A DNA stretch of 64,000 nt from Halothece sp. PCC 7418 (lineage in GTDB: Bacteria > Cyanobacteriota > Cyanobacteriia > Cyanobacteriales > Rubidibacteraceae), in contig NC_019779.1 in the NCBI RefSeq assembly GCF_000317635.1, positions 3,906,001 to 3,970,000 of the forward strand, read 5' to 3'. Positions 1 to 64,000 of the stretch are shown one piece after another. Numbering within the stretch: position 1 is the stretch's first letter; the number at the start of each line of letters is the position of its first letter. A program made the translations under genes and the position numbers. The notes below the pieces were generated by a model. That model saw nothing but the letters and a program-made list of their open reading frames with translations. It did no database searches and had not been told where the DNA came from.

Positions 1-521
1 GAGATGCTGTTAATAAAGCAGCGAAAATGGTGATTAACTATTGCCTTAATAAAGATATAGGAATCATCGTTTTCGGTTGGAATAAAGGTCAACGTCAAGG
101 AGTCAATATCGGACGAAAGAATAATCAAAACTTTGTACAAATTCCCACAGCTAAGTTAAAAAATCGGATTCAGCAGTTAGCAGAGGAACACGGTATTGAG
201 TTTGTAGAAACTGAAGAGTCTTATACCTCAAAAGCCTCGTTCTTAGACCGTGATTTGCTACCGACTTTTGGTGAAAAACCCGAAAGGTGGCAACCATCAG
301 GACAAAGAGTGACCAGAGGGTGCTATCAAGATTCAAAAGGAAGAATTGTAAATGCCGATGCAAACGCAGCAGCAAACATCCTCCGAAAAGTAGAGATACA
401 GCTAGGATTAGTCCTAGCCAAGGTCTGTAGAGCAGCTTTGAACCTGCCCCAGAGATTTTATCTTTGGAACTCCAAACGAAAAACGCGAAGCATTATGGCT
501 TTAGGAGGGGCTGTGTGCTGA
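1..521 (+). CDS. tnpB: TnpB, IS200/IS605 family RNA-guided nuclease, C-terminal part (5' cut by window edge)
   Basis: The reading frame is already open at base 3, before the first ATG at 27, so the gene begins upstream of the window. What is visible is the C-terminal half of a TnpB/OrfB transposon protein: the RuvC-II region with ETEESYTSKASFLDRD and the RuvC-III region with VNADANAAANILRKV. These carry the catalytic Glu and Asp of the RuvC-like nuclease. The usual CxxC zinc-finger pairs between these blocks are not evident; only one Cys (RGCYQD) is seen. TnpB proteins are omega-RNA-guided nucleases that help IS200/IS605 elements persist. The frame ends at 519-521 inside a structured right end. 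Whether the complete protein is functional cannot be judged from this window. Confidence 0.88.
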   Translation, partial: DAVNKAAKMVINYCLNKDIGIIVFGWNKGQRQGVNIGRKNNQNFVQIPTAKLKNRIQQLAEEHGIEFVETEESYTSKASFLDRDLLPTFGEKPERWQPSGQRVTRGCYQDSKGRIVNADANAAANILRKVEIQLGLVLAKVCRAALNLPQRFYLWNSKRKTRSIMALGGAVC

Positions 522-606
522 ATTCATTTCAGCACCCTGAAAGCCCCGTCTATCATGCGAAGCAACGTTTGGAATCCACGCGATTTTAATCCGTGGAGAG
601 TTCAAT
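505..606 (+). mobile_element. Right end of the IS200/IS605-type element with nested hairpins (possible omega-RNA 3' part)
   Basis: Straddling the tnpB stop is a two-level hairpin. An outer stem GGGGCT (507-512) pairs with AGCCCC (542-547), and an inner stem GTGCTGAA (515-522) pairs with TTCAGCAC (528-535). A second hairpin follows, CCACG...CGTGG at about 575-594, then GGAGAGTTCAA. The same outer stem with a different inner stem occurs in the relic at 8.9 kb, which supports selection on the fold. In this family the tnpB 3' end and right end encode the omega RNA, whose guide is the flanking sequence. The exact element boundary near 600 is inferred. Confidence 0.6.
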
Positions 607-612
607 CATCCT

Positions 613-2580
613 TTAACCGCCACGGAGTTTATCTAGAACACCGCGATCTTCTAAGGTGGAGGTATCCCCAGCGACCTCTTCGCCAGAAGCTAAATTTCGT
701 AAAAGACGGCGCATGATTTTGCCAGAGCGGGTTTTAGGCATAGCATCGGTAAAGCGAATTTCTCCTGGACGCGCGATCGCGCCAATTTCGTTGGCAACGT
801 GCTGTTTTAATTCTTGGGTCAAAGCATCACTCCCTTCATAATCACTTTCAAGGGTGACAAATGCAAAGACTTCTTCACCTTTCACCTCATCTTTACGTCC
901 GACAACAGCAGCTTCTGCAACGGCGGGATGAGAAACAAGCGCTGATTCCACTTCCATTGTTCCGAGGCGGTGTCCCGCGACATTAATGACATCATCAACA
1001 CGACCCATGACCCAGAAATAACCATCATCATCTTTCCGTGCGCCATCACCAGCAAAGTAGAAATATTGTCCATCTTTGGGCGCAATATGTTCCCAATAGG
1101 TGCGACGGAAGCGATCAGGATCTTTATAAACCGTCCGCATCATGCCAGGCCAAGGATGTTTAACCACGAGATATCCCCCTTCATTGGCTTTGATGGGATT
1201 GCCATCTAAATCAACAACATCCGCGAGAATGCCAGGAAAAGGTAAGGTTGCCGAACCAGGTTTAGTGGGAATTGCACCAGGAAGCGGTGTAATCATAAAG
1301 CCCCCAGTTTCCGTTTGCCACCACGTATCGACAATGGGGCATTTTTCCTTACCAATAATGCGGTGATACCACATCCAGGCTTCAGGGTTAATCGGTTCGC
1401 CCACTGTTCCTAATAATCGCAAGGAAGATAAATCGCGAGCGTTGGGATAATGTTCTCCCTGTTTGATAAACGCGCGAATTGCCGTGGGGGCGGTATAGAA
1501 AATGGTCACGCCATATTTTTCTACAATATCCCACATACAACCAGGATTAGACGGACGAGGTGCGCCTTCATACATGACTGTAGTTGCCCCATTAGAGAGG
1601 GGGCCATAGACAATGTAGCTGTGTCCAGTAATCCAGCCAACATCGGCAGTACACCAATAGACATCCGTGTCTTTCAGGTCAAAGGCAAATTTCAAAGTGG
1701 TATGGGTATAGAGATTATATCCAGCTGTGGTGTGAACAACCCCTTTCGGTTTGCCTGTTGTGCCAGAAGTGTAGAGAATGAAGAGCAGATCTTCACTATC
1801 CATCACTTCCGCCGGACAATTGGCGGAAACCCCTGCTTTGAGATCGTGCCACCAGTGATCGCGCCCTGGTTCCATCTGGACTTTTTCTTCGGTACGTTGC
1901 ACAACGAGGACATTTTCCACACTGGGCGCACCATTATTGGCAATGGCTTTATCCACTTCTGGTTTCAGGGAGACGACTTTATCTTTGCGGAAACCGCCAT
2001 CAGCAGTGATGACCAACTTTGCTTCTGCATCCACCAGACGAGTTTTGAGGGCTTCGGCACTAAAGCCACCAAAGACGACACTGTGAGGTGCACCAATTCT
2101 GGCACAGGCTAACATCGCGATCGCGGCTTCAGGAATCATGGGTAAATAAATCGCCACGCGATCGCCTTTTTGCACTCCCAACTGCTTCAAAACATTTGCC
2201 ATCAGACAAACTTCACGATGCAATTGGGCATAGGTATAGGTACGCGAGTCTCCTGGTTCTCCTTCCCAGATTAAAGCTGCTTTATTTTTGCGCCAAGTGC
2301 TGAGGTGGCGATCTAAACAGTTGTAGGAAATATTCAGTTTCCCACCGACAAACCATTTCGCAAAAGGGGGTTGCCAATCGAGGACTTGATTCCACTTTTC
2401 AAACCAATCCAGTTCTTGTTCAGCTAAATCAGCCCAGAATTGCTCTGGATTTTCCTTTGCTGCTGCATAGAGTTCTTCGTATTCCGCTTGACTTTTGATA
2501 TGCGCTTGTTCTGCAAATTCCTGAGAGGGAGAAAACAAACGTTTTTCTTCTAAGATCGATTCAATCGTAGGTTGTGACAT
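613..2580 (-). CDS. acs: Acetyl-CoA synthetase (acetate--CoA ligase, AMP-forming)
   Basis: Converts acetate, ATP and CoA to acetyl-CoA in the cytoplasm through an acetyl-AMP intermediate. The 655 residues match the usual length (about 650). The N-terminal ACAS domain is followed by the AMP-binding core with the P-loop-like [10 protein letters not shown] at residues 271-280, and by a small C-terminal domain with [11 protein letters not shown], whose Lys near residue 621 is the conserved catalytic and acetylation-regulated lysine. The gene is divergent from the GTPase gene across a 138-bp spacer (2581-2718) that must hold both promoters; I see no convincing operator there. The ATG at 2580 has only a weak ribosome binding site. 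It appears intact. Confidence 0.96.
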
Positions 2581-2718
2581 TACTTTTGTAAAACAAGGAT
2601 TCGTTTTCCTTGATCAATTGTAGGCATCAATGTGTCCCAACTGGTTGATCCTGCAAGAAAAATCAACAGCTTATTATAGAATTGTGATTGGTTATCCCCA
2701 ACCCTCTTAGTTGTTGTA

Positions 2719-4086
2719 ATGACAGCAAATTCTTCTTCCCAGCAAACCCATCTTAACCAAGCCCGAGCCAGTCTCTCCCAAGCACTATCGTGGTATGGGA
2801 ACGCCCGTCGTCATGGTTCGTCTCCTCCCAATAGTGAACTGCAAGCAGCCGTCAAAGAAGACTTACAGAGTATCAAAGCAGCTTATGATAAGCTCGATGA
2901 AACTATAATTCGCATTGCTACTTTTGGCTTAGTGAGTCGAGGAAAGTCAGCGGTCATCAATGCGCTAGTGGGTAAAAAAGTGATGACCACAGGCCCGGTT
3001 CATGGCGTAACCCGGTGGCCCCAAACCATTCGTTGGACTCCCTCCAGTGGGAAAGTCCAAATTGAATTAATCGACACCCCTGGTTTAGATGAGGTAGAAG
3101 GGGAAGAACGGGCCCAAATGGCGCAAACGATCGCGCAACAAGCGGATTTAATTCTGTTTGTCGTCGCTGGAGATATCACCCGCACGGAGTATCAAGCCCT
3201 CTGTGAATTAAGACAAGCGAAAAAGCCCATTTTATTAGTTTTTAACAAAGTAGATCTCTATCCTGATAAAGATCGACAAGTGATTTACGAACAACTGCGG
3301 GAACTGGGAACGGGGAAAGAAGAGGAAGCCTTAGAACAACTGTTATCCCCCAGAGAAATTGTCATGGTTTCGGCGGAACCTGCACCGATGTATGTGCGGG
3401 TAGAGCAAGCCAATGGGGAAATTAGCTACGAACGGGAAGAACAGCCCCCGCAAGTGGAAGCCCTCAAGGAAGCCATTTTAGATATCTTAAACCGAGAAGG
3501 ACGATCGCTGCTGGCTTTAAATGCCCTCCTACAAGCGCAAACGGCTGAGACTCATCTCGCGGAAGAAACCATCTGCTTGCGTCAAGAAGAAGCAGAAACC
3601 TTGATTTGGGATTACGCCAGATATAAGGCGATCGCGGTTGCGGTTAATCCTATTGCCATTTTTGACCTCATCGGCGGAACATTTGCTGATTTGGCGTTAA
3701 TTCGGGGCTTAGCGAGACTTTATGGCTTACCCATGACCAGCTATGAAGCGGGGAAACTGTGGCGGAGGATTTTGATTAGTTCCGGAACCTTATTATTTGG
3801 TGAAATTGGCACCAGTGCCTTATTTGGTTTAGGGAAAAGCAGTGCTTTAATTGGAGCTAGTTGGGGCAGTCCTAGTGCAATTTTATCTTATGCGGGGTTA
3901 GCAGCCACTCAGGGCGCGATCGCGGGTTACGGGGCTTATACCGTCGGACAAGCAGCACAAGAATACTTGAAACAGGGCTGTAGTTGGGGCCCATTAGGTC
4001 CGAGTACGGTCATTAAAGATATTCTCTCGCAAGTCGATGGAGATACGATCATTTATCGCTTGAAGCAAGAGTTGAGTCATCATTAA
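2719..4086 (+). CDS. Era/dynamin-like GTPase with C-terminal hydrophobic DUF697-type domain
   Basis: A 455-residue GTP-binding protein. The G1 P-loop GLVSRGKS lies at residues 70-77, G3 DTPG at 119-122 and G4 NKVD at 176-179. The second half contains two long hydrophobic stretches of the DUF697 type (for example around residues 305-335 and 345-410), so a membrane-associated GTPase is likely. Homologues are widespread in cyanobacteria; their cellular role is not established, and roles in envelope or thylakoid membrane remodelling are speculation. It is divergent from acs and convergent with the Uma2 gene, with a MITE-like repeat between their 3' ends. Confidence 0.82.
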   Translation: MTANSSSQQTHLNQARASLSQALSWYGNARRHGSSPPNSELQAAVKEDLQSIKAAYDKLDETIIRIATFGLVSRGKSAVINALVGKKVMTTGPVHGVTRWPQTIRWTPSSGKVQIELIDTPGLDEVEGEERAQMAQTIAQQADLILFVVAGDITRTEYQALCELRQAKKPILLVFNKVDLYPDKDRQVIYEQLRELGTGKEEEALEQLLSPREIVMVSAEPAPMYVRVEQANGEISYEREEQPPQVEALKEAILDILNREGRSLLALNALLQAQTAETHLAEETICLRQEEAETLIWDYARYKAIAVAVNPIAIFDLIGGTFADLALIRGLARLYGLPMTSYEAGKLWRRILISSGTLLFGEIGTSALFGLGKSSALIGASWGSPSAILSYAGLAATQGAIAGYGAYTVGQAAQEYLKQGCSWGPLGPSTVIKDILSQVDGDTIIYRLKQELSHH

Positions 4087-4097
4087 GTCTTCAAAGG

Positions 4098-4259
4098 ATA
4101 TATAGCAGTTGTTACGCTTCTTGAGGTACATTCTAAATTTTGATTCTTTGTTCTTCGTTATTTGTTATTTGTTGGTTGTTAATCAATGAACCATGAACCA
4201 TGAACCATGAACGTCCACCGACTTGCCTTGTACCTCAACAGACTAAGAAACGCTATATC
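4098..4259. repeat. MITE-like repeat, copy 1 (imperfect terminal inverted repeats)
   Basis: The left end GATATATAGCAGTTGTTACG continues into CTTCTTGAGGTACA. The right end read in reverse (AGATATAGCGTTTCTTAG, then TGTTGAGGTACAA) is an imperfect inverted copy. The interior has four tandem ATGAACC heptamers and CCACCGACT. A related element with the same CTTCTTGAGGTACATTCT start and CCATCCACCGACT interior lies at 19277-19433. Both copies sit between convergent genes, and the right end supplies the last codons and stop of the minus-strand gene. It may act as a bidirectional terminator. No transposase is present. Confidence 0.65.
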
Positions 4260-4827
4260 TTGCTAATAACTCTGATACATTTGCACTAAAACTTGGTAAT
4301 AATGGGCTGGTTAAGGTGTCTTGTTCTGATAAAGTTTTCACGGGTTTGAGTATATTTTCTTCTTGTCGATAAATTGTAATTGCTCGATCGCGCCAGTCGC
4401 AAATCCAATATTCACGAACTCCCCGCTCAGAATACAAGTCTAATTTAATTTTGTTATCTCGTTTTTCATTACTTTTCCCTTCAGAAAGAACTTCGATAAT
4501 TAATTCAGGTGCAGAGACAAGATGACCTTTTTCATCGAGATAGTTTTCCAAGGTTTCTGTACTCGCCCAAACCACATCAGGAATCACATTATCAGCATCA
4601 GAGAAAATAATACCAGGACTAGTGACAACTTCGCCTAAGCCACTTGTGTTAGACCAGCTTTTGAGCGCAAATACAAGATTAGTACAAGTTTTCTGATGAT
4701 TCCAATGGGGCGCTCTGGTCACAAATAATTCTCCATTAATAATCTCATAGCGCAGCCATTCATCATAATCTAATGCTTCAAGATCGGCAGTCGTCCAGTG
4801 TTTAGATTTGTTGTGTATTACTTGCAT
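4243..4827 (-). CDS. Uma2-family putative restriction endonuclease-like protein
   Basis: Uma2 (DUF820) proteins share the PD-(D/E)xK nuclease fold and are hugely expanded in cyanobacteria; their substrates are mostly unknown. Visible family features are PDVVWAS, the ELIIEVLSE strand and KLDLYSERGVREYWICDW, which carry the acidic residues and Lys of the core. I place the start at the ATG at 4827 (MQVIHNKSKHW), because GAGAAG lies just upstream and family members begin this way. A longer frame back to 4860 reads through a HIP1 site and lacks a ribosome site. The last residues and stop derive from the end of the adjacent MITE-like repeat. Confidence 0.85.
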   Translation of the reverse strand: MQVIHNKSKHWTTADLEALDYDEWLRYEIINGELFVTRAPHWNHQKTCTNLVFALKSWSNTSGLGEVVTSPGIIFSDADNVIPDVVWASTETLENYLDEKGHLVSAPELIIEVLSEGKSNEKRDNKIKLDLYSERGVREYWICDWRDRAITIYRQEENILKPVKTLSEQDTLTSPLLPSFSANVSELLARYSVS

Positions 4828-5012
4828 TTTCTTCTCTCGCGATCGCGCTACCTCTGACATTTTATGCTATTGATCATAACAATAAGCTCCTAGAAAACTC
4901 GATTGTGATCATAATACCATTTTGGAAAAGTAAAGTTACAGTAGTCGTAGGGTGGGCATGGCAAACCCGACAAGGTAAGCACTATTTTTTAAATTCGGAG
5001 GAGAAAAAACTA

Positions 5013-5066
5013 ATGGAATGTCCATCTTGTCAAGGAAAAATGCAATGGAAAACTGTTTTACATTAG
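5013..5066 (+). pseudogene. 17-residue zinc-ribbon-like micro-ORF or remnant
   Basis: A strong ribosome site (GGAGGAG, about 9 bases upstream) precedes ATG 5013 and the peptide MECPSCQGKMQWKTVLH, which then meets a stop. The CPxC start resembles the first zinc knuckle of YgiT/MqsA-type or zinc-ribbon proteins. The sequence after the stop turns into heptamer-type repeat DNA (GTCATTCG, GGTCACTGATTACT), so it reads best as the beginning of a gene cut off by repeat insertion. It could also be a genuine micro-protein. Confidence 0.3.
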
Positions 5067-5124
5067 TCATTCGTTCTTTGTTCTTTGGTCACTGATTACT
5101 GGTCACTACTAACTGCTAACTGTC

Positions 5125-7254
5125 ATGTCTGAATTGGAAACTGCCTTAAAACAATACTTTGGTTATGAAACATTTCGCCCTGGACAAAAGGCGATTATTG
5201 AAGCAGTTTATCAGCAACGAGATGTGTTAGCGGTGATGCCCACAGGTGGCGGGAAATCCTTGTGTTATCAGCTTCCTGCTTTGCTGAAACCTGGGTTAGC
5301 GGTGGTGGTTTCGCCGTTGATTGCGCTGATGCAGGATCAAGTGGAAACCTTACAAAAAAATGGCATTGCTGCGACCTTTTTAAATAGTAGTTTAACCGCA
5401 GAGGAAGCGCGATCGCGCCGTCTTTCTATTCTAAATGGAGAAATGAAACTCCTCTATCTTGCCCCTGAAAAATTAGTGAGTCCAGCAAGTAAAACCTTCC
5501 TACAAGCGGTTCAAGAAAAGCATGGATTATCCCTTTTTGCCATCGATGAAGCCCACTGTATTTCCGAATGGGGACATGATTTCCGACCCGAATATCGCCA
5601 GTTAAAAACCTTACGATCTCTCTTTCCAAAAATCCCGATGATCGCGCTAACGGCAACCGCAACTGAGCGTGTTCGCAGTGACATTATTCATCAGCTTACT
5701 TTAGATCAACCGAAAGTTCAAATTACCAGCTTTGATCGCCCCAATTTATATTACGAAGTCCAACCGAAACAACGACAACATTATAATCAACTCTTCAAAT
5801 TTATTCGTCATCAAACGGGGTCTGGAATTGTCTATTGTCTTAGCCGTCGTCGCGTGGAAGAAGTTGCCTTTCGTCTGAAAAAAGATGGGATTTCTGCACT
5901 CCCTTATCATGCGGGAATGAGTGATGGCAATCGCAGTGATTATCAAACCCGTTTCTTAAGAGATGATGTGCAAGTGATGGTAGCAACCATTGCCTTTGGC
6001 ATGGGTATTGATAAACCTGATATTCGCTTTGTGGTTCATTATGATTTACCGCGAAATTTAGAGAATTACTATCAAGAAGCGGGACGCGCTGGGAGAGATA
6101 GTGAACCCGCCCAATGTTTGCTTTTATTTGGGGCAAAAGATATCCATACCATTGAATATTTTATCTCCCAAAAAGAAGATGAAAAATCCCAACGTCTAGC
6201 CAGACAACAACTGCGAAAAGTCATTGATTATGCAGAAGGAACAGACTGTCGGCGCACCATTCAACTCAGTTATTTTGGCGAACATTTTGCAGGAAATTGT
6301 GGGAACTGTGATAATTGTTTAAACCCGAAACCCATTGAAGATTGGACGATTGAAGCCCAGAAATTTTTATCTTGTGTTGCCCGTTGTCGAGAACGATTTG
6401 GCATGAGTCATATTATTGATATTTTACGAGGTTCTAAGAATAAAAAAATTGAGCAAAACGGACACCATTTACTCTCAACTTATGGCATTGGCAAAGATAA
6501 AACCGTAGAAGAATGGCGAAACTTAGCGCGATCGCTGCTGCATCAAGGTTTCCTCGCTGAAACTACAGATGGTTATCGCGTTTTGAAATTAAATCAGCGC
6601 AGTTGGGAAATTTTACGCCAAAAACGCACCGTTTATATTGCCGTTCTTCCCTCTTCCCAAAAGAGAAAAAGTCATAATACTCTCGATATTGAAACGCAGC
6701 AATTACTGATCCGACTGCGTAAGAAACGGAAGTGGCTTGCCGATACACAAAGCACCGCCCCCTATATGATCTTTTCTGATCAAGCCTTAAGAGAAATGGC
6801 ACAAATTAAACCCAAACATTTGGATCAACTAGCTGATTTTTCTGGAGTAACAGAACATAAACTGCATCAATATGGAGAGGCGTTTATTTCGGAAATTCGA
6901 TCTTTTTTACAAGAAAAACGCTTACCGATTCCTGTTCCTTCGCAAACCAAAATGAAAACGCTTCGTCTCGCCCAACAAGGATATAGTATCGAAGATATTG
7001 CTGAAACGAGAGGAATGAGAACCAGCACCATTAATGATCATTTATGTGAACTCATTGAAATGAATCAGCCTGTAAAATTAGAACAATTTGTTCCCGAATC
7101 GGATCAAAAAGTGATTTGGCAAGTGATTAATCAAGTGGGGGATGATTCGTTAAAAACGATTCGAGAAGCACTCGGAGAAGAATACAGTTACGAACAAATT
7201 AAACTCGTGCGGGCGTGGTGGCGACGGGAAAATAATCAATCAGTATCCAGATGA
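5125..7254 (+). CDS. recQ: ATP-dependent DNA helicase RecQ
   Basis: A 3'-5' DNA helicase of recombination and repair. The superfamily 2 core has Walker A MPTGGGKSLCYQLP (residues 38-51), the DEAH box at 141-144 followed by CISEWGHDFRPEY, and motif VI YYQEAGRAGRD. The zinc-binding RQC region follows, with Cys residues in GTDCRR and NCGNCDNC. An HRDC domain lies around residues 540-605 and an extra C-terminal helix-turn-helix segment (GYSIEDIAETRGMRTSTIND) around 620-660. At 709 residues it has the full length for the family. The ATG at 5125 follows repeat-rich DNA with no clear ribosome site. Its 3' end overlaps the convergent sipA gene by 19 bp. Confidence 0.96.
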   Translation: MSELETALKQYFGYETFRPGQKAIIEAVYQQRDVLAVMPTGGGKSLCYQLPALLKPGLAVVVSPLIALMQDQVETLQKNGIAATFLNSSLTAEEARSRRLSILNGEMKLLYLAPEKLVSPASKTFLQAVQEKHGLSLFAIDEAHCISEWGHDFRPEYRQLKTLRSLFPKIPMIALTATATERVRSDIIHQLTLDQPKVQITSFDRPNLYYEVQPKQRQHYNQLFKFIRHQTGSGIVYCLSRRRVEEVAFRLKKDGISALPYHAGMSDGNRSDYQTRFLRDDVQVMVATIAFGMGIDKPDIRFVVHYDLPRNLENYYQEAGRAGRDSEPAQCLLLFGAKDIHTIEYFISQKEDEKSQRLARQQLRKVIDYAEGTDCRRTIQLSYFGEHFAGNCGNCDNCLNPKPIEDWTIEAQKFLSCVARCRERFGMSHIIDILRGSKNKKIEQNGHHLLSTYGIGKDKTVEEWRNLARSLLHQGFLAETTDGYRVLKLNQRSWEILRQKRTVYIAVLPSSQKRKSHNTLDIETQQLLIRLRKKRKWLADTQSTAPYMIFSDQALREMAQIKPKHLDQLADFSGVTEHKLHQYGEAFISEIRSFLQEKRLPIPVPSQTKMKTLRLAQQGYSIEDIAETRGMRTSTINDHLCELIEMNQPVKLEQFVPESDQKVIWQVINQVGDDSLKTIREALGEEYSYEQIKLVRAWWRRENNQSVSR

Positions 7255-7505
7255 GACTCAACATGAGAAGCACTTTCATCTGTGTTTACAGATTGTAAGT
7301 AACGACTTTCTAATAAAAATGCTCCTTTATTAAACCGAACAGCCCAATAATCTCCTGGACGACGGTCTAAAATCGTTCCTTCTTCTCCCACTTTTACCAC
7401 ATTTGGCGGGCGCAACATGGGCATCGGTTCCGCTGTTTTGATATAGGGTGGTGAATCTATCAATTTAACTTTATCACCGACAGAAAAGGTTTTGTCAGTT
7501 GTCAT
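7236..7505 (-). CDS. sipA: SipA-like regulatory protein (DUF3148)
   Basis: An 89-residue protein with the features of the cyanobacterial SipA/DUF3148 family: PPYIKTAEPMPMLRPP, then GEEGTILDRRPGDYWAVRF and KGAFLLESRYL. SipA binds the sensor histidine kinase NblS (Hik33) and modulates its activity in the high-light and nutrient stress response; that role is known from Synechococcus and is inferred here by homology. The fold is an SH3-like barrel. The 3' end overlaps convergent recQ by 19 bp, so the two transcripts must overlap in antisense. Confidence 0.85.
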   Translation of the reverse strand: MTTDKTFSVGDKVKLIDSPPYIKTAEPMPMLRPPNVVKVGEEGTILDRRPGDYWAVRFNKGAFLLESRYLQSVNTDESASHVESHLDTD

Positions 7506-7708
7506 TGGTCATTCGTCCTTAGTCATTACTGTAGAAAACGTAGGTTGGGTTGAGGTAACGAAACCCAACACCAGCAATAGTCTGTTTTGATGTAATGTTT
7601 GGTCATTGGTCATTGGTCATTAGTCCTTCGTTCTTTTTCATCCCGATAATCCCCCGTTCGCCCCCCTTGGTAAGGGGGGTTGGGGGGATCGGTACAAGTT
7701 ACTGTTCC
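7506..7708. repeat. Composite of short dispersed repeats between sipA and the chelatase gene
   Basis: Upstream of sipA are three kinds of repeat. Heptamer runs of the GGTCATT/AGTCATT type lie at 7499-7528 and 7599-7625. A segment starting AACGTAGGTTGGGTTGAGG (7537-7574) recurs inverted at about 23826-23882. A perfect hairpin CCCCCCTT-ggt-AAGGGGGG lies at 7661-7679, and a related hairpin sits in the MITE at 54.75 kb. The G/C hairpin could end transcription coming from the right. No gene is seen. Confidence 0.6.
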
Positions 7709-8728
7709 CTAGGGGGCTTGCCAAATTTTATTATGATATTGTTCCACATCTGCATAGGGATCAACAGGTTCATGGTTATGGTCATGGTCGTGATGATGGT
7801 GGTGGTGATGTCCATGATCATGGCTGTGTCCGTGACCTGCGTTTCCATTCCCTGCTGCAAGACGGAACTTACACATTTCACAATTCATTTTAACTTCCCC
7901 AGTTTGGGTTTCAATTTCCCGTTCTCTCAAGACTTGTAAGAGATTGGGATGAATTCCCATTTCGGGTAAACAAGTCATGGAAATATCAGGATATTGTTCT
8001 TGTTGCTGGGCGGTAATATCAAAGATTTTCTTCACTAAAACGCCAGTAAACAAGAAATAAGGCAAGACAATAATCCGTTTTGGCTGATAAAAACGAGCGC
8101 GATTAAATCCTTCTTCGAGGCGGGGATGGGTAATGCCAATGAAACAGGTTTCTACTGTTTTATAACCACTTCCTTCCCACACCATGCGGGCGAGTTTGCA
8201 AACATCGCCATTGGCATCAGGGTCACTCGAACCCCGTCCCACAAAGAGTAAAACGGTTTCAGAACGAGGGATATTGTGAGGATTATTTTCGGGTAAATCT
8301 AATTCCGCAAGCCGATCGCGCCACAGGTCTAAAATACTCGGCGTAATGCCAAAGTGTCGCCCATAATTAAAAGTAATACCAGGATGATTTTCTCGGGCGC
8401 GGTCTAATTCATTGGTGACATCAAATTTGTTATGTCTAGCTGCGAATAACAAAATTGGTAATGCAGAAAAGTCAGTGTAGCCCTGTTTTACGGCTTGTTC
8501 GACTCCTTCGGCGATGGTGGGGGTTGTTAATTCCAAGAAACAAGGAATGACAGGACGAGACTGATCTAACTGCTGGTAAGCATCAGCGAAATCAATAAAA
8601 GTTTGTCGCCCTTGTTCGTCTTTTGTGCCATGACCGATCAACAACAAGGGACGCTGTTTTGGTAACGGGGGTAATTCAATTTTAGTTTGCTGGGTGGATG
8701 GTGAATAAACGATTTGGGTCAAAATCAA
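7709..8728 (-). CDS. cbiX: CbiX/SirB-type sirohydrochlorin chelatase with His-rich tail
   Basis: Inserts a metal (Co2+ or Fe2+) into sirohydrochlorin on the way to cobalamin or siroheme. The 339 residues contain two CbiX-type halves. [12 protein letters not shown] carries the metal-binding His, the [16 protein letters not shown] segment the second one, and [15 protein letters not shown] starts the second half. The C-terminal region has [11 protein letters not shown], a possible metal or Fe-S ligand motif, and then a run of His/Asp/Gly ([19 protein letters not shown]), a probable metal store. Whether it makes cobalt- or iron-sirohydrochlorin cannot be decided from sequence alone. It seems to be transcribed alone. 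Confidence 0.85.
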
Positions 8729-8904
8729 AACTCCTTGCTCGCTAATTCGATTGTAAGCAAGTCATCCCAACTCGGTGGATAACTTGGGTGATCAATGCCC
8801 TGCTATCTTAACGGATTTTTCGATAAGTAGAAATGCTGGGGAGGGGGAATCAGTGACCAGTGATCAGTGACCAGTTACGAACTTTCTATCTTAAATGGCG
8901 CGAG

Positions 8905-9365
8905 AGGACTCCCGTTATAATCTCCCAAGAGATTTAACGGGTAGACGGGGCTTTCAAGGGGGCGAATGCGATTCGCCCCACAGCCCCTCATGAATCGCGC
9001 CCAACAAAAAAAAGTCTGTGTTTGACATCCTTAATTGTGTTAAATTGTGATAGCATGGAAGAAGCGGTAGTGCGCGTAAGATATTCAGGGACTGACCTCC
9101 CCAAGAGAGTACCTCGCGACAAATATCACCCTTGAAAATGTAATGGTGACGGGTCTCGACCAACTTGAAGCTGTGAAGTGCAAGGTCATCACAACAAACA
9201 TAAAGATTCAAATCCTTCTGCGGTCGGACGGCTCGTGGAAGTAAAACTAAAATGCTTGTGGATTCGGTCTGACGGGGATGGTTTCATTTTTGAGACTGTC
9301 TAGTTAAGTGGAGTAGAAGCAAGAATCTCCCGTTATAATCTTTGATTTAACGGGAGAGCGTCAAT
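8905..9365. mobile_element. Decayed IS200/IS605-type element(s), two hairpin ends in opposite orientation
   Basis: Within this gene-free stretch (8729-9490) the left edge has a perfect-type hairpin CCCGTTA...TAACGGG at 8911-8941. Next to it is a nested fold, outer GGGGCT (8947-8952)/AGCCCC (8982-8987) and inner GGGGCGAAT (8959-8967)/ATTCGCCCC (8971-8979). This is the same architecture as the tnpB right end at 505-547, but reading on the minus strand. The right edge has CTCCCGTTA/TAACGGGAG (9327-9356) followed by GAGCGTCAA, reading on the plus strand. The interior reads only as short broken frames (minus 8954-9211; traces of a TnpB-like C-terminus near 9260-9320). No functional transposase remains. 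Heptamer-type GTGACCAGT repeats flank it at 8851-8875. Confidence 0.55.
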
Positions 9366-9490
9366 GCCTATTGCCTAGGTGAAGCCTGATTAAGCTCATG
9401 TACATTTAACTTGGGATGATTCAGCGACCAAGATGGTCGCACTGCAATGGTTTTGTAATTCCTGATGTTTTGATTTAAATGCGTAACAGC

Positions 9491-10627
9491 TTACTCTTTC
9501 AAAAATAGATAATACAGTTGTCCTGTCCAGTCCACAATGCCAGCTTTTCGTCCAGCGTTTTTCCCTGTTCCCATAAAAATATCCACTCGTCCCGCCCCTT
9601 GGATCGCGCTACCCGTATCTTGATCTAAAACGTAATGACTGACCCGTGGGGTTTGAATTTTATTCTCTGGTGTCATTTCAGGGAATTGTGTGTGTAGTAG
9701 TGCTAACGCCCCTGGTGGCATCAGAGATTTATCTGTAGCAATACTCCGTTCTGCGGTGACGGGAACACCTAAACTCCCTGTAGCAGGTGCGCCTTGAGTT
9801 TCTCGGAAGAAAACAAAACTTTGGTTGCGAGGGAGATAAGTGTTGAGTTGTTCAGGGTGTTGCTGAAAATAAGCGATTAAACGGGGAAGAGACAGTTCAT
9901 CCCGTTGGAAAATGCCATCTCGGACTAATTCACCACCGATGCTGGTGTAAGGATGGTCGGTTTTTCCAGCGTAGCCAACCGAGAGAAGACGACCATCTTG
10001 TAATTTTAGCCGTGCTGACCCTTGAACGTGGATTAAAAAGGCTTCTAACCGATCGCGCAACCAAGCAATTTCTAAGCCTGCTAAGGGGCTATTTTTGCCT
10101 TCTCCGTGCCTCCCTTCTAGTTGTCTGCGAGTGGGATGAGGAGATGACCACTGTTTAAAGTTCTTGGGTAAGCGATAAATGGGATAACGATATTCAGAGG
10201 TGGGAATGCGACTGGCTGCATAAACGGGCTCAAAATACCCAGTAAAATGAACGGTTCCCTGTTGATCGTGTCCTACGGCTTGATACAAGGCAAATTCTTG
10301 TTGAATCGCTGCTGCAAAGGCTTCTGGGGTGGGTGAAGTGCGGAGAAGTTGTCGAAAGCGAACCAAAGACCGATAAGCGCGATCGCGCGTGATTCCCTCA
10401 ACAGGATAGTCAGCATAAGCCTCTCTGGCGCTAGGGGTATCGAGATAGCGCAAACTCTGGTTAATGGCTCTCAAAAGACCCGCTTTATCTTCCCATTTTG
10501 CCTCTAAATTTAAATCTGAGGGAAGCTGTTGGGACGAGACTTGTTCTAACGGGAAACTCAGGGCGGGTAAAGCAGACCAAGCCACCCCCAACCCCACAGA
10601 CAGACTCACCAGTAAAGATTTCATCAT
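9491..10627 (-). CDS. mltA: MltA-type membrane-bound lytic murein transglycosylase
   Basis: Cleaves peptidoglycan glycan strands, forming 1,6-anhydromuramoyl ends. The N-terminus MMKSLLVSLSVGLGVAW... is a signal peptide. It is followed by the MltA barrel domain (GTVHFTGYFEPVYAASR, residues about 124-140) and the C-terminal 3D domain (VDIFMGTGKNAGRKAG), whose first Asp is the catalytic acid in MltA. The 378 residues match the family. Its ATG overlaps the stop of the upstream small gene by one base (TAATG), so the two genes are probably translated together. Confidence 0.92.
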   Translation of the reverse strand: MMKSLLVSLSVGLGVAWSALPALSFPLEQVSSQQLPSDLNLEAKWEDKAGLLRAINQSLRYLDTPSAREAYADYPVEGITRDRAYRSLVRFRQLLRTSPTPEAFAAAIQQEFALYQAVGHDQQGTVHFTGYFEPVYAASRIPTSEYRYPIYRLPKNFKQWSSPHPTRRQLEGRHGEGKNSPLAGLEIAWLRDRLEAFLIHVQGSARLKLQDGRLLSVGYAGKTDHPYTSIGGELVRDGIFQRDELSLPRLIAYFQQHPEQLNTYLPRNQSFVFFRETQGAPATGSLGVPVTAERSIATDKSLMPPGALALLHTQFPEMTPENKIQTPRVSHYVLDQDTGSAIQGAGRVDIFMGTGKNAGRKAGIVDWTGQLYYLFLKE

Positions 10628-10878
10628 TAAAATCGTTCCACACTCCCCGCAAACAACGGTTCAACGCGAATCGCTAGAATGCTAGAAGGACGCACCACCA
10701 TGTATTCCCCTTGAATATTTTTAATGGGAACACTAATAAAATCATTAGAGTCCCCATTGGGCTTTAATTCCCCTTTGTACCATTTTTGAAAATCCTGAAT
10801 GGTGGGAAAACGAACTTCTTCGCGATGACCACCCGCTAAAAATAAATAAACGGCATACTCATCTGGGGTGCGTGGCAT
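10627..10878 (-). CDS. Conserved hypothetical protein (83 aa), co-operonic with mltA
   Basis: A small soluble protein without signal peptide or membrane segment, beginning MPRTPDEYAVYLFLAGGHRE. The EEVRFPTIQDFQKWYKGEL stretch and the later YMVVRPSSILAIRVEPLF suggest a compact alpha/beta fold. I recognise it as the kind of short conserved protein found across cyanobacteria but know no function. The stop codon overlaps the mltA start (TAATG), so translational coupling with the lytic transglycosylase is likely; any envelope role is inference from that linkage. Confidence 0.75.
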   Translation of the reverse strand: MPRTPDEYAVYLFLAGGHREEVRFPTIQDFQKWYKGELKPNGDSNDFISVPIKNIQGEYMVVRPSSILAIRVEPLFAGSVERF

Positions 10879-10925
10879 AAACTTAACTCCTGATTGGTGT
10901 GAGATGGATTTAATTGATATGAGGA

Positions 10926-11384
10926 TTATTCAGTTGCCATTGTGCGGACAATATCTCCTCTAGTGATAATTCCCACCACTTTTCCCTCGTCATCCAAAAC
11001 GGGTAAACGACGGACTTCTCGCTTGTGCATGAGGTGGGCTGCTTCTTTTAACGGGCGGTCACCTGTAATGGAGATCGCGCGATCGGTCATGACTTCTTCT
11101 ACGGTTTGTCCCAGTGCTTTGTGGAGTTCTTTTTCATACCGTGCAGGATTTTCCAAGTAAATCACACTATCCAGAAACATGAAATAGGGCGGGGGATTCA
11201 CCCCTGTTTCTTGCCACATCAAATCTGCTTCTGACAACACCCCAACTAATTTCCCGTCTTTATTGACCACGGGTAAACCGCTAATTTTCTTTTCCACCAA
11301 CACTTTGATCGCTTCTTTCAGTGGAGTGTCAGGTTGAACAACAGCAGGATTCGCTGTCATTACATCGGCAACAGTTTTGGACAT
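10926..11384 (-). CDS. Two-CBS-domain protein
   Basis: A 152-residue protein made of a tandem CBS (Bateman) pair. The first half is VADVMTANPAVVQPDTPLKE...GLPVVNKDGKLVGVLSEADL and the second VEEVMTDRAISITGDRPLKE...RLPVLDDEGKVVGIITRGDI. CBS pairs bind adenine nucleotides or S-adenosylmethionine and act as energy or ligand sensors. As a stand-alone protein its partner is unknown. It lies 47 bp upstream of the 83-residue gene and mltA on the same strand, so it may head that operon. Confidence 0.9.
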   Translation of the reverse strand: MSKTVADVMTANPAVVQPDTPLKEAIKVLVEKKISGLPVVNKDGKLVGVLSEADLMWQETGVNPPPYFMFLDSVIYLENPARYEKELHKALGQTVEEVMTDRAISITGDRPLKEAAHLMHKREVRRLPVLDDEGKVVGIITRGDIVRTMATE

Positions 11385-11460
11385 GAGCTAATCAATAAAA
11401 ATGAGGAGCAATCTTCATTCTCCCATTAAACGAACAGGAGTGACAATGAGTGGGCTGAGC

Positions 11461-12729
11461 TTAGGATAGATTACTGATTTCACCCGCGCGAACATCCCGC
11501 TTTAACATCAAACTAGCAATAATAATGCCCACAATGGCTAAACCTCCCATGGGATAAAAGGCATAGGTATAACTGCCAAACCAGTCTCGAATTTGTCCTG
11601 CAACGAGCGTACCAATTAAAGCCCCAACCCCATAAGCAGTAAAGACAATCCCATAATTTTGGGCATAGTCATCAGGGTTAAATAAGCGTAACGTCGCTGT
11701 GGGCGCAAGGGCAAGCCATCCTCCTAAACAGAACCAAAATAAGCAAAACGCAATCAGATATGTAGCCACTTGTCCAGGTTGAGCATTTGCCATCATGATA
11801 CAAGCAATTAAAATCAGGGTGTAAGAGCCGATCGCGACAAACTTCGGGGGAAAACGGTCACTCAGCCAGCCAAAGAGAGGACGACTGAGCCCATTAAACA
11901 AAGCAAACAGAGAAACACTAGTTGCAGCAACATCAGCATTAATTTCAATCATTTCTTCCCCCACTGGGCTAGAAATGCCGATCGCGCTTAAGCCGACAAA
12001 GGTTCCGATGGTATAGCAGATCCATAACCCGTAAAAAGAGGGACTTTTGAGTAAGTGAGGGGGATAATTCACAGGCTTGGGAACCGCAGTTGTTTCCGCC
12101 ACCGATCTCGGTTGTTGCCAATTTTTCGGAGGTAATTTTAAAGTTAGCGCGATCGCGAGGATAATGAAGGTAAAGACAATCCCTAAAATCAATAAAGTCG
12201 GTCGTGCTTGATAGCGATCAATCAGACTCTTGGCGAGAGGGGCGGTAATCAAAGGCGACAAGCCAAAGCCAACAATGGTCAACCCCACGGCTAAGCCTTT
12301 TTTATCAGGAAACCAACGGGCAACCACTGCCATCGGGACACCGTAAGTAATACCAACACCCATTCCGACAATCACCCCATAAGTCAAGGTTAAGAAAATG
12401 ATATTTTGTGCAAAACTAGAGAGAACATAGCCTAAGCCCACGGTTAGCCCCCCAATCGCAGTCATGCGAACTGTTCCCACCCGAGGCATTAAAAACCCTG
12501 CAATGGGCATAAACGTCGCGTAAAACACTAAGGCAACCGTATAAGGGAGCAAACTTTCTGTTGCACTGAGGGCTAATTCTGTTTCTAGGGGATTTCTAAA
12601 AATACTCCAAGAATAAACCGTTCCTAAACAGAGGAGAACAGTCATTCCTAAAGGAATCAGCAGCCACCGCCCTTGAGTTGCTGCTAGCCCTAATACTTTT
12701 AGATTTTGGTTACTCTCAGAAGTGGACAT
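11461..12729 (-). CDS. MFS transporter, oxalate/formate-antiporter-like (OFA type)
   Basis: A major facilitator protein of about 422 residues with 12 predicted membrane helices. The early segment LLIPLGMTVLLCLGTVYSWSIF... has the G-x-x-YSWSIF pattern typical of the OxlT/OFA branch, and the second half has FALFNGLSRPLFGWLSDR, the MFS loop motif. The likely substrate is an organic anion or monocarboxylate; the sequence does not fix it. I choose ATG 12729 (MSTSESNQ), which has GGAG upstream; a longer frame would need a TTG at 12759. It lies 31 bp after the CsgG-like gene on the same strand and may be co-transcribed with it. Confidence 0.85.
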   Translation of the reverse strand: MSTSESNQNLKVLGLAATQGRWLLIPLGMTVLLCLGTVYSWSIFRNPLETELALSATESLLPYTVALVFYATFMPIAGFLMPRVGTVRMTAIGGLTVGLGYVLSSFAQNIIFLTLTYGVIVGMGVGITYGVPMAVVARWFPDKKGLAVGLTIVGFGLSPLITAPLAKSLIDRYQARPTLLILGIVFTFIILAIALTLKLPPKNWQQPRSVAETTAVPKPVNYPPHLLKSPSFYGLWICYTIGTFVGLSAIGISSPVGEEMIEINADVAATSVSLFALFNGLSRPLFGWLSDRFPPKFVAIGSYTLILIACIMMANAQPGQVATYLIAFCLFWFCLGGWLALAPTATLRLFNPDDYAQNYGIVFTAYGVGALIGTLVAGQIRDWFGSYTYAFYPMGGLAIVGIIIASLMLKRDVRAGEISNLS

Positions 12730-12760
12730 AAATGAGTCGTCTCCGTCGCGAATGATCAAT

Positions 12761-13774
12761 CTAATTTTGCCTCATTGGCTTAGCTAAATCACCCACTTGC
12801 GGAGTTGCGGTTCCTGAAATCCATTGTCCTAAACTGGATTTGGCATCCACATCCGTCAATTTCACTTCTCCCAGTTTTGTTGTTAATGTCCGAATCACTT
12901 CTCCAGTTTCGGGATCTTTCACTTCTTGGGTGACTCGTTCAATGGAAACAACCATCCCCTCCCGATAGCCTTCCTTTTTCCCTTTATTTAGAATAATGGT
13001 ATTCCCAGAAACACTTGCCACAAGGGCTTCCACATCTGGAATCGACTGTTGAAGGGCAGCAATTGTGTCCACTTGTGTGTTCATATTTTGAGTAATGGTT
13101 TGAATCGCTTCTTCAGTGGCTAAGGTCAGTAATTTCCCATCATTGCTGGTGGACGCACCCGCCCTCACTCCAAATGCTCTGAGTTGCGTATCAGACTGAC
13201 TTTTATTACCTTTCCCTTGGGTGGTGTAAAGAATTTCTGCGGTGTTGGTATCCACCAGGCGAACATTAATCGCCACTTCTGCGTCTGTATCTTGGGTGCT
13301 TGCGCCCACACCAAAAATACCACCCCCTGCATTTTGTTTTTGCAAATCAAATTGTGTCACAGAACCAATCATGACCGCTCTCACCCCCAAGATTTTACCA
13401 ATTTCGGCAGCAGTGGAAGCATCAATGCGTCCAGAAGCCCCTAAATTTTGTTCTGCAAGAATACTTTGAATTCTACTGCGTTCAACAACGGTATATTGTC
13501 CCCCTTCCACTAAGGCATTAACTAGGAGATCGCCTACGCCATCAGCGCCACCATTAATCAGAGAGAGTAAACTGGGATTGCCAACACTGCTAAAATCGAA
13601 GTCGAGGACGGCAATGCGAGGTTTTTCTGTTGTCCTTTCACTCAAACTGTTTTGAGCAATCACAGCTTGGGGGCTTGGGGGCTGAGACAGTAGCTTAGAG
13701 TTGGCAAAGGTATTGTCTGCGATGAGTAAGGGAGATACCAAGAATGCAGATGGGATTAAGACTCGTTTTAACAT
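12761..13774 (-). CDS. CsgG/HfaB-family secreted protein
   Basis: A 337-residue protein with an N-terminal signal peptide (MLKRVLIPSAFLVSPLLIADNTFA) and a CsgG-like domain, RIAVLDFDF...LLVNALVEGGQYTVVERSRI and GKILGVRAVMIGSVTQFD. CsgG forms the curli secretion pore in enterobacteria, but many family members, including cyanobacterial ones, sit outside any curli locus and may serve other outer-membrane or periplasmic roles. No curli genes are nearby. There is no lipobox Cys of the classical kind in the signal region. The start lies only 22 bp from the divergent queC ATG, so the promoters must extend into the neighbouring coding sequences. Confidence 0.82.
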   Translation of the reverse strand: MLKRVLIPSAFLVSPLLIADNTFANSKLLSQPPSPQAVIAQNSLSERTTEKPRIAVLDFDFSSVGNPSLLSLINGGADGVGDLLVNALVEGGQYTVVERSRIQSILAEQNLGASGRIDASTAAEIGKILGVRAVMIGSVTQFDLQKQNAGGGIFGVGASTQDTDAEVAINVRLVDTNTAEILYTTQGKGNKSQSDTQLRAFGVRAGASTSNDGKLLTLATEEAIQTITQNMNTQVDTIAALQQSIPDVEALVASVSGNTIILNKGKKEGYREGMVVSIERVTQEVKDPETGEVIRTLTTKLGEVKLTDVDAKSSLGQWISGTATPQVGDLAKPMRQN

Positions 13775-13796
13775 TGAAAGAAAACTCCTTGAACAA

Positions 13797-14510
13797 ATGA
13801 CACAAAAAGCAGTGGTTTTACTTTCTGGCGGTTTAGACTCTTCTACCGTCCTCTATCAAGCCCAAGCGGATGGCTATGAGTGTTATGCTCTTTCCTTTGA
13901 TTATCAACAACGTCACCAACGGGAATTAGAGGCTGCTCAACAAATTGCAGAAGCTGCGGGAGTTAAACAGCATCAGGTGGTAAGTTTTGATTTGGGCTTG
14001 TGGGGCGGATCAGCATTAACGGATCAGACGATTGATGTTCCGCGCGATCGCGCTCCTCAAGAAATGGCTGACAATATTCCCATTACTTATGTTCCCGCAC
14101 GCAATACGATTTTTCTCAGTTTTGCTTTAGCCTACGCTGAAGCCCTCTCCGCAGAATGCGTTTATATTGGTGTCAATGCTTTAGATTATTCTGGCTATCC
14201 CGATTGTCGTCCCGATTACATCCAAGCAATGCAACAGGTGTTTCAATTAGGAACCAAACAAGGACGAGAAGGAAACCCCATTACCATTCAAACTCCACTC
14301 ATTGATCTCAAAAAAACGGATATTATTCAACTGGGAAATCAACTTCATGTCCCTTGGGAAAAAACCTGGTCTTGTTATCAAGGAGAAACCGAAGCCTGTG
14401 GCGTGTGCGATTCTTGTCAGTTAAGATTAAAAGCGTTTCAAGAATTAGGATTAACCGATCCCCTTCCTTATCGTGTAAGTAACCGTCATGAGCCCAATGA
14501 GAGAGACTAA
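13797..14510 (+). CDS. queC: 7-cyano-7-deazaguanine synthase QueC
   Basis: Makes preQ0 from 7-carboxy-7-deazaguanine, ATP and ammonia in queuosine biosynthesis. The N-terminal PP-loop is VVLLSGGLDSSTVLYQA. The C-terminal zinc site is made by CYQGETEACGVCDSCQLRLKAF. I place the start at ATG 13797 (MTQKAVVLLSGG), which gives the normal length of about 237 residues; the frame stays open for 32 more codons upstream but that part overlaps the divergent CsgG-like gene and is not family-like. The 3' end overlaps the next gene by 23 bp in another frame, indicating an operon. Confidence 0.95.
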   Translation: MTQKAVVLLSGGLDSSTVLYQAQADGYECYALSFDYQQRHQRELEAAQQIAEAAGVKQHQVVSFDLGLWGGSALTDQTIDVPRDRAPQEMADNIPITYVPARNTIFLSFALAYAEALSAECVYIGVNALDYSGYPDCRPDYIQAMQQVFQLGTKQGREGNPITIQTPLIDLKKTDIIQLGNQLHVPWEKTWSCYQGETEACGVCDSCQLRLKAFQELGLTDPLPYRVSNRHEPNERD

Positions 14511-15171
14511 TTTTCCTAAATACGCAATTTTCTGTGATTTTGATGGCACGATTACCGCCGAAGATACGTTCACGGGAATGTTAAAAGCAGTCGCGCCTCA
14601 TTTATGCGATGAATATTTACCCGACATTTATGCCCAAAAGTTAACCCTGCGAGAAGGGGTAAAACGCATTATTGAGTCTATTCCCTCACAGTCTTATTCA
14701 CAAATGATTGACTATGTAGATGAGATTCCCTTGCGTCCAGGCTTTGTGGAACTCGTTAAATTTGCGATTAGTCATCATATTCCGTTTCATGTGGTTTCTG
14801 GTGGCTTAAAAGATATGGTGAAACGGGTGTTAACTCAGCAAACCTTGGGCAATCGTCCATTATTAGAGCAAGTGGCTTCGATTAATGCAGTTGCCATTGA
14901 TACCAGTAACGATTATTTACGGGCAATTTCTGATTATGAAGGGGGAACAGAATTAGTCGCAAAAGTGGAAGTGATGAAACAATATCCGGCTCAAAATAGT
15001 ATTTCCATTGGCGATTCCATTACTGATTTAAATATTGCTTTAAATGCCAATATTAGTTTTGCGCGCGATCGTTTAGCTCGTTATTTAGACGCAGCAGATC
15101 ACTTTTACTATCCCTGGGATGACTTTTTTACAGTGCAAGAAAAGCTCATGACCCTCATTGAAATTGAATGA
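14488..15171 (+). CDS. HAD-superfamily phosphatase, MtnX-like
   Basis: A 227-residue HAD hydrolase. Motif I is FCDFDGTITAEDTF, with the two catalytic Asp; motif II lies in HVVSGGLKDMV, and motifs III/IV in KVEVMKQYP and SIGDSITDLNIAL. The length and the FCDFDGTIT...D pattern resemble MtnX (2-hydroxy-3-keto-5-methylthiopentenyl-1-phosphate phosphatase of methionine salvage), but other phosphoserine-phosphatase-like substrates are possible. The start overlaps queC by 23 bp. No other methionine-salvage gene is in the window, so the substrate remains open. Confidence 0.8.
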   Translation: MSPMRETNFPKYAIFCDFDGTITAEDTFTGMLKAVAPHLCDEYLPDIYAQKLTLREGVKRIIESIPSQSYSQMIDYVDEIPLRPGFVELVKFAISHHIPFHVVSGGLKDMVKRVLTQQTLGNRPLLEQVASINAVAIDTSNDYLRAISDYEGGTELVAKVEVMKQYPAQNSISIGDSITDLNIALNANISFARDRLARYLDAADHFYYPWDDFFTVQEKLMTLIEIE

Positions 15172-15210
15172 ACTTCAGACCATTCTCCTCGATTTCCTGA
15201 TAATGGCATT

Positions 15211-16287
15211 TTAGGCAACCACTTTTGTTCTACTTAATTTTTGTATAACTTTGTTGCCAACCGCTTCAACAACTGGCACTGGGACAGAATTAGCAAATTG
15301 TTTATAGGCTTGAGTATCTGAAACAACTATTTTGAAGTCATCAGGAAAGCCTTGTAATCTGGCATATTCCCGAGGAGTTAATCTCCTTATTCCTTGTTTA
15401 TTAACTTCACCTTTTATTCTAGTTACAGGTGTAAAATTAGTTAAGCGCTTGTCTATAATAAGATTCCGTTCTCTTCCCATACCACCTAAAACTAAAGCCC
15501 CTGCAATATCGTCAGGTGAGAGGATATTATATCCAAAACCATTACCTTTTGATTGATGATAGTTTTTATGATTTTCTAATACTTTGATGTATTGCGTTGA
15601 TAAATAGTATTTAACGGAAACTTCTTTTTCTTCTAATATATCTTGGATTGTTATTTGTTTTTCTTCACTAATCGGACTAGGATATTCAAAATAAGAAACA
15701 TTTAAATCTTTTCTAAAGCCAACAATAAAGATTCGTTCTCTATTTTGTGGCAGACCAAAATTTTTGGCATTAATTATTTTCGGGTGTGGAACATCGTATC
15801 CTAAATCTTCTCTTAAAGTATTTAAAATCACTTTAAGTGTTTTGCCTTTATCATGATGAGCAAGTCCCTTTACATTTTCTAAAATGAATCCTAAAGGTCG
15901 ATGTTTTTTTAAGATCAGTGCTAGTTCAAAAAATAAAGTCCCTCTAGCATCCTCAAACCCTAGCTTCCTACCTGCAATGGAAAAGGCTTGACAGGGAAAA
16001 CCTGCACACAAAATATCAAAATTCTCTGGAATAGAGTTTTTCACTTCCTGACTGGTAAGATCACCATAAGGGATTTCACAAAAATTTTCTTGGTAAGTTT
16101 TTTGGCAATATTTATCCCACTCACTAGAAAATAAGCATTGACCGCCTAAATTTTCCATTGCCAACCGAAAGCCACCGATTCCTGCAAATAAATCAATAAA
16201 AGTAAATGGTGCAATAGAAGCAAATTGTTTCACAATAAGAGATCTTTTTACATAAGAATTAGCTATAGTAGGGTGGGCATTGCCCAC
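15211..16287 (-). CDS. Orphan DNA (cytosine-5)-methyltransferase
   Basis: Transfers a methyl group from SAM to cytosine C5. All C5-methyltransferase blocks are visible: motif I DLFAGIGGFRLAMENLGG, motif IV GFPCQAFSIAG with the catalytic Cys, motif VI ENVKG, motif VIII NRERIFIVGF, a short target-recognition region and motifs IX/X RRLTPREYARLQGFPDDF ... FANSVPVPVVEAVG. At 358 residues it is typical. No restriction gene flanks it, so it is a solitary methylase. The first ~20 residues from ATG 16287 are encoded by a palindromic GGTGGGCAATGCCCACC-type repeat, so the real start may be internal, for example GTG near 16233. Target sequence unknown. Confidence 0.93.
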   Translation of the reverse strand: MGNAHPTIANSYVKRSLIVKQFASIAPFTFIDLFAGIGGFRLAMENLGGQCLFSSEWDKYCQKTYQENFCEIPYGDLTSQEVKNSIPENFDILCAGFPCQAFSIAGRKLGFEDARGTLFFELALILKKHRPLGFILENVKGLAHHDKGKTLKVILNTLREDLGYDVPHPKIINAKNFGLPQNRERIFIVGFRKDLNVSYFEYPSPISEEKQITIQDILEEKEVSVKYYLSTQYIKVLENHKNYHQSKGNGFGYNILSPDDIAGALVLGGMGRERNLIIDKRLTNFTPVTRIKGEVNKQGIRRLTPREYARLQGFPDDFKIVVSDTQAYKQFANSVPVPVVEAVGNKVIQKLSRTKVVA

Positions 16288-16310
16288 CTTAACATAAGGA
16301 GTTGAGAGAA

Positions 16311-16703
16311 TTACGAATTATTAGAAGTTGATTCAACAAACTGACGAAATCTGAGTAAATTGGCGGTTTGTGCTAGATTCAAAGGGAGAACAGAAATTCC
16401 TTCTAAACGGGATTGCACCCAGCCCTCATCCCAGCACCATTCATGATAGCCATCAACTCCTTCGCTAAGCAGTAAACACAGACAAGTGTCAGTTAGGGTC
16501 TCAATTTCATGTTTAATCGTAATTAACCCAGTGCGGGTAGTAAACGTTAATCCGCTTTGTAGTTCATTGGGTAAACCAGGAGAGAGTTGCTGGGGAAACA
16601 ACCATTGTCTAAGTTTTTCTGGTTGCAATAGACCTTCTTTAATCGCCTGCGCTGAAGCATTGACTTCGATGCGTACATGACTCTGTTGAAAAGTACCAAA
16701 CAT
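16311..16703 (-). CDS. Hypothetical protein, possibly SRPBCC-like
   Basis: A 130-residue soluble protein. The pattern SHVRIEVNASAQAIKEGLLQPEKLRQWLF ... LTFTTRTGLITIKHEIETLTDTCLCLLLSEGVDGYHEWCWDEGWVQSRLEGISVLPLNLAQT resembles a START/SRPBCC-type (polyketide-cyclase or AHSA1-like) fold: strand, helix with a W-L pair, beta strands and a long C-terminal helix. The ligand is unknown. It stands alone between the orphan methylase gene and a small TPR-like secreted protein gene. Confidence 0.6.
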   Translation of the reverse strand: MFGTFQQSHVRIEVNASAQAIKEGLLQPEKLRQWLFPQQLSPGLPNELQSGLTFTTRTGLITIKHEIETLTDTCLCLLLSEGVDGYHEWCWDEGWVQSRLEGISVLPLNLAQTANLLRFRQFVESTSNNS

Positions 16704-16782
16704 AATTTTAGATGGGTTTGTGTCTGCTAAGAAGTTATTAGGGAAAAGGGGCGAGAGCTATTCTATTGATAACGCATTCTAG

Positions 16783-17334
16783 TTAATTTGTACCAGGAAA
16801 GGGAGACTGGACAAATCCTAACTCGCGCAGTTGTTGATATGATTTTTTCCCTAACTCTGAGGTGGGATTTTGCGAACGAATGACTTGGATGAAGAGGGGA
16901 ACGGCTAAAGCGGTTTGTTGTTGGGCGCGATGAACTAAAGCCAGTTGATAGGTAGCGCGATCGCGCATTTCTGCTGCTTGTAAGGCTTGTTGACGTTGTT
17001 CTTCAGAAATGCGATTACTAATCCCTTGAAAACTTCCCGCCAGTTGTTGATAAAAGTTCGAGAGTTGGTTAAACACCCGTCGCGCTGATTGCAATTTTTC
17101 TTTGGCGAGATCATAATTCTCTTCATCAATCGCAGCACTGGCTTCAGTCATGAGCTTTTCCCCACCCTGTAAACTGAGTAAGGTATCGGGACGGGAGATC
17201 TCGGGAGTTTCTTCAGGACTAGCTTCAGACTCTGGTGACGGTTGAGCCTGTAAGGGCTGTTGAGAAAACAAAAACGGTAATAATAAAAGCGCGCTAATGC
17301 TAACCGAGCGAAATTTAGAAAATAACATTACCAT
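16783..17334 (-). CDS. Secreted alpha-helical (TPR-like) hypothetical protein
   Basis: A signal peptide (FSKFRSVSISALLLLPFLFS, then QQPLQA) is followed by a Pro/Ser/Glu-rich linker and then helical repeats: LAKEKLQSARRVFNQLSNFYQQL and ATYQLALVHRAQQQTALAVPL. These suggest a periplasmic or lipid-surface helical scaffold. I set the start at the ATG at 17334, just ahead of the signal peptide; the frame extends to 17388, but its extra residues would spoil the signal. No specific function is recognised. Confidence 0.6.
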   Translation of the reverse strand: MVMLFSKFRSVSISALLLLPFLFSQQPLQAQPSPESEASPEETPEISRPDTLLSLQGGEKLMTEASAAIDEENYDLAKEKLQSARRVFNQLSNFYQQLAGSFQGISNRISEEQRQQALQAAEMRDRATYQLALVHRAQQQTALAVPLFIQVIRSQNPTSELGKKSYQQLRELGFVQSPFPGTN

Positions 17335-17459
17335 ATTGATGAAGAGATAAAAATACCACATATTAGTCAGACTGACTGATTTTAACATTACTGATTAATC
17401 GTTGTTCATGCCTGTGTTGACGATTCCTAAATCGCCTCATCTGAAATAAATTTGCTTTT

Positions 17460-18881
17460 ATGCCACAAAATCCTTGGTTTCAAGCCATCCAAAAACCCGC
17501 TCAGGAATTTCCACTGACCCCGCTTCCTCTCATATCTGGACAACTTCCCTCTCGTTTACAGGGAACGCTTTATCGCAATGGTCCGGGTTGTTTAGAACGC
17601 GGTGGACAAAAAGTGGGACATTGGTTTGATGGGGATGGCGCAGTGTTGGCGGTTCATTTCACCTCGGAAGGGGCGAAAGCGGTTTATCGCTATGTCCAAA
17701 CCGCAGGCTACCAAGCCGAAGTTGCAGCCAACCAATACTTATATCCCAATTACGGAATGACGGTTCCTGGCCCGTTGTGGAAGCGTTGGGGGAAAGATGT
17801 TAAAAATAGTGCTAACACCTCGGTTTTGGCTCTAGAAGACAGGGTTTTAGCGTTATGGGAAGGGGGACTTCCTTATGCTCTTGATCCGACTGATTTAAAA
17901 ACATGGGGAACCGATTTGTTAGAGGGGTTATCACCAAATTCGCCCTTTTCCGCCCATCCCAAAATCGATCCGAAAACAGGAGAAATTTATAATTTTGGAG
18001 TTGTTCCAGGGACAAAAACTCGCTTACAAGTGTATAAGAGTACGGCTCAGGGGAAAGTTGTTAAAACTGAAAGTGTCAAACTAGATGGGTTACCCCTGAT
18101 TCATGATTTTGTTTTAGCGGGACAATATTTAGTCTTTTTCGTTCCTCCTGTGCGGGTTTCTCTACTTCCTGTTTTACTCGGCTTGAAAAGTTTTAGTGAT
18201 GGGATGCAGTGGAAACCAGAGTTAGGCACAGAAATTATTGTGATTGATCGCGCGAGTCTTTCTGTTGTCAACCGATCACGCACTGAGGCTTGGTATCAAT
18301 GGCATTTTGCTAACGGCTATGAGGAACAAGATGGAACAGTTGTCGCTCAATTCATCCGTTATCCCGATTTTAAAACCAATGAATACCTAAAATCAATTCC
18401 CACAGGAGAACCGAAAACCAATGCTCAAGGAAACTTTTGGCAATTGCGGTTTGATCCAAAAACAGGGAAAGTGCTGAGTAATGAACCCTTATTAGAACAA
18501 GATTGTGAGTTTCCTGTTGTTGCCCCGCAAACCGTGGGACAATCACAGCAAGAAACCTATTTGTCTGTCCATCAAGAAGGGGTTGATCCGCAACAAGAAT
18601 TATATGGCGCGATCGCGTGTTATCATCATCCTACTCAGACCTTAACCGTTGCGGAAGCGGGATTGAATCGTTACCCCAGCGAGCCAATTTATGCGGATGA
18701 TCCAGAAGGGTCAGGATGGTTACTAACAGTTGTTTACGATGCAAACCAAGATCAAAGTGAAGTTTGGATTTATCAACGGGATCAATTAACGGTTGATCCC
18801 ATCTGCCGTCTTCAACTGCCAAAAGTGATCCCCCATAGTTTTCATGGTACTTGGCAACCGCAAAAACATCAAAATTGGTAA
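17460..18881 (+). CDS. Carotenoid oxygenase (apocarotenoid 15,15'-oxygenase type)
   Basis: A 473-residue member of the RPE65/CCD family of non-haem iron dioxygenases, which cleave carotenoids or apocarotenoids (the cyanobacterial ACO forms retinal). N-terminal LQGTLYRNGPG and HWFDGDGAVLAVHF are family signatures. The four iron-binding His are expected in FSAHPKIDP, LIHDFVL, WHFANGYEE and the final PHSFHGTW. Interestingly, a CYP120-like P450, a family known to hydroxylate retinoids, lies 3.4 kb away, so retinoid metabolism may link them. Substrate assignment is inference. It is a single gene with a start at ATG 17460. Confidence 0.9.
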   Translation: MPQNPWFQAIQKPAQEFPLTPLPLISGQLPSRLQGTLYRNGPGCLERGGQKVGHWFDGDGAVLAVHFTSEGAKAVYRYVQTAGYQAEVAANQYLYPNYGMTVPGPLWKRWGKDVKNSANTSVLALEDRVLALWEGGLPYALDPTDLKTWGTDLLEGLSPNSPFSAHPKIDPKTGEIYNFGVVPGTKTRLQVYKSTAQGKVVKTESVKLDGLPLIHDFVLAGQYLVFFVPPVRVSLLPVLLGLKSFSDGMQWKPELGTEIIVIDRASLSVVNRSRTEAWYQWHFANGYEEQDGTVVAQFIRYPDFKTNEYLKSIPTGEPKTNAQGNFWQLRFDPKTGKVLSNEPLLEQDCEFPVVAPQTVGQSQQETYLSVHQEGVDPQQELYGAIACYHHPTQTLTVAEAGLNRYPSEPIYADDPEGSGWLLTVVYDANQDQSEVWIYQRDQLTVDPICRLQLPKVIPHSFHGTWQPQKHQNW

Positions 18882-18993
18882 ACAGAGAATCATCTATCGT
18901 TACAATAAAATTAAGAACATGAGTAAATTTGCTTGGGGACGTTAATCTAACTTAAGCAGCCATCTTTTTAGTTACCCTAACGGAGAAAAATTT

Positions 18994-19275
18994 ATGACGG
19001 ATAGCAACTTAAATACCCCCATTGCCATCTCAGGACGAGAAATGGAAATTATTGAGTTAGTCGCAGCTGGTTTAACCAATCAAGAAATCGCTCAAAAGCT
19101 AGAAATTAGCAAGCGCACCGTTGACAATCATATTAGTAATATTTTGACGAAAACTTCCACTGAAAACCGAGTGGCGTTAGTCCGTTGGGCTTTGCAGTGG
19201 GGAAAAGTTTGCTTAGATGATGTCAACTGCTGCATTCTACCCACCGCACAAAAAGAAACCTCATCAGAAAATTAG
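18994..19275 (+). CDS. pedR: Small LuxR-type regulator, PedR-like
   Basis: A 93-residue protein consisting almost only of a LuxR/GerE helix-turn-helix: SGREMEIIELVAAGLTNQEI ... RTVDNHISNILTKTSTENRVALVRWAL. It is followed by a C-terminal VNCCILP with paired Cys. This layout matches the small cyanobacterial regulator PedR (Ssl0564 in Synechocystis), which responds to photosynthetic electron transport, presumably through redox of its Cys. No receiver domain is present. A GGAG lies upstream of ATG 18994. The gene ends next to a MITE-like repeat and converges on the lipoate ligase-like gene. Confidence 0.75.
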   Translation: MTDSNLNTPIAISGREMEIIELVAAGLTNQEIAQKLEISKRTVDNHISNILTKTSTENRVALVRWALQWGKVCLDDVNCCILPTAQKETSSEN

Positions 19276-19276
19276 T

Positions 19277-19433
19277 GATAGCAGTTTTCACGCTTCTTGA
19301 GGTACATTCTCAATTTTTGTTCTTTGTTGTTGGTTCTTCGTTGTTGGGCTTAAAACAGAAGACCAGTTACAGTAATTAACCAACACCATCCACCGACTCG
19401 CTTTGTGCCTCAAGAGATCATAGATCGCTAGAT
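19277..19433. repeat. MITE-like repeat, copy 2
   Basis: It starts GATAGCAGTTTTCACG, then CTTCTTGAGGTACATTCT as in copy 1 (4098-4259), and ends with CCATCCACCGACTCGCTTTG plus TGCCTCAAGAG...CGCTAG, an imperfect inverted copy of the left end. As with copy 1 it fills the space between two convergent genes and provides the stop codon of the minus-strand gene. The middle differs from copy 1 and lacks the ATGAACC tandem. Confidence 0.6.
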
Positions 19434-20171
19434 GAAAGCTCTAATCTGGTCCCACTCTTGTGAGGTTAAAGGTTGAGTTACTAATTGCATCTGGAAGGAG
19501 CGTTGTGCAGCTAGTTTGAGATGAGCAATAATCTCTTCCTGTGTTACTTGGAAGGGGATCACCCTGGGTGTTTGATTAAATACTGCTTGGAATAACTCAG
19601 GATCAGGGTGCAGTTGCATTGAACCATGCTGTAACACGGTTTCTCCCCGTCTCAGTTGGGCACTCCCAATCAATTTTTCTCCCTGAGCGGTTACTAAATC
19701 AGCCCCAGTAGCCATCTGAAAACAGTTGGCAACTTCTCGATACCCGCGTCCTTGATGTCCATAAAATAAGGGAATGCCAAGGTTTTTCCAACCCGAAATT
19801 AAAAACTCACAAATTGCTTCATACACGGCAAGGCGTTTCCCTGAGATCCCTGACCAGACAACGGCATAGGTTAAGTCTCCCTGATGTAAGACAGCCCTTC
19901 CCCCTGTGGGGCGACGCACTAAATCTAGGGTTTCTTGGGCTGCGAATTGTTGCCATTGCTCTGGATATCGTTTTTGATGATAGCCAAGGGAAATCGCTGC
20001 GGGATGCCAAGTGTAGAAGCGCAAAGTCGGCGGATGTTGCTGATGTTGACATTGATGCAACAACCACCGATCAATTGCCATTTGGAGTTTCCCTGATGCG
20101 GGAATCAGAGGAAGATAGCGCCAAACTTTACTGATTTCCAAATTCTGCTTGTAGGGTTTCGTCATTATCAT
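19428..20171 (-). CDS. Lipoate--protein ligase A family protein
   Basis: A 247-residue protein of the biotin/lipoate A/B ligase fold. The hallmark LVRRPTGGRAVLHQGDLTY (residues about 88-106) is the LplA/LipB nucleotide-lipoyl loop, and GEKLIGSAQLRRGETVLQHG contains the conserved Lys. LplA attaches lipoate to E2 and GcvH proteins; related proteins are octanoyl transferases (LipM/LipL type), so the exact reaction is open. The ATG at 20171 (or 20165) lies inside the upstream YbjN gene, giving a 44-bp overlap in another frame; translation is probably coupled. Confidence 0.82.
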   Translation of the reverse strand: MIMTKPYKQNLEISKVWRYLPLIPASGKLQMAIDRWLLHQCQHQQHPPTLRFYTWHPAAISLGYHQKRYPEQWQQFAAQETLDLVRRPTGGRAVLHQGDLTYAVVWSGISGKRLAVYEAICEFLISGWKNLGIPLFYGHQGRGYREVANCFQMATGADLVTAQGEKLIGSAQLRRGETVLQHGSMQLHPDPELFQAVFNQTPRVIPFQVTQEEIIAHLKLAAQRSFQMQLVTQPLTSQEWDQIRAFI

Positions 20172-20616
20172 CCGCGATCGAAGCCACCAAAGTAATGGCG
20201 CGAGAAATTTCCACAGGGGATAAATCCGCGACGGTACGATGGGTTAAAACGACCACTTCTTGATTATAAAGGGCAAATGCGGTTTCATAAGTTTCCGACC
20301 AGTTCATTTCTAGTAACTTCCGCATTAACCTAGCTTCATCATTAACCGGAAGTTTCAGCACGGATGACCAAACCGCAAGGGTATCTTCATCGCTTTCGCC
20401 AGTCAGTTGAACAAAAACTTCCACACTGCCATACTGAAATTTCCACAGATGACCGCCATCGCGGTGGCTCACCATTGCCGTGTCATTTTGGTCAAGGCTG
20501 GAAATCACAGTTTCAATGACTTCGACGTGAGTTGCACTGGCTTCTCCGTTGAGTAAATCGTCAGTTTCTTCAACGGTGAGTAGTTCTTCTTTTCCGCCTG
20601 GATTTTCGCTTGTCAT
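20128..20616 (-). CDS. YbjN-domain protein
   Basis: A 162-residue acidic protein with the YbjN (type III chaperone-like) fold: WKFQYGSVEVFVQLTGESDEDTLAVWSSVLKLP...ARLMRKLLEMNWSETYETAFAL, then VVLTHRTVADLSPVEISRAI. YbjN-domain proteins are common in cyanobacteria; in enterobacteria YbjN affects stress phenotypes, but no biochemical role is fixed. The 3' end overlaps the lipoate ligase-like gene by 44 bp. A 263-bp spacer (20617-20879) separates it from the PRC-barrel gene; I see nothing definite there. Confidence 0.8.
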   Translation of the reverse strand: MTSENPGGKEELLTVEETDDLLNGEASATHVEVIETVISSLDQNDTAMVSHRDGGHLWKFQYGSVEVFVQLTGESDEDTLAVWSSVLKLPVNDEARLMRKLLEMNWSETYETAFALYNQEVVVLTHRTVADLSPVEISRAITLVASIADDNDETLQAEFGNQ

Positions 20617-20879
20617 AGAATTATATCCGATACATTTATGCTAAGGTTTGCTAATAACACATAAATTGAGATCTTCTCTCAACCAAGGTGTATCAACGAA
20701 TGCGCGGAGAAAAATTAAATTCCCCGTCCATCGTTGAAATAGGGTAGGCTTCATTCAAATCAAGAATAATCTTTTTTTTCAAGGCACGTCAGACCCCAAG
20801 AGAGGTTAGCGTACCTTAATGTATATTAGCAAAGGAATGCTTAAGATTTCGTTTTCTGTTGCAAGCTCTAACCTAATCT

Positions 20880-21896
20880 CTAATAATTGGTTTCTTCTTC
20901 GTATTCTGGTTCTTTTTCGGTTTCTTTTTCTTTCGCTTTTGGTTTTTCAGGAAGATTTACTTTTGGTGGAACATAGGTCTCATCCTCATCTCTCCAGACA
21001 TCTTCTTCAATCTCTTCATCCTCAAACCGATTGAGCGGTTCTGGTTCGTATTCTGGTTCATCATAGGGAGCGTTTGCATCTCCCCAGTTATCTTCTTCTA
21101 ACACTGCTTCTTGATAACGGATAGACTCTTCCTGACGGGGAAGGGGTTCGGGTTCATCCCATTCTTCTTCTGTCCATGCTTGTTCATAAACCCGTTCTTC
21201 TTCTTCTTCATAAGCGGGTTCGCGGATGGGTTCACGAGTTTCAACTGGTTCTTGGCGTACAGGGGGACGTTCTGGTAAGCCTGTTCCCAGTTGATTTTCT
21301 GGACGTGCTGTTGGTGGGGTATAGTAAAGATCGTCGTCGTCTTTTTCCCAAGGTGCTCTGCCAATTCCCATGCGTTCCAGAAGTCCCACAGTTAGCTGAG
21401 TGAGGCGTTCTTCTGCTCCTTCAAAAACAATAATTCGATTGGGACCGCTACTGACAATTTCTTCAATAGGAAGTTCGTAGGTACTGATCACTTGATCGGG
21501 AATTTGTGGATATCCCCAAGAGGCGACAATAAGGGAAGAGACTTTACCATCATCCATATTGAATTGAAAGTCGCGAACCCGCCCTAACATTTCTCCGTCT
21601 TCGGTGATGACTTCACAGTTGATCAAAGCGCTGAGGGCTTCAATATCAACATCTTCAATCACTTCTTCATCTTCCACTAGAATGACATCTCCACTTTGAG
21701 AAATGTCTTCTAGATACATATAGCGTGGCATCCCTGCAACGGAGATCAAGTTGTCGCGTAACCCCAAGGCTACCACTTCCCGCCGGTCAATATCGACGAG
21801 CATTTCTTTCACAACGCCTAAGCGTTTTCCACTGTTGCGGGTGATAACTTGGGTATTGATAACTTCAGAGCGTAAACGATTGAATTCAGTTGTCAT
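20880..21896 (-). CDS. PRC-barrel domain protein with acidic C-terminal tail
   Basis: A 338-residue protein. Two PRC-barrel domains occupy the first ~180 residues (INTQVITRNSGKRLGVVKEM...VDIDRREVVALGL and CEVITEDGEMLGRVRDFQFN...GKVSSLIVASWG). The remaining ~150 residues are rich in Glu, Pro, Arg and Tyr and probably disordered (EEEEERVYEQAW, EDEEIEEDVW, KPKAKEKETEKEPE). PRC barrels act as adaptor or assembly modules, as in photosynthetic reaction centre H subunits and RimM. Such proteins are conserved in cyanobacteria without a settled role. Charge bias of the tail suggests protein- or membrane-surface binding. Confidence 0.85.
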   Translation of the reverse strand: MTTEFNRLRSEVINTQVITRNSGKRLGVVKEMLVDIDRREVVALGLRDNLISVAGMPRYMYLEDISQSGDVILVEDEEVIEDVDIEALSALINCEVITEDGEMLGRVRDFQFNMDDGKVSSLIVASWGYPQIPDQVISTYELPIEEIVSSGPNRIIVFEGAEERLTQLTVGLLERMGIGRAPWEKDDDDLYYTPPTARPENQLGTGLPERPPVRQEPVETREPIREPAYEEEEERVYEQAWTEEEWDEPEPLPRQEESIRYQEAVLEEDNWGDANAPYDEPEYEPEPLNRFEDEEIEEDVWRDEDETYVPPKVNLPEKPKAKEKETEKEPEYEEETNY

Positions 21897-22307
21897 TGTT
21901 TTGTTCTGCTAGTCCTTGATCTCGCAGCTTGTATCAGTCAATAATAGTTAGCTAATTTATAACTTTTAGGGTCAGAGCGGGTTGACCGCGCCTTGCCTAC
22001 TCATCTTATCGTACTTGATGTTAAGACTTGGGGTTACATTGAGAAAACTTCTGTGTCTATAGTTGTGGTGGAGAGTTGATTGACGATGCGCGATCGCGCT
22101 GGCTATTCAACTATTGTAACGAATGATTCGGAATTTCTTCTATCTACTCGCATTTGTAGCTGTGCTGAATCTTGAGGAATTATCTTGTTATCCTTTCGTT
22201 TCCGACTCATCTAGCCCAACCTTGGAGTGGTAAGGAAAAGAGAGTCAATGAAAATTAGACCACTTAAAATTAAATTAGGCGATCAAGCAAGTGGAGTCGT
22301 TTAATTG
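21897..22307. other. Gene-free spacer upstream of the P450 gene, with an 18-codon micro-ORF
   Basis: Mostly unremarkable sequence with one HIP1 site near 22090. At its right end a micro-ORF, 22248-22304 (MKIRPLKIKLGDQASGVV), is preceded by AAGGAAAAGAGAG and stops three bases before the P450 ATG. It could be a leader peptide coupling translation into the P450, or chance. No terminator or operator is evident. Confidence 0.35.
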
Positions 22308-23636
22308 ATGTCAGAAGTTTCAAAACCTTTACCGCCTGGTTCTCTTGGTTTACCGATTATTGGTGAAACCCTCTCTTTCTTACTGGACCGCAATTTTGCA
22401 TATAAGCGAGAACAAGAGTTTGGATCGATCTATAAGACTAATATATTAGGTCGAAAAACAATTTTTATGACGGGTGCAGAAGCGAATAAGTTTATCCTTT
22501 CCAGTCATATGGATCATTTTTCTTGGGGTCAAGGATGGCCAGAGAATTTCAGGAAACTTCTCGGTGAATCTTTATTTCTCCAAGATGGGGAAGAGCATCG
22601 ACGCAACCGTAAATTACTGATGCCAGCTTTTCATGGTCAAGCCTTGGTTAATTATACCCAAACGATGGAGGAAATTATTCAGAAGTATTTTAAAAAGTGG
22701 CATAGTCAAGAAAATTTTGCTTGGTTTACTGAACTGAAACAAATGACATTTGAAATTGCGAGTGTCCTCTTACTGGGAACAACGCCTGGGGAACAAACTG
22801 AACGATTATCGCAATGGTTTACTGACCTGACTAATGGTTTATTTGCTATCTTTCCGATTGAAGCCTCTTGGACAAAATATGGTAAAGCAATTGCAGCGCG
22901 CGATCGGCTTTTAGATTATCTTGACGAAGAAATAGAACGCAGAAAATCAAATCCTGGAAAAGATACCTTAGGGTTGATGTTGCAAACCAGTGATGAAAAT
23001 GGTGATTATCTGACCCGAGAAGAAATTAAAGTACAGGCTTTGTTAATGTTATTTGCGGGGCATGAAACAACAACATCAATGTTAACCTCATTGTGTATGA
23101 GTTTAGCACAAAATCCTAACTTATTAGCGAAAGCGAGAAAAGAACAAGAAGACTTAGGAATTGAAGGTGAGTTAACCTTAGAAAAACTAAAACAAATGAC
23201 GTATCTTGATCAGATTCTTAAGGAGGTTGAACGTCTTTATCCTCCAGTTGCTGGTGGATTTCGTGGTGTCGTGAAATCGTTTACATTTAAGGGATACTAT
23301 GTTCCCAAGGGTTGGATTGTTAGCTATCGGATTACTTCTTCCCATCAAGATAGTCAAATTTTCTCAAATCCTAAAACCTTTGATCCAGATCGGTTTAGCC
23401 CTGAACGAGCAGAACATAAAAAGAAAGAATATAGTTTAGTTGGTTTTGGTGGGGGACCGCGCTTTTGTCTGGGCTATGCTTTTGCACAAATGGAAATGAA
23501 AATTTTCGCGTCTTTACTCTTACGTTATTGTCAGTGGGACATCTTACCGGATCAAGATTTAACGCTCGAACCGATTCCAACTTTACATCCGAAGTCAGGG
23601 TTGAAAGTTACTTTTTCTAGCTCCTTATCGGTCTAG
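22308..23636 (+). CDS. Cytochrome P450, CYP120-like
   Basis: A haem-thiolate monooxygenase of about 442 residues. Seen in order are the proline-rich N-terminus LPPGSLGLPIIGETL, the I-helix oxygen-binding LMLFAGHETTTSML, the ExxR motif in ILKEVERLYPP, FDPDRFSPER, and the Cys ligand loop FGGGPRFCLGYAFAQME. The N-terminus and overall pattern resemble cyanobacterial CYP120A1, which binds and hydroxylates retinoic acid, and eukaryotic CYP26. I choose ATG 22308; the TTG at 22305 adds only one residue. Retinoid chemistry fits the carotenoid oxygenase 3.4 kb upstream, but the two are not co-transcribed. Redox partners are not in the window. Confidence 0.92.
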   Translation: MSEVSKPLPPGSLGLPIIGETLSFLLDRNFAYKREQEFGSIYKTNILGRKTIFMTGAEANKFILSSHMDHFSWGQGWPENFRKLLGESLFLQDGEEHRRNRKLLMPAFHGQALVNYTQTMEEIIQKYFKKWHSQENFAWFTELKQMTFEIASVLLLGTTPGEQTERLSQWFTDLTNGLFAIFPIEASWTKYGKAIAARDRLLDYLDEEIERRKSNPGKDTLGLMLQTSDENGDYLTREEIKVQALLMLFAGHETTTSMLTSLCMSLAQNPNLLAKARKEQEDLGIEGELTLEKLKQMTYLDQILKEVERLYPPVAGGFRGVVKSFTFKGYYVPKGWIVSYRITSSHQDSQIFSNPKTFDPDRFSPERAEHKKKEYSLVGFGGGPRFCLGYAFAQMEMKIFASLLLRYCQWDILPDQDLTLEPIPTLHPKSGLKVTFSSSLSV

Positions 23637-23639
23637 AAT

Positions 23640-23932
23640 TTTTATTAGTAATTCTGATATTTTGATTTTTTGTTTCAGTGTTTGAAAGTTTCTGATTACA
23701 TAAATTGCTACTAATTTTACAACAGAAGATAACTTTTTCATTTAAGATAAAGGTTAGTCACCTAGTTGACTGACAAAACTTCTGAAAGCCCTATTTGATC
23801 GTAGGTGGGGAAGCGCGATCGTGTAACCCAACAAGACTCTTACTGGTGTTGGGTTTCGTTACCAAGGGCCCAACCTACGTTTTGAATCTTTTGCCAGTCA
23901 ATCAGGGTTAGTAACTCTCTTTCAATAAATTA
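23640..23932. repeat. Spacer with a dispersed CCCAACACC-type inverted repeat
   Basis: Within 23810-23885, GTAACCCAACAAGACTCTTA is followed by GGTGTTGGGTTTCGTTACC and CCCAACCTACG. The arms GTAACCCAAC/GTTGGGTT can form a hairpin. The same block, inverted and slightly different, lies at 7537-7574. It also has a degenerate HIP1 site (GCGCGATCG). The remainder is AT-rich with no gene seen. Confidence 0.5.
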
Positions 23933-24970
23933 ATGTTAGAACAATTTGCTAGTGATAATTATTCTGGTATTTGTCCAGAAGTGATGGCGTATATGAATCG
24001 CGCTAATCAGGGTAATGCTGTGGCTTATGGTAACGATGAATGGACACAGAAAGCTGCTGATTATTTCCGCACTTTATTTGAAACCGATTGTGATGTTTTT
24101 TTCGTCTTTAATGGGACAGCAGCGAATTCTTTATCTTTAGCGACGCTTTGCCAATCCTATCATAGTGTTATTTGCCACGAAGTTGCTCATATTGAAACCG
24201 ATGAATGTGGCGCACCAGAACTCGCTTCTCATGGTTCTAAATTATTATTAGGTCGAGGGGAAAATGGCAAACTCACCCCAGAATCTATTGCGGAAATTGT
24301 CAATAAACGAGTGGATATTCACTATCCTAAACCGAGGGCAATTAGTATCACTCAACCGACAGAAGTGGGGACGTTATATAGTATTGAAGAATTAATGGCA
24401 ATTCAGGACGTTGCCCAACAATACGGATTAAAAATTCATATGGATGGGGCAAGATTTGCCAATGCAATTGTTGCCATGAATCAAACACCAGCCGACCTTA
24501 GTTGGAAATGTGGGGTTGATGTCTTGTGTTTTTGTGGGACTAAAAATGGGATGGCTGTAGGGGAAGCAATTATTTTCTTTAATAAATCGTTAGCAGAAGA
24601 TTTTGCCTATCGCTGTAAACAAGCTGGGCAATTGGCTTCTAAAATGCGCTTTATTGCTGCTCCTTTTTTGGGATTATTAGAAACTGGGGCTTGGCGAAAA
24701 AATGCTCAACACGCTAATGAATGCGCTGAATATTTAGAGGAAAGATTATCGGTCATTCCTGAGATTGAGTTTATGTTTCCGAGAGAAGTGAATAGTGTTT
24801 TTGTAAAGATGCCAGAACGAGTAATTCAATCTTTACGGGAAAAATCTTGGCATTTTTATACGTTTATTGGGGTTGGTGGAGTTCGTTTTGTCTGTGCTTG
24901 GGATACAACGAAAGCGAGAATTGATGAGTTAGTTAATGATATTAAAGATGCTATTGCTATTCGTGGGTAA
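23933..24970 (+). CDS. ltaE: Low-specificity L-threonine aldolase (PLP-dependent)
   Basis: A fold-type I PLP enzyme of 345 residues that cleaves threonine/allo-threonine to glycine and acetaldehyde. Family signatures: NDEWTQKAADYFRTLF, the substrate region VICHEVAHIETDECGAPE, the PLP-phosphate and ring Asp region KIHMDGARFANAI, and the lysine-bearing CFCGTKNGMAVGEAI, whose Lys forms the Schiff base. The second-half helices (AGQLASKMRFIAAPFLGLLE) match threonine aldolases rather than tyrosine-type lyases. It is a single gene; a TA-module repeat begins 13 bp after the stop. Confidence 0.88.
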   Translation: MLEQFASDNYSGICPEVMAYMNRANQGNAVAYGNDEWTQKAADYFRTLFETDCDVFFVFNGTAANSLSLATLCQSYHSVICHEVAHIETDECGAPELASHGSKLLLGRGENGKLTPESIAEIVNKRVDIHYPKPRAISITQPTEVGTLYSIEELMAIQDVAQQYGLKIHMDGARFANAIVAMNQTPADLSWKCGVDVLCFCGTKNGMAVGEAIIFFNKSLAEDFAYRCKQAGQLASKMRFIAAPFLGLLETGAWRKNAQHANECAEYLEERLSVIPEIEFMFPREVNSVFVKMPERVIQSLREKSWHFYTFIGVGGVRFVCAWDTTKARIDELVNDIKDAIAIRG

Positions 24971-24982
24971 ATGTCTAATTCT

Positions 24983-25009
24983 GCGCGATCGCGCAATTTA
25001 AAAGAGTAG
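24983..25009. repeat. 27-bp repeat A (GCGCGATCGCGC + AATTTAAAAGAGTAG)
   Basis: An exact copy lies at 31922-31948 next to the HigBA module and a degenerate one at about 30991-31014 beside the VapBC module. In the 31 kb copies it is followed by GATTAAAAAGTT(A/G)GG. All three are adjacent to TA genes. Confidence 0.75.
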
Positions 25010-25042
25010 CTAAAAGTTGGGTTTCTAGTTAACTAATCTCCT

Positions 25043-25330
25043 TCAAAGTAAAGAGAAGTAAATGGTAGGGTGAAAAACTGCATATATTAGGATTTCTGTC
25101 TCTAAATCTTCATAAAAAATAACATAAGGAAAACGACGAACAATTGCCCTTCGATAGTTTTCATGGATAATTTGAACCATCCTTGGTTGACGTTGAATTA
25201 ATTGCAGACAAGCATCAACGCAACGGAGAAACTCTTCACCTAAGCCAATCTCTTGTTCTTCATACCAAGTATAAGTCTGAGTTAGATCGTGTTCTGCTTC
25301 TGGTAAAATAACCAGACTTTTATTTGCCAT
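25043..25330 (-). CDS. ParE/RelE-family toxin
   Basis: A 95-residue member of the RelE/ParE superfamily: LVILPEAEHDLTQTYTWYEE...FLRCVDACLQLIQRQPRMVQIIHENYRRAIVRRFPYVIFYEDLE. This follows the standard helix-helix-beta layout with the RRxPYxIxY strand. RelE members cut mRNA on the ribosome and ParE members inhibit gyrase; sequence alone does not decide. Its start overlaps the upstream antitoxin by 11 bp, the usual translationally coupled arrangement. Confidence 0.88.
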   Translation of the reverse strand: MANKSLVILPEAEHDLTQTYTWYEEQEIGLGEEFLRCVDACLQLIQRQPRMVQIIHENYRRAIVRRFPYVIFYEDLETEILIYAVFHPTIYFSLL

Positions 25331-25547
25331 TAGAGTTACTACGAATTCTTTCTTTTACGACTTCCCATGAAGCACCTGAATCTGGATTCTTGAAATAGCT
25401 TTCTTTTCTCTTTCTAAGTTCTTCTTTTTGCCAATCTAAGACAGGGATTTGTTCTGGAGATTGAGCAATATCATCCCACAAGTCTTCTACCAGTTGTATT
25501 TTTTCAGCAGTGGATAATTCAAAAAGCTGAGTGAAGTTTTGATTCAT
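25320..25547 (-). CDS. Addiction-module antitoxin (RHH-like, TIGR02574 type)
   Basis: A 75-residue acidic protein, FELSTAEKIQLVEDLWDDIAQSPEQIPVLDWQKEELRKRKESYFKNPDSGASWEVVKERI. It matches the short addiction-module component family that pairs with ParE/RelE toxins; the SAEKIQLVEDLWD start is characteristic. It is the first gene of the pair, and its promoter region contains the conserved upstream module at 25561-25635. Confidence 0.88.
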   Translation of the reverse strand: MNQNFTQLFELSTAEKIQLVEDLWDDIAQSPEQIPVLDWQKEELRKRKESYFKNPDSGASWEVVKERIRSNSNGK

Positions 25548-25560
25548 CTTTATTTCTTTG

Positions 25561-25635
25561 AGCGCTTAAATAGTTCTATTCTAGTCTAGCTTGTGTCGTT
25601 GCGATTAGGCTACGCCTATGCTTCGCTTTCCGCGC
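25561..25635. repeat. Upstream module shared with the HigBA locus, including a HIP1-nested insert
   Basis: CGCTTAAATAGTTCTATTCTA followed about 24 bases later by GCGATTAGGCTACGCCTATG...CCGCGC. A closely similar block lies at 31821-31890 directly upstream of the HigB gene. The two downstream TA pairs are unrelated in sequence, so the promoter-side DNA rather than the genes is shared. The 25601-25635 part is a HIP1 core split by a 25-nt insert. Confidence 0.7.
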
Positions 25636-25752
25636 TATTTGATAGAGTTTAGTGAAAGCTAATAGTTCAGCATTGCTTTGATCATTGTATTCGCTTGTTT
25701 GATTGCTTCTTTTTCGTTAGTTTTTGCTATTTCAATAATCGCGATCGCGCTG
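25636..25752. other. Spacer upstream of the kinase operon's last gene
   Basis: Short non-coding stretch ending in a HIP1 site (GCGATCGCGC at about 25740-25750) that abuts the stop of the HEPN-like gene. No gene seen. Confidence 0.4.
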
Positions 25753-26493
25753 CTAAATTAAATCGTCTTCTCCCATAAATCTTAAATACTCGATCGCTGC
25801 TTCTAGTTCGCTACTAAATCCCTTTTTCCAGCCATCAAAAAATTCTCCTAAATCGCAAATCTGCAGGTATTTTTGTGGGGAAAGACTCTGAAAAGATAAA
25901 TCGTCTCTCTTCTTTAATTCTTCTAACAACTCAATGGCTTTGCTGTATTCTTCAAAGGAATAATAAAAACTGTTACTTTGGTTCTCGTGACCATTCGGTT
26001 TCTGCTGGGATTTTTGTTTCTGATTATTTTTAGTAATGATACACTCGGTTCTAAATTTATCCTGAACTTGTGGAGGTGCTTTCGCTTCACGGACAGCACT
26101 TTTTTCAAATTTCACTGCTTCTTTTGCTAGAAATGCTGGATATAAACGGATTAAAGATTTAGCATTGTTAATCGCCTCTTCTGCACTTTTTGAGTCAGTG
26201 GTAAAATTACCGTCAATATCAACATGAATTGCTTGATTTCGGGACTGTCGAATCCGATGGAGATAGAAAGCTGTTTCTGGCGCGATCGCTGATTTTTCCA
26301 CTAATCGAATGAGTCGCCGACGTTGATCGAACTCTTGGGAGAGATCGATTCCCTTTTCTTGAGCAATCATTACCGTTAAAACTTCTCCGAAAATGCCGAT
26401 TTTCAAAATACTTGCATTCGGATCGGTGTTGATGTATGAATTAGCAGCTTCAAAAAGAGAAGATAGTTTTTGCTTCATTTGACAGTTATTCAT
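25753..26493 (-). CDS. Putative HEPN-like (DUF4145-type) protein, last gene of kinase operon
   Basis: About 246 residues. The N-terminal half (residues roughly 5-130) is helical and resembles the DUF4145/HsdR N-terminal helical domain. It contains LHRIRQSRNQAIHVD, where RNQAIH fits the R-x4-H motif (Arg followed by a polar residue) of HEPN ribonucleases. A charged linker (residues about 130-175) is followed by a second helical part, YYSFEEYSKAIELLEEL. I place the start at ATG 26493, overlapping the lipoprotein stop by 8 bp (ATGAATAA); the longer frame would use TTG 26502. It is third in a tight minus-strand operon after the kinase and lipoprotein. RNase activity is an inference from one motif. 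Confidence 0.55.
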   Translation of the reverse strand: MNNCQMKQKLSSLFEAANSYINTDPNASILKIGIFGEVLTVMIAQEKGIDLSQEFDQRRRLIRLVEKSAIAPETAFYLHRIRQSRNQAIHVDIDGNFTTDSKSAEEAINNAKSLIRLYPAFLAKEAVKFEKSAVREAKAPPQVQDKFRTECIITKNNQKQKSQQKPNGHENQSNSFYYSFEEYSKAIELLEELKKRDDLSFQSLSPQKYLQICDLGEFFDGWKKGFSSELEAAIEYLRFMGEDDLI

Positions 26494-27787
26494 GGTTTTC
26501 AATTACTACATCATCATAATTTCCTGCAACATTAGGAATAGAATCTGGATAGGATTGATCTATACGACTTGAGCATTTTTCTGATTTAACAAGTGAGTTT
26601 TTATTAAAATTAGCCATTTCAATCAATATAGTTCCTTGATCATAATTACAAATTCCAAAGTGTGATTGTTTTGCATTAGATAAGCTAAGATTTTTAATCG
26701 TCATTTCACCTTGATTTAATATTCCTGCTCTATTTCCTATAAGTTTTAAGTTTTGGATTGTTGTATTTCCTTGATTGTTAATCCCTAAAATACTATTTTC
26801 AATAGTTATTTCTTTTATTTGAGGAGAAGCATCATTGCTAATTTCTAAACTTCCATGATATCTTCTATAAGATGAAGCCCTCTCATAACTATTGTTTAAG
26901 ATTTTTATTTGATTCAAAGTTGGACTTCCCGAGAAGATAATTAAACTATGAGACCCACTATTATAATTGCTTAACTCGATATCAGTTAAACGGGTATTTG
27001 ATGAATCAATTACTACCCGCCCATTATTAATCCAAAGCTCTTCTAACATTGTAGAATCTGGCTGGTTATTGTTTTCGGAGTTACCAATTTTTATATTATG
27101 GTCTTTAACCTGAAAACTCTTTAAAAAAGTATCGGAAAATAACTTGATATCTGCTAATAAGATTGTAGAGTCTCCACTCCCAACAATATGAATCCCTGAA
27201 GTAATCTCAATTGATTGATTTTCTCCACTTCTTTCCGAATACGTTCCTTTATCTAATTTAATGGTAATCTCTTCTTCTGGATTTTCAGCTTGTCTTTTTT
27301 GGGCTTCTTTTATCGCCCTTGTCAAACTCCGAAAAGGTTCTTCCTGAGAACCAATATTCTTATTACTCCCATAAGGCGAGACAAAAATAATAGAATCAGC
27401 TTCTTTTAATTGCACAGAAGTCGCAAAATTAATTTGCTTGTTCTGATCGGAACCGCTAGGAGAAACAAAAAGGTCAGCTTTAACTTCTCCACTGTCTTTA
27501 GTTTCTTCTCCAAAATCTTCTTTTTCTGACTCATTTACCTCAGATTTTGATGTTTCTGGCGAGTGCTGAGTATTTGTTGCTTCCTCCTTATCCTTAGTAT
27601 TTGGTAGAGAAGTCTGCGTCGTTCCTGTTTCCTCCCCAGCAGTAACTATATCTTCTTTCGGAGTCGAAGTTTGAGGTTGTATTTCATTAGGGGGAGTATA
27701 AAATAAGAATGTACAAGCGGAGGGAAGAACTCCTATTAACGGAAAGATAAATAAGCGAAGTAGAATTTTAGAATTGCTTTTGATCAT
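26486..27787 (-). CDS. Lipoprotein with right-handed beta-helix (DUF1565-like) domain
   Basis: A 433-residue protein. The N-terminus MIKSNSKILLRLFIFPLIGV...LPSAC forms a lipoprotein signal with lipobox Cys at about residue 25. It is followed by a Thr/Glu/Ser-rich linker and then IIFVSPYGSNKNIGSQEEPF...LTRAIKEAQ, the DUF1565 start of a parallel beta-helix. Strand repeats with regularly spaced I/L/N residues follow (for example TTIQNLKLIGNRAGILNQGE). An interesting duplicate of VSPxGSxxN occurs at residues about 107 and 133. It lies 16 bp downstream of the kinase gene, so the kinase may sense or modify something tied to this surface protein. Confidence 0.78.
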   Translation of the reverse strand: MIKSNSKILLRLFIFPLIGVLPSACTFLFYTPPNEIQPQTSTPKEDIVTAGEETGTTQTSLPNTKDKEEATNTQHSPETSKSEVNESEKEDFGEETKDSGEVKADLFVSPSGSDQNKQINFATSVQLKEADSIIFVSPYGSNKNIGSQEEPFRSLTRAIKEAQKRQAENPEEEITIKLDKGTYSERSGENQSIEITSGIHIVGSGDSTILLADIKLFSDTFLKSFQVKDHNIKIGNSENNNQPDSTMLEELWINNGRVVIDSSNTRLTDIELSNYNSGSHSLIIFSGSPTLNQIKILNNSYERASSYRRYHGSLEISNDASPQIKEITIENSILGINNQGNTTIQNLKLIGNRAGILNQGEMTIKNLSLSNAKQSHFGICNYDQGTILIEMANFNKNSLVKSEKCSSRIDQSYPDSIPNVAGNYDDVVIENHE

Positions 27788-27803
27788 GATAAATTCAATG
27801 GTT

Positions 27804-29687
27804 TTACGGAGAGATTAAGTGAGCTTCTTTTTGCTTAAACTGTTTTTTAGCTCGATGTTTCGCCCAAGGTAAATAAGCATAAACGCAGAGTAAGTAAGTT
27901 GTACTAAGACCAGCAATTACTAAAGAAAGCAATCCTGAAAACTGGTTAATAATTGCTAACGCACCTGTAGCGGATAAACCCAGGCTAGCCAAGATAAAGA
28001 AAATTGCAAAAACTGGGTTGATTCCTGCTTCTAGTAATGAAACATAGAAGTGATAAAAACTCCCTAAAGCAAATGCAATTCCAGCAAATAAGACAGTAAG
28101 ATCGCTGATGACATAAAAATTAAGACTTGCCAAATTAAAAAGATATTCGGAAGGAGGAATGTTTTCAGATAAAATCCATTTTGTCCAACCGATTTCTATC
28201 AAAGTTGCGATGATAGCAACGATCGCGCTATAGAAGAAAACAATAAGGGGAACCCAGAAGATAAAGGTGATTAAATCAATCTCGCTTTCCGATTTACTCC
28301 AAAAAGACAAGCCAAGAGATATCCCGACAAAACTTCCTAGAAACGCTCCTAAGTTAGTGATCCAGTTATAGTGAGGATCGCTAGTTACCAAAGCAATTTG
28401 TTGCAGCACTTGATTGAGAAAAGGTAACGCCAGAGAGCCAAAATTAGAGATCAAAGCTGTCGCTATTCCGACCAGACATAAAAAGATTAAAAAACCATAA
28501 TTTGGGAAAGGAGAAAACGATAGGGGGATGGGGGCTGTTTTGACTCGAATGGGAATGGCGTAAGTTTTTGATTCAGATTGGTTATGAAGAAGGAGCGTTC
28601 TCTGATACTCCTGATCAGCTTTGAGTTGACTGGTATCAACTTTAAGATGACAAATCATTTCTTCATCATCTTTATGGGAAAAGTTTGCGGGTTCAAACGC
28701 GATCCAACTGTGTCTATTAGGAGTATGAGGCGGATCGGAAGTGTGAGGTGCAACTTCCCATTTTCCTTTTATCTTTGTTTCAGAAATTAGGTTATTGATG
28801 GGAATGGCTTGTTTAATTGTTTCCCCAATCTGATTCGCTGTTAAGTTGATAGCGCAATGACTTAAGTTAATTTCCGATCGCGCTTCAATTGCAAGAGGTT
28901 GTAGTTTTTTTAGAGCCGTTTCCGCATCAGGATAGCGTTCATCTACACTAGGTTTGGTTAGAGTTTCCAGCCAATTGTAGAATTCTGGTGTTATTTGTTG
29001 CGCGATCGCGCTTAAGTCCACTTGAAACTGGCTATCAATCAATTCACCGACTTGGCTAGATTTTTTCCCTGAAATCAGAGCAATCAGGGTAACGCCAAGA
29101 CTGTATAAATCCGAAGATTTTGAGAGGGAATGGTTGAAAAGCTCTTCAGGTGGAATAAAGCCCATTGTTCCTGATACCGTGCTACTCGATGTCAATTCAT
29201 CTGAGAGTGCTTTGGCGAAACCGAAATCAACTAAGTAAACCCTGAAATCTTCATCAACTAGAATGTTTTCTGGTTTAAGATCACGGTGAACGACTGAGGG
29301 GGTTTGCTTTTGTAAATACTGTAAAATTTCCAGAACTGAAGAAGCAATCTGCTTAATTTCCCTGAGTTCAAAAGAGTGAAACTCACTCAGATTAGAAGCA
29401 TCTTTATATTCCTGTACAAAACAGAATCCTTCCTCAGATTCAAAATAATCTAAATATTTTGGAATTCCAGGGTGATGAAGTTGTTTCAGGAATTCCAGTT
29501 CCCGTTCTACAGCTTGATAATCTGACCAATTGCTTTGAGTAGAAACAAACTTAAACTGTTTAATAACTACGGGTTCTTGGGATGTTATCTGAACAGCTTG
29601 ATATGTAACTCTAGCACCATGACGATTGACACCTAGAGGTTTAATAATCTCATAACCATAAGCAGAGAAATTAGGGGATTCAGCCAT
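27804..29687 (-). CDS. Membrane-anchored Ser/Thr (Hanks-type) protein kinase
   Basis: A 627-residue protein. The N-terminal kinase domain (residues about 10-275) has Lys in VVIKQFKF, the catalytic loop VVHRDLKPENILVDE, DFG in LVDFGFAKAL and the P+1 region GTMGFIPPEELF. The glycine loop LGVNRHGARVTYQAV is degenerate, as in many cyanobacterial kinases. Next comes an Ig-like or beta domain (WIAFEPANFSHKDDEEMICHL to ESKTYAIPIRVKT). The C-terminal half holds about six hydrophobic segments, and the Lys/Gln-rich tail is probably cytoplasmic. It is the first gene of the kinase-lipoprotein-HEPN operon; its own promoter should lie at 29688-29750. Confidence 0.88.
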   Translation of the reverse strand: MAESPNFSAYGYEIIKPLGVNRHGARVTYQAVQITSQEPVVIKQFKFVSTQSNWSDYQAVERELEFLKQLHHPGIPKYLDYFESEEGFCFVQEYKDASNLSEFHSFELREIKQIASSVLEILQYLQKQTPSVVHRDLKPENILVDEDFRVYLVDFGFAKALSDELTSSSTVSGTMGFIPPEELFNHSLSKSSDLYSLGVTLIALISGKKSSQVGELIDSQFQVDLSAIAQQITPEFYNWLETLTKPSVDERYPDAETALKKLQPLAIEARSEINLSHCAINLTANQIGETIKQAIPINNLISETKIKGKWEVAPHTSDPPHTPNRHSWIAFEPANFSHKDDEEMICHLKVDTSQLKADQEYQRTLLLHNQSESKTYAIPIRVKTAPIPLSFSPFPNYGFLIFLCLVGIATALISNFGSLALPFLNQVLQQIALVTSDPHYNWITNLGAFLGSFVGISLGLSFWSKSESEIDLITFIFWVPLIVFFYSAIVAIIATLIEIGWTKWILSENIPPSEYLFNLASLNFYVISDLTVLFAGIAFALGSFYHFYVSLLEAGINPVFAIFFILASLGLSATGALAIINQFSGLLSLVIAGLSTTYLLCVYAYLPWAKHRAKKQFKQKEAHLISP

Positions 29688-29906
29688 AACATCAATACTG
29701 TCTTAACTTCCGATCAAGATTCGCCCCTTGCTTCAGCAGAGAGGTTTTATCTCATCCCTAAGACAACCATCAACACCTGATTTATCCTGAATCTTATCAC
29801 AGTCTTTTAATGAGTTCGGCTAAATTAAATCTTAAGTTCTGACAAGGTTTGACCGTTTAGACTGATTTTTCATAGTGATCTAACAATGCAGGTATATTTT
29901 GAAATT
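29688..29906. other. Spacer upstream of the kinase gene
   Basis: 219 bases between the kinase ATG and the decayed smc copy. AT-rich, with no repeat or gene recognised; it presumably holds the promoter of the kinase operon. Confidence 0.4.
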
Positions 29907-30152
29907 GAGACTTAAAGTTTAATTCCTAAGACTTGCGTATAAGCACCTCTGGCTTGGGTAACCCCAATAGTACGCATGGAGGCTTCAATCATGGGGCGAC
30001 GTAAACTCACCACAATAAACTGCGCTTCTTGGGCTTGCTGTTGAATCTGGCTAGGCGTTGGACGGGTTTCCTTTGGAATGGTTGAGGAGGTAGCGATCGC
30101 CATTGAAGAGGGTGGCGAAGATGGTTTGGAAGTTTTTGTTGACGGCGTTTGT
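29907..30152 (-). pseudogene. Decayed copy of the smc 3' end, with two internal deletions
   Basis: Starting with GAGACTTAAAGTTTAATTCC, this block is nearly identical to the smc end at 32741 onward and encodes the same C-terminus ([11 protein letters not shown]). It then jumps. The join at CTAGGCGTTGGACGGG fuses two smc sites that both contain GTTGGACG, removing about 135 bp. A second deletion of about 50 bp removes LDKPDDISNAN. Further along, the minus strand reads [19 protein letters not shown] versus [19 protein letters not shown] in smc. It is in the same orientation as smc, so the two copies are direct repeats about 2.8 kb apart. It is non-functional. Confidence 0.9.
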
Positions 30153-30222
30153 TTGACCTAATTGACAAATTATTCGCTGTCACCTTACTATAAAGTAAGA
30201 AAATAAGATTAAAGTAAGGAAA

Positions 30223-30462
30223 ATGGAAGCAAGAATAACGGTTAAAGGGCAAATTACTCTACCGAAAGCCTTACGGGATGCCATGCACCTGAAAACAGGA
30301 GACAAAGTTTTGTTTGAACCACTAGAAGATGGAACGTATGTCATTAAGCCACGAACAACAGATGTAAAATCTCTCAAAGGCTGTGTCAATTATCAGGGAA
30401 CTCCAAAAACCCTAGAAGAGATGAATGCTGCAATTGAACAAGAAGCAAGAACCAATTTGTAA
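30223..30462 (+). CDS. AbrB/MazE-type antitoxin (VapB-like)
   Basis: A 79-residue swapped-hairpin AbrB DNA-binding protein: MEARITVKGQITLPKALRDAM...LKTGDKVLFEPLEDGTYVIKP. It neutralises the PIN toxin encoded next and should repress the shared promoter. It shares a TAATG junction with the toxin gene. The module sits between two decayed smc fragments, which suggests insertion. Confidence 0.9.
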   Translation: MEARITVKGQITLPKALRDAMHLKTGDKVLFEPLEDGTYVIKPRTTDVKSLKGCVNYQGTPKTLEEMNAAIEQEARTNL

Positions 30463-30857
30463 TGTATGCGATTGATACTAATGTTCTGATTCGGTATATT
30501 ATCGAAGATGATCCCGAACAAGCACAAAAGGCAACAGAAGCAATTGAACAGCTAACAACAGAGAAACAAGGGTTTATCTCTTGTATTGTCTTATGTGAAT
30601 TGAATTGGGTACTTAAAACAGCTTATAAGATTTCTAAGCCTGAAAGAGTCGCAACATTGCAAAAAGTCCTGTCTGTTCCTGTCTTTGAAATTGAGCAACT
30701 GGATTGTTGTCTGAAGGCTTTGAGACGGTATGAGAAAGGAAAAGCTGATTTTTCTGATTATCTAATTCAGCAAATTGGCGAAAAACATGGATATGAGATT
30801 CTTCTAACTTTTGATCAAAAAGCATCTAGAGAGACTGGCTTTCAATGTCCTTTTTGA
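30462..30857 (+). CDS. vapC: VapC-like PIN-domain ribonuclease toxin
   Basis: A 131-residue PIN domain. The first catalytic Asp is in [12 protein letters not shown], an acidic residue in [11 protein letters not shown], and the C-terminal acids in [17 protein letters not shown] and LLTFDQKA. VapC toxins cut specific tRNAs or rRNA. The start codon overlaps the antitoxin stop (TAATG). The gene ends 16 bp before a second smc-derived fragment. Confidence 0.9.
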
Positions 30858-30872
30858 CACTCCCATCAAAAA

Positions 30873-30926
30873 GTCGTCGGGTTTATCCAGTTGGAGATGA
30901 CCATCCCCCTGAGAAAGAGTGGCGAA
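30873..30926 (-). pseudogene. Second short smc-derived fragment
   Basis: The plus-strand string GGTTTATCCAGTTGGAG is shared exactly with smc at about 33090-33106, with continuing similarity on both sides (GTCGTC.. and ..GTGGCGAA). On the minus strand it reads [11 protein letters not shown], against [11 protein letters not shown] in SMC. This is exactly the part missing from the fragment at 29907-30152, so the two fragments are complementary remains of one copy, split by the VapBC module. Confidence 0.7.
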
Positions 30927-31054
30927 AGCGGTTTATCAAATATGAGTGGATTGAAGTTTCAGCTTACAACAGTTATAGCTTGTGTAGCGACGATCGCGCA
31001 ACTTTAAAAAGTAGTCGCTTGATTAAAAAGTTAGGTGTTGCTTTGTTATTGCTA

Positions 31055-31222
31055 ATAGAGTTAGTGTTAGACCCATTTGCGGGATCGGGTTCAACTGGGA
31101 TCGCAGCAGTGGGATTAGGAAGGATTTTCTTAGGGTTTGAGATCAGACGTGATTATTGTGATATAGCTGTGAAAAGATTTGAGGATTTTATCCAAGAAAG
31201 AGAAAACTTTTTCGAGTTTTAA
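31055..31222 (+). pseudogene. Fragment of an amino-DNA methyltransferase (motif I end)
   Basis: The peptide [20 protein letters not shown], then [21 protein letters not shown], is the C-terminal SAM-binding end of N4/N6 (beta-class) DNA methyltransferases. The catalytic (S/D)PP(Y/W) block and the target domain are absent. The preceding in-frame codons come from repeat A and smc-derived DNA and are not methylase-like, so this is a truncated remnant. It ends 4 bp inside the convergent HigA gene. Confidence 0.75.
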
Positions 31223-31518
31223 TTTTCAAAAACTGTAATTTCTTCTTTCAACTTTTTTCCTACCTGATCTTTGACAGTATCTAAATCATAATCCATCTGC
31301 AATCCTAGCCAAAAATGTGGCGACATCTTGAAGAAATAAGCTAAACGTAGAGCCAAATCTGCGGTGATTGCTTTTTTGCCATTAATAAGGTCATGGATCT
31401 GTTGGGTTGGTACTTTTAAAGACGAAGCAATTTGATTGATCTCAAGATTCATTGGTTTAATAAATTCTTCTAACAGTACCTCTCCTGGGTGAATGGGATT
31501 TAATTTATCTTCTTTCAT
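31219..31518 (-). CDS. higA: HigA-family antitoxin (XRE helix-turn-helix)
   Basis: A 99-residue XRE-type protein of the HigA/VapI family: [20 protein letters not shown] ... [29 protein letters not shown], then [11 protein letters not shown]. It follows the HigB-like toxin gene by 9 bp, the toxin-first order typical of higBA. It should autoregulate from the promoter upstream of the toxin gene. Confidence 0.9.
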
Positions 31519-31527
31519 TGGCTCACC

Positions 31528-31809
31528 TCAATGATAATCAACAATCTCGACATCTATAGCATTACCTTCTTCCCATTTAAAGCAAATCCGCCATTGGTTG
31601 TTAACTCGAATGCTGTATTGTCCTTCTCTGTCACCAGTCAAACGTTCTAAACGATTCGCTGTTGGAACTCTAAGGTCTTGGAGGGTTTCTGCGCGGTTTA
31701 ACATTCGTAACTTTCGCAGGGCTACTTGCTGAATTTCTGAAGGAAGTTTCCGCGATCGAGTACGTTCAAAGATTTTTTCAGTTTCTTTATCTTTAAAGTT
31801 TCGGATCAC
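31528..31809 (-). CDS. higB: HigB/RelE-family toxin
   Basis: 93 residues from GTG 31809: VIRNFKDKETEKIFERTRSR...KLPSEIQQVALRKLRMLNRAE...LTGDREGQYSIRVNNQWRICFKW. This matches HigB host-killing RNases of the RelE superfamily (RxxNQWRICFxW signature). The frame is open to 31935, but the extra 42 residues run through the repeat module and are not toxin-like, so I take GTG 31809 as start. Confidence 0.87.
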   Translation of the reverse strand: MIRNFKDKETEKIFERTRSRKLPSEIQQVALRKLRMLNRAETLQDLRVPTANRLERLTGDREGQYSIRVNNQWRICFKWEEGNAIDVEIVDYH

Positions 31810-31820
31810 TTTTTCGTTGG

Positions 31821-31948
31821 ATCGCTTGAACAGTTCTATTCTAACTTTTGCAGCTGCGATTAGGCTACGCCTGTGCTTCGCTTTTCGCGCAAACGCGCAG
31901 TTAGTTTGAGATGTATTAAAGGCGCGATCGCGCAATTTAAAAGAGTAG
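31821..31948. repeat. Shared TA-upstream module plus repeat A
   Basis: CGCTTGAACAGTTCTATTCTA, then GCGATTAGGCTACGCCTGTG...TTCGCGC (31821-31890), matches 25561-25635 upstream of the ParE-type pair. It is followed by an exact copy of repeat A (31922-31948). The 31856-31890 segment is a HIP1 core with a 25-nt insert. Confidence 0.7.
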
Positions 31949-32082
31949 GGATATGATTAAAAAGTTGGGTTTTGCTATGCTCTACTAGAACCTACATTCT
32001 TAAGTTTGCTTTAAATTTCACGTGATCTGTGATTAATTTATGATACTTTTTATAGAATTTATGTATTTTTGGATTTTCAATT

Positions 32083-32583
32083 ATGAATGAAAAACCCTCG
32101 CTATTGAATAGAGTTTTCACAATAATTTCAGAGAAAGACTTTGAAAATAAATTTGCGCCTGTTTATCGTAAACTTGTACGCCTTCGAGAGAAGATAGGAC
32201 AGAAGCGAAAAAAGTTTGGAATTTTTGATGTGCATAAATTTGAAACTGAACATCTCCTACAAGACTTTACACAAATTCAGTCATTTACAGAAAAAATAGG
32301 AGATGATGTAAATAATTGGGAAGAACAGCAACAGTTAACATATCCCGAAAAACAACTTTATACATCCCATAGAAAGAAAGTTCAGTTAGAATTAGACGAA
32401 ATTTTGAAAATGATAGAAAATCGTGATCCTACATTTTGGGAAGATGTTGAAAACTTGATTTTAAATTTGACAAGAAAAGTAACAGAAATAATGAGTTTTC
32501 TTCCTGACTTAATGCCTGAACCTTTGTATAAGTTTCTTTTTGGTAAAAGTGTAAGGTCTGTTCGTCACTTATTACCAAAATAA
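32083..32583 (+). CDS. Hypothetical protein (166 aa), island gene
   Basis: I do not recognise this gene. It is Lys/Glu-rich and helical (KLVRLREKIGQKRKKFGIFD, LQLDEILKMIENRDPTFW), with no signal peptide. The start at ATG 32083 follows AT-rich DNA. Base composition is visibly more AT-rich than in the neighbouring smc. It lies alone between the HigBA module and smc, inside the segment bracketed by the two smc 3' copies, so it is probably acquired. A defence or addiction role is possible only by location. Confidence 0.6.
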   Translation: MNEKPSLLNRVFTIISEKDFENKFAPVYRKLVRLREKIGQKRKKFGIFDVHKFETEHLLQDFTQIQSFTEKIGDDVNNWEEQQQLTYPEKQLYTSHRKKVQLELDEILKMIENRDPTFWEDVENLILNLTRKVTEIMSFLPDLMPEPLYKFLFGKSVRSVRHLLPK

Positions 32584-32745
32584 AGATTGGATACAGCTTA
32601 GTTTATTGTGGTGCCGTAATCGTCTTACAGCGCGATCACTGTCAAGGAGAAGAATAAGTGCATCGAAATCGACTCAATTGGCTAATGCATATTTTTGTAT
32701 TATTGTCAATGCGTAAGTTCTACTTTAATTAGAGGAAAATGAGAC

Positions 32746-35700
32746 TTAAAGTTTAATTCCTAAGACTTGCGTATAAGCGCCTCTGGCTTGGGTAACCCCA
32801 ATGGTTCGCATGGAGGCTTCAATCATGGGGCGACGTAAACTCACCACAATAAACTGCGCTTCTTGCGCTTGCTGTTGAATCATATTCGCTAGGCGTTGGA
32901 CGTTCGCACCATCTAAAAACATATCCACTTCATCAAAGGCGTAGAAGGGGGATGGGCGATAGCGTTGGAGTGCGAAAATAAAACTCAGCGCCGTTAAGGA
33001 TTTTTCTCCCCCAGACATAGAATGTAACCGTTGGACGGGTTTTCCTTTCGGGTGCGCGATAAGATTCAGGTTGGCGTTGCTGATGTCGTCAGGTTTATCC
33101 AGTTGGAGGTAGCCATCGCCATCGGAGAGGGTGGCGAAGATGGTTTGGAAGTTTTCGTTAACGGCGTTAAAGGCTTCGTTAAAGGCTTCAATTCTGCGGG
33201 TGGTAAAGGTTTCAATGCGGAGAAGCAGTTCATTGCGTTCTTCTTGGAGGGTGGTGAGTTTTTCCGTCAGTTCATCGAGACGGGCTTGGGTTTTTTCGTA
33301 TTCTTCTAACGCCAGCATATTAACGGGTTCCATGTCTTGGAGGCGTTTTTGCATCTGGCGCAGTTCCTCTTGTAAGTGGGTGAGTTGTTCGCTGTAGTTG
33401 GCGAAGGTAATCGTTTCGCTGGGGGTTTCTTGCACTAATTCGGGGATTTCGGGAAGCGGTTGCGCAAGGGAATTTCCTTTCTCCTCATACTGACTTTGTA
33501 GCGTGGCGAGTTTTTCTTGTTGTTCGCTGAGGGTTTCTTGCAGTTTTTGCTGCTTCCAAGTTTGCTTGTCTTGTTGACGTTGATGGGAACGGAGGGTTTT
33601 GTCTGCGCGATCGCGCTCTTCTTTCAGTTTACCCAGTTTCTCTTGTAATTGGGCAATTACAGTGTCGGTTTCGGCAATTTTCGCTGCAATGTCTTGCTTT
33701 TGCTGTTCAACGGTTGCTTTCTGTTGGTTTGTTTCTACCACCCGCTGTTCATATTCCGTTAACCGTTGTTCAGAAGTAGAGATTTTTTCCTGTAATCGTA
33801 ATTGTTCCGTTTCTAACTGCTGTTGTTGCTGTTTCGCTTCATTGAGGGCGGTTTCTGCTTGCTTTAACTCCGCTTCCTGCTGTTTAATCACCTGCTGAAT
33901 TTCTTGCCATTGGGTGTTGCTGTGACTAGCTTCTAACTCCGCCAGTTCCGCTTGCAGTTGCACTAACTCGGTTTCTTGTTGGGGGATACTATTGGCGAGG
34001 AGTTCTAAACGCCCTTGCAGTTGCATCAACTCATTTTCATTTTGACTCAGTTGTTCACTAACTTGCTGTTGCTGTTGGCTGAGACGTTCAATTTCCTGCT
34101 GGGTTTGTTTATACTGCCATTGTTGTTCTTGATGCTGCTGGCGAGTTTCGTTGAGTTGTTCTGTCAGTCGTTGGCTTTCAGTGGTTGCTTGTTCAATTTT
34201 GGGGTCACAAACCGCTAAAATTTCCTCAATTTCCGCTAAACGGGCTTTTAACTGTTGAATTTCATCGGATTCCGTTTCCGTCGCTGTGCCAAAATGAAGA
34301 CTAGAACGGGTGCTGCGACTTCCCCCACTCATCGCACCACTGCTTTCTAAAATTTCTCCCTCTAACGTCACGATGCGGGTTTTCCCCAGATGGGGACGGG
34401 CTTTTTCTAAAGTGGTAAACACCGCAGTATTGCCAAAAACATAAGCAAAAATGACCTGATAGCGCGGTTCACACTCGATTAAGTTTGCTGCATAATCCAC
34501 GAAGCCATTGGCATAGCGTAACGCAGCGGTCATATTTTGACGCGGGGGTTGAATTTTATTTAACGGGAGAAAAGTTGCTCGCCCACCGCGTTTTTCTTTC
34601 AGGAGTTCAATGGCTTTTGCGCCCACTTGGTCATTTTCAACCACAATTTGCGCCAGTCTTCCCCCGGCTGCGGTTTCTAAGGCGAGTTGATAGCGGGGTT
34701 CTACTTGTCCCAGTTGGGCGACTAATCCGCACACTCCCGTTATGGGGCTCTGTAAAATGATTTGGGTGGCGTATGTTCCTTGGGCTTTTTCTTCCGCTTC
34801 TTTAGTGGCTTCCAGTTTGTCTAACTTGCGTTGTTTGTCTCGTTGTTCTTGTAAGAGACGAGTTTGGGTTGCTTGTTGCAGTTTCTTTTCTTCTTCCGCG
34901 TGACTCAGTTGTTGGGCGAGAGTTTGAACCTGTGCTTGCAGTTGGTTAACGGTTTGTTCAAGTTCTTGAAGCGTCTGTTGTTTCACTTCTAGTTCAGGTG
35001 TGAGGGAAGCAAGGGTGGTTTGTTGTTCTTCAATTTTCTGCTGGAGTTGCGTTTCTCGTTCTTGCAGTTGCGCTTGTTCTGTGCGCTGGGGGTTGAGACT
35101 ATTTTGCAGTTGATTAATTTGTTGACTGAGTTGAGTTTGTTGCTGAATCCATTCTTCTGATGCTGACGCGATCGCGTTGGCTTGTTCTCGACTTTCTGCT
35201 AATTTAGTTTGAGCAGTATGCTGGGCTTGCTGTAACTCTTGAAGCTGTTTCTCACTTAGGTCTGCTAATTCCTGCTGTAAGGTTTGTAAGCGCGTCTGCT
35301 GTTCTTGCAGTTGCGTGCGCGTCTGTTCCTGTGCAGTTGCAGTTTCTTCCAGCGTTTGATTTAACTCTGCTTCCCGTTGTTGCAGTTGTTCTTGTTGGGC
35401 TTTTTGTGTCGCCAGTTTCGAGGTGGCTTCTAACTGTTCATCTTCTCCCAAGGCTTTCACTTGGGCGTTCAAGTCATCCAGCGTTTGACTGGCTTGTTGG
35501 ATTTGGGTTTCTGTGGTTTGAATCGTCTGCTGGAGTTGGGTTAAAGTTTGCTCATTCCCCGTAATTTCCCCCTGTAACGTATCAATTTGCTGTTTTAGGG
35601 CTTTCCACTCCAAAACCGCTTCCCATTGTTGTTTCTCTTGAATTTCCGCCTTCAGTTGACGATATTTCTCCGCTTTGTTGCGTTCACTGGCAGCGCGATC

Positions 35701-36300
35701 GCGCGTTTTAATCAATTCTTGCTGGAGAATCTCACAGCGTTCCTCTTTTTCTTTTACCGTCTCCAGGGTTTCCTTCGCCTTGGCAATTTTGCGGTCAAAC
35801 TCCGCCACCCCCGCCAACTCATCAATAATTTCCCGTCGTTCGCGCCCATTCATGCTAATAATGCGCGTGACATCACCCTGTAACACCACGTTATAGCCTT
35901 CGGGATAAATTCTTAACGCCCGCAGTTGTTCATGGAGTTGGCTTTGTGTACAGGTTTCATCATTAATATAGAACGTGGAAGCATAACTTCCCTCCTTCGT
36001 CACCCGCAGCCGACGCGCCACCGACCATTCCGTCTCATCATCCAATTCAAAGGTGACCTTAACCGTTGTCTCCGCCCGTCCTTTGCCATTATTCTGATTA
36101 TTAACCAGATCAGGCAATCGTTCGGCACGCATTCCCCGCGAACTGGCTAAACCCAACGCAAACAGCAGCGCATCGAGAATGTTCGACTTTCCTGATCCAT
36201 TGGGACCCGAAACCACTGTAAACCCCGTTAGCAAGGGAATCTGTGTCGTCTGACCAAACGACTTAAACCGTGATAATTCTAAACGCTTAACATGAACCAT
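32746..36300 (-). CDS. smc: Chromosome segregation protein SMC
   Basis: Full-length 1184-residue SMC ATPase, the core of bacterial condensin. The N-terminal Walker A is VSGPNGSGKSNILDALLFAL (residues about 30-50). A long Gln/Glu-rich coiled coil follows, and the hinge around residues 515-655 (ITGVCGLVAQLGQVEP ... GGRATFLPLNKI). After the second coiled coil come the ABC signature LHSMSGGEKSLTAL, Walker B FYAFDEVDMFLDG and the C-terminus [11 protein letters not shown]. The gene appears intact. Its 3' end is duplicated in decayed form 2.8 kb downstream, and a 44-bp direct repeat lies just upstream of its start. Confidence 0.96.
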   Translation of the reverse strand: MVHVKRLELSRFKSFGQTTQIPLLTGFTVVSGPNGSGKSNILDALLFALGLASSRGMRAERLPDLVNNQNNGKGRAETTVKVTFELDDETEWSVARRLRVTKEGSYASTFYINDETCTQSQLHEQLRALRIYPEGYNVVLQGDVTRIISMNGRERREIIDELAGVAEFDRKIAKAKETLETVKEKEERCEILQQELIKTRDRAASERNKAEKYRQLKAEIQEKQQWEAVLEWKALKQQIDTLQGEITGNEQTLTQLQQTIQTTETQIQQASQTLDDLNAQVKALGEDEQLEATSKLATQKAQQEQLQQREAELNQTLEETATAQEQTRTQLQEQQTRLQTLQQELADLSEKQLQELQQAQHTAQTKLAESREQANAIASASEEWIQQQTQLSQQINQLQNSLNPQRTEQAQLQERETQLQQKIEEQQTTLASLTPELEVKQQTLQELEQTVNQLQAQVQTLAQQLSHAEEEKKLQQATQTRLLQEQRDKQRKLDKLEATKEAEEKAQGTYATQIILQSPITGVCGLVAQLGQVEPRYQLALETAAGGRLAQIVVENDQVGAKAIELLKEKRGGRATFLPLNKIQPPRQNMTAALRYANGFVDYAANLIECEPRYQVIFAYVFGNTAVFTTLEKARPHLGKTRIVTLEGEILESSGAMSGGSRSTRSSLHFGTATETESDEIQQLKARLAEIEEILAVCDPKIEQATTESQRLTEQLNETRQQHQEQQWQYKQTQQEIERLSQQQQQVSEQLSQNENELMQLQGRLELLANSIPQQETELVQLQAELAELEASHSNTQWQEIQQVIKQQEAELKQAETALNEAKQQQQQLETEQLRLQEKISTSEQRLTEYEQRVVETNQQKATVEQQKQDIAAKIAETDTVIAQLQEKLGKLKEERDRADKTLRSHQRQQDKQTWKQQKLQETLSEQQEKLATLQSQYEEKGNSLAQPLPEIPELVQETPSETITFANYSEQLTHLQEELRQMQKRLQDMEPVNMLALEEYEKTQARLDELTEKLTTLQEERNELLLRIETFTTRRIEAFNEAFNAVNENFQTIFATLSDGDGYLQLDKPDDISNANLNLIAHPKGKPVQRLHSMSGGEKSLTALSFIFALQRYRPSPFYAFDEVDMFLDGANVQRLANMIQQQAQEAQFIVVSLRRPMIEASMRTIGVTQARGAYTQVLGIKL

Positions 36301-36325
36301 AACGGTTATTGTAACGGCAATTGGA

Positions 36326-36369
36326 GCGCGATCGTTTATCCTTGCAGTAGTTTATAGCTTAACAGAGAC
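36326..36369. repeat. 44-bp direct repeat, copy 1
   Basis: Begins GCGCGATCGTT and ends CAGTAGTTTATAGCTTAAC, then AGAGAC. It matches 41557-41600 at 40 of 44 positions by eye, in the same orientation. The pair brackets 5.2 kb that contain a complete RM module and four TA modules. It also contains a HIP1 half-site. Confidence 0.8.
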
Positions 36370-36401
36370 AACATGATGGGATATGGTGTAATACCATCTC
36401 A

Positions 36402-37364
36402 TTAAAAAGTAGTCATAGAAAATAAAGACATTTGTTTATATTGTGTAGTATTCCCCTCAATATGTTGTCTAAGCGCAGAAGCAACATATTCCGCTAATTT
36501 GACAGGAACTGCATTAGCAATCGCCAGTTCAATATTTGTTTTACTACCATTAACCCATTTAAAACTTTCAGGAAATGTTTGTATCAGACTGCGCTCTTTA
36601 GTCGTTAATGGTCTGACTAATTCTAAATTAGAGGTTGCATCTAAATGATGACCTGGATATCCTTTTGGAATGGGTCGATTAACACTCCGTATCGTAGCAC
36701 TCGGTTCATCAATACTATAAATTCCTCGACGTGCATAACTTCGAGGATGTCGATAATAATATTCTGTTCCTAATGTTGTTCCCAAATAATCACGAACCGT
36801 CATTGGCTTAGAAGCTAAATTATTCAATAAGAAATCATCTAAAAAGTTATCTTCTCCATTAAATTCCCCAATAACAAAGTAACGTTTTCGCTTTTGTGGG
36901 ACACCACATAAACTGGCATCAAGTAATTGTACTGTAATCCCATAACTTCTAGATTTTAATAATTTAATCGATTCTTTGTAAACATCTTTTTTAACCAGTT
37001 GATCAACATTCTCCATAACAAAATATTGAGGCTTGACTTGTTCAATAATTCTCGCAAAAGAATAAGTCAAATTTCCCCTACCAAGATTTTCATCTCTTTT
37101 ACCAGCTTGAGAAAAATCTTGACAAGGCGGTCCGCCAATAATTATGTCAGGTTCAAAATCCTTGAGTACCTCGATACTACTTTCAATATCACTTAAATCA
37201 ATCGGAAAAATGTCATGTGAGAAATTATTTTTATAGATGTCTATTGCCGTTTTCCAATTATCTGCTGCTACGACTAGTTGAAAGCCTTGATTTTGAAATC
37301 CTAATGTTAAGCCGCCACAGCCAGCAAATAAATCAACGACTCTTTTAGAAGCTACTTTACTCAT
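36402..37364 (-). CDS. DNA (cytosine-5)-methyltransferase of RM module A
   Basis: A C5 methylase of about 320 residues. Motif I is VVDLFAGCGGLTLGFQNQGF, motif IV GGPPCQDFSQAG with the catalytic Cys, motif VI ENVDQL and motif VIII QKRKRYFVIG; the C-terminus is LAIANAVPVKLAEYVA. It follows the endonuclease gene. I take ATG 37364, one base after the endonuclease stop; a GTG at 37382 would give a 17-bp overlap instead. Its partner is HindVP-like, a family whose known member recognises GRCGYC, so that target is a reasonable guess. Confidence 0.92.
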   Translation of the reverse strand: MSKVASKRVVDLFAGCGGLTLGFQNQGFQLVVAADNWKTAIDIYKNNFSHDIFPIDLSDIESSIEVLKDFEPDIIIGGPPCQDFSQAGKRDENLGRGNLTYSFARIIEQVKPQYFVMENVDQLVKKDVYKESIKLLKSRSYGITVQLLDASLCGVPQKRKRYFVIGEFNGEDNFLDDFLLNNLASKPMTVRDYLGTTLGTEYYYRHPRSYARRGIYSIDEPSATIRSVNRPIPKGYPGHHLDATSNLELVRPLTTKERSLIQTFPESFKWVNGSKTNIELAIANAVPVKLAEYVASALRQHIEGNTTQYKQMSLFSMTTF

Positions 37365-37365
37365 G

Positions 37366-38457
37366 TTATCCAAAAATTTCACTTGTCCCTAGAATAGCAG
37401 CATCAAATCTCCTTTCTGGACTTAACATTCTCTCACCTTCATTAAGAATAATATTTTTAATTTCATTTCTTTTAATACGTGGAGATGTTATTTGATCACA
37501 CTTCATATACCGTCTCGTGATTTTACCAGAAACAGCAAAGGCTTTATCATTTTTAGTATCATAAGTAAGATTATCAATGACTCCTCTTTGATCTATTTTT
37601 CCTTTTTTTGAAAAATCAACGAGCATCTTTGCTAGCCAGATTGCTGTTCGATAATGTCGAGTAATTTTTTGTCGGTTAGAAGAAGATTTACAGACATCTA
37701 TGAATAAGCGAGTTAAAGCATAATCACTCCAAACAAATATGTCCAAACAGTTTTCATGTAGAATTAGTGTTTTCCCTTCTGTTTTCCAGATTGGTTGTAA
37801 GAGAAAAGGCTCTTGCTGACTTAATCGACTCAATAGCACAGCATCGATCGCGCTAATAATTTTATCAGAATTCTGTCGCATTACGTCAGGATCATACCAA
37901 TTATTCTCCCGAATATCTTCTAGGTGTGGTGAGATTAAATCTTTTAGTGCGTTTGCTTCTTCTTGAAATTTTAAGGCAATGCTTAAAGCAAGATACACAA
38001 TTGTATCAGGACGAATCACAATCTCACAGCCATAATTTTCGTCTGATTCAGAAAAGGTCGTATGATCAGGTAAAGCTGTTAATTTAATTTCAATTCCTCG
38101 AAGTGGACTTAATTGCTTATTTTGAATACGATTAATTACCAAATCTATTCTTGGTAAACCATTATTAACTAAATGTTGATAACAATTGTATTGATTTTCA
38201 AATGCGTAAAAGGTCTCGTTAGCTAAAGGATTAATTCCGTAAATACTATTAACTTTTATCGTTTTCTTTTCAACTTCCAAGTCAGAATTTAATACTAAAT
38301 AAATGGGATCAATTTCTTTTTGGTGCATATAACACCCCAAAGCCGTAGGAAATGCAGTGTTAAATTGATTTTTTCCCCATGATTCTTTTAAAGAGAAATC
38401 TTTATTGGTATGCTTTAAACCATAAAGACTTGGAGAAAGCTGTTGATCAGAAGCCAT
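37366..38457 (-). CDS. Type II restriction endonuclease, HindVP-like
   Basis: A 363-residue protein next to a C5 methylase. The N-terminus LSPSLYGLKHTNKDFSLKES...WGKNQFNTAFP and the core GIEIKLTALPDHTTF (residues about 118-135) resemble the HindVP/Hin1DI family. The E-x-K in IEIKLTALPD is the probable PD-(D/E)xK metal site. The family assignment is from memory and not verified. The gene is first in the module and its stop is adjacent to the methylase start. The first HIP1-spacer array starts 44 bp upstream of its ATG. Confidence 0.75.
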   Translation of the reverse strand: MASDQQLSPSLYGLKHTNKDFSLKESWGKNQFNTAFPTALGCYMHQKEIDPIYLVLNSDLEVEKKTIKVNSIYGINPLANETFYAFENQYNCYQHLVNNGLPRIDLVINRIQNKQLSPLRGIEIKLTALPDHTTFSESDENYGCEIVIRPDTIVYLALSIALKFQEEANALKDLISPHLEDIRENNWYDPDVMRQNSDKIISAIDAVLLSRLSQQEPFLLQPIWKTEGKTLILHENCLDIFVWSDYALTRLFIDVCKSSSNRQKITRHYRTAIWLAKMLVDFSKKGKIDQRGVIDNLTYDTKNDKAFAVSGKITRRYMKCDQITSPRIKRNEIKNIILNEGERMLSPERRFDAAILGTSEIFG

Positions 38458-38500
38458 TATAAAAATAATTTAAAATGAATATAAATTAATTATAACTTAC

Positions 38501-38706
38501 GAAGGGAGCGCGATCGCGGTTTTGGGAAGGGGAGGGAAGCGCGATCGCGTGTTTTTGGGAAGGGGAGGGAGGCGCGATCGCTGTTTGTGGGAAGAGGAGG
38601 AAGCGCGATCGTTGTTTTGAGAAAGGAGAGAAGGCGTGATCGCTGTTTGTTTAGGAAGGGAAGGGGAGCGCGATCGCTGTTATTGGGAAGGAGAGGGAAG
38701 CGCGAT
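38501..38706. repeat. HIP1/purine spacer array 1
   Basis: Seven units of 31-34 bp. Each has a HIP1-type core (GCGCGATCGC or one-base variants) at about 38508, 38539, 38572, 38603, 38634, 38668 and 38700, followed by TGTTTTTGGGAAGG and GGAGGGAA-type purine DNA. The frames open through it encode only repetitive peptides and are not genes. It separates RM module A from the next TA module. Confidence 0.88.
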
Positions 38707-38749
38707 ATGATCAAGAAAAACAAGAGATATTTTTTATGGAAGCGAGAAC

Positions 38750-38971
38750 ATGACTAATTTATTAACACAAGCCTTCAATAAAGCTCAAAATTTACCAGAA
38801 CATCTTCAAGATGAACTAGCTAAACAAATGATTGAAGATATTAAAAGCGAGCTTCAATGGCAAAAGACGTTATCTCAACCTCAAAATTCTTCTCTAGATG
38901 AATTAGCCCGTCAAGCCTTAAATGATTCTTTCGAGGGGAAAACTAAGGAGATGGGCTTTGATGAAATATGA
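38750..38971 (+). CDS. Putative antitoxin of a RelE-type pair
   Basis: A 73-residue acidic, helical protein: LTQAFNKAQNLPEHLQDELAKQMIEDI...QNSSLDELARQALNDSFEGKTKEMGFDEI. The C-terminal LARQALxxxxxGKTxxxGFDEI pattern is typical of cyanobacterial antitoxins that precede RelE-like toxins. Its stop overlaps the next ATG (ATGA). The partner toxin is truncated, so the antitoxin may be left over. Confidence 0.75.
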   Translation: MTNLLTQAFNKAQNLPEHLQDELAKQMIEDIKSELQWQKTLSQPQNSSLDELARQALNDSFEGKTKEMGFDEI

Positions 38972-39099
38972 ATTCCGAACTAACTAATGATTTCGTCCAA
39001 CGTTTTGCTCAATTGCCAGAGAGAGTCAAAAAGACGGCACGGAAGAATTATAAACTCTGGAAGGATAACCCAACGTATCCTAGTACTCAACCAAGATGA
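38968..39099 (+). pseudogene. Truncated RelE-type toxin
   Basis: Reads MNSELTNDFVQRFAQLPERV, then KKTARKNYKLWKDNPTYPST, and stops after 43 residues. A normal toxin of this type has about 85-90 residues and continues through the catalytic beta-sheet. Sequence similarity to the family ends near the ..NPTYPS.. position, which points to a recombination break rather than a point mutation. Confidence 0.75.
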
Positions 39100-39214
39100 T
39101 TATGACAGGCTGGGAGTCGAAGTCGTTCTAGTTTCACCCGAGCATCGACCACAAAAAATTGCCAATCCACAGTGGCTTGTTGACCATTGCGAGTCTCTTC
39201 CCAATCACTCATAA
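39080..39214 (+). pseudogene. C-terminal fragment of an unidentified small gene
   Basis: In another frame, directly after the RelE-type fragment, the DNA reads RILVLNQDDYDRLGVEVVLV, then SPEHRPQKIANPQWLVDHCE...SLPNHS and a stop at 39214. It has the look of real coding sequence, but I see no start of its own. It is probably the 3' remnant of a different gene fused at the recombination joint near 39080. I do not recognise the family. Confidence 0.4.
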
Positions 39215-39270
39215 TTTACAATTGAATCAGGAGGAGGATTATCCCTTGAGCTTATAACTGAGGCTTTTTT

Positions 39271-39507
39271 ATGCTAAGTGTGACAATTGATGAAATTCAG
39301 CTCGATCCTTCAAAGTATCTGCGCCAAGTGGAGGCAGGTGAAACCATTGTGATTGTTCGAGCAGATAAAGTGATCGCTGAACTGAGACCAATCAATACGA
39401 ATAAGCCATTACGACCGTTTGGATTATGTGCAGGGGAGTTTACCGTGCCAGATGATTTTGATTCTCCATTGCCAGAAGATCTTCTCGATGCATTCGAGGG
39501 TAAATGA
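39271..39507 (+). CDS. Phd/YefM-type antitoxin
   Basis: A 78-residue protein of the Phd/YefM class: MLSVTIDEIQLDPSKYLRQV...EAGETIVIVRADKVIAELRPI, then the toxin-binding tail FGLCAGEFTVPDDFDSPLPE...DLLDAFEGK. Overlaps the toxin gene by 4 bp (ATGA). Confidence 0.92.
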   Translation: MLSVTIDEIQLDPSKYLRQVEAGETIVIVRADKVIAELRPINTNKPLRPFGLCAGEFTVPDDFDSPLPEDLLDAFEGK

Positions 39508-39887
39508 GGATTCTGCTAGATACACACATCTTTCTATGGTTTATCAGTGGCGATGCCCGGTTGTCGAAAGATGTTCGGGATGCAATTCGCGATCCAGATA
39601 ATGAGGTTTACCTGAGCGCAATTTCAGTCTGGGAAGCAATTGTCAAGTACCAGTTGGGCAAGCTACCTTTGCCGGAGCATCCCGAAACTTATTTACCCAA
39701 ACAGCGCGATCTGCATCAAATTACCAGTCTTGACCTTAATGAAAGTAGTGTGCTTCAACTGGCTAAACTGCCAACATTACATCGCGATCCATTTGACAGG
39801 ATGTTGATCTGCCAAGCATTACAAAACGGTTTGACCATTGCGACAGTAGATACAGCAGTCCGTGCGTATCCAGTCAACGTTATGTAA
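39504..39887 (+). CDS. VapC-like PIN-domain toxin
   Basis: A 127-residue PIN ribonuclease: MRILLDTHIFLWFISGDARL, VYLSAISVWEAIVKYQLGKL, then HRDPFDRMLICQALQNGLTI and a final Asp in IATVDTAV. All four expected acidic positions are visible, so it looks functional. It forms a two-gene operon with the preceding Phd-type antitoxin. Confidence 0.92.
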   Translation: MRILLDTHIFLWFISGDARLSKDVRDAIRDPDNEVYLSAISVWEAIVKYQLGKLPLPEHPETYLPKQRDLHQITSLDLNESSVLQLAKLPTLHRDPFDRMLICQALQNGLTIATVDTAVRAYPVNVM

Positions 39888-39947
39888 CATTAGTCTCCTT
39901 TCGTCGTCTAGATAAGACGCGATCGCTGTTTGAGAAGAGTAGAGAAG

Positions 39948-39982
39948 GCGCGTAGGTCGAAGACCGAGCCGTAGAGCCTCGC
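39948..39982. repeat. 25-nt insert nested in a HIP1 core (type B)
   Basis: GCGCG, then TAGGTCGAAGACCGAGCC..., then TCGC followed by TGTTT as in undisturbed units. The insert contains the small inverted repeat GGTC-GAA-GACC. Confidence 0.75.
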
Positions 39983-40035
39983 TGTTTGATGAAGGAGAGG
40001 GGAGCGCGATCGCTGTTTGTGTGGAAGGGACAGAA

Positions 40036-40071
40036 GCGCGTAGGTCTCCAGACCGAGCCGTAGAGCCTCGC
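40036..40071. repeat. 26-nt insert nested in a HIP1 core (type B variant)
   Basis: GCGCG, then TAGGTCTCCAGACCGAGCC..., then TCGC. The stem GGTC/GACC is kept while the loop differs (TCCA versus GAA) from the copy at 39948. Confidence 0.75.
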
Positions 40072-40151
40072 TGTTATTGGGAAGAGGAGGAAGCGCGATC
40101 GCTGTTTTGGAGAAGGGGAGCGCGATCAGGTTAATAATTAGGGTTTGTTTT

Positions 40152-40358
40152 TTAAGCAGCAGTTGAATCAGGTGTCGGTAAGGGCAAACCATCTTCCTCA
40201 AGTAGAAGCTCTAACACTTCTTGACCATTTCTAGCGGCTTCTTGGTAGCTGTTTCCGTGAGTTCGATAAGTTTGTTCAGGAAAATCGGGAAGATGAACAA
40301 GATAACAGTTGTCTTCTTCTGACCAAACAATGAGCATTTGATATCTAAGATTATTCAT
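40152..40358 (-). CDS. hicB: HicB-family antitoxin
   Basis: A 68-residue partial-RNase-H-fold protein: LRYQMLIVWSEEDNCYLVHL, then PDFPEQTYRTHGNSYQEAARNGQEVLELLLEE. This is the short HicB form without an extra DNA-binding domain. It overlaps the upstream hicA gene by 4 bp (ATGA). With the toxin inactivated by a stop codon, the antitoxin may be unpaired. Confidence 0.9.
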   Translation of the reverse strand: MNNLRYQMLIVWSEEDNCYLVHLPDFPEQTYRTHGNSYQEAARNGQEVLELLLEEDGLPLPTPDSTAA

Positions 40359-40570
40359 TTGTCCTCTCCAGACTGTTGTTTAATAAGTTTGATCGCTTCT
40401 TTGACCTCTTTCTCTTGATAAGGTTTAGCATCATCCCCATCCTTACCAGACAAAGTTACTCGACCAGGGTAAAGACTGTGAAGCTACTTGGTATGACTTC
40501 CTTTACCAGAATGCTCAGAAAAACCAGCTTTTTTGAGCATGGCTTTGAGTTCACGGATTTTTTTGGGCAA
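40355..40570 (-). pseudogene. hicA: hicA toxin gene with in-frame stop (W29*)
   Basis: From TTG 40570 (preceded by TAGGAG) the frame reads PKKIRELKAMLKKAGFSEHS...GKGSHTK, then TAG (40484-40486), then LHSLYPGRVTLSGKDGDDAK...PYQEKEVKEAIKLIKQQ to a stop overlapping hicB. HicA proteins have Trp or another aromatic after GKGSHTK and contain the catalytic His of GKGSH. Here a TGG-to-TAG change explains the break. The rest of the frame is intact, so inactivation is recent. Confidence 0.85.
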
Positions 40571-40659
40571 GTTCTGATACTCCTACAGCTAAAGCCCTCG
40601 TTACCTAAGATAATATAGAATCCTGCATTTGGCTCTCCTTTATTTTGGTGCGAGTTACT

Positions 40660-40778
40660 ATCGCTGTGTGGAGAGTAGAGAGGCGCGGAAAGCGAAGCAT
40701 AGGCGGAGCCACATCGCTGTTGGGAAGGAGAGGGAAGCGCGATCGCTGTTTTTGGGAAGGAGAGAGGCGCGATCGCGT
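40660..40778. repeat. HIP1/purine spacer array 3
   Basis: HIP1-type cores lie at about 40660 (partial), 40683 (split by an insert), 40737 and 40767, with GGGAAGGAGAGGGAA tails. The last core abuts the stop codon of the next antitoxin gene (40779). Confidence 0.85.
40683..40717. repeat. 25-nt insert nested in a HIP1 core (type A)
   Basis: GCGCG, then GAAAGCGAAGCATAGGCGG..., then ATCGC followed by TGTTGGGAAGG as in undisturbed units. Type A copies also lie at 25601-25635 and 31856-31890 (opposite strand). Confidence 0.78.
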
Positions 40779-41096
40779 TTAGTCTTGATTAACAGATACT
40801 GATGGTTTAAAGTCAATTGTTAAACCAACTGCTTTAAGAAGAGAAGTAAGTGTCATCAAATTAGGACTTTCTTTTTTACTAACGATACGCTTTAATTCCT
40901 CTCTAGAAATATTCGCTTCTTTGGCAAAGTCTAAAGTTTCTTCTCTAGCTTCAATAACATTATTTAGAGCCAAGAAAAAAGCCTCCATATTTCCATCCTC
41001 TAAAGTTTCATCAAGAGCAGCTTTGAGATATTGTGATGAATACTCTGGATTACTTAGTCTTACTAGCAAATCGTTTCTGTAACTTTTTATGGGCAT
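40779..41096 (-). CDS. XRE-like antitoxin of a HigB/Gp49-type pair
   Basis: 105 residues from ATG 41096: MPIKSYRNDLLVRLSNPEYS...SQYLKAALDETLEDGNMEAFFLALNNVIEARE, then a helix-turn-helix (DFAKEANISREELKRIVSKKESPNLMTLTSLLKAVGL). This is the HTH antitoxin family encoded after Gp49-like killer proteins. The frame extends to 41186, but the toxin-distal ATG fits family length and lies 4 bp after the toxin stop. Confidence 0.9.
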   Translation of the reverse strand: MPIKSYRNDLLVRLSNPEYSSQYLKAALDETLEDGNMEAFFLALNNVIEAREETLDFAKEANISREELKRIVSKKESPNLMTLTSLLKAVGLTIDFKPSVSVNQD

Positions 41097-41100
41097 TAGA

Positions 41101-41442
41101 TTACTCTCCTCGGCTTTCTTTTTTGTAAGCATTCCAAAGCTCTTTCGCAAGTCTAATATCTTTATTTTGACTGTTTTTCGAGCCACCTGTCAGCAAAAGG
41201 ATTACTCGTCTCCCTCTAATTCCATAATAAACTCGGTAGCCTGCACCAAAAGAAAACCGTAATTCATAGATTCCCCCACCTAAGTTTTTATTATCGCCAA
41301 AATTGCCCAAACTGATGCGGTCAAAACGAGCATCAATTCGAGCTTGAAATTGAGAGTATAAGGTTTCAAACCATTCATCAAAAGGACAAATTCCCTCTTG
41401 ATTTACATACTTTTCAATTTCCCATAACTGCTCTTGATTCAC
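41101..41442 (-). CDS. RelE/HigB (phage Gp49-like) toxin
   Basis: A 113-residue addiction-module killer protein: CPFDEWFETLYSQFQARIDA...RFDRISLGNFGDNKNLGGGIYELRFSFGAGYRVYYG, then VILLLTGGSKNSQNKDIRLA. The ELRxxxGxGYRVYY and LLxGGxKxxQxxDI signatures are clear. It is the first gene of the pair and appears intact. Confidence 0.92.
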   Translation of the reverse strand: MNQEQLWEIEKYVNQEGICPFDEWFETLYSQFQARIDARFDRISLGNFGDNKNLGGGIYELRFSFGAGYRVYYGIRGRRVILLLTGGSKNSQNKDIRLAKELWNAYKKESRGE

Positions 41443-41529
41443 AATTTTACTAAATCAATTCAGAAGAAGAAGACTCGTTAGCTACGTATTTTACCTTAAA
41501 ATACTGCATAATAAACTACTTTATACTTG

Positions 41530-41566
41530 GCGATCGCGCTTTGGGAAGGAGAGAAGGCGCGATCGT
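41530..41566. repeat. HIP1/purine spacer array 4 (two cores)
   Basis: GGCGATCGCGCTTTGGGAAG, then GAGAGAAGGCGCGATCG. Its last core is also the start of the second 44-bp direct repeat. Confidence 0.8.
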
Positions 41567-41600
41567 TCACTCTTACAGTAGTTTATAGCTTAACAGAGAC
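41557..41600. repeat. 44-bp direct repeat, copy 2
   Basis: GCGCGATCGTTCACTCTTA, then CAGTAGTTTATAGCTTAAC and AGAGAC. It is the same-orientation partner of 36326-36369, with four mismatches clustered in the middle and the last 25 bases identical. Confidence 0.8.
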
Positions 41601-41728
41601 CGATTAAGCCTTATCGGAATTAGCTTATACCGAGGGTTACAGGTTTACACAGCATCAATGTTGTCTAATATGGTATTAAATTGTATAATGTTGCATTAAC
41701 GGGCAAAATCAAAGTGTTGATCTTAGCC

Positions 41729-41917
41729 ATGAAAAAAGATGAACTTTTAACCCCTGATGAAGTCGCAAAAATTCTGAAAGTGCATTCAGAAACAGTGCGT
41801 CGTTGGCTACGTGAAGGGACTCTTTCAGGAATCAAATTAGGAAAGAGTTTAAGGTGGCGTATTAAACGAGAAGAATTAGACAGATACATCGCTCAACAAG
41901 GAAGGACTGAGAACTAA
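41729..41917 (+). CDS. Excisionase-type helix-turn-helix protein, candidate RM controller
   Basis: 62 residues from ATG 41729: MKKDELLTPDEVAKILKVHS...ETVRRWLREGTLSGIKLGKSLRWRIKREELDRYI. This is the MerR-like DNA-binding fold of the excisionase family. It ends one base before the methylase gene, so the two are co-transcribed. Its position at the head of an RM module suggests control of the methylase or module, but it is not a classical XRE-type C protein. It could also be a leftover recombination-directionality factor. Confidence 0.75.
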   Translation: MKKDELLTPDEVAKILKVHSETVRRWLREGTLSGIKLGKSLRWRIKREELDRYIAQQGRTEN

Positions 41918-41918
41918 A

Positions 41919-43277
41919 ATGACAACAGTAAATTTTATTGATCTCTTTGCAGGAATAGGGGGAATGAGATTAGGGTTTGAATCAGCTTGTCATGAATTAG
42001 GTTTAACTCCAAATTGTGTATTTTCTTCAGAAGTCAAAAAAACTGCTATTTTAACCTACGAGAAAAATTTTAATTCTCAAGTGGAGGGTGACATCACTGA
42101 AATTAATTTAAATGCCATCCCAAATTTTGACTTTTTACTGGCTGGTTTCCCTTGTCAAGCATTCAGCACGGCGGGAAAACGACAAGGCTTTTTAGATACA
42201 AGAGGAACATTATTCTTTGAAATTGAGAAGATATTAAAACATCATCAACCACAAGGCTTTCTTTTAGAAAATGTCGATAATTTGGTTAATCATGACCAAG
42301 GCAAAACTTTAAAGACCATAGAAAACAACTTGTCTTTATTAGGATATCAAATTTCTTGGGGTGTTTTTAATTCCAAGTATTTTGGAGTTGCCCAAGAAAG
42401 AAAAAGAATTTATATTACTGGATTAAAGCAAGAAAAAGTTTCCTTAACCGAATTGCATTTCTTAATGAATGCTCAAAAAGAAGTCCGATTAAACGATATT
42501 CTAGAAACTAATCAGCCTACCTTAACCGATGATTTTTCTATAAAACTAACAGCTGCTTTTTCTCCTCAAGAATTAGTGGGCAAAGCCATTAAGGATAAAC
42601 GCGGTGGCAAGAATAATATTCATAGTTGGGAACTTTGCCTAAAAGGAAATATTACGACAGAACAAAAAGAAATATTAAATACTTTACTCAAGATTAGAAG
42701 ATATAAAAAATTTGCCCAACTCAAAGGAATTAAATGGATGGATGGAATGCCATTAACCTTAGAAGAAATAGAAATGTTCTACGCAGAAAATAAATCATAT
42801 CTTTGTCCCAAAAACTTAAAGAAAAGTTTAGATAATTTAGTCGAAAAAGGATATTTAAAATTAGAACACCCAAGGGATGAAGTAGCAGTAGAAGAGAAAG
42901 GAAAAATGATCAAAAAAAGAGTACCGCGAGAAGATTTACCGAAGGGATATAATATTGTAACAGGAAAATTAAGTTTTCCCATTTCAAAAATCCTTGATCC
43001 TAACACTGTAACACCAGCATTAGTAGCAACAGATATGGCAAAATTAGCAGTTGTCGATGGTGAAGGAATTAGAAAGCTGACGATCAGAGAAGGATTGAGA
43101 TTATTTGGCTTTCCTGAAAGTTACCAAATCAATTTAAAGCCAGATCAAGCCTACGATCTTTTGGGAAATACAGTTGTTGTACCTGTGATTAAGTCTGTTT
43201 CTCTAAGACTGCTAACGACAGCTTTAGCACACTTGAATAATAGAGACATTCAAAGCTCTTTACCTGTCTGCTCATAA
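41919..43277 (+). CDS. DNA (cytosine-5)-methyltransferase of RM module B
   Basis: A 452-residue C5 methylase. Motif I is FIDLFAGIGGMRLGFESACH, motif IV GFPCQAFSTAGKRQGF, motif VI ENVDNL, motif VIII ERKRIYITG, and the C-terminus DLLGNTVVVPVIKSV. It is longer than usual because of a helical, Lys-rich variable region (residues about 190-370), as in GGNNCC-type methylases (M.NgoBV/M.NlaIV, from memory). It converges on and overlaps the endonuclease gene by 28 bp, so transcripts collide. Confidence 0.92.
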   Translation: MTTVNFIDLFAGIGGMRLGFESACHELGLTPNCVFSSEVKKTAILTYEKNFNSQVEGDITEINLNAIPNFDFLLAGFPCQAFSTAGKRQGFLDTRGTLFFEIEKILKHHQPQGFLLENVDNLVNHDQGKTLKTIENNLSLLGYQISWGVFNSKYFGVAQERKRIYITGLKQEKVSLTELHFLMNAQKEVRLNDILETNQPTLTDDFSIKLTAAFSPQELVGKAIKDKRGGKNNIHSWELCLKGNITTEQKEILNTLLKIRRYKKFAQLKGIKWMDGMPLTLEEIEMFYAENKSYLCPKNLKKSLDNLVEKGYLKLEHPRDEVAVEEKGKMIKKRVPREDLPKGYNIVTGKLSFPISKILDPNTVTPALVATDMAKLAVVDGEGIRKLTIREGLRLFGFPESYQINLKPDQAYDLLGNTVVVPVIKSVSLRLLTTALAHLNNRDIQSSLPVCS

Positions 43278-43933
43278 TACTTTTCCTTGACTTGAGGAAA
43301 CCATCCTCTATATTTTTCTAAATCCTTTGTGTGATTGTATTGGTCAATCGTTTGTTTTAGTGCTTCTACAAACTCTCGTTTGGAATGAAAGGGCTTTTGA
43401 CCTTGTTGTGAAAACCAAGTAATCGGTCGAATGTTAACAATAACATTACTTTTAACTTGACATTTGATAGGATACCTTTGTGATTTGCCTGTAATTTCCT
43501 CTATTTCTTTCAGCCAAATATTTTTAATTTGAAAATCTCCATCGTTATTAAGTGTATATCCAAAAATTAAATATTTAGCATCTAAGCGATAAGCATGAGT
43601 CGTTAATGAATTAATATAAGCAAGAAAGTTAGCAACATCGAAGTTAGGAGATGCGTCATTATTAAATACTTTTACTTCTAACAAATTCTTTTGATCAGAT
43701 TCATCCAGTAAAAAATCAGGGAACTCTTGAGTATTGCTTTTAGTTCTATACCAAATATTTTTATAATCTAACCATGCACTAAACCACTCTTGAAACAGAT
43801 CGCCAATACCACTTTTCTGGCTAACTTTTGTATTAATTCCTGCAAAATTAATCCGAAACTCTCCAGTTTGATTGGTAATTCTATCTTCTAGTAAAAGGTT
43901 GTAAATTTCTTCGGCTGACAACTTGTTTCTCAT
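43250..43933 (-). CDS. Type II restriction endonuclease, NgoBV-like
   Basis: 227 residues from ATG 43933 (MRNKLSAEEIYNLLLEDRIT), which has AAGGA 8 bases upstream; a longer frame to 43975 lacks a ribosome site. Family-like segments are FRINFAGINTKVSQKSGIGD, FQEWFSAWLDYKNIWYRTKS and the nuclease core TQEFPDFLLDESDQKNLLEV...KVF, a clear PD-x(n)-E-x-K. It resembles the NgoBV/NlaIV group (GGNNCC). Convergent with the methylase gene, overlapping by 28 bp. The HIP1 array 5 lies upstream. Confidence 0.75.
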   Translation of the reverse strand: MRNKLSAEEIYNLLLEDRITNQTGEFRINFAGINTKVSQKSGIGDLFQEWFSAWLDYKNIWYRTKSNTQEFPDFLLDESDQKNLLEVKVFNNDASPNFDVANFLAYINSLTTHAYRLDAKYLIFGYTLNNDGDFQIKNIWLKEIEEITGKSQRYPIKCQVKSNVIVNIRPITWFSQQGQKPFHSKREFVEALKQTIDQYNHTKDLEKYRGWFPQVKEKYYEQTGKEL

Positions 43934-43996
43934 GAATTTTATCCTTAGATCATAAAAACTATGATATCTTATCATTTAGATGCAAGCACCAAGTTA

Positions 43997-44058
43997 GGCG
44001 ATCGCGCTTTGGGGAAGAGAAGGAGGCGCGATCGCGTTTTTTGAAGAGGAGGTGAAGG
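43997..44058. repeat. HIP1/purine spacer array 5
   Basis: GGCGATCGCGCTTTGGGGAA, GAGAAGGAGGCGCGATCGCG and a third degenerate GGCGAG unit. It separates RM module B from the DUF6888/DUF6887 pair. Confidence 0.8.
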
Positions 44059-44120
44059 CGAGTGAGAGATTTAGAAATAGGATAAGCAACAGACTAGCAC
44101 AAAGTATTTTAATGACAGTA

Positions 44121-44312
44121 ATGCCAACCGAGTCACAAATGCTAAAATGTATAGCACTTTGCCAAGTCTTGTCCAACTGCTACCGACCGATTCAATTATT
44201 TCGTTATGATCAAGAAAGAAGAGAAATATTTTTGATTGCTGGCGAACAAGGAACTATCGAACTTACAATTTTTGAAACAGGACAATGGAGGTACGATGTC
44301 GCAGAAACCTAA
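44121..44312 (+). CDS. DUF6888-family protein
   Basis: 63 residues from ATG 44121 (MPTESQMLKCIALCQVLSNC, then YRPIQLFRYDQERREIFLIA); ATG 44112 is an alternative. I recognise the DUF6888 pattern: MPTExQ...C..LCQ.LSN.YRPIQLFR, followed by a short beta region. These genes occur in cyanobacteria directly upstream of DUF6887. Function unknown. The 17-bp overlap with the next gene and the location in a TA cassette array suggest a two-component addiction or regulatory module. Confidence 0.8.
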   Translation: MPTESQMLKCIALCQVLSNCYRPIQLFRYDQERREIFLIAGEQGTIELTIFETGQWRYDVAET

Positions 44313-44499
44313 TTTCACTCAAATGAGCCTTTCTGAATTAAGGTCTTATGTCTTGGCTAATAGAAATGATGAGGAGGCTTGGAAAGAATTTACCAGTCGT
44401 CCCCGTCCAAATGCCATTTATTTTGATGCTAATCTTACTCTATCTGAAGAGAAGAAAAAATTACAGGAACTCATAGAAAATTCAGACAAAACTAATTAG
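44296..44499 (+). CDS. DUF6887-family protein
   Basis: 67 residues from ATG 44296, with GGAGG 5 bases upstream: MSQKPNFTQMSLSELRSYVL, then ANRNDEEAWKEFTSRPRPNA...IYFDANLTLSEEKKKLQELI. The KPNFxxMSLxELRxYVLxxRxDxEA start is the DUF6887 signature. It overlaps DUF6888 by 17 bp. The linear helix-plus-tail design resembles antitoxin-like or adaptor proteins. No function is established. Confidence 0.82.
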   Translation: MSQKPNFTQMSLSELRSYVLANRNDEEAWKEFTSRPRPNAIYFDANLTLSEEKKKLQELIENSDKTN

Positions 44500-44509
44500 T
44501 TGAAAGCAT

Positions 44510-44580
44510 AATCGCTGTTTAGGAAGAGTAGATAGGGCGCGATCAGTGTTTGGGAAGGAGAGTGGAGCGCGATCGCGCTA
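44510..44580. repeat. HIP1/purine spacer array 6
   Basis: Cores at about 44510 (partial), 44537 (GCGCGATCAG) and 44567 (GCGCGATCGCGC) with GGGAAGGAGAGTGGA between. This is the last array; none is seen further right. Confidence 0.8.
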
Positions 44581-44657
44581 AAAAGTAGCCTTTCAAAATC
44601 AAGATATTATCAGGGGAGTTCAAGGTATTTCATCTTACTTGAAATTCTTCTCAAAAC

Positions 44658-45242
44658 TTAACCGATGATTAATTTGACTAAACTATTAATGAGCACTTCT
44701 TGTTCTAAAGGGATAATTTCTTTGCCATGTAAGACTTCTTGCGTGAGAATATATCCCATTAGCGAACCGATAAAAATACGCACCGTTGCTTCTGTATTTT
44801 CTAAATTTAATTCGGGATGAGAGTCTAAATAGTTAGTTAAGGTTTGAATGACTTTCTCTGGTAACGCTTTCACCAATAATTGGGCGAGTTCAGGAAATCT
44901 TCCCGACTCACCAATAATCAAACGAATAAACGCAATATAGTCTTGATCAGTTCTAATTGTATTGAGAAGTTTGTCTGCAATTTGACGCAATACCATTGCT
45001 GGATCGCCAGACAAGGAAACTGATCCAAACACTCTTTCAAATCGTTCCGTTGTTACTTGTTCCATCAGAAAAACAAATAACCCTTTCTTATCTTGAAAAT
45101 GATTATAAATTGTATTTTTGGAAACGCCCGCCACCGCAGCAATACGATCCATACTCGTTCCTTCATAGCCTTGTTCTAAAAAAACAGAAATCGCACCTTG
45201 AATGATTTGCTGACGTTTTGAAGATTGGAGAAGATTCACCAT
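44658..45242 (-). CDS. TetR-family repressor of the divergent exporter operon
   Basis: A 194-residue TetR/AcrR regulator. The N-terminal DNA-binding domain is IIQGAISVFLEQGYEGTSMD...RIAAVAGVSKNTIYNHFQDKKGLF. The C-terminal ligand domain follows the AcrR-like TetR_C pattern. It is divergent from the HlyD/ABC operon across 87 bp that contain two similar 15-bp inverted-repeat operators (45286-45300, 45315-45329). It therefore probably represses both directions until a drug-like ligand binds. Confidence 0.9.
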   Translation of the reverse strand: MVNLLQSSKRQQIIQGAISVFLEQGYEGTSMDRIAAVAGVSKNTIYNHFQDKKGLFVFLMEQVTTERFERVFGSVSLSGDPAMVLRQIADKLLNTIRTDQDYIAFIRLIIGESGRFPELAQLLVKALPEKVIQTLTNYLDSHPELNLENTEATVRIFIGSLMGYILTQEVLHGKEIIPLEQEVLINSLVKLIIG

Positions 45243-45285
45243 GAAGGAAAAATTATCTTTCTGTAGAGAGTTTGCTTATTTTTAT

Positions 45286-45329
45286 ACTATACGATATAGT
45301 GCAATTAGGGTCAAACTGTACAGTATGGT
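45286..45329. promoter_or_regulatory. Two TetR-type operator half-repeats
   Basis: ACTATA-cga-TATAGT at 45286-45300 is a perfect 6+3+6 inverted repeat. ACTGTACAGTATGGT at 45315-45329 matches it at 11 of 15 positions and itself contains the palindrome ACTGTACAGT. The centres are 29 bp apart. The second copy ends just before the HlyD ATG at 45330. Confidence 0.65.
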
Positions 45330-46601
45330 ATGGTACAAAAAACAACCTCTGCGTCTCAATTTGAGGATTCAGGAACGGATCAATCTTCTAAATCACGATC
45401 GCGCAAACTAAAATTTTTAATTCCTCTCGCGTTAGTCTTAGCAGGTGTGGGAGTGGGGGTGAGATACTATTTCTTCTCGCTAACCAAAGAGACAGCGATT
45501 GAACTTAGTGGACGGATTGAAGGCTATGAAACGGATATTGGAACAACGGTTTCGGGTCGAGTGGAAGCAATAACGGTTCGAGAAGGCGATCGCGTGACAA
45601 ATGACCAAATCATTGCCAAACTGGATGATGATGAACTGCAAGCGCGATATAAAGCAAGCCAAGCCAGACTCAAAAGCACCCAACAAGAAGTCCAACAAGC
45701 GCGATTGCAGATTGAAGTCATTCAAAGCAATATCCGAGAAACTCGTTTAAGTCGTCAACAAGCCCAAGATAACGCTGAAGGAAGAATTGAAGAAGCCCAA
45801 GGAAATTTAGACGCAGCGATCGCGCAACTTGATCAAGCCGAAGCCAATGAAGTAGAAGCCCAATCTCAGTTACAATTAGCCAAAGCCGATCGCGATCGGT
45901 TTCAAACTTTATGGGAACAAGGGGTGGTTCCCAAGCAACGCTATGATCAAGCGCAAACGGAATGGGAAAGCCGACAAGCGACCCTCGCAGCCCGTCAATC
46001 GGCGGTAAATGCAGCCCAACGTCAAGTCAAGGTGGCGCGAGGAACGTTAAGACAAGCGAAAACGAGTAGCCTTGACCCCGAAATTTTTACGGAACGATTG
46101 CAAGGATTACAACAACAACTGGCTCAAGCGCGATCGCGCCGAGAAGCCACCCAAGCGAATGTTGCAAATGCAGAAGCCAACTTGGAAGAAATTAAAGCCC
46201 AGTTAGATGATCTCAATATTACCAGCCCCATTGCGGGTGTTGTCTTAGATCGCATCGCAGAACCCGGAGAAGTCTTGAGTGCAGGAAAAATCATTGTTAC
46301 GGTTCTCGACTTAAATGAGGTCTATCTGCGGGGATATGTTCCTGAAGGTGAAATTGGTAATATTCGAGTGGGTCAAACTGCGAACGTCTATCTCGATTCC
46401 GATCCCAATACGCCCTTAGACGCTACCGTTAGTTCCATTGACAGTGAAGCCTCCTTCACCCCTGAGAATATCTATTTTAAGCGCGATCGCGTGCAACAAG
46501 TCTTTGGCTTAAAACTCAGCATTGACAATCCCCAAGGCTTTGCAAAACCTGGCATGCCAGCCGATGCTGAAATTATACTCGATAGAGACACAGAGAGTTG
46601 A
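45330..46601 (+). CDS. HlyD/EmrA-type membrane fusion protein
   Basis: A 423-residue periplasmic adaptor. One N-terminal membrane helix (LKFLIPLALVLAGVGVGVRY) is followed by the lipoyl half ISGRIEGYETDIGTTVSGRV-type sequence and a long coiled-coil hairpin (residues about 95-260, rich in A/Q/R). The second lipoyl half is LDDLNITSPIAGVVLDRIAE...PGEVLSAGKI, and beta-barrel strands follow. It works with the ABC protein encoded next to carry a drug or other substrate across the envelope. Its stop overlaps the next start by 4 bp. The ATG sits directly after an operator. Confidence 0.9.
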   Translation: MVQKTTSASQFEDSGTDQSSKSRSRKLKFLIPLALVLAGVGVGVRYYFFSLTKETAIELSGRIEGYETDIGTTVSGRVEAITVREGDRVTNDQIIAKLDDDELQARYKASQARLKSTQQEVQQARLQIEVIQSNIRETRLSRQQAQDNAEGRIEEAQGNLDAAIAQLDQAEANEVEAQSQLQLAKADRDRFQTLWEQGVVPKQRYDQAQTEWESRQATLAARQSAVNAAQRQVKVARGTLRQAKTSSLDPEIFTERLQGLQQQLAQARSRREATQANVANAEANLEEIKAQLDDLNITSPIAGVVLDRIAEPGEVLSAGKIIVTVLDLNEVYLRGYVPEGEIGNIRVGQTANVYLDSDPNTPLDATVSSIDSEASFTPENIYFKRDRVQQVFGLKLSIDNPQGFAKPGMPADAEIILDRDTES

Positions 46602-48553
46602 AAAACTTGGACTTTTACTTAAAATCTGAGAGAGGGGATAAAGAATCTTCCTTTGTTATCCGTGTGGAAGGATTATGGAAACAGTACGGAAATGTTCCTG
46701 CGGTGAAAGGAATCAACTTTACTGTGGGGAAAGGAGAGATTTTTGGTTTAATTGGACCGGATGGTGCGGGAAAAACCACGACATTTAACATTCTTGCGGG
46801 TGTCATGGAAGCAACCAGTGGAACCGTGGAAGTTTTAGGAAATCTCCCCCGAGAGGTACGCTTAAAAACGGGCTATCTCACCCAAACGTTTTCTCTCTAT
46901 TCCGATTTAAGTGTTGCAGAAAATATCGCTTATAATGCCCGTGTGCGGAGAGTTCCCGAAAGCCAGTTTCAATCTCGCGCCCAAGCGTTATTACAGCGTG
47001 TGAGTTTAGATTCTTTTCGCGATCGTCTTGCGGGACAACTTTCTGGGGGAATGAAACAAAAACTCGCCCTCTGTTGTGCGTTAGTGTCCAATCCCGAAGT
47101 TTTATTATTGGATGAACCAACAACGGGAGTCGATCCCGTATCCCGTCGCGAATTTTGGGATTTACTCGCCTCTGTCGCAACAGAAGGAGTCACTATTGTC
47201 GCAGCAACGCCTTACCTAGACGAAGCGGAACGTTGTCATCGCATTGCGTTAATCTATAATGGGGAAATTCAACAAATGGGAACGGTATCCCAGTTACGAG
47301 AGAGTTTAGGTTTAGTTCGGTTAGAAGTGCGGTGTAATGATGTGTTTCAAGCAGAAACCGTCTTACAAGAAGCCATATCCCAGAAAGAAAATACTCTCGC
47401 TGATGTGCAATCTTTCGGCGATCGCGTGGACATTTTAACCCGTGATAGCAACGCAGGAACCGATGAAACTCAAGCCATCCTCGCAGCCAATCAGATTACC
47501 GTCCATCGCATTGAAACCAACGAACCCACCTTAGAAAACGTCTTTGTTAGTAACCTCCGCGCTTCCCAGTCTGATCCGCCGTTTATTCCCTTCCCGCGCG
47601 ATCGCAATGGAAAAATAGAGGCTGACATCGCGATCGCTGCGTATCACCTGCAAAAAACCTTTGGTGACTTCCAAGCGGTGAAAGGAATTGATCTAGAAGT
47701 GAAATATGGGGAAATATATGGCTTACTCGGTGCGAATGGCGCTGGAAAAACCACGACCATTAAAATGTTGTGTGGCTTGTTACCTGCGAGTGGGGGTGAC
47801 ATGATGCTAGCGGGACAACGGGAAAATATTTATAGTAGTGAAACGCGATCGCGCATTGGCTACATGAGTCAGAAATTCACTCTCTACGACGATCTGACCA
47901 TCCTCCAAAACCTGCGCTTCTACTGTGGGGTTTACGGCGTACCCGCAAAACTTCGCTCAGAGAAAATTAACTGGGTACTGAAAACCTGTGGTTTAGAAGG
48001 TCAAGAAAACACCCTCACAGGAAGACTCCCAGGGGGATGGAAACAACGAGTCGCCTTTGGTGCGTCAGTGATGCACGAACCTGAAATTTTATTTTTGGAT
48101 GAACCGACATCTGGCGTTGATCCGCTAGCCAGGCGACAATTCTGGCGCTTAATCCGCGATTTCGCCCAACAGGGAACCGCAATTCTAGTAACAACGCACT
48201 ATCTTGAAGAAGCAGAAAACTGTAATCGCATGGGCTTCATGGTCGCGGGAGAAGTCGTCACCCAAGGTTCACCGACTCAAATTAAAGCCGAACAACCAGG
48301 TCAATTAGTGGAAATTAAAACCAATAATGTGGAAGCTACAGCTAACACTTTGAAAGCCAATTTTGACAGTTGGCGCGTTGCAATTTTCGGCGATCGCGTT
48401 CACCTAGTTTTAGACAATGTAGAGGAAAAGTGGTCGCAAGTGAAACAGCGTTTAGAGGAAGCGAATTTAACTCTTCACAGTCACCGCTTAATTCCCTTTT
48501 CGTTAGAAGATGCGTTTATTGGAATTGTACAACGGAAGACTCATCATGACTAA
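46598..48553 (+). CDS. ABC transporter ATP-binding protein with two fused ATPase domains
   Basis: A 651-residue tandem ATPase of the YhhG/CcmA-like drug-export type. Domain 1 has Walker A GLIGPDGAGKTTTFNIL, signature LSGGMKQKLALCCALV and Walker B LLLDEPTTGVDP. Domain 2 has GLLGANGAGKTTTIKML, LPGGWKQRVAFGASVM and LFLDEPTSGVDP. The second signature LPGGW is unusual (normally LSGG). The start is TTG 46598, overlapping the HlyD stop. This protein should pair with ABC-2 permeases encoded next, but none is in the window. Confidence 0.92.
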   Translation: MKNLDFYLKSERGDKESSFVIRVEGLWKQYGNVPAVKGINFTVGKGEIFGLIGPDGAGKTTTFNILAGVMEATSGTVEVLGNLPREVRLKTGYLTQTFSLYSDLSVAENIAYNARVRRVPESQFQSRAQALLQRVSLDSFRDRLAGQLSGGMKQKLALCCALVSNPEVLLLDEPTTGVDPVSRREFWDLLASVATEGVTIVAATPYLDEAERCHRIALIYNGEIQQMGTVSQLRESLGLVRLEVRCNDVFQAETVLQEAISQKENTLADVQSFGDRVDILTRDSNAGTDETQAILAANQITVHRIETNEPTLENVFVSNLRASQSDPPFIPFPRDRNGKIEADIAIAAYHLQKTFGDFQAVKGIDLEVKYGEIYGLLGANGAGKTTTIKMLCGLLPASGGDMMLAGQRENIYSSETRSRIGYMSQKFTLYDDLTILQNLRFYCGVYGVPAKLRSEKINWVLKTCGLEGQENTLTGRLPGGWKQRVAFGASVMHEPEILFLDEPTSGVDPLARRQFWRLIRDFAQQGTAILVTTHYLEEAENCNRMGFMVAGEVVTQGSPTQIKAEQPGQLVEIKTNNVEATANTLKANFDSWRVAIFGDRVHLVLDNVEEKWSQVKQRLEEANLTLHSHRLIPFSLEDAFIGIVQRKTHHD

Positions 48554-48602
48554 GGATCAAAATAATAACCCAATATATTCTAGATATATTATGGTGAAGT
48601 AA
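48546..48602 (+). pseudogene. Truncated start of the next operon gene (probable permease remnant)
   Basis: An ATG within the ATPase stop region (CATCATGACTAAGG) opens MTKDQNNNPIYSRYIMVK, then TAA. The overlap is what a translationally coupled next gene would show. In related operons an ABC-2 permease follows here. The frame dies 22 bp before a methyltransferase gene, so the methylase DNA probably replaced the rest. Confidence 0.4.
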
Positions 48603-48624
48603 CTCAGAATCATTTTTACAAGCT

Positions 48625-49599
48625 ATGACAACTTTCACATTTGTTGATTTATTTGCAGGAATTGGAGGAATTAGAATTGCGTTTGAAAATATCGGAGGAA
48701 AATGTGTCTTTAGTTCCGAGTGGGATCGTTACGCTCAAAAGTCATATCAAGCCTATTTTTTAGAAACACCTCACGGTGATATTACACAGATTGACGCAGA
48801 AAAGATTCCTGATCATGATATTTTAACGGCTGGTTTTCCTTGTCAAACATTTAGCATCCTTGGCGATCGCAAAGGCTTTACCGACACGAGAGGTACACTT
48901 TTTTTTGATATAGAACGAATCTTAAAAGTCAAAAGACCAAAAGCCTTTTTACTCGAAAATGTTAAAAATCTAGTGAGCCATGATCAAGGGAGGACGTTCT
49001 CTGTTATTAAAACCTCTTTAGAAAGTTTAGGATATACCGTTTATAGTAAAGTTTTGAATGCTCTTGATTTCGGGTTGCCTCAAAAACGAGAACGGATTAT
49101 TATTATTGGTTTTTTAGGAAACTACTCTTTTCGCTTTCCTGAAGTTCAAAAAGAAAGAGCAAATCTCAAAGATTTTTTAGAAGATGATAAAGAAGTCGAT
49201 CCGAAACATTATGCTTCTGAAAAAGTTGTCAAAAGTGTCTGGAGTCGTCTGAAATCTGAACCGTTTTTCCCATCAGTTTGGCATGAAAATAAATCAGGAA
49301 ATATTTCTGTCTTACCTTATAGTTGCGCTTTACGAGCGGGAGCATCTTATAATTATCTTTTAGTGAATGGTGTTCGGCGTTTAACCTCTAGAGAAAACCT
49401 AAGACTACAAGGGTTTCCAGATAATTATCCGATTGTTGTTCCTCATTCACAAATTCGTAAACAGGGGGGTAATTCTGTTCCGATTCCCATGATTCAAGCA
49501 GTTGCAAAAGAATTAATCCTAGGATTAAACTTGGAGACTCCTTCCCATGAAGGTTATCGGGTAAAAATTGAAGAGAGTGGACAGTTAGCATTTTTATGA
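48625..49599 (+). CDS. DNA (cytosine-5)-methyltransferase, apparently orphaned
   Basis: A 324-residue C5 methylase. Motif I is FVDLFAGIGGIRIAFENIGG, motif IV GFPCQTFSILGDRKGF, motif VI ENVKNL, motif VIII QKRERIIIIGF, target region around SCALRAGASYNYLLVNGVRR, and motif X QGGNSVPIPMIQAVA. It is similar to the orphan methylase at 15211-16287 in its N-terminal half but has a different target region. Its stop overlaps a 19-codon open frame that looks like the start of a lost partner. It sits where ABC permease genes are expected. Confidence 0.92.
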   Translation: MTTFTFVDLFAGIGGIRIAFENIGGKCVFSSEWDRYAQKSYQAYFLETPHGDITQIDAEKIPDHDILTAGFPCQTFSILGDRKGFTDTRGTLFFDIERILKVKRPKAFLLENVKNLVSHDQGRTFSVIKTSLESLGYTVYSKVLNALDFGLPQKRERIIIIGFLGNYSFRFPEVQKERANLKDFLEDDKEVDPKHYASEKVVKSVWSRLKSEPFFPSVWHENKSGNISVLPYSCALRAGASYNYLLVNGVRRLTSRENLRLQGFPDNYPIVVPHSQIRKQGGNSVPIPMIQAVAKELILGLNLETPSHEGYRVKIEESGQLAFL

Positions 49600-49655
49600 A
49601 AGCTAAAGGATCTTTAGGTAAAGTAATTAAGAAAGCAAGAGTACATTTTTATTGA
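49596..49655 (+). pseudogene. 19-codon remnant overlapping the methylase stop
   Basis: ATG 49596 overlaps the methylase TGA and encodes MKAKGSLGKVIKKARVHFY before a stop. The ATGA overlap suggests the second gene of an RM module, truncated after its start. I cannot assign a family to so short a peptide. Confidence 0.35.
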
Positions 49656-49677
49656 TTTCTTTCCTATTTTGTTCAAA

Positions 49678-50619
49678 ATGCGCACTTTCTCTCGTCAGTT
49701 ATTTTCTCGATCGTTTCTTTTTTTCTGCGGATTCGTTTTCTGGCTTATGATTCCCACAGCCTCAGCACAAACCACTGAGGGGGCTAAGGAAACAAGCCTA
49801 AATTGGTTTCAGGCGGTGATTTTAGGGATTGTACAAGGGATTACGGAATTTTTGCCGATTAGTAGTAGTGCGCACCTGAAAGTGGTTCCCGTGGCGTTAG
49901 GTTGGGGAGATCCTGGCATTACTTTTTCTGCGGTGATTCATTTAGGGAGTATTGCTGCGATTATTTGGTATTTCCGTCAAGAGTTGCAGCAACTGTTACA
50001 AGGGAGTTGGCAAGGAATACAAGACAAGGATTATCATAATGCTAATTTGCGTCTCACTGTGGGAATTTTATTAGGGACAATTCCCATTTTGGTCTGTGGC
50101 GTGTTTTGGAAACTGTTTGTAACGGATGACTCTCCCTTGCGGAGTATGACTACCATTGGGATGACATCGGTGGGAATTGGCTTATTATTAGGAATCGGCG
50201 ATTGGATGGGGAAGCGCGATCGCGCTGAAAAAGACCTCAAACCCCTAGATGCGATTCTGATGGGGCTTGCACAAGCACTGGCTTTAATTCCAGGCACCTC
50301 GCGATCGGGAATTACGATTACTGCGGGTTTATTTATGGGCTTAGATCGTCCCACAGCAGCCCGTTTTGCTTTACTCATGGGCATTCCCACCATTATCTTA
50401 GCAGGAGGAGTTGAACTCATTGATGTCTTAGAACAAGGCTGGAATCATGCTCAAACCGTCCCGATTCTCATCGGAACTGCCACTACATTTATTTTCTCTT
50501 ATCTGTCTGTGGTGGGATTAGTACGTTATCTACAACAACAAAATACTTGGGTTTTTGTTGGGTATCGCTTCATTTTTGGCGGTTTTATTTTCTGGGGAGT
50601 CTTAACATCCAACTGGTAA
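49678..50619 (+). CDS. uppP: Undecaprenyl-diphosphatase UppP (BacA)
   Basis: Dephosphorylates undecaprenyl pyrophosphate to recycle the lipid carrier of cell-wall synthesis, and gives bacitracin resistance. Seven or eight membrane helices are visible. The catalytic GIVQGITEFLPISSSAHL (residues about 45-62 from ATG 49678) and the later ALIPGTSRSGITITAGL are the two conserved UppP motifs. An N-terminal hydrophobic segment with SAQTT (FFCGFVFWLMIPTASAQ) is unusual and resembles a cleaved signal peptide. I choose ATG 49678; a TTG at 49669 adds three residues. A strong terminator follows. Confidence 0.94.
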   Translation: MRTFSRQLFSRSFLFFCGFVFWLMIPTASAQTTEGAKETSLNWFQAVILGIVQGITEFLPISSSAHLKVVPVALGWGDPGITFSAVIHLGSIAAIIWYFRQELQQLLQGSWQGIQDKDYHNANLRLTVGILLGTIPILVCGVFWKLFVTDDSPLRSMTTIGMTSVGIGLLLGIGDWMGKRDRAEKDLKPLDAILMGLAQALALIPGTSRSGITITAGLFMGLDRPTAARFALLMGIPTIILAGGVELIDVLEQGWNHAQTVPILIGTATTFIFSYLSVVGLVRYLQQQNTWVFVGYRFIFGGFIFWGVLTSNW

Positions 50620-50644
50620 GGTTTCCTGCTATTAATCGGGGAGA

Positions 50645-50682
50645 GGGGGAGGGTTAATTCCTTGCTTTTCTCACCCTCCCCC
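50645..50682. terminator. Hairpin terminator between convergent uppP and the CBS-CP12 gene
   Basis: A perfect 10-bp stem GGGGGAGGGT (50645-50654)/ACCCTCCCCC (50673-50682) with an 18-base loop, then CTTTTCCC. It lies 26 bp after the uppP stop and is likely to terminate uppP transcription; bidirectional use is possible. Confidence 0.75.
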
Positions 50683-50748
50683 TTTTCCCACAAAAGCCAG
50701 TTGCAAGCAAGCCTGTTACCTGTTACCTAGCGCGTTGTGCGATAACGA

Positions 50749-51366
50749 TTACAACTCGTACATTCTGGCTTCTGCTGCTTCGGGGTTTTCTTCCAGATAT
50801 TCTTCAAACGCCGTTTTTGGGGGTTTCTCTGCTTTTTGGTGCGCTGCTTCTGCTTGCAACTCTTCAACAATATCCCAAGCCACAGCACACTCTTTAGAGG
50901 TTGCTCCTTTTTCCGCACAGACTTGACGAGCTTGAGCAATGGCTTCTTCGATTTCTTTTTCTAAGAAGTTCTCTTTCGGATTTTCAACAAAATCTCCTTT
51001 ATGGAGAATATCAGAAGTGGAAACTAAGCCTAACAATTCACCGCGAATAACAGGCGCATGATGAATATGAGTTTGTGCAAATAAGCGAGCTACATATTCC
51101 ACACCTAAATCTGGATTAATGACAATACACGGCTTGGTCATCACCTCATAAACTCTAACCTTTTTCGGGTCTTTCCCATAAGCGGTTACCTTATTGACAA
51201 CATCCGTTTCAGTAATAATGCCATAAGCATCCCCCTCCCGACGGCGGTCAACAATTAAACAACGAATTTGTTTCTCTCTCATCAGTTGAACCGCTTCTAC
51301 GATCGGCGCAGAGCCTTTGATTTTGACGACATCTTCGGTCATAATGTCCTGCGCTTTCATCATCAT
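50749..51366 (-). CDS. CBS-CP12 fusion protein
   Basis: A 205-residue protein. The first ~125 residues are a CBS pair (AQDIMTEDVVKIKGSAPIVE...VYEVMTKPCIVINPDLGVEY, LGLVSTSDIL). The rest is a CP12 domain: EAIAQARQVCAEKGATSKEC...AVAWDIVEELQAEAAHQKA, ending FEEYLEENPEAAEARMYEL. CP12 binds phosphoribulokinase and GAPDH to control the Calvin cycle. Here the N-terminal Cys pair is kept, but the C-terminal Cys pair is replaced (AEARMYEL instead of the usual C...C end). Such fusions are known from cyanobacteria and probably couple adenine-nucleotide sensing by CBS to Calvin-cycle control. Confidence 0.92.
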   Translation of the reverse strand: MMMKAQDIMTEDVVKIKGSAPIVEAVQLMREKQIRCLIVDRRREGDAYGIITETDVVNKVTAYGKDPKKVRVYEVMTKPCIVINPDLGVEYVARLFAQTHIHHAPVIRGELLGLVSTSDILHKGDFVENPKENFLEKEIEEAIAQARQVCAEKGATSKECAVAWDIVEELQAEAAHQKAEKPPKTAFEEYLEENPEAAEARMYEL

Positions 51367-51461
51367 TGTTGAGTCTCCTTATTCAATCTCCATCTCAAAT
51401 TATCGGATTAAAAGGGACGATTGTTGGCGTGACTGCAAGAGTTTTTTACATTGAATCGCGG

Positions 51462-52082
51462 TCAATAGCTGCTTTGGGCTAAACGCCAGTAGTAGCGATT
51501 CCATTGATAGATTCCTGGAATTTCCCATTCTGCACCATTATCGAAGCGGATGGTACAGTTTTGATAGCGATGACCGTTGTATTCTCCTTGAGAAAGACTG
51601 ACCACTGTGCAAGGATACCAGTCTTGGTTTTCGGGATCATCATCTTGGACCCACTCCCAAAGTAAGTTTGACACTTCAACGCGATCGCCGACTTTTAATT
51701 GTACGTTTTCAGCGCGATCGCTGTATTCTAAATATTGAGCCACATGATAAGGTTGCACCCGATTCAGCCATTGCGGACCATAATCCTCCCGTAAAAATTG
51801 CACATTACCCGAATCACGCCCTTGTAACCAATCATTGAGAATCCGTGCTTTCCAAGGACGTTCTCCCTGTTCCACAATAAACGCCAAAAGCGCCTCCCGT
51901 TGGTCTGAAGTGAGTTCGTCTAGGGGATTGTTATCATTAGGAAGTTCCTCGGTTGAGGAAGTCAATGTCTCCATCAGCACTTGTTGCAAAATTTCAGCTT
52001 GTTGTTGGGAAAGGGGAGTTTTCCCTTGCTCACAACGACTTATGATTGTCTCTAAGACGGACTGAATGTCTTGATAGTCCAT
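51462..52082 (-). CDS. Conserved hypothetical protein (206 aa)
   Basis: A soluble acidic protein with no recognised family. The N-terminal half is helical (LETIISRCEQGKTPLSQQQA; DELTSDQREALLAFIVEQGE). The C-terminal half has beta-type segments like an SH3/tudor-like module: LKVGDRVEVSNLLWEWVQDD...DWYPCTVVSLSQGEYNGHRY, then CTIRFDNGAEWEIPG and a Trp/Tyr-rich end. It is on the same strand as glgX, 27 bp downstream of it in the direction of transcription, so co-transcription is likely. Function unknown. Confidence 0.7.
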   Translation of the reverse strand: MDYQDIQSVLETIISRCEQGKTPLSQQQAEILQQVLMETLTSSTEELPNDNNPLDELTSDQREALLAFIVEQGERPWKARILNDWLQGRDSGNVQFLREDYGPQWLNRVQPYHVAQYLEYSDRAENVQLKVGDRVEVSNLLWEWVQDDDPENQDWYPCTVVSLSQGEYNGHRYQNCTIRFDNGAEWEIPGIYQWNRYYWRLAQSSY

Positions 52083-52109
52083 TCGTTTCCAAAAATGCGA
52101 CTTCGCTTT

Positions 52110-54281
52110 TTATTGTATTGATTGTATTGATTCCTGAAATTGATGGGACTTTAAGACCAGCAAGGAAAAGGGGTTGAGGGGAATTTCTTCTTCTCCTGTA
52201 TAAGCGATTTCTCCCGATAATAATTGCGGTTGATTGGTGTCAATCACCACTTGCCAAACCCATTTTTGCAGGGCTTGAGGAAGGATAAAGACTCTTTGTT
52301 GATCATCGCTATTAAAGAATAATAGAAAACTATCATCCACGAGGCGTTTTCCACGGGGATTCGGTGCCGATAATTCTTGTCCATTCAAAAATACGGTAAT
52401 CGCTTTCGTTAGTTGATTCTCCAGCCACTGTTGTTCGGTTACAAAACTCCCATCGGGATGATACCATCCTAAGTCACTGACTTGTGACCCGTGAATGGCA
52501 CGACCTTGAAACCAATTGCGACGATGAAAAACGGGATGTTGGTGGCGGAAGGCAATGATTTCTTTCGTAAAGGCAAGTAATTCTTCATTTTCTGGGGATA
52601 ATTCCCAGTTAAACCATGTTAGTTCATTATCTTGGCAATAGGCGTTATTATTTCCCTGTTGGGTTCGTCCCATTTCATCTCCGCCGAGGAGCATGGGAAC
52701 CCCTTGGGATAGCATGAGAGTGGTGATCAAATTTCTTTGTTGGCGCGATCGCTGCTGGAGAATTTCAGGATCATCGGTTTCGCCTTCCGCCCCCCAATTC
52801 CAAGAGCGATTATAATCTTCCCCATCATGGTTATTTTCCCCATTAGCATGGTTATGCTTTTCGTTATAACTGACTAAATCCCTCAGCGTGAAACCATCAT
52901 GGGCGGTAATAAAATTAATACTGGCGTGAGGAAGTTTTCCATTCGCCTGATATAAGTCTGAACTTCCTGTAAAACGATACGCAAACTCAGTTAAGGTATG
53001 TTCTTCACCGCGCCAAAAGTCTCGCACCGTATCCCGATATTTCCCATTCCATTCTGACCACAACAAGGGGAAGTTTCCCACCTGATAGCCTCCTTCCCCC
53101 ACATCCCAAGGTTCTGCAATCAGTTTCACATTGGAAAGAATCGGATCTTGATGAATAATATCAAAGAAAGCAGCCAAACTATTCACTTCATACAATTCTC
53201 GCGCCAACGCAGAGGCTAAATCAAAGCGAAAGCCATCTACGTGCATCTCTTGCACCCAATAGCGTAAACTATCCATAATGAGCTTTAAAATTTGCGGATG
53301 ACGGACATTCAAGGAATTTCCACAACCCGTAAAATCCATATAATAGCGCGGGTCATCATCCACTAACCGATAATAAGCGGAATTATCAATTCCTCGAAAA
53401 CAAACCGTCGGTCCAAAATGATTCCCTTCTCCCGTATGGTTATAAACCACATCCAGAATTACTTCAATTCCCGCTTGATGAAGGGCTTTCACCATCCCCT
53501 TAAACTCTTTTACCTGTTCTCCTCCGCTTCCTGATGCGCTATAACCTGAATAAGGGGCAAAATAGCCCACAGAATCATATCCCCAATAGTTGCGGAGTCC
53601 TTTATTCACTAAATGTCCAGGAGAGGCTAAAAAGTGATGGACAGGAAGTAATTCCACTGCTGTAATCCCTAAAGACTTAAGATGATTAATGGCAGTGGGA
53701 TGAGCTAACCCTGCATAAGTCCCCCGCAGATGTTGGGGAATTTTAGGGTGTTGTTGGGTGAACCCTTTCACATGAACTTCATAGATAATAGTTTCGTGCC
53801 AAGGGGTTTGTAAAAGTTGATCTCCTTCCCAATCAAAAAAGTTATTAGTAACAATACATTTCGGAATCAGATGACTATCATCGGTATTGGAACAAGCTAA
53901 GTCTTTTTCTTCTGCATCCCAAGGATAAGCAAAGATTTCTTCACCATAACCAATATCTCCCATAATCCCATGAGCATAAGGGTCAAGCAATAGTTTTTTG
54001 CGATTAAAACGATGTCCTTGTTTTGGGCGATAGTCGCCGTGAACTCGGTAATTATAACGTTGTCCAGGTTGCAAACCTGGGATATAACCATGCCAAACAT
54101 AATTATGAACTTCTTTTAAGGGAAGACGAATTTCATGATCTTGTCCAGTGAATAAACAAAGTTCAATTTCAGTTGCATTTTCCGAAAAGATGGCAAAGTT
54201 AACACCTTCTCCATCCCATGTTGCCCCTAAAGGGCTTGGTTTTCCTGGCCAAACGTCTAAATTCACGGGTTTGAGTTCCAA
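52110..54281 (-). CDS. glgX: Glycogen debranching enzyme (isoamylase type) GlgX
   Basis: A 723-residue GH13 enzyme hydrolysing alpha-1,6 branches of glycogen. The N-terminal CBM48 (PLGATWDGEGVNFAIFSENA) is followed by the catalytic barrel with DVVYNHTGEGNHFGPT, the nucleophile region VDGFRFDLASALARE, acid/base region VKLIAEPWDVGEGGYQVG and NFITAHDGFTLRDLVSY. The length fits GlgX/TreX. It should work in glycogen turnover in the cytoplasm. Upstream (54282-54385) is a short spacer divergent from a truncated membrane gene. Confidence 0.95.
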   Translation of the reverse strand: MELKPVNLDVWPGKPSPLGATWDGEGVNFAIFSENATEIELCLFTGQDHEIRLPLKEVHNYVWHGYIPGLQPGQRYNYRVHGDYRPKQGHRFNRKKLLLDPYAHGIMGDIGYGEEIFAYPWDAEEKDLACSNTDDSHLIPKCIVTNNFFDWEGDQLLQTPWHETIIYEVHVKGFTQQHPKIPQHLRGTYAGLAHPTAINHLKSLGITAVELLPVHHFLASPGHLVNKGLRNYWGYDSVGYFAPYSGYSASGSGGEQVKEFKGMVKALHQAGIEVILDVVYNHTGEGNHFGPTVCFRGIDNSAYYRLVDDDPRYYMDFTGCGNSLNVRHPQILKLIMDSLRYWVQEMHVDGFRFDLASALARELYEVNSLAAFFDIIHQDPILSNVKLIAEPWDVGEGGYQVGNFPLLWSEWNGKYRDTVRDFWRGEEHTLTEFAYRFTGSSDLYQANGKLPHASINFITAHDGFTLRDLVSYNEKHNHANGENNHDGEDYNRSWNWGAEGETDDPEILQQRSRQQRNLITTLMLSQGVPMLLGGDEMGRTQQGNNNAYCQDNELTWFNWELSPENEELLAFTKEIIAFRHQHPVFHRRNWFQGRAIHGSQVSDLGWYHPDGSFVTEQQWLENQLTKAITVFLNGQELSAPNPRGKRLVDDSFLLFFNSDDQQRVFILPQALQKWVWQVVIDTNQPQLLSGEIAYTGEEEIPLNPFSLLVLKSHQFQESIQSIQ

Positions 54282-54385
54282 TACATCTTTGTATCAATAG
54301 TTTACAGCTTGCTTGCGGTTCTTAACCAATTAGTAACCATTTGCCTTTATGCTAGTGAAATCAATCAAAAGGAGGAAGACAGTTT

Positions 54386-54592
54386 ATGAATTACTTCTCT
54401 GTCGTGATGTCATTTTTACAACAGCGAGAAGCCTTTTTAAGCGAAATTTATCAAGGAGAAAAACTGCGGTCTAAAAGTTTTGGCTTATTAGTTTCTAGTG
54501 CCTTTTTTCTCGGAGTTTATGGGTTAATTATTGGGGCGTATGGGGGCTGGTTGCAGGCAATTCTTTCTGAAATTAAACTGAATTTGTTTTAA
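54386..54592 (+). pseudogene. N-terminal remnant of a membrane protein
   Basis: 68 residues with a strong ribosome site (AAAGGAGGAAGACAGTTT before ATG 54386). MNYFSVVMSFLQQREAFLSE...KLRSKSFGLLVSSAFFLGVYGLIIGAYGGW has one or two membrane segments. The pattern resembles the start of a larger cyanobacterial multi-pass protein of about 280 residues (annotated in some genomes as an actin-binding WH2-like protein, from memory). The frame stops abruptly after the first helices, followed by other broken coding DNA. It could still be a functional short protein. Confidence 0.5.
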
Positions 54593-54600
54593 TAAAATAT

Positions 54601-54894
54601 GAACTTTCCCAGTCAAAACAACGTTCTTTTTTAGGGAAATTAGAAGAGCAGCTAACGACCTTAATCAGCCAAGAGTCTCCTCTGGCTACAAGTCCCTATA
54701 GCAATATGATCTCATTTGTAAAAACTAGCTCAACATTACGATCCCACCCCACCCCCCTTACTAAGGGGGGGAATTAAAGGGGGGATTCCAACTAAAAATT
54801 TATAACTGATTTAGGATTGCTATATGCTAAATTGTATAAAGAGATGCTAGAAATTGGAGTGAATATATATCAGCAAACTCAATTCTGGCGATGA
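54601..54894 (+). pseudogene. Gene remnant interrupted by a MITE
   Basis: Coding sequence without a start, ELSQSKQRSFLGKLEEQLTT...LISQESPLATSPY, is broken at 54697 by the repeat and resumes at 54825 as AKLYKEMLEIGVNIYQQTQF...WR and a stop at 54894. If the repeat and one TA are removed, the frame joins perfectly (AGT CCC TAT GCT AAA). It resembles the helical C-terminal part of a small membrane or SLATT-type protein; family not certain. Confidence 0.55.
54697..54824. mobile_element. MITE with TA target duplication
   Basis: The left end TAGCAATATGATCTCATT...TGTAAAAA and the right end in reverse TAGCAATCCTAAATCAGTT...ATAAATTTTT are imperfect terminal inverted repeats. TA occurs at both borders, as for IS630/Tc1-mariner-type transposition. 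The interior contains CCCCCCTTACTAAGGGGGG, a hairpin also seen at 7661-7679. It interrupts an older coding remnant. Confidence 0.75.
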
Positions 54895-54929
54895 TCAGAT
54901 CAAGTTATTTTTAGGATTAGTTAGTAAAA

Positions 54930-55253
54930 ATGTTAACCCAGTCAGAAACTGATTTTAAGTTAATTACGGCTGGCTTTCAAGCCTTATCTGAGCCGATCCG
55001 TTTGCAGATTTTAGACTTATTGCAAGAACAAGAATTATGCGTGTGTGAAATAAGGGAAAAGATTAAGATTTCACAATCGAAGTTATCGTTTCACCTGAGG
55101 ATTTTAAGAGAAGCCAAGTTAGCGCGATCGCGCCAACAAGGACGTTGGGTTTATTATTCCCTCAATCCAGAGCAACTTTTACTCTTAGAACAATATCTCA
55201 ATCAACTGCGGGAAAATGCGGTCATGCGTCCCGCTAATCAATGTTTAGAGTAA
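54930..55253 (+). CDS. ArsR/SmtB-family transcriptional regulator
   Basis: A 107-residue winged-helix repressor: FQALSEPIRLQILDLLQEQE...LCVCEIREKIKISQSKLSFHLRILREAKLARSRQQGRWVYYSL. The ELCVCEI motif places two Cys in the alpha3 helix, as in arsenic-sensing ArsR proteins. Arsenite or another thiophilic metal(loid) is the likely ligand. No arsenic-resistance pump is nearby; the following gene is a GST fragment on the other strand. Confidence 0.9.
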   Translation: MLTQSETDFKLITAGFQALSEPIRLQILDLLQEQELCVCEIREKIKISQSKLSFHLRILREAKLARSRQQGRWVYYSLNPEQLLLLEQYLNQLRENAVMRPANQCLE

Positions 55254-55284
55254 ACTCTGCTCAATAACACGAGCCCATTTGATG

Positions 55285-55668
55285 TTACCTTTGACCGAGA
55301 GTTTTTCTAAAAGCAGGACGTTGAGACAACCGTTCTAGATAACTCTCAACAGCAGGATAGTCACTGAAATCAATGGGTAATAACAGTTTGGCAAAATACA
55401 GGTAAGACGCAACAGCAACATCAGCAACTGTTAATTCTGAGCCAGTGAGGAAGGGCTGTTCCGAAAGAATATCATTCAAAGGCGTGAGTAAACGAGGCAT
55501 TTCGCGATCGCGCCGATCTTCCAAAAATAAACCAAGACCTAGGGTTGCATTGGCAAATAGCACCCACTGATTCATAAAAGAAGTGTTAAACTCACCAAAA
55601 AGCCTTTTCGGAGAAGAGGTTTTATTTAACTTTATCCTCAATCTTGCTCCGATTGGGTAGAAGCTCAA
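55285..55668 (-). pseudogene. Glutathione S-transferase fragment (C-terminal domain only)
   Basis: Residues from about 30 on (NTSFMNQWVLFANATLGLGL...RRDREMPRLLTPLNDILSEQPFLTGSELTVADVAVASYLYFA) form the all-helical GST C-domain with the FLTGxxxTxADxxxA signature. The N-terminal thioredoxin-fold domain that binds glutathione is missing; the first ~27 residues are unrelated. The moaA gene starts divergently 17 bp away, so there is no room for it. It is probably a truncated gene. Confidence 0.75.
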
Positions 55669-55684
55669 AACATATCAATTCCTT

Positions 55685-56674
55685 ATGCAAACTATTGATT
55701 ATCTTCGCATTAGTTTAATCGATCGCTGCAACTTTCGCTGTCAGTATTGTATGCCCAGCGAAGACGAACTGACTTATCTACTGCAAGAAAATCTCCTGAC
55801 AAAAGAAGAAATTATTACCCTTCTGCAAAAAGTCTTTATTCCCCTTGGTTTCAATAAATTTCGCTTAACTGGAGGCGAACCCCTCTTACGTCCTGATCTG
55901 GTGGAAATTGTAGAAGCAATTACCGCCCTTCCCGAAACCCAAGATTTAGCCCTCAGTACCAATGCCTTTCTCTTAGAAAAGTTAGCAAAGCCCCTTTATG
56001 ATGCAGGGTTAAGACGGATTAATATCAGTTTAGACTCTCTCAACCCAGAAAACTTTGATAGTATTATTGGTAATAATGGGCGCAGTCGTTGGCAACAAAC
56101 TTGGAAGGGAATTTTAGCAGCCCATAGCGTTGGTTTTAACCCCTTAAAACTGAATGTTGTCGTGATTCCAGGCGTTAATGATCAAGAAGTATTAGATTTA
56201 GCTGCATTAACCCGAGATCGCAATTGGCACGTCCGATTTATTGAATTTATGCCCATTGGTAACTCAGACTGGTTTCACGATCGCGCTTGGATTCCCTCCG
56301 AAGAATTGCGCCAACAGATTCGCCAAAAATGGGGGTTAGAAGCCTCATCTGTTAAAGGAAATGGTCCAGCAGATGTCTTCCAGATTCCAGAAGCAAAAGG
56401 CACACTGGGCTTTATTTCTCAAATGTCGGAATGTTTCTGCGATCGCTGCAATCGAATGCGTTTATCTGCTGACGGTTGGCTGCGCCCTTGTTTACTCAAC
56501 GAAACTGGACAAATGGATCTCAAAACTCATTTACGTCAGTCTCCTAATTTTAGGCAAATGCGAGAACAAGTCGCACAACTGATCGCACTCAAACCAGAAA
56601 TTAACTTCAAAGAACGGGAAAACGGGACACTAACAGGCACTTACAACCGTACCATGTCCCAAATTGGTGGGTAA
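55685..56674 (+). CDS. moaA: GTP 3',8-cyclase MoaA
   Basis: A radical SAM enzyme for the first step of molybdenum cofactor synthesis. The N-terminal cluster motif [10 protein letters not shown] (from residue 14) and C-terminal second cluster [15 protein letters not shown] and CLLNETG mark MoaA. The 329 residues are normal, with the shortest possible N-terminus ([14 protein letters not shown]). It is divergent from the GST fragment; no other moa gene is in the window. Confidence 0.95.
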
Positions 56675-56758
56675 GTTATCAATAATTAAAACTTGTTGCA
56701 ACTAACCCAATTAACGACTATGATTGTCAATATATAGTAATTATTGCTACAAAAAACG

Positions 56759-57334
56759 ATGGTCAGGCAACCCTATACTTCATCCTCATTGAAAGCAGAA
56801 CTCAACTCTCGCGGTTGGCGACTCACCCCCCAACGAGAAACAATTCTTCATGTCTTTCAAAACCTCCCTCGCGGACATCATCTCAGTGCAGAAGAACTCT
56901 TCCATCTCCTACAAAAACGAGGGGAAGAAATCAGTTTATCCACGATTTATCGCAGTGTAAAACTCATGACTCGCATGGGGATTCTGCGAGAATTAGAATT
57001 AGCAGAAGGACACAAACATTATGAACTGAACCGTCCGCACCCGCATCATCACCATCACATCGTCTGTATTCAATGTAACCGCACCATTGAATTTAATAAT
57101 GACTCAATTTTGAAACAAAGCCTCAAGCAAGCCGAAAAAGAAGGCTTACAACTAATCGATTGTCAGTTAACAATTATGACGATCTGTCCCGAAGCCATTC
57201 GCATGGGATGGCCCTCAGCTTTACCGAGTAACTGGGTTTGTACTCGCGCTATTTCCGAAAGTCATTCTGACGAGGGAATTGAAGAAATTGAGCAAGAAAT
57301 TGCTGAAAGTGAATCTTCTCAAGAAGATAATTAG
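56759..57334 (+). CDS. Fur-family metal- or peroxide-responsive regulator
   Basis: 191 residues from ATG 56759; a TTG at 56744 would add five. The winged helix is LNSRGWRLTPQRETILHVFQ, SAEELFHLLQKR and LSTIYRSVKLMTRMGILREL. The metal region is HPHHHHHIVCIQCNRTIEF, with one CxxC and an unusually His-rich stretch. The C-terminal part has Cys in TICPEAIRMGWPS and NWVCTRA and an acidic tail. Paralogue identity (Fur, Zur, PerR/FurC) is not decided by eye. AT-rich near-palindromic DNA upstream (56721-56750) could hold its own box. The stop codon runs into a heptamer repeat. Confidence 0.85.
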   Translation: MVRQPYTSSSLKAELNSRGWRLTPQRETILHVFQNLPRGHHLSAEELFHLLQKRGEEISLSTIYRSVKLMTRMGILRELELAEGHKHYELNRPHPHHHHHIVCIQCNRTIEFNNDSILKQSLKQAEKEGLQLIDCQLTIMTICPEAIRMGWPSALPSNWVCTRAISESHSDEGIEEIEQEIAESESSQEDN

Positions 57335-57550
57335 TCATTGGTCATTAGTCATTAGTCACTGGTCATTAGTCATTGGTCATTAGTCATTGGTCATTAGTCA
57401 TTAGTCACTGGTCATTAGTCATTAGTCATTAGTCATTAGTCATTAGTCATTAGTCATTAGTTCTTTGGTCACTGATTACTGGTCACTGGTCACTGGTCAC
57501 TGATTACTGGTCACTGATTACTGGTCACTGGTCACTGATTACTGGTCACA
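57331..57550. repeat. Heptanucleotide tandem repeat block (RGTCAYT)n
   Basis: About 17 consecutive heptamers GGTCATT/AGTCATT/AGTCACT, then AGTTCTTT and repeated GGTCACT with GATTACT heptamers to about 57548. Short runs of the same heptamers occur at 5063-5100, 7499-7528, 7599-7625 and 8851-8875. It fits the short tandemly repeated repetitive class known from cyanobacteria. It lies between convergent fur and mscS genes. Confidence 0.92.
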
Positions 57551-57576
57551 ACCAAGATGAACGTTTTCAGCAAACC

Positions 57577-58713
57577 CTACTTGGTCACAGGCGAATCAAC
57601 ATAAATCATGGGTTCTTCCATGGAAAATTGGAGTTGGTTGTTTGATAACTGCTTGCGGATTTCTTGGTTCGCCACTTCCACTAATCGCTTACGAAGGCTC
57701 AAGGAACTACTACTGGAACTGAGCAAGAAAAAGCTCACCCGTGCGCGAGTTCCCGATTGATCTTCAGGTTCAAAAGTGGCAATGCGAATACTACCAGGTT
57801 CCACACCAAATAACTTATTCAGACTAGCATCCAACACCTGAGCCACTAAGGCGCGTTCTGTATCATCCAATACCTTCGGAAAATCTAAATAGAGGAGTGC
57901 CATGACTTTTGTTCCCCGAGAAATATTTTCCACATCCATACTCGCCATCAGTGAATTGGGGACAATTAAGAGGGTATTAGTTGCAGCGAGTCGAATTTTA
58001 GTGGAACGAATGCCAATGGATTCTACACGCCCATAAATATCCTCAGCAGCAGGATTAAAGTTAGCACGGACATATTCACCCGGAACATAGGGACGATCTA
58101 AATACAGCACAACTGTTCCCACAATCTGGGATAAAACTTCTTGAGCAGCAAAAGCAACTGCAATCCCGCCAATCCCAACCCCCGTCAGAACACTGGCTAG
58201 GTTCAGATTTTGACTATTAGCAAAGACAATCACTGCAAAAAAACCGATGATAACATTGGCAACCGTTTCCCCAACAATCAGAAAATCATCCACTTCTTTG
58301 TTGAGGCTTTGAATGAGAGTAACCCCATAAACCCGAATGACTTGTCGTACCAATCGGGATAAAAGCCAAGCTGCACTAACAGTTAAGGCAAAATAAACCA
58401 CTAACTGTAACAAGTCATATAATCCTGGATACTCTTGAAACCAATTAATATTAATTGCAGTAATGATTAAAATACCAGTACGAACGATCAAACCGCGTAA
58501 CGGTGCGACCACCTTATCATACGGTTGAGCCATTACTTTCGGGGTAAAGCGATCAATAATCCACTGGAAAAATGACGGCAGCAACCGCCCCGCTAAGATA
58601 GCGAGTAGGGTGAACAAAACAAACCATCCTAGATTCTGAGCAAAGTTGATCAGTGCCCCTTGAAAGTTTTCATCAATAGCAAAGATTCTTTGAAAAATTT
58701 CTGCAATATCCAT
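57577..58713 (-). CDS. MscS-family small mechanosensitive channel (paralogue 1)
   Basis: A 378-residue MscS-type protein. Membrane helices fill residues about 20-180. The pore-lining and beta domain region reads VLTGVGIGGIAVAFAAQEVL...SQIVGTVVLYLDRPYVPGEYV, then YGRVESIGIRSTKIRLAATN and LLIVPNSLMASMDVENISRG. MscS channels release solutes on hypo-osmotic shock. It is the last of four tandem paralogues on this strand; 26 bp separate it from the previous one. The C-terminal SMEEPMIYVDSPVTK end is shared by the group. Confidence 0.92.
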   Translation of the reverse strand: MDIAEIFQRIFAIDENFQGALINFAQNLGWFVLFTLLAILAGRLLPSFFQWIIDRFTPKVMAQPYDKVVAPLRGLIVRTGILIITAININWFQEYPGLYDLLQLVVYFALTVSAAWLLSRLVRQVIRVYGVTLIQSLNKEVDDFLIVGETVANVIIGFFAVIVFANSQNLNLASVLTGVGIGGIAVAFAAQEVLSQIVGTVVLYLDRPYVPGEYVRANFNPAAEDIYGRVESIGIRSTKIRLAATNTLLIVPNSLMASMDVENISRGTKVMALLYLDFPKVLDDTERALVAQVLDASLNKLFGVEPGSIRIATFEPEDQSGTRARVSFFLLSSSSSSLSLRKRLVEVANQEIRKQLSNNQLQFSMEEPMIYVDSPVTK

Positions 58714-58739
58714 TTTTTTAACTAATAATTAATCAAATA

Positions 58740-59879
58740 TTAAAGGGTGACAGGTGAATCGACATAAACCATGGGTTCTGCAAATTGAAAGTACAAGTCC
58801 TCACCTTGTAATTGTTCCGTAATGGCTTGATTAGCAATTTCAACTAATCGTTTACGAATATCAAGAGACTTTTCATTTGCCCCTCTGATAAATAAGTTAA
58901 TGCGGGCGCGAGTTCCAGGTTGATCTTCAGGTTCAAACAAGGCAATTTGTGTTCCTCCTGAGTCAAGGTTAGATAATTCTTGCTGAAACGTCTCCTCCAC
59001 GACCTGATAAACCAAAGCATATTCTGATGCGTTCAAAACTTTAGAAAAGTCAAGGTAAAACAGAATCATCACTTTCATCGCTCGGGAAACATTTTCCACA
59101 TCCATACTCACCATCAGGGAATTAGGTGCGATTAAAAGGGTATTTTTCGCAGCAAGCCGAATTTTGGTGGAACGAATCCCGATGGACTCCACACGCCCAT
59201 AAATATCTTCATCTCGGGGATTAAAGTTAGCGCGGACATATTCTCCAGGAACAAAAGGACGATCTAAGTAAAGAATAATACTGCCGACAATTTGTGATAA
59301 GACTTCTTTTGCAGCAAACGCAACCGCAACCCCGCCAATCCCAACCCCAGTTAAGAGACTCATCAGATTAATACTTTGACTATTCGCAAAGAACAAAACT
59401 GCAAAAAAGCCAATAAGAATATTAGCAACGGTTTCCCCAACAATGAGAAAATCATCGGCTTCCCGATTGAGACGTTGAATGAGTTTTACCCCATACAAGC
59501 GGGTTAACTGTCGGACTAAGCGGGATAAAAACCAAGCGAGGGTAAGGGTTAGCGGGAGATAAACCACTAAACTTAAAAAATTATATAAGCCTGGATAAAG
59601 GCGAAAGAGATTAATATTATGAGCCGTAACCGCAAGAATTCCCGTCCGAATCAGTAACGGTCGCAACGGGGTGGTGAGACGTTCATAAGGTTCATACCAA
59701 GGAGAAGGCGCAAAACGATGAAAACAGGAGCGCAGAAAATAAGGTAAGGTTCGTCCGATTAATACGGCAAGTAAGGTTAATAAGATAAACCATCCCAAGC
59801 GCGTGCCAAAGATTAAGAGTTCTCCTTGCCAATCAGCATCAATGGCTAAGGCTTGTTGCAAATTTTCTAGAATATCCAT
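58740..59879 (-). CDS. MscS-family channel (paralogue 2)
   Basis: 379 residues, close to paralogue 1 over its whole length (same LLTGVGIGGVAVAFAAKEVL...SQIVGSIILYLDRPFVPGEYVRANFNP and DSPVTL end). It differs by a Lys in the pore-region AAKEVL where the paralogues have Gln. Probably arose by tandem duplication. Twelve base pairs separate it from the upstream paralogue. Confidence 0.92.
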   Translation of the reverse strand: MDILENLQQALAIDADWQGELLIFGTRLGWFILLTLLAVLIGRTLPYFLRSCFHRFAPSPWYEPYERLTTPLRPLLIRTGILAVTAHNINLFRLYPGLYNFLSLVVYLPLTLTLAWFLSRLVRQLTRLYGVKLIQRLNREADDFLIVGETVANILIGFFAVLFFANSQSINLMSLLTGVGIGGVAVAFAAKEVLSQIVGSIILYLDRPFVPGEYVRANFNPRDEDIYGRVESIGIRSTKIRLAAKNTLLIAPNSLMVSMDVENVSRAMKVMILFYLDFSKVLNASEYALVYQVVEETFQQELSNLDSGGTQIALFEPEDQPGTRARINLFIRGANEKSLDIRKRLVEIANQAITEQLQGEDLYFQFAEPMVYVDSPVTL

Positions 59880-59891
59880 TTTTCAAATCAT

Positions 59892-61067
59892 CTAGAGGGT
59901 GACAGGTGAATCGACATAAATCGTCGGTTCTGCAAATTGAAACTTCAAACCTTCTTTTTGTAATTGATCGCTGATTGATTTATTGGCAATTTCCACTAAG
60001 CGTTTCCGAATCATCATGGATTCTTCGTTTGACCCCATGACAAACAAGCTAACGCGAGCGCGAGTTCCAGGTTTATCTTCAGGTTCAAAGAGGGCAACTT
60101 GGGTACTGCCAGGATCCAGTCCAAATAGTTCTTTTTTGACACTTTCTTGAACCGTTTTATCGACTAAAGCCCGTTCTGATTCCTCTAAAACCTCATCAAA
60201 ATCGAGGTAAAACAGCACCATCACTTTTGTTCCCCGAGAGATGTTTTCGATGTCTTTGGTCACCATGAGGGAGTTGGGAACAACTAGGAGGGTATTGGTG
60301 ACAGAAATCCGCAGTTTAGTCGAACGTAAACCGATGGATTCAATGCGTCCATAAACGTCTTCTTGGGTGACAACGAAGTTAATGCGGACGTATTCCCCAG
60401 GGAGGTAAGGACGATCTAAATAGATGACAATGGTGGCAAGAATTTGGGAGAGGGCTTCTTGGGCTGCAAACGCGATCGCGATCCCGCCAATGCCTAAACC
60501 GGTTAAGAGGGCAATCAGATTAAAATCTTTACTTTGAGCAAAAATTAAAACCGCAAGAAAGCCAATAATTACATTCACGGTATTTTCAAAAATTAGAATG
60601 AGATCGTTAACTTCTTGACTCACTCGTTTGAGAAGACTAACCCCATAAATGCGGATCGCTTGTTTTGCCACTCTCGACACCAGCCAAGCTGAACTCACCA
60701 TCACCGCAAAATCAGCAACAAAGTTAATAATGTTGTAAAACTGCTCGTAAACGTTGAGAAAATTGAGGCTGAAATCAATCAGAATTAGGGTTAGGGTTCT
60801 GACAAAGGCATCATGAAAGGGATCGGTGAAGTTTTTATATTCCTTATATTTTTCTTCAGGCAGCGATCGCGCGGTAAACCAAAGTAAAATCGAAGGCGTT
60901 ACCCGACTCACCAGAATGGCAAGGATAATACAGATTAATAACCCCGCTAAACGAACGCCTAAGATAATGAGAAAATCTTGGCTGGGCGGTTCAAATTGAA
61001 AGAGTTGGGAAACATTCCAACCCTCTGATAATCGTTCTAAGGGATTAAAAGCAAGGACACTCATCAC
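59892..61067 (-). CDS. MscS-family channel (paralogue 3)
   Basis: 391 residues with the same core (LLTGLGIGGIAIAFAAQEAL; YGRIESIGLRSTKLRISVTN; LLVVPNSLMVTKDIENISRG) and the DSPVTL end. The N-terminus is slightly longer and begins MMSVLAFNPLERLSEGWNVS. It lies 12 bp upstream of paralogue 2 and 24 bp downstream of paralogue 4. Confidence 0.92.
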   Translation of the reverse strand: MMSVLAFNPLERLSEGWNVSQLFQFEPPSQDFLIILGVRLAGLLICIILAILVSRVTPSILLWFTARSLPEEKYKEYKNFTDPFHDAFVRTLTLILIDFSLNFLNVYEQFYNIINFVADFAVMVSSAWLVSRVAKQAIRIYGVSLLKRVSQEVNDLILIFENTVNVIIGFLAVLIFAQSKDFNLIALLTGLGIGGIAIAFAAQEALSQILATIVIYLDRPYLPGEYVRINFVVTQEDVYGRIESIGLRSTKLRISVTNTLLVVPNSLMVTKDIENISRGTKVMVLFYLDFDEVLEESERALVDKTVQESVKKELFGLDPGSTQVALFEPEDKPGTRARVSLFVMGSNEESMMIRKRLVEIANKSISDQLQKEGLKFQFAEPTIYVDSPVTL

Positions 61068-61091
61068 GCTTCAATACTCATCAAATGTGGA

Positions 61092-62315
61092 CTAGATATT
61101 CATCGGAGAATCAACATTAATCGGTTTCTTATCAATTTGGAAACCAATTCCGTAATCTTTCAGGCGTTTACTAATGTTCCGTCGCGCAGCATCTAACAGT
61201 TGCGTCCGAATTTCCAACGCCATTGACCCTGCGCCGAGAATAAAGAATGTGACCTGTGCTTGCACTTGTCCCGACTTACCGTTATTGGGGTTACCTGTAT
61301 CTTGGAAGTTCACTTCCGTTAAACGATGGTCGATCCCGTAAATATCTTTGGTACTGTCAAGAATAATCTGGCGAACCAGTGCTTTTTCTTGTTCAGGAAT
61401 GCTGCGCTCGAAGAAAATATTGAGGAGGGTAATAATTTTTTGCGCCCCTGAGAGATTCTCAATGGACATCTGAGTGAGCATACTATTGGGAATAACCACT
61501 AATGTTCCTTTCCCTGAAAGACGGATTTTACTGGAACGCCAGCCGATCGCTTCCACTCTGCCGAATGTGCCATCTTGCAGGTGAATATAGTCATCGACGA
61601 CAAACGGACGATCTACATAGAGAAGAATCGTCCATAAGACTTGTTCGAGAACTTTTTGGGAGGCAAACGCGATCGCTAAACCACCAACCCCAATACTAGC
61701 AATTAACCCAGTAATGCTTAAGCGGTGGGATTCCGCAAAGATAAAGATAACAATGAGAACAATGAGGGCATTCGCAACAAATTTGATAAAAGCTAACAGT
61801 TCACTGTTGACGTTATTGCGACTTCTCAGGGCTAAATCAAGCAAATAACCGCCAAAAAATTGGTCAAAGAGAGTAAAGGCTAAAAAGCAAATATTCAGCG
61901 CGATCGCGCCCCCTAAGAAAAACTCACTAATATATAACCAAGTGGGTTTATCGGGGGTTAATAATAAAACAATATCCCCAACGGACAGAAAGAAAGAGAG
62001 AACAATCCATCTTTGATAGGGAGCAAAAATTTGTTGATAGGCTTCTCGTAATTCAGCAGGAAGAAAACGAGAAACCAAAAAACTCAAAATTTTGGGAAGA
62101 ACGAAAATAATCGTGATTAAAACTAGAGCTAGAACCCCTAAAATCAGATAAAGCGGGTCAATCGCTAGGGGTTCACCAGAAGTCAATCGATCCACTTGAT
62201 CGAGTAATTCCAGCATCGATTCCGCAGCTTCCAGAGAAGAAGAATCTGCTTCTAAAAAACTGTGGAAAGATGGAAAAAAATGATTGAGATTGGTTGTGCT
62301 GAACACAGTAATCAT
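61092..62315 (-). CDS. MscS-family channel (paralogue 4, most divergent)
   Basis: 407 residues. It is the most divergent and the first of the four genes. It has five hydrophobic segments, core IASIGVGGLAIAFASQKVLE, YVDRPFVVDDYIHLQDGTFG and IPNSMLTQMSIENLSGAQK. The C-terminus KKPINVDSPMNI still matches the group end DSPVT. The N-terminal ~60 residues are not channel-like. The promoter for the whole operon should lie upstream, at 62316-62408. Confidence 0.9.
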   Translation of the reverse strand: MITVFSTTNLNHFFPSFHSFLEADSSSLEAAESMLELLDQVDRLTSGEPLAIDPLYLILGVLALVLITIIFVLPKILSFLVSRFLPAELREAYQQIFAPYQRWIVLSFFLSVGDIVLLLTPDKPTWLYISEFFLGGAIALNICFLAFTLFDQFFGGYLLDLALRSRNNVNSELLAFIKFVANALIVLIVIFIFAESHRLSITGLIASIGVGGLAIAFASQKVLEQVLWTILLYVDRPFVVDDYIHLQDGTFGRVEAIGWRSSKIRLSGKGTLVVIPNSMLTQMSIENLSGAQKIITLLNIFFERSIPEQEKALVRQIILDSTKDIYGIDHRLTEVNFQDTGNPNNGKSGQVQAQVTFFILGAGSMALEIRTQLLDAARRNISKRLKDYGIGFQIDKKPINVDSPMNI

Positions 62316-62408
62316 CTACCTGAGTAGTCAAAATAAACAACGAAGTCCAGCACATTTTACAAGACAACTCTTTTTTCTGCATATCTCGATCAGCATAGAT
62401 CGAAATGC

Positions 62409-62843
62409 TTAGTTCGATTGCGCCATATTAAATCCTAATGCTTTTTTCTTCATGGTTTGGAAGATATTATAAAAGCCATTTGCCCGTGAAGGAGTGAGGC
62501 TAACTTTTAATCCCGTTTCTTCAATAAAGTCGGGAGAAACCTCTAAAATTTCTTCTGGGGGCAAATCATTTAAGCCATCAATTAAAAGGGCAACTAATCC
62601 TTTCACTAATTGGGCATCAGAATCTCCTAAATAATGGACTTTACCATCTTGCAAACTTGCCGTAATATAAACTTGAGAAACACAACCCGAAACTTTATTA
62701 TCGGGATTTTTGGCTTCTTCTGGTATCGGTTCTAATTTCTTGGCATACCAAAGCAACTGTTGATATTTCTGTTTTGGATCGCTCCGACGTTTGAAACGTT
62801 GTACAATTTTGTCTAGTTTGGGAGGTAAAGCAGTAGCGGACAT
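62409..62843 (-). CDS. sufE: Cysteine desulfuration protein SufE
   Basis: 144 residues. SufE accepts sulfur from the cysteine desulfurase SufS and passes it to the SufBCD scaffold for Fe-S cluster assembly. The active Cys is in NPDNKVSGCVSQVYI (residue about 53), and LVKGLVALLIDGLNDLPPEE...ILEVSPDFIEETGL is the rest of the family pattern. In plants and cyanobacteria it is a soluble protein. It is a single gene on the minus strand, between the mscS operon and a long non-coding stretch. Confidence 0.93.
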   Translation of the reverse strand: MSATALPPKLDKIVQRFKRRSDPKQKYQQLLWYAKKLEPIPEEAKNPDNKVSGCVSQVYITASLQDGKVHYLGDSDAQLVKGLVALLIDGLNDLPPEEILEVSPDFIEETGLKVSLTPSRANGFYNIFQTMKKKALGFNMAQSN

Positions 62844-63286
62844 CTTTAACTTCTTAAGTTTACTCTCATTGCTTTCTTAATCCCCTTTATCATAACAATT
62901 CAATCCGCTCGTTAAAAGCTAGACATTAATTGACATAGTTCGATTTTTGTTGACCTAGAAAGGTACGAGCGTGCAGACTCAGGTATAAGTCCTAAAATAC
63001 AAGGCTACCTACCTTCTTTTCGTGATCACACCTTTCGGTGAACGCCAGCCGTTAGCTACTGTGGTCTGTAATTAAACTAAGTACCGATGCTTTATAAGGT
63101 CGTGTTACAGATGTAAAAAGCGATTAGAAGTTTGTCGAGGCACACTTTACTGAGAAATCAGATTGGCGAAAGCAAGCCGTTTAGGAAAGGGAAAGGGGTC
63201 TTAGCCATTTCCCTTTCCACTAAAAAGTAAAGCTAAGTCAAAAAATGTACAATAATTTACCTACTAGGAGTTAACCCCGAGAACTG
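62844..63286 (+). ncRNA. Long gene-free stretch ending in a hairpin; possible non-coding RNA
   Basis: 443 bases without a gene. The interval about 62925-63120 is less AT-rich than usual spacers and contains several small palindromes (for example CACCTTTCGGTG at about 63030). It is preceded by TTGACA and TTGACC (62926, 62951). A hairpin with an 11-bp stem GGAAAGGGAAA (63184-63194)/TTTCCCTTTCC (63208-63218) follows, then TAAAAAGT; it could be a terminator. A small RNA read rightward, such as a 6S-like or regulatory RNA, is possible; I did not recognise any known family. Confidence 0.25.
63184..63218. terminator. 11-bp stem hairpin upstream of bvdR
   Basis: GGAAAGGGAAA pairs perfectly with TTTCCCTTTCC across a 13-base loop. 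There is no long U-run, so it is either a weak terminator or a structured leader of bvdR, whose ATG is 68 bases further on. Confidence 0.5.
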
Positions 63287-64000
63287 ATGACAAAATTGAT
63301 TCGGATTGGTATTATCGGAACTGGCTTCGCAGCCCAACGACGAGCAGAAGCATTTGCAGAAGACGATCGCGCTGAAGTAATTGCAGTTGCAGGGCATCGC
63401 CCAGAAAGCCGAGACACATTCTGTCAAACCTATTCTATCAAGGGATATGACTCGCCACAGGAGCTCATTGCCAATCCTGATCTTGATCTGGTTGTCATTT
63501 GCAACATCAATGCGGAACATGGGAATCTCGCCCAAGCAGCCCTCGAAGCAGACAAGCACGTTGTTGTTGAATATCCCCTTTCCCTCAACCCCGAACAAGC
63601 CCAATATTTAATCACCTTAGCAAAGCAAAAAAACAAATTGCTTCATGTGGAGCATATTGAATTACTCGGTGGGCTACACAATGCGATTCGTGAATGGTTG
63701 CCTAAAATTGGTAATGTTTTTTATGCGCGATATAGTACCATTAACCCGCAACGTCCCGCCCCAGACAAATGGACGTATCACAAACAATTATTTGGTTTCC
63801 CGTTTAGTGGTGCGCTATCGCGGTTTCATCGCTTTACAGACTTATTTGGCAAGGTCAACACCGTTAACTGTTATACCCGCTATTGGGAAAGAGAAAACCG
63901 GGATCAATATTTGGCTTGCTTGAATCATGCCCAATTACAGTTTGAAACGGGCTTACTGGCGGATGTTATTTACGGGAAAGGAGAAGTATTTTGGCAACCG
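63287..64000 (+). CDS. bvdR: Biliverdin reductase BvdR, Gfo/Idh/MocA fold (3' end beyond window)
   Basis: The first 238 residues of an NAD(P)-dependent oxidoreductase. The Rossmann start is IRIGIIGTGFAAQRRAEAFA. VVEYPLSLNPEQAQYL and LLHVEHIELLGGLHNAIREW follow, then FYARYSTINPQRPAPDKWTY and FGFPFSGALSRFHRFTDLFG. These segments match the cyanobacterial biliverdin reductase pattern, which reduces biliverdin IXa to bilirubin and affects phycobilisome function. A complete enzyme has about 325 residues. The ATG at 63287 follows AGGAG by 17 bases, which is far; a different start is not better. The frame runs off the window end. Confidence 0.9.
   Translation, partial: MTKLIRIGIIGTGFAAQRRAEAFAEDDRAEVIAVAGHRPESRDTFCQTYSIKGYDSPQELIANPDLDLVVICNINAEHGNLAQAALEADKHVVVEYPLSLNPEQAQYLITLAKQKNKLLHVEHIELLGGLHNAIREWLPKIGNVFYARYSTINPQRPAPDKWTYHKQLFGFPFSGALSRFHRFTDLFGKVNTVNCYTRYWERENRDQYLACLNHAQLQFETGLLADVIYGKGEVFWQP

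Follow-up and report, generated by a model that had tools for sequence, protein, structure and literature searches.

What are the short sequences that split HIP1 cores in the genome of Halothece sp. PCC 7418, and how could they have arrived there? The window, i.e., the whole stretch of 64,000 nucleotides analysed here (positions 3906001-3970000 of a genome of 4,179,170 bases in a single contig), contains five inserts of 25-26 nt that interrupt cores of HIP1, an 8-base motif very common in the genome, and direct reading of the sequence confirmed all five at the places given by an earlier sequence-only reading. Two belong to type B and lie on the forward strand: a 25-nt insert (TAGGTCGAAGACCGAGCCGTAGAGC) at 39948-39982, between GCGCG and CTCGC, with the hairpin GGTC-GAA-GACC followed by GCC-GTA-G(a)GC with a bulge; and a 26-nt loop variant at 40036-40071 with GGTC-TCCA-GACC. 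The change of loop within a constant GGTC/GACC stem, as described earlier, is thus real, TCCA replacing GAA with one additional base and GACCGAGCCGTAGAGCCTCGC being common to both copies; the TCCA loop recurs in the congeneric genome G005 (L071). Type A is represented by a 25-nt insert (GAAAGCGAAGCATAGGCGGAGCCAC) at 40683-40717 on the forward strand, between GCGCG and ATCGC, with the mini-hairpins GC-GAA-GC and GGC-GGA-GCC, and, again in line with the earlier description, by two copies on the reverse strand, at 25601-25635 (A2, second hairpin AGGC-GTA-GCCT) and 31856-31890 (A3, whose matching site in G003, L065, is also filled). Both type B inserts are held by a spacer array of ~30-bp units (GCGCGATCGCTGTTT..GRGAGGGA) at 39919-40130, and the type A insert at 40683 by another short array of these units at 40683-40776, both on the forward strand. 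From the HIP1 core positions (39919, 39950, 40006, 40038, and 40095; 40685, 40739, and 40769), a core-to-core spacing of 29-32 bp was obtained in both arrays once the 25-26 nt are discounted, in line with the ~30-32 bp stated in the earlier reading.

When up to three mismatches were allowed, the 21-nt core of type A matched the 4.18-Mb genome four times versus none for the reversed control; three matches are in the window and the fourth, at 1409489 (three mismatches), lies beside a single HIP1 half. The type B 21-mer likewise had four matches versus none, two of them exact and both in the window. A chance origin of the type A and type B copies is ruled out by these reversed controls. The five window copies folded no better than shuffled sequences (z from -0.27 to +0.98) and, by this folding model, look decayed or imperfect; strict scans detected none of them because their hairpins are imperfect. 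In addition, three of the four genome-wide type A matches fall within ~15 kb (window 25601-40717), and a near-identical stretch in G003 (L065) carries a type A insert that is the same or almost the same, which suggests that this region was shared horizontally.

The inserts at 39948-40717 sit between small toxin-antitoxin genes. A Phd/YefM-like antitoxin gene (39271-39507, forward strand, below the Pfam cut-off) and a PIN-domain toxin gene (39504-39887, forward strand) adjoin the first array, a HicB-like antitoxin gene (40152-40358, reverse strand, a weak match below the Pfam cut-off) lies between both arrays, and an addiction-module antidote/HTH gene (40779-41186, reverse strand) with a Gp49-like partner is located beyond the second array. 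Downstream of the PIN-domain gene, homology to G001 ends at the HIP1 site 39919-39926. Comparison with G001 (L012, L063) placed ends of toxin-antitoxin block homology at or a few bases from HIP1 at window positions 38670, 39926, and 40735, as would be seen if these blocks were cassettes with HIP1 junctions; between the window and the G001 blocks there were also alignment ends away from HIP1, and the count of HIP1-bounded ends, being inflated by the tandem array units, was kept out of the evidence.

Beyond the window, the inserts share one design, consisting of a HIP1 left half (GCG, often GCGAT), a first mini-hairpin, 0-2 nt, a second mini-hairpin, and a HIP1 right half (ATCGC). There are many sequence families with this one architecture, and the stems differ between families. 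The scan for GCGCG-insert-ATCGC proposed by the sequence-only reading yielded 143 places in the same genome (N22-28) versus 38 in the reversed control; the excess is inflated because the genome is HIP1-rich, and the matches listed, which reach to ~2.9 Mb, included several distinct two-hairpin HIP1 inserts plus many non-hairpin places. A free scan was also run, its pattern being GCG-NN-hairpin-(0-2)-hairpin-(A)TCGC with triloops, closing pair, and stems all unconstrained. In 1.09 Mb from the genus it detected 21 distinct inserts (43 matches counting both strands). Run on this sequence with seven alternative flank pairs, of which two had one HIP1 half, the scan gave none, and with a pair offset from HIP1 it gave three. 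The 60 stretches scanned included 10 picked for hairpin-like inserts, 4 for the array or weak type B matches, and 20 more for a match to type B or to the window array or its genes, and because of this selection the yield is no estimate of density. All 36 distinct hairpins were closed by a C-G pair, and in 35 of the 36 the loop read (A/G)NA on one strand, with stem families including GGTC/GACC, GTAGC/GCTAC, TGAGC/GCTCA, GTCGC/GCGAC, and TGCGC/GCGCA.

Pairing was also evaluated in 54 distinct elements from named contigs, for which the search pattern fixed the HIP1 halves, the inner stem pairs, and the loops, and left four pairs free. These four pairs were Watson-Crick in 184 of 216 cells, compared with a mean of 144 and a maximum of 160 in 1000 shuffles; the loop counts of this set were kept out of the evidence since the pattern had fixed the loops. 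A covariation count on alignment A1 was rejected as pairing evidence, being circular, as its six sequences had been chosen for pairing.

The loops are informative about the nucleic acid that may fold. GNRA and UUCG are RNA tetraloops, and the loops here are of another kind. DNA mini-hairpins with GNA or GNNA loops and at least two G-C pairs have been described as extraordinarily heat-stable and nuclease-resistant (PMC4686876); both loop kinds occur in the inserts (GGTC-GNA-GACC, GGTC-GCCA-GACC), along with common ANA loops, to which that stability statement does not extend. The closeness of the loops to the GNA of stable DNA mini-hairpins points to a single-stranded DNA form, although which strand carries the GNA loop varies between hairpins, so that no strand is constantly the favourable one. 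Two canonical copies were predicted to fold as a three-way clover with GCGAT paired to ATCGC (z of -2.3 and -2.9). An RNA intermediate, i.e., a small hairpin RNA that was reverse-transcribed, would also explain why hairpin structure is kept, the sole support found for it; it is most improbable given the DNA-type GNA triloop in place of an RNA tetraloop and the lack of any Rfam match in window positions 25000-42000.

Two-hairpin pairs as a general feature of the genome were considered and rejected, as no excess over shuffles was found in 400 kb of the same genome chosen blind (54 pairs versus 66 in shuffles when HIP1 was not required; 0 versus 0.1 for GNA/TNC pairs). The HIP1-bordered scan of these 400 kb gave 4 places versus 2.2 in shuffles, all four poor; the elements are rare in the Halothece sp. 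PCC 7418 genome outside the chosen regions. Some elements have similar hairpins with different partner hairpins (L023:17740 and L069:5196; L022:9678 and L026:6823), as though halves could be swapped between elements; the hairpin pair of L026 sits outside HIP1.

Did the inserts enter sites that existed before them? The joined flanks of 14 inserts from the same genome were searched in the genus and then aligned. These were 14 of 20 candidate places, excluding the three array copies, 2869234, and two places that had resembled inserts in the GCGCG-N22-28-ATCGC scan and were dropped beforehand, 1428500 and 2197061 (the latter a normal coding stretch, presumably ClpP-like). The sequence-only reading had predicted that orthologous sites with an empty HIP1 core should exist, and results revealed empty counterparts in relatives or paralogues for 6 of the 14 inserts, 4 of the 6 with an intact HIP1 (GCGATCGC) at the empty site. 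The 27-nt insert at 1642779 is missing from G003, which reads GGCGCGATCGCGAC. The 24-nt insert at 1769975 is identical in G000 and G005, and the site is empty with GCGATCGC in G001, G002, and G004. For the 24-nt insert at 1836181, G003 is empty at GCGTTCGC, one base from HIP1, and the 27-nt insert at 2551547, in a coiled-coil gene, has empty counterparts in two G001 genes and one G000 paralogue, with many G003 repeats aligning partly ambiguously. The 31-nt two-hairpin insert at 1277738 (copies L023:17740-17778, L116, L117, and L118) is located in a dispersed repeat of the same genome, where it is filled in the four G000 repeat copies showing both flanks, whereas the readable G003 and G001 copies are empty with HIP1 intact; thus, it rides on another repeat. 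Finally, the 27-nt insert at 374801 is absent from five relatives, in which HIP1 is not intact. Only partial matches were obtained for 25601 (A2), 862853, 1429676, 1475206, and 1842178, no other-genome match was present among the matches listed for 1267272 and 1837634, and 31856 (A3) was filled in the sole relative found. For the five window copies, no empty orthologue could be demonstrated, and no colinear counterpart of the type B array was found in relatives. The insert at 1769975 (L028:9975-10008; L102 in G005) sits close to the 5' end of a RelA/SpoT gene and is a possible lineage marker.

Because several relatives are empty at the same site in several cases, insertion appears a simpler reading than repeated deletion, and the movement considered below is inferred from this presence and absence. 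The opposite possibility is that the inserts are not mobile and represent old sequence, inherited or duplicated locally, which was lost elsewhere, with HIP1 borders arising later. The 3' part common to the two type B copies within one array, where local duplication is possible, and the concentration of three of the four type A matches in one 64-kb window would fit such a history, as would the G005 loci L139 and L145, which share the same insert together with the same flanks; these two indicate that some copies multiply by larger duplication. For the class, however, this history is contradicted by the intact-HIP1 empty sites in several relatives, and identical inserts also occur at sites with unrelated flanks, on different contigs, and in different genera, making it very unlikely. 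For example, a single insert has copies at L163, L174, L175, and L183 whose flanks beyond HIP1 are unrelated.

If the inserts move, HIP1 appears to be their target. A query with the interior of a Nostocales-type insert, from which HIP1 had been left out, produced 49 matches in four genomes; among the 30 fetched and read, 27 started with GCGAT, 27 ended with ATCGC, and 25 had both, with three of the remaining five loci off by one base. The type B interior, also queried without HIP1, had 14 matches in six genomes, 13 starting with GCG-TA and with the ends ATCGC (8), CTCGC (2), ATCGT (3), and ATCTT (1). Inserts equally common outside HIP1 would have spoken against the earlier claim of HIP1 as the target, and such a distribution was not seen, the two weak type B-like matches in the own genome (three mismatches each) outside HIP1 being contrary cases. 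The break point lies after GCG in the TA and TT types, and the AT types fit GCG^ATCGC. Together with the empty sites, this confinement supports, for the class, the proposal of the sequence-only reading that a very small mobile sequence targets HIP1.

Insertion of a tiny repeat into HIP1 is itself already published and not new, since SDR5 (Elhai et al. 2008, Genome Res 18:1484) is stated to insert inside HIP1, between nucleotides 3 and 4 (PMC4390886, 2015); CGCGATCGCG is listed in the same source as the HIP1 extension for Halothece PCC 7418. The conserved design of two hairpins and the finding of inserts within genes go beyond the sequence-only reading. Directed cutting at HIP1 has been suggested as a partial explanation of SDR5 insertion (PMC4390886). 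Close to that suggestion, a HIP1-specific nuclease or nickase might open HIP1 and a hairpin fragment might be captured during repair, consistent with the insertion point inside HIP1 and with the HIP1 richness of all 15 matching genomes described below. Capture of this kind should take up any sequence, yet 35 of the 36 hairpins follow one loop rule and all 36 one closing pair, and this explanation is considered unlikely.

To what extent does the class follow HIP1? A covariance model built from six elements, none of them from G002 or G004, matched all six congeneric genomes with 234 matches at E ≤ 1 (a few read on both strands) among the best 150 candidates per genome, distributed as 15 in G000, 35 in G001, 25 in G002, 57 in G003, 28 in G004, and 74 in G005. 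Across the phylum, matches at E ≤ 0.001 were detected in 15 of 117 sampled cyanobacteria, each HIP1-rich with at least 1313 HIP1 sites. Matching genomes thus made up 15 of the 51 with at least 1000 HIP1 sites versus 0 of the 66 others, a comparison uncorrected for relatedness. HIP1 richness alone is insufficient, as 36 of the 51 HIP1-rich genomes had no match under strict filters and a genus-built model. In titled contigs, at least 117 stretches were found, 79 of the 80 listed being cyanobacterial, with genera including Nostoc, Anabaena, Scytonema, Mojavia, Tolypothrix, Gloeocapsopsis, Symploca, and others. One pattern match with poor pairing, in a Propionibacteriaceae MAG (L214:4297-4331), is probably due to chance. 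Outside the order, two genomes had matches, namely G059 with two identical two-hairpin elements in different flanks (L170, L180) and G032 with a single weak match (L173).

Taken as a whole, the inserts probably belong to a large class of small mobile repeats of cyanobacteria, of the SDR5 kind, each of which enters an intact or near-HIP1 site and keeps the two HIP1 halves as borders. With regard to the mechanism, travel as folded single-stranded DNA is the likeliest of those considered, though it is put forward tentatively. The two DNA mini-hairpins of an element would protect it and mark its ends, with half of HIP1 (GCGAT, 5' to 3' on either strand) possibly serving as a miniature REPIN-like tag, and a structure-reading enzyme acting in trans could join it at an exposed HIP1 strand. 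A folded single strand would suit the exact HIP1 borders, the lack of a longer duplication, a shape that is kept with sequence free to vary, the DNA-type loops, and the pairing of the halves. The obvious candidate would be a Y1 (HUH) transposase of the IS200/RAYT type. Counting against this mechanism, the stems vary so much that it is difficult to see how a single enzyme could recognise them by sequence. Y1 transposases gave 78 matches over 11 genomes, every one of which had a match, so that their presence does not discriminate; in G004, whose assembly is 85% complete, the Y1 match is no more than a broken fragment, against 28 matches of the covariance model. None of the 12 Y1 loci fetched from these 78 matches carried HIP1-bordered C-(A/G)NA-G hairpins (at least 5 bp).

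Template switching would need no dedicated transposase. The nascent DNA end would jump between HIP1 sites, with the HIP1 halves (GCG or GCGAT to the left, ATCGC to the right) as the microhomology for entering and leaving the donor, and the hairpins would stall the polymerase and join the halves; because the halves act as microhomology, copying would run exactly from one to the other. Borders that coincide exactly with the HIP1 halves and involve no further duplication, flanks that differ beyond HIP1 in L163, L174, L175, and L183, structure kept rather than sequence, halves that pair in the two folded canonical elements, and the failure to find an autonomous element among the 12 Y1 loci read are all compatible with it. 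Its main difficulty is that several genomes very rich in HIP1 (such as G012 with 10167 sites and G043 with 11975) had no match, and such short microhomology should also copy HIP1-bordered pieces of any length. Template switching is regarded as a serious but less likely alternative.

Within the single-stranded DNA reading, a bolder version may be conceived, in which only structure is replicated: the half-HIP1 borders and two C-(A/G)NA-G mini-hairpins would be kept with the stems free, and the element would spread as nuclease-proof single-stranded DNA. Any DNA of this shape between HIP1 halves could then multiply. Structure-only replication is offered as a speculation with a modest chance of being correct. 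If true, these elements would be among the smallest mobile DNA known, seeding peptides of 8-9 residues into proteins, and HIP1 would be in part their landing and launching site. The literature searched, as far as its accessible text goes, gives no answer on how such tiny repeats move, and the loop rule, the in-frame protein insertions, and the genus families are likewise absent from it, although the original SDR5 paper may hold part of them. The loop rule and the HIP1 borders make the question of movement testable, and the shared hairpin design provides a handle on it.

Among known systems, the inserts agree with SDR5 in description: the insertion point within HIP1 in filled and empty alignments is the same, and copies are dispersed with presence/absence variation. 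The stems of types A and B differ from those of the Nostocales families found in this analysis. In REPINs, a tag stands at each end on opposite strands, and the doublet is much longer than ~25 bp. The inserts resemble REP/REPIN elements as non-autonomous hairpin pairs with a clover fold, a suspected IS200-like enzyme, and end tags on opposite strands; unlike them, they are ~25 bp long, have the borders GCG(AT/TA/TT) and ATCGC with no GTAG/CGTC tag, and are accompanied by no transposase gene with such ends among the 12 Y1 loci. Movement of REPINs has been attributed to IS200-like RAYTs, and a hairpin pair with a clover fold has been proposed for them (PMC3116915); GTAG/CGTC are the REP tags (PMC3733652). 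A minimal element derived from IS200/IS605 would be alike in form, with a hairpin at each end, no target duplication, and a fixed short target, and AT-type inserts are equally readable as containing a 2-bp AT duplication. MITEs, which in cyanobacteria include Nezha (PMC10969869, PMC3733652), are also small, non-coding, and dispersed, but they span 70-300 bp with terminal inverted repeats of 15-30 bp (PMC3733652), whereas whole inserts here measure 24-31 nt and consist of two separate hairpins without such repeats. Rickettsia palindromic elements (~150 bp palindromic repeats) are likewise found in frame in protein genes (PMC10969869), but the inserts are mostly 24-27 nt long and have the fixed HIP1 target.

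Insertion inside genes was evident from empty and filled pairs in four proteins, in which the reading frame is kept since the inserts are 24 or 27 nt long. Compared with empty relatives, a PIN-domain protein gained nine residues adjoining its C-terminus, a RelA/SpoT protein eight near its N-terminus, a helicase eight directly before the FFPTGGGKT motif, and a Mur-ligase-family protein, which we take to be FolC, nine directly before LLLDGAHNP. As judged from these pairs, the elements naturally supply proteins with peptides inserted in frame. Genes do receive inserts, though less often than random placement would give: 61 of 96 elements (those with enough flank among the 117 titled-contig stretches) lay in an open frame of at least 150 codons, versus 362 of 480 random positions. 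Inserted peptides recur, examples being AIASGTALRAIA, AIARSAAPEAIA, and.D.AERSAKGDR, which are different readings of closely related elements. In the own genome, a 24-nt type B insert at 1267272 (L023:7272-7305) was also found in frame, in a recombinase zinc-ribbon domain.
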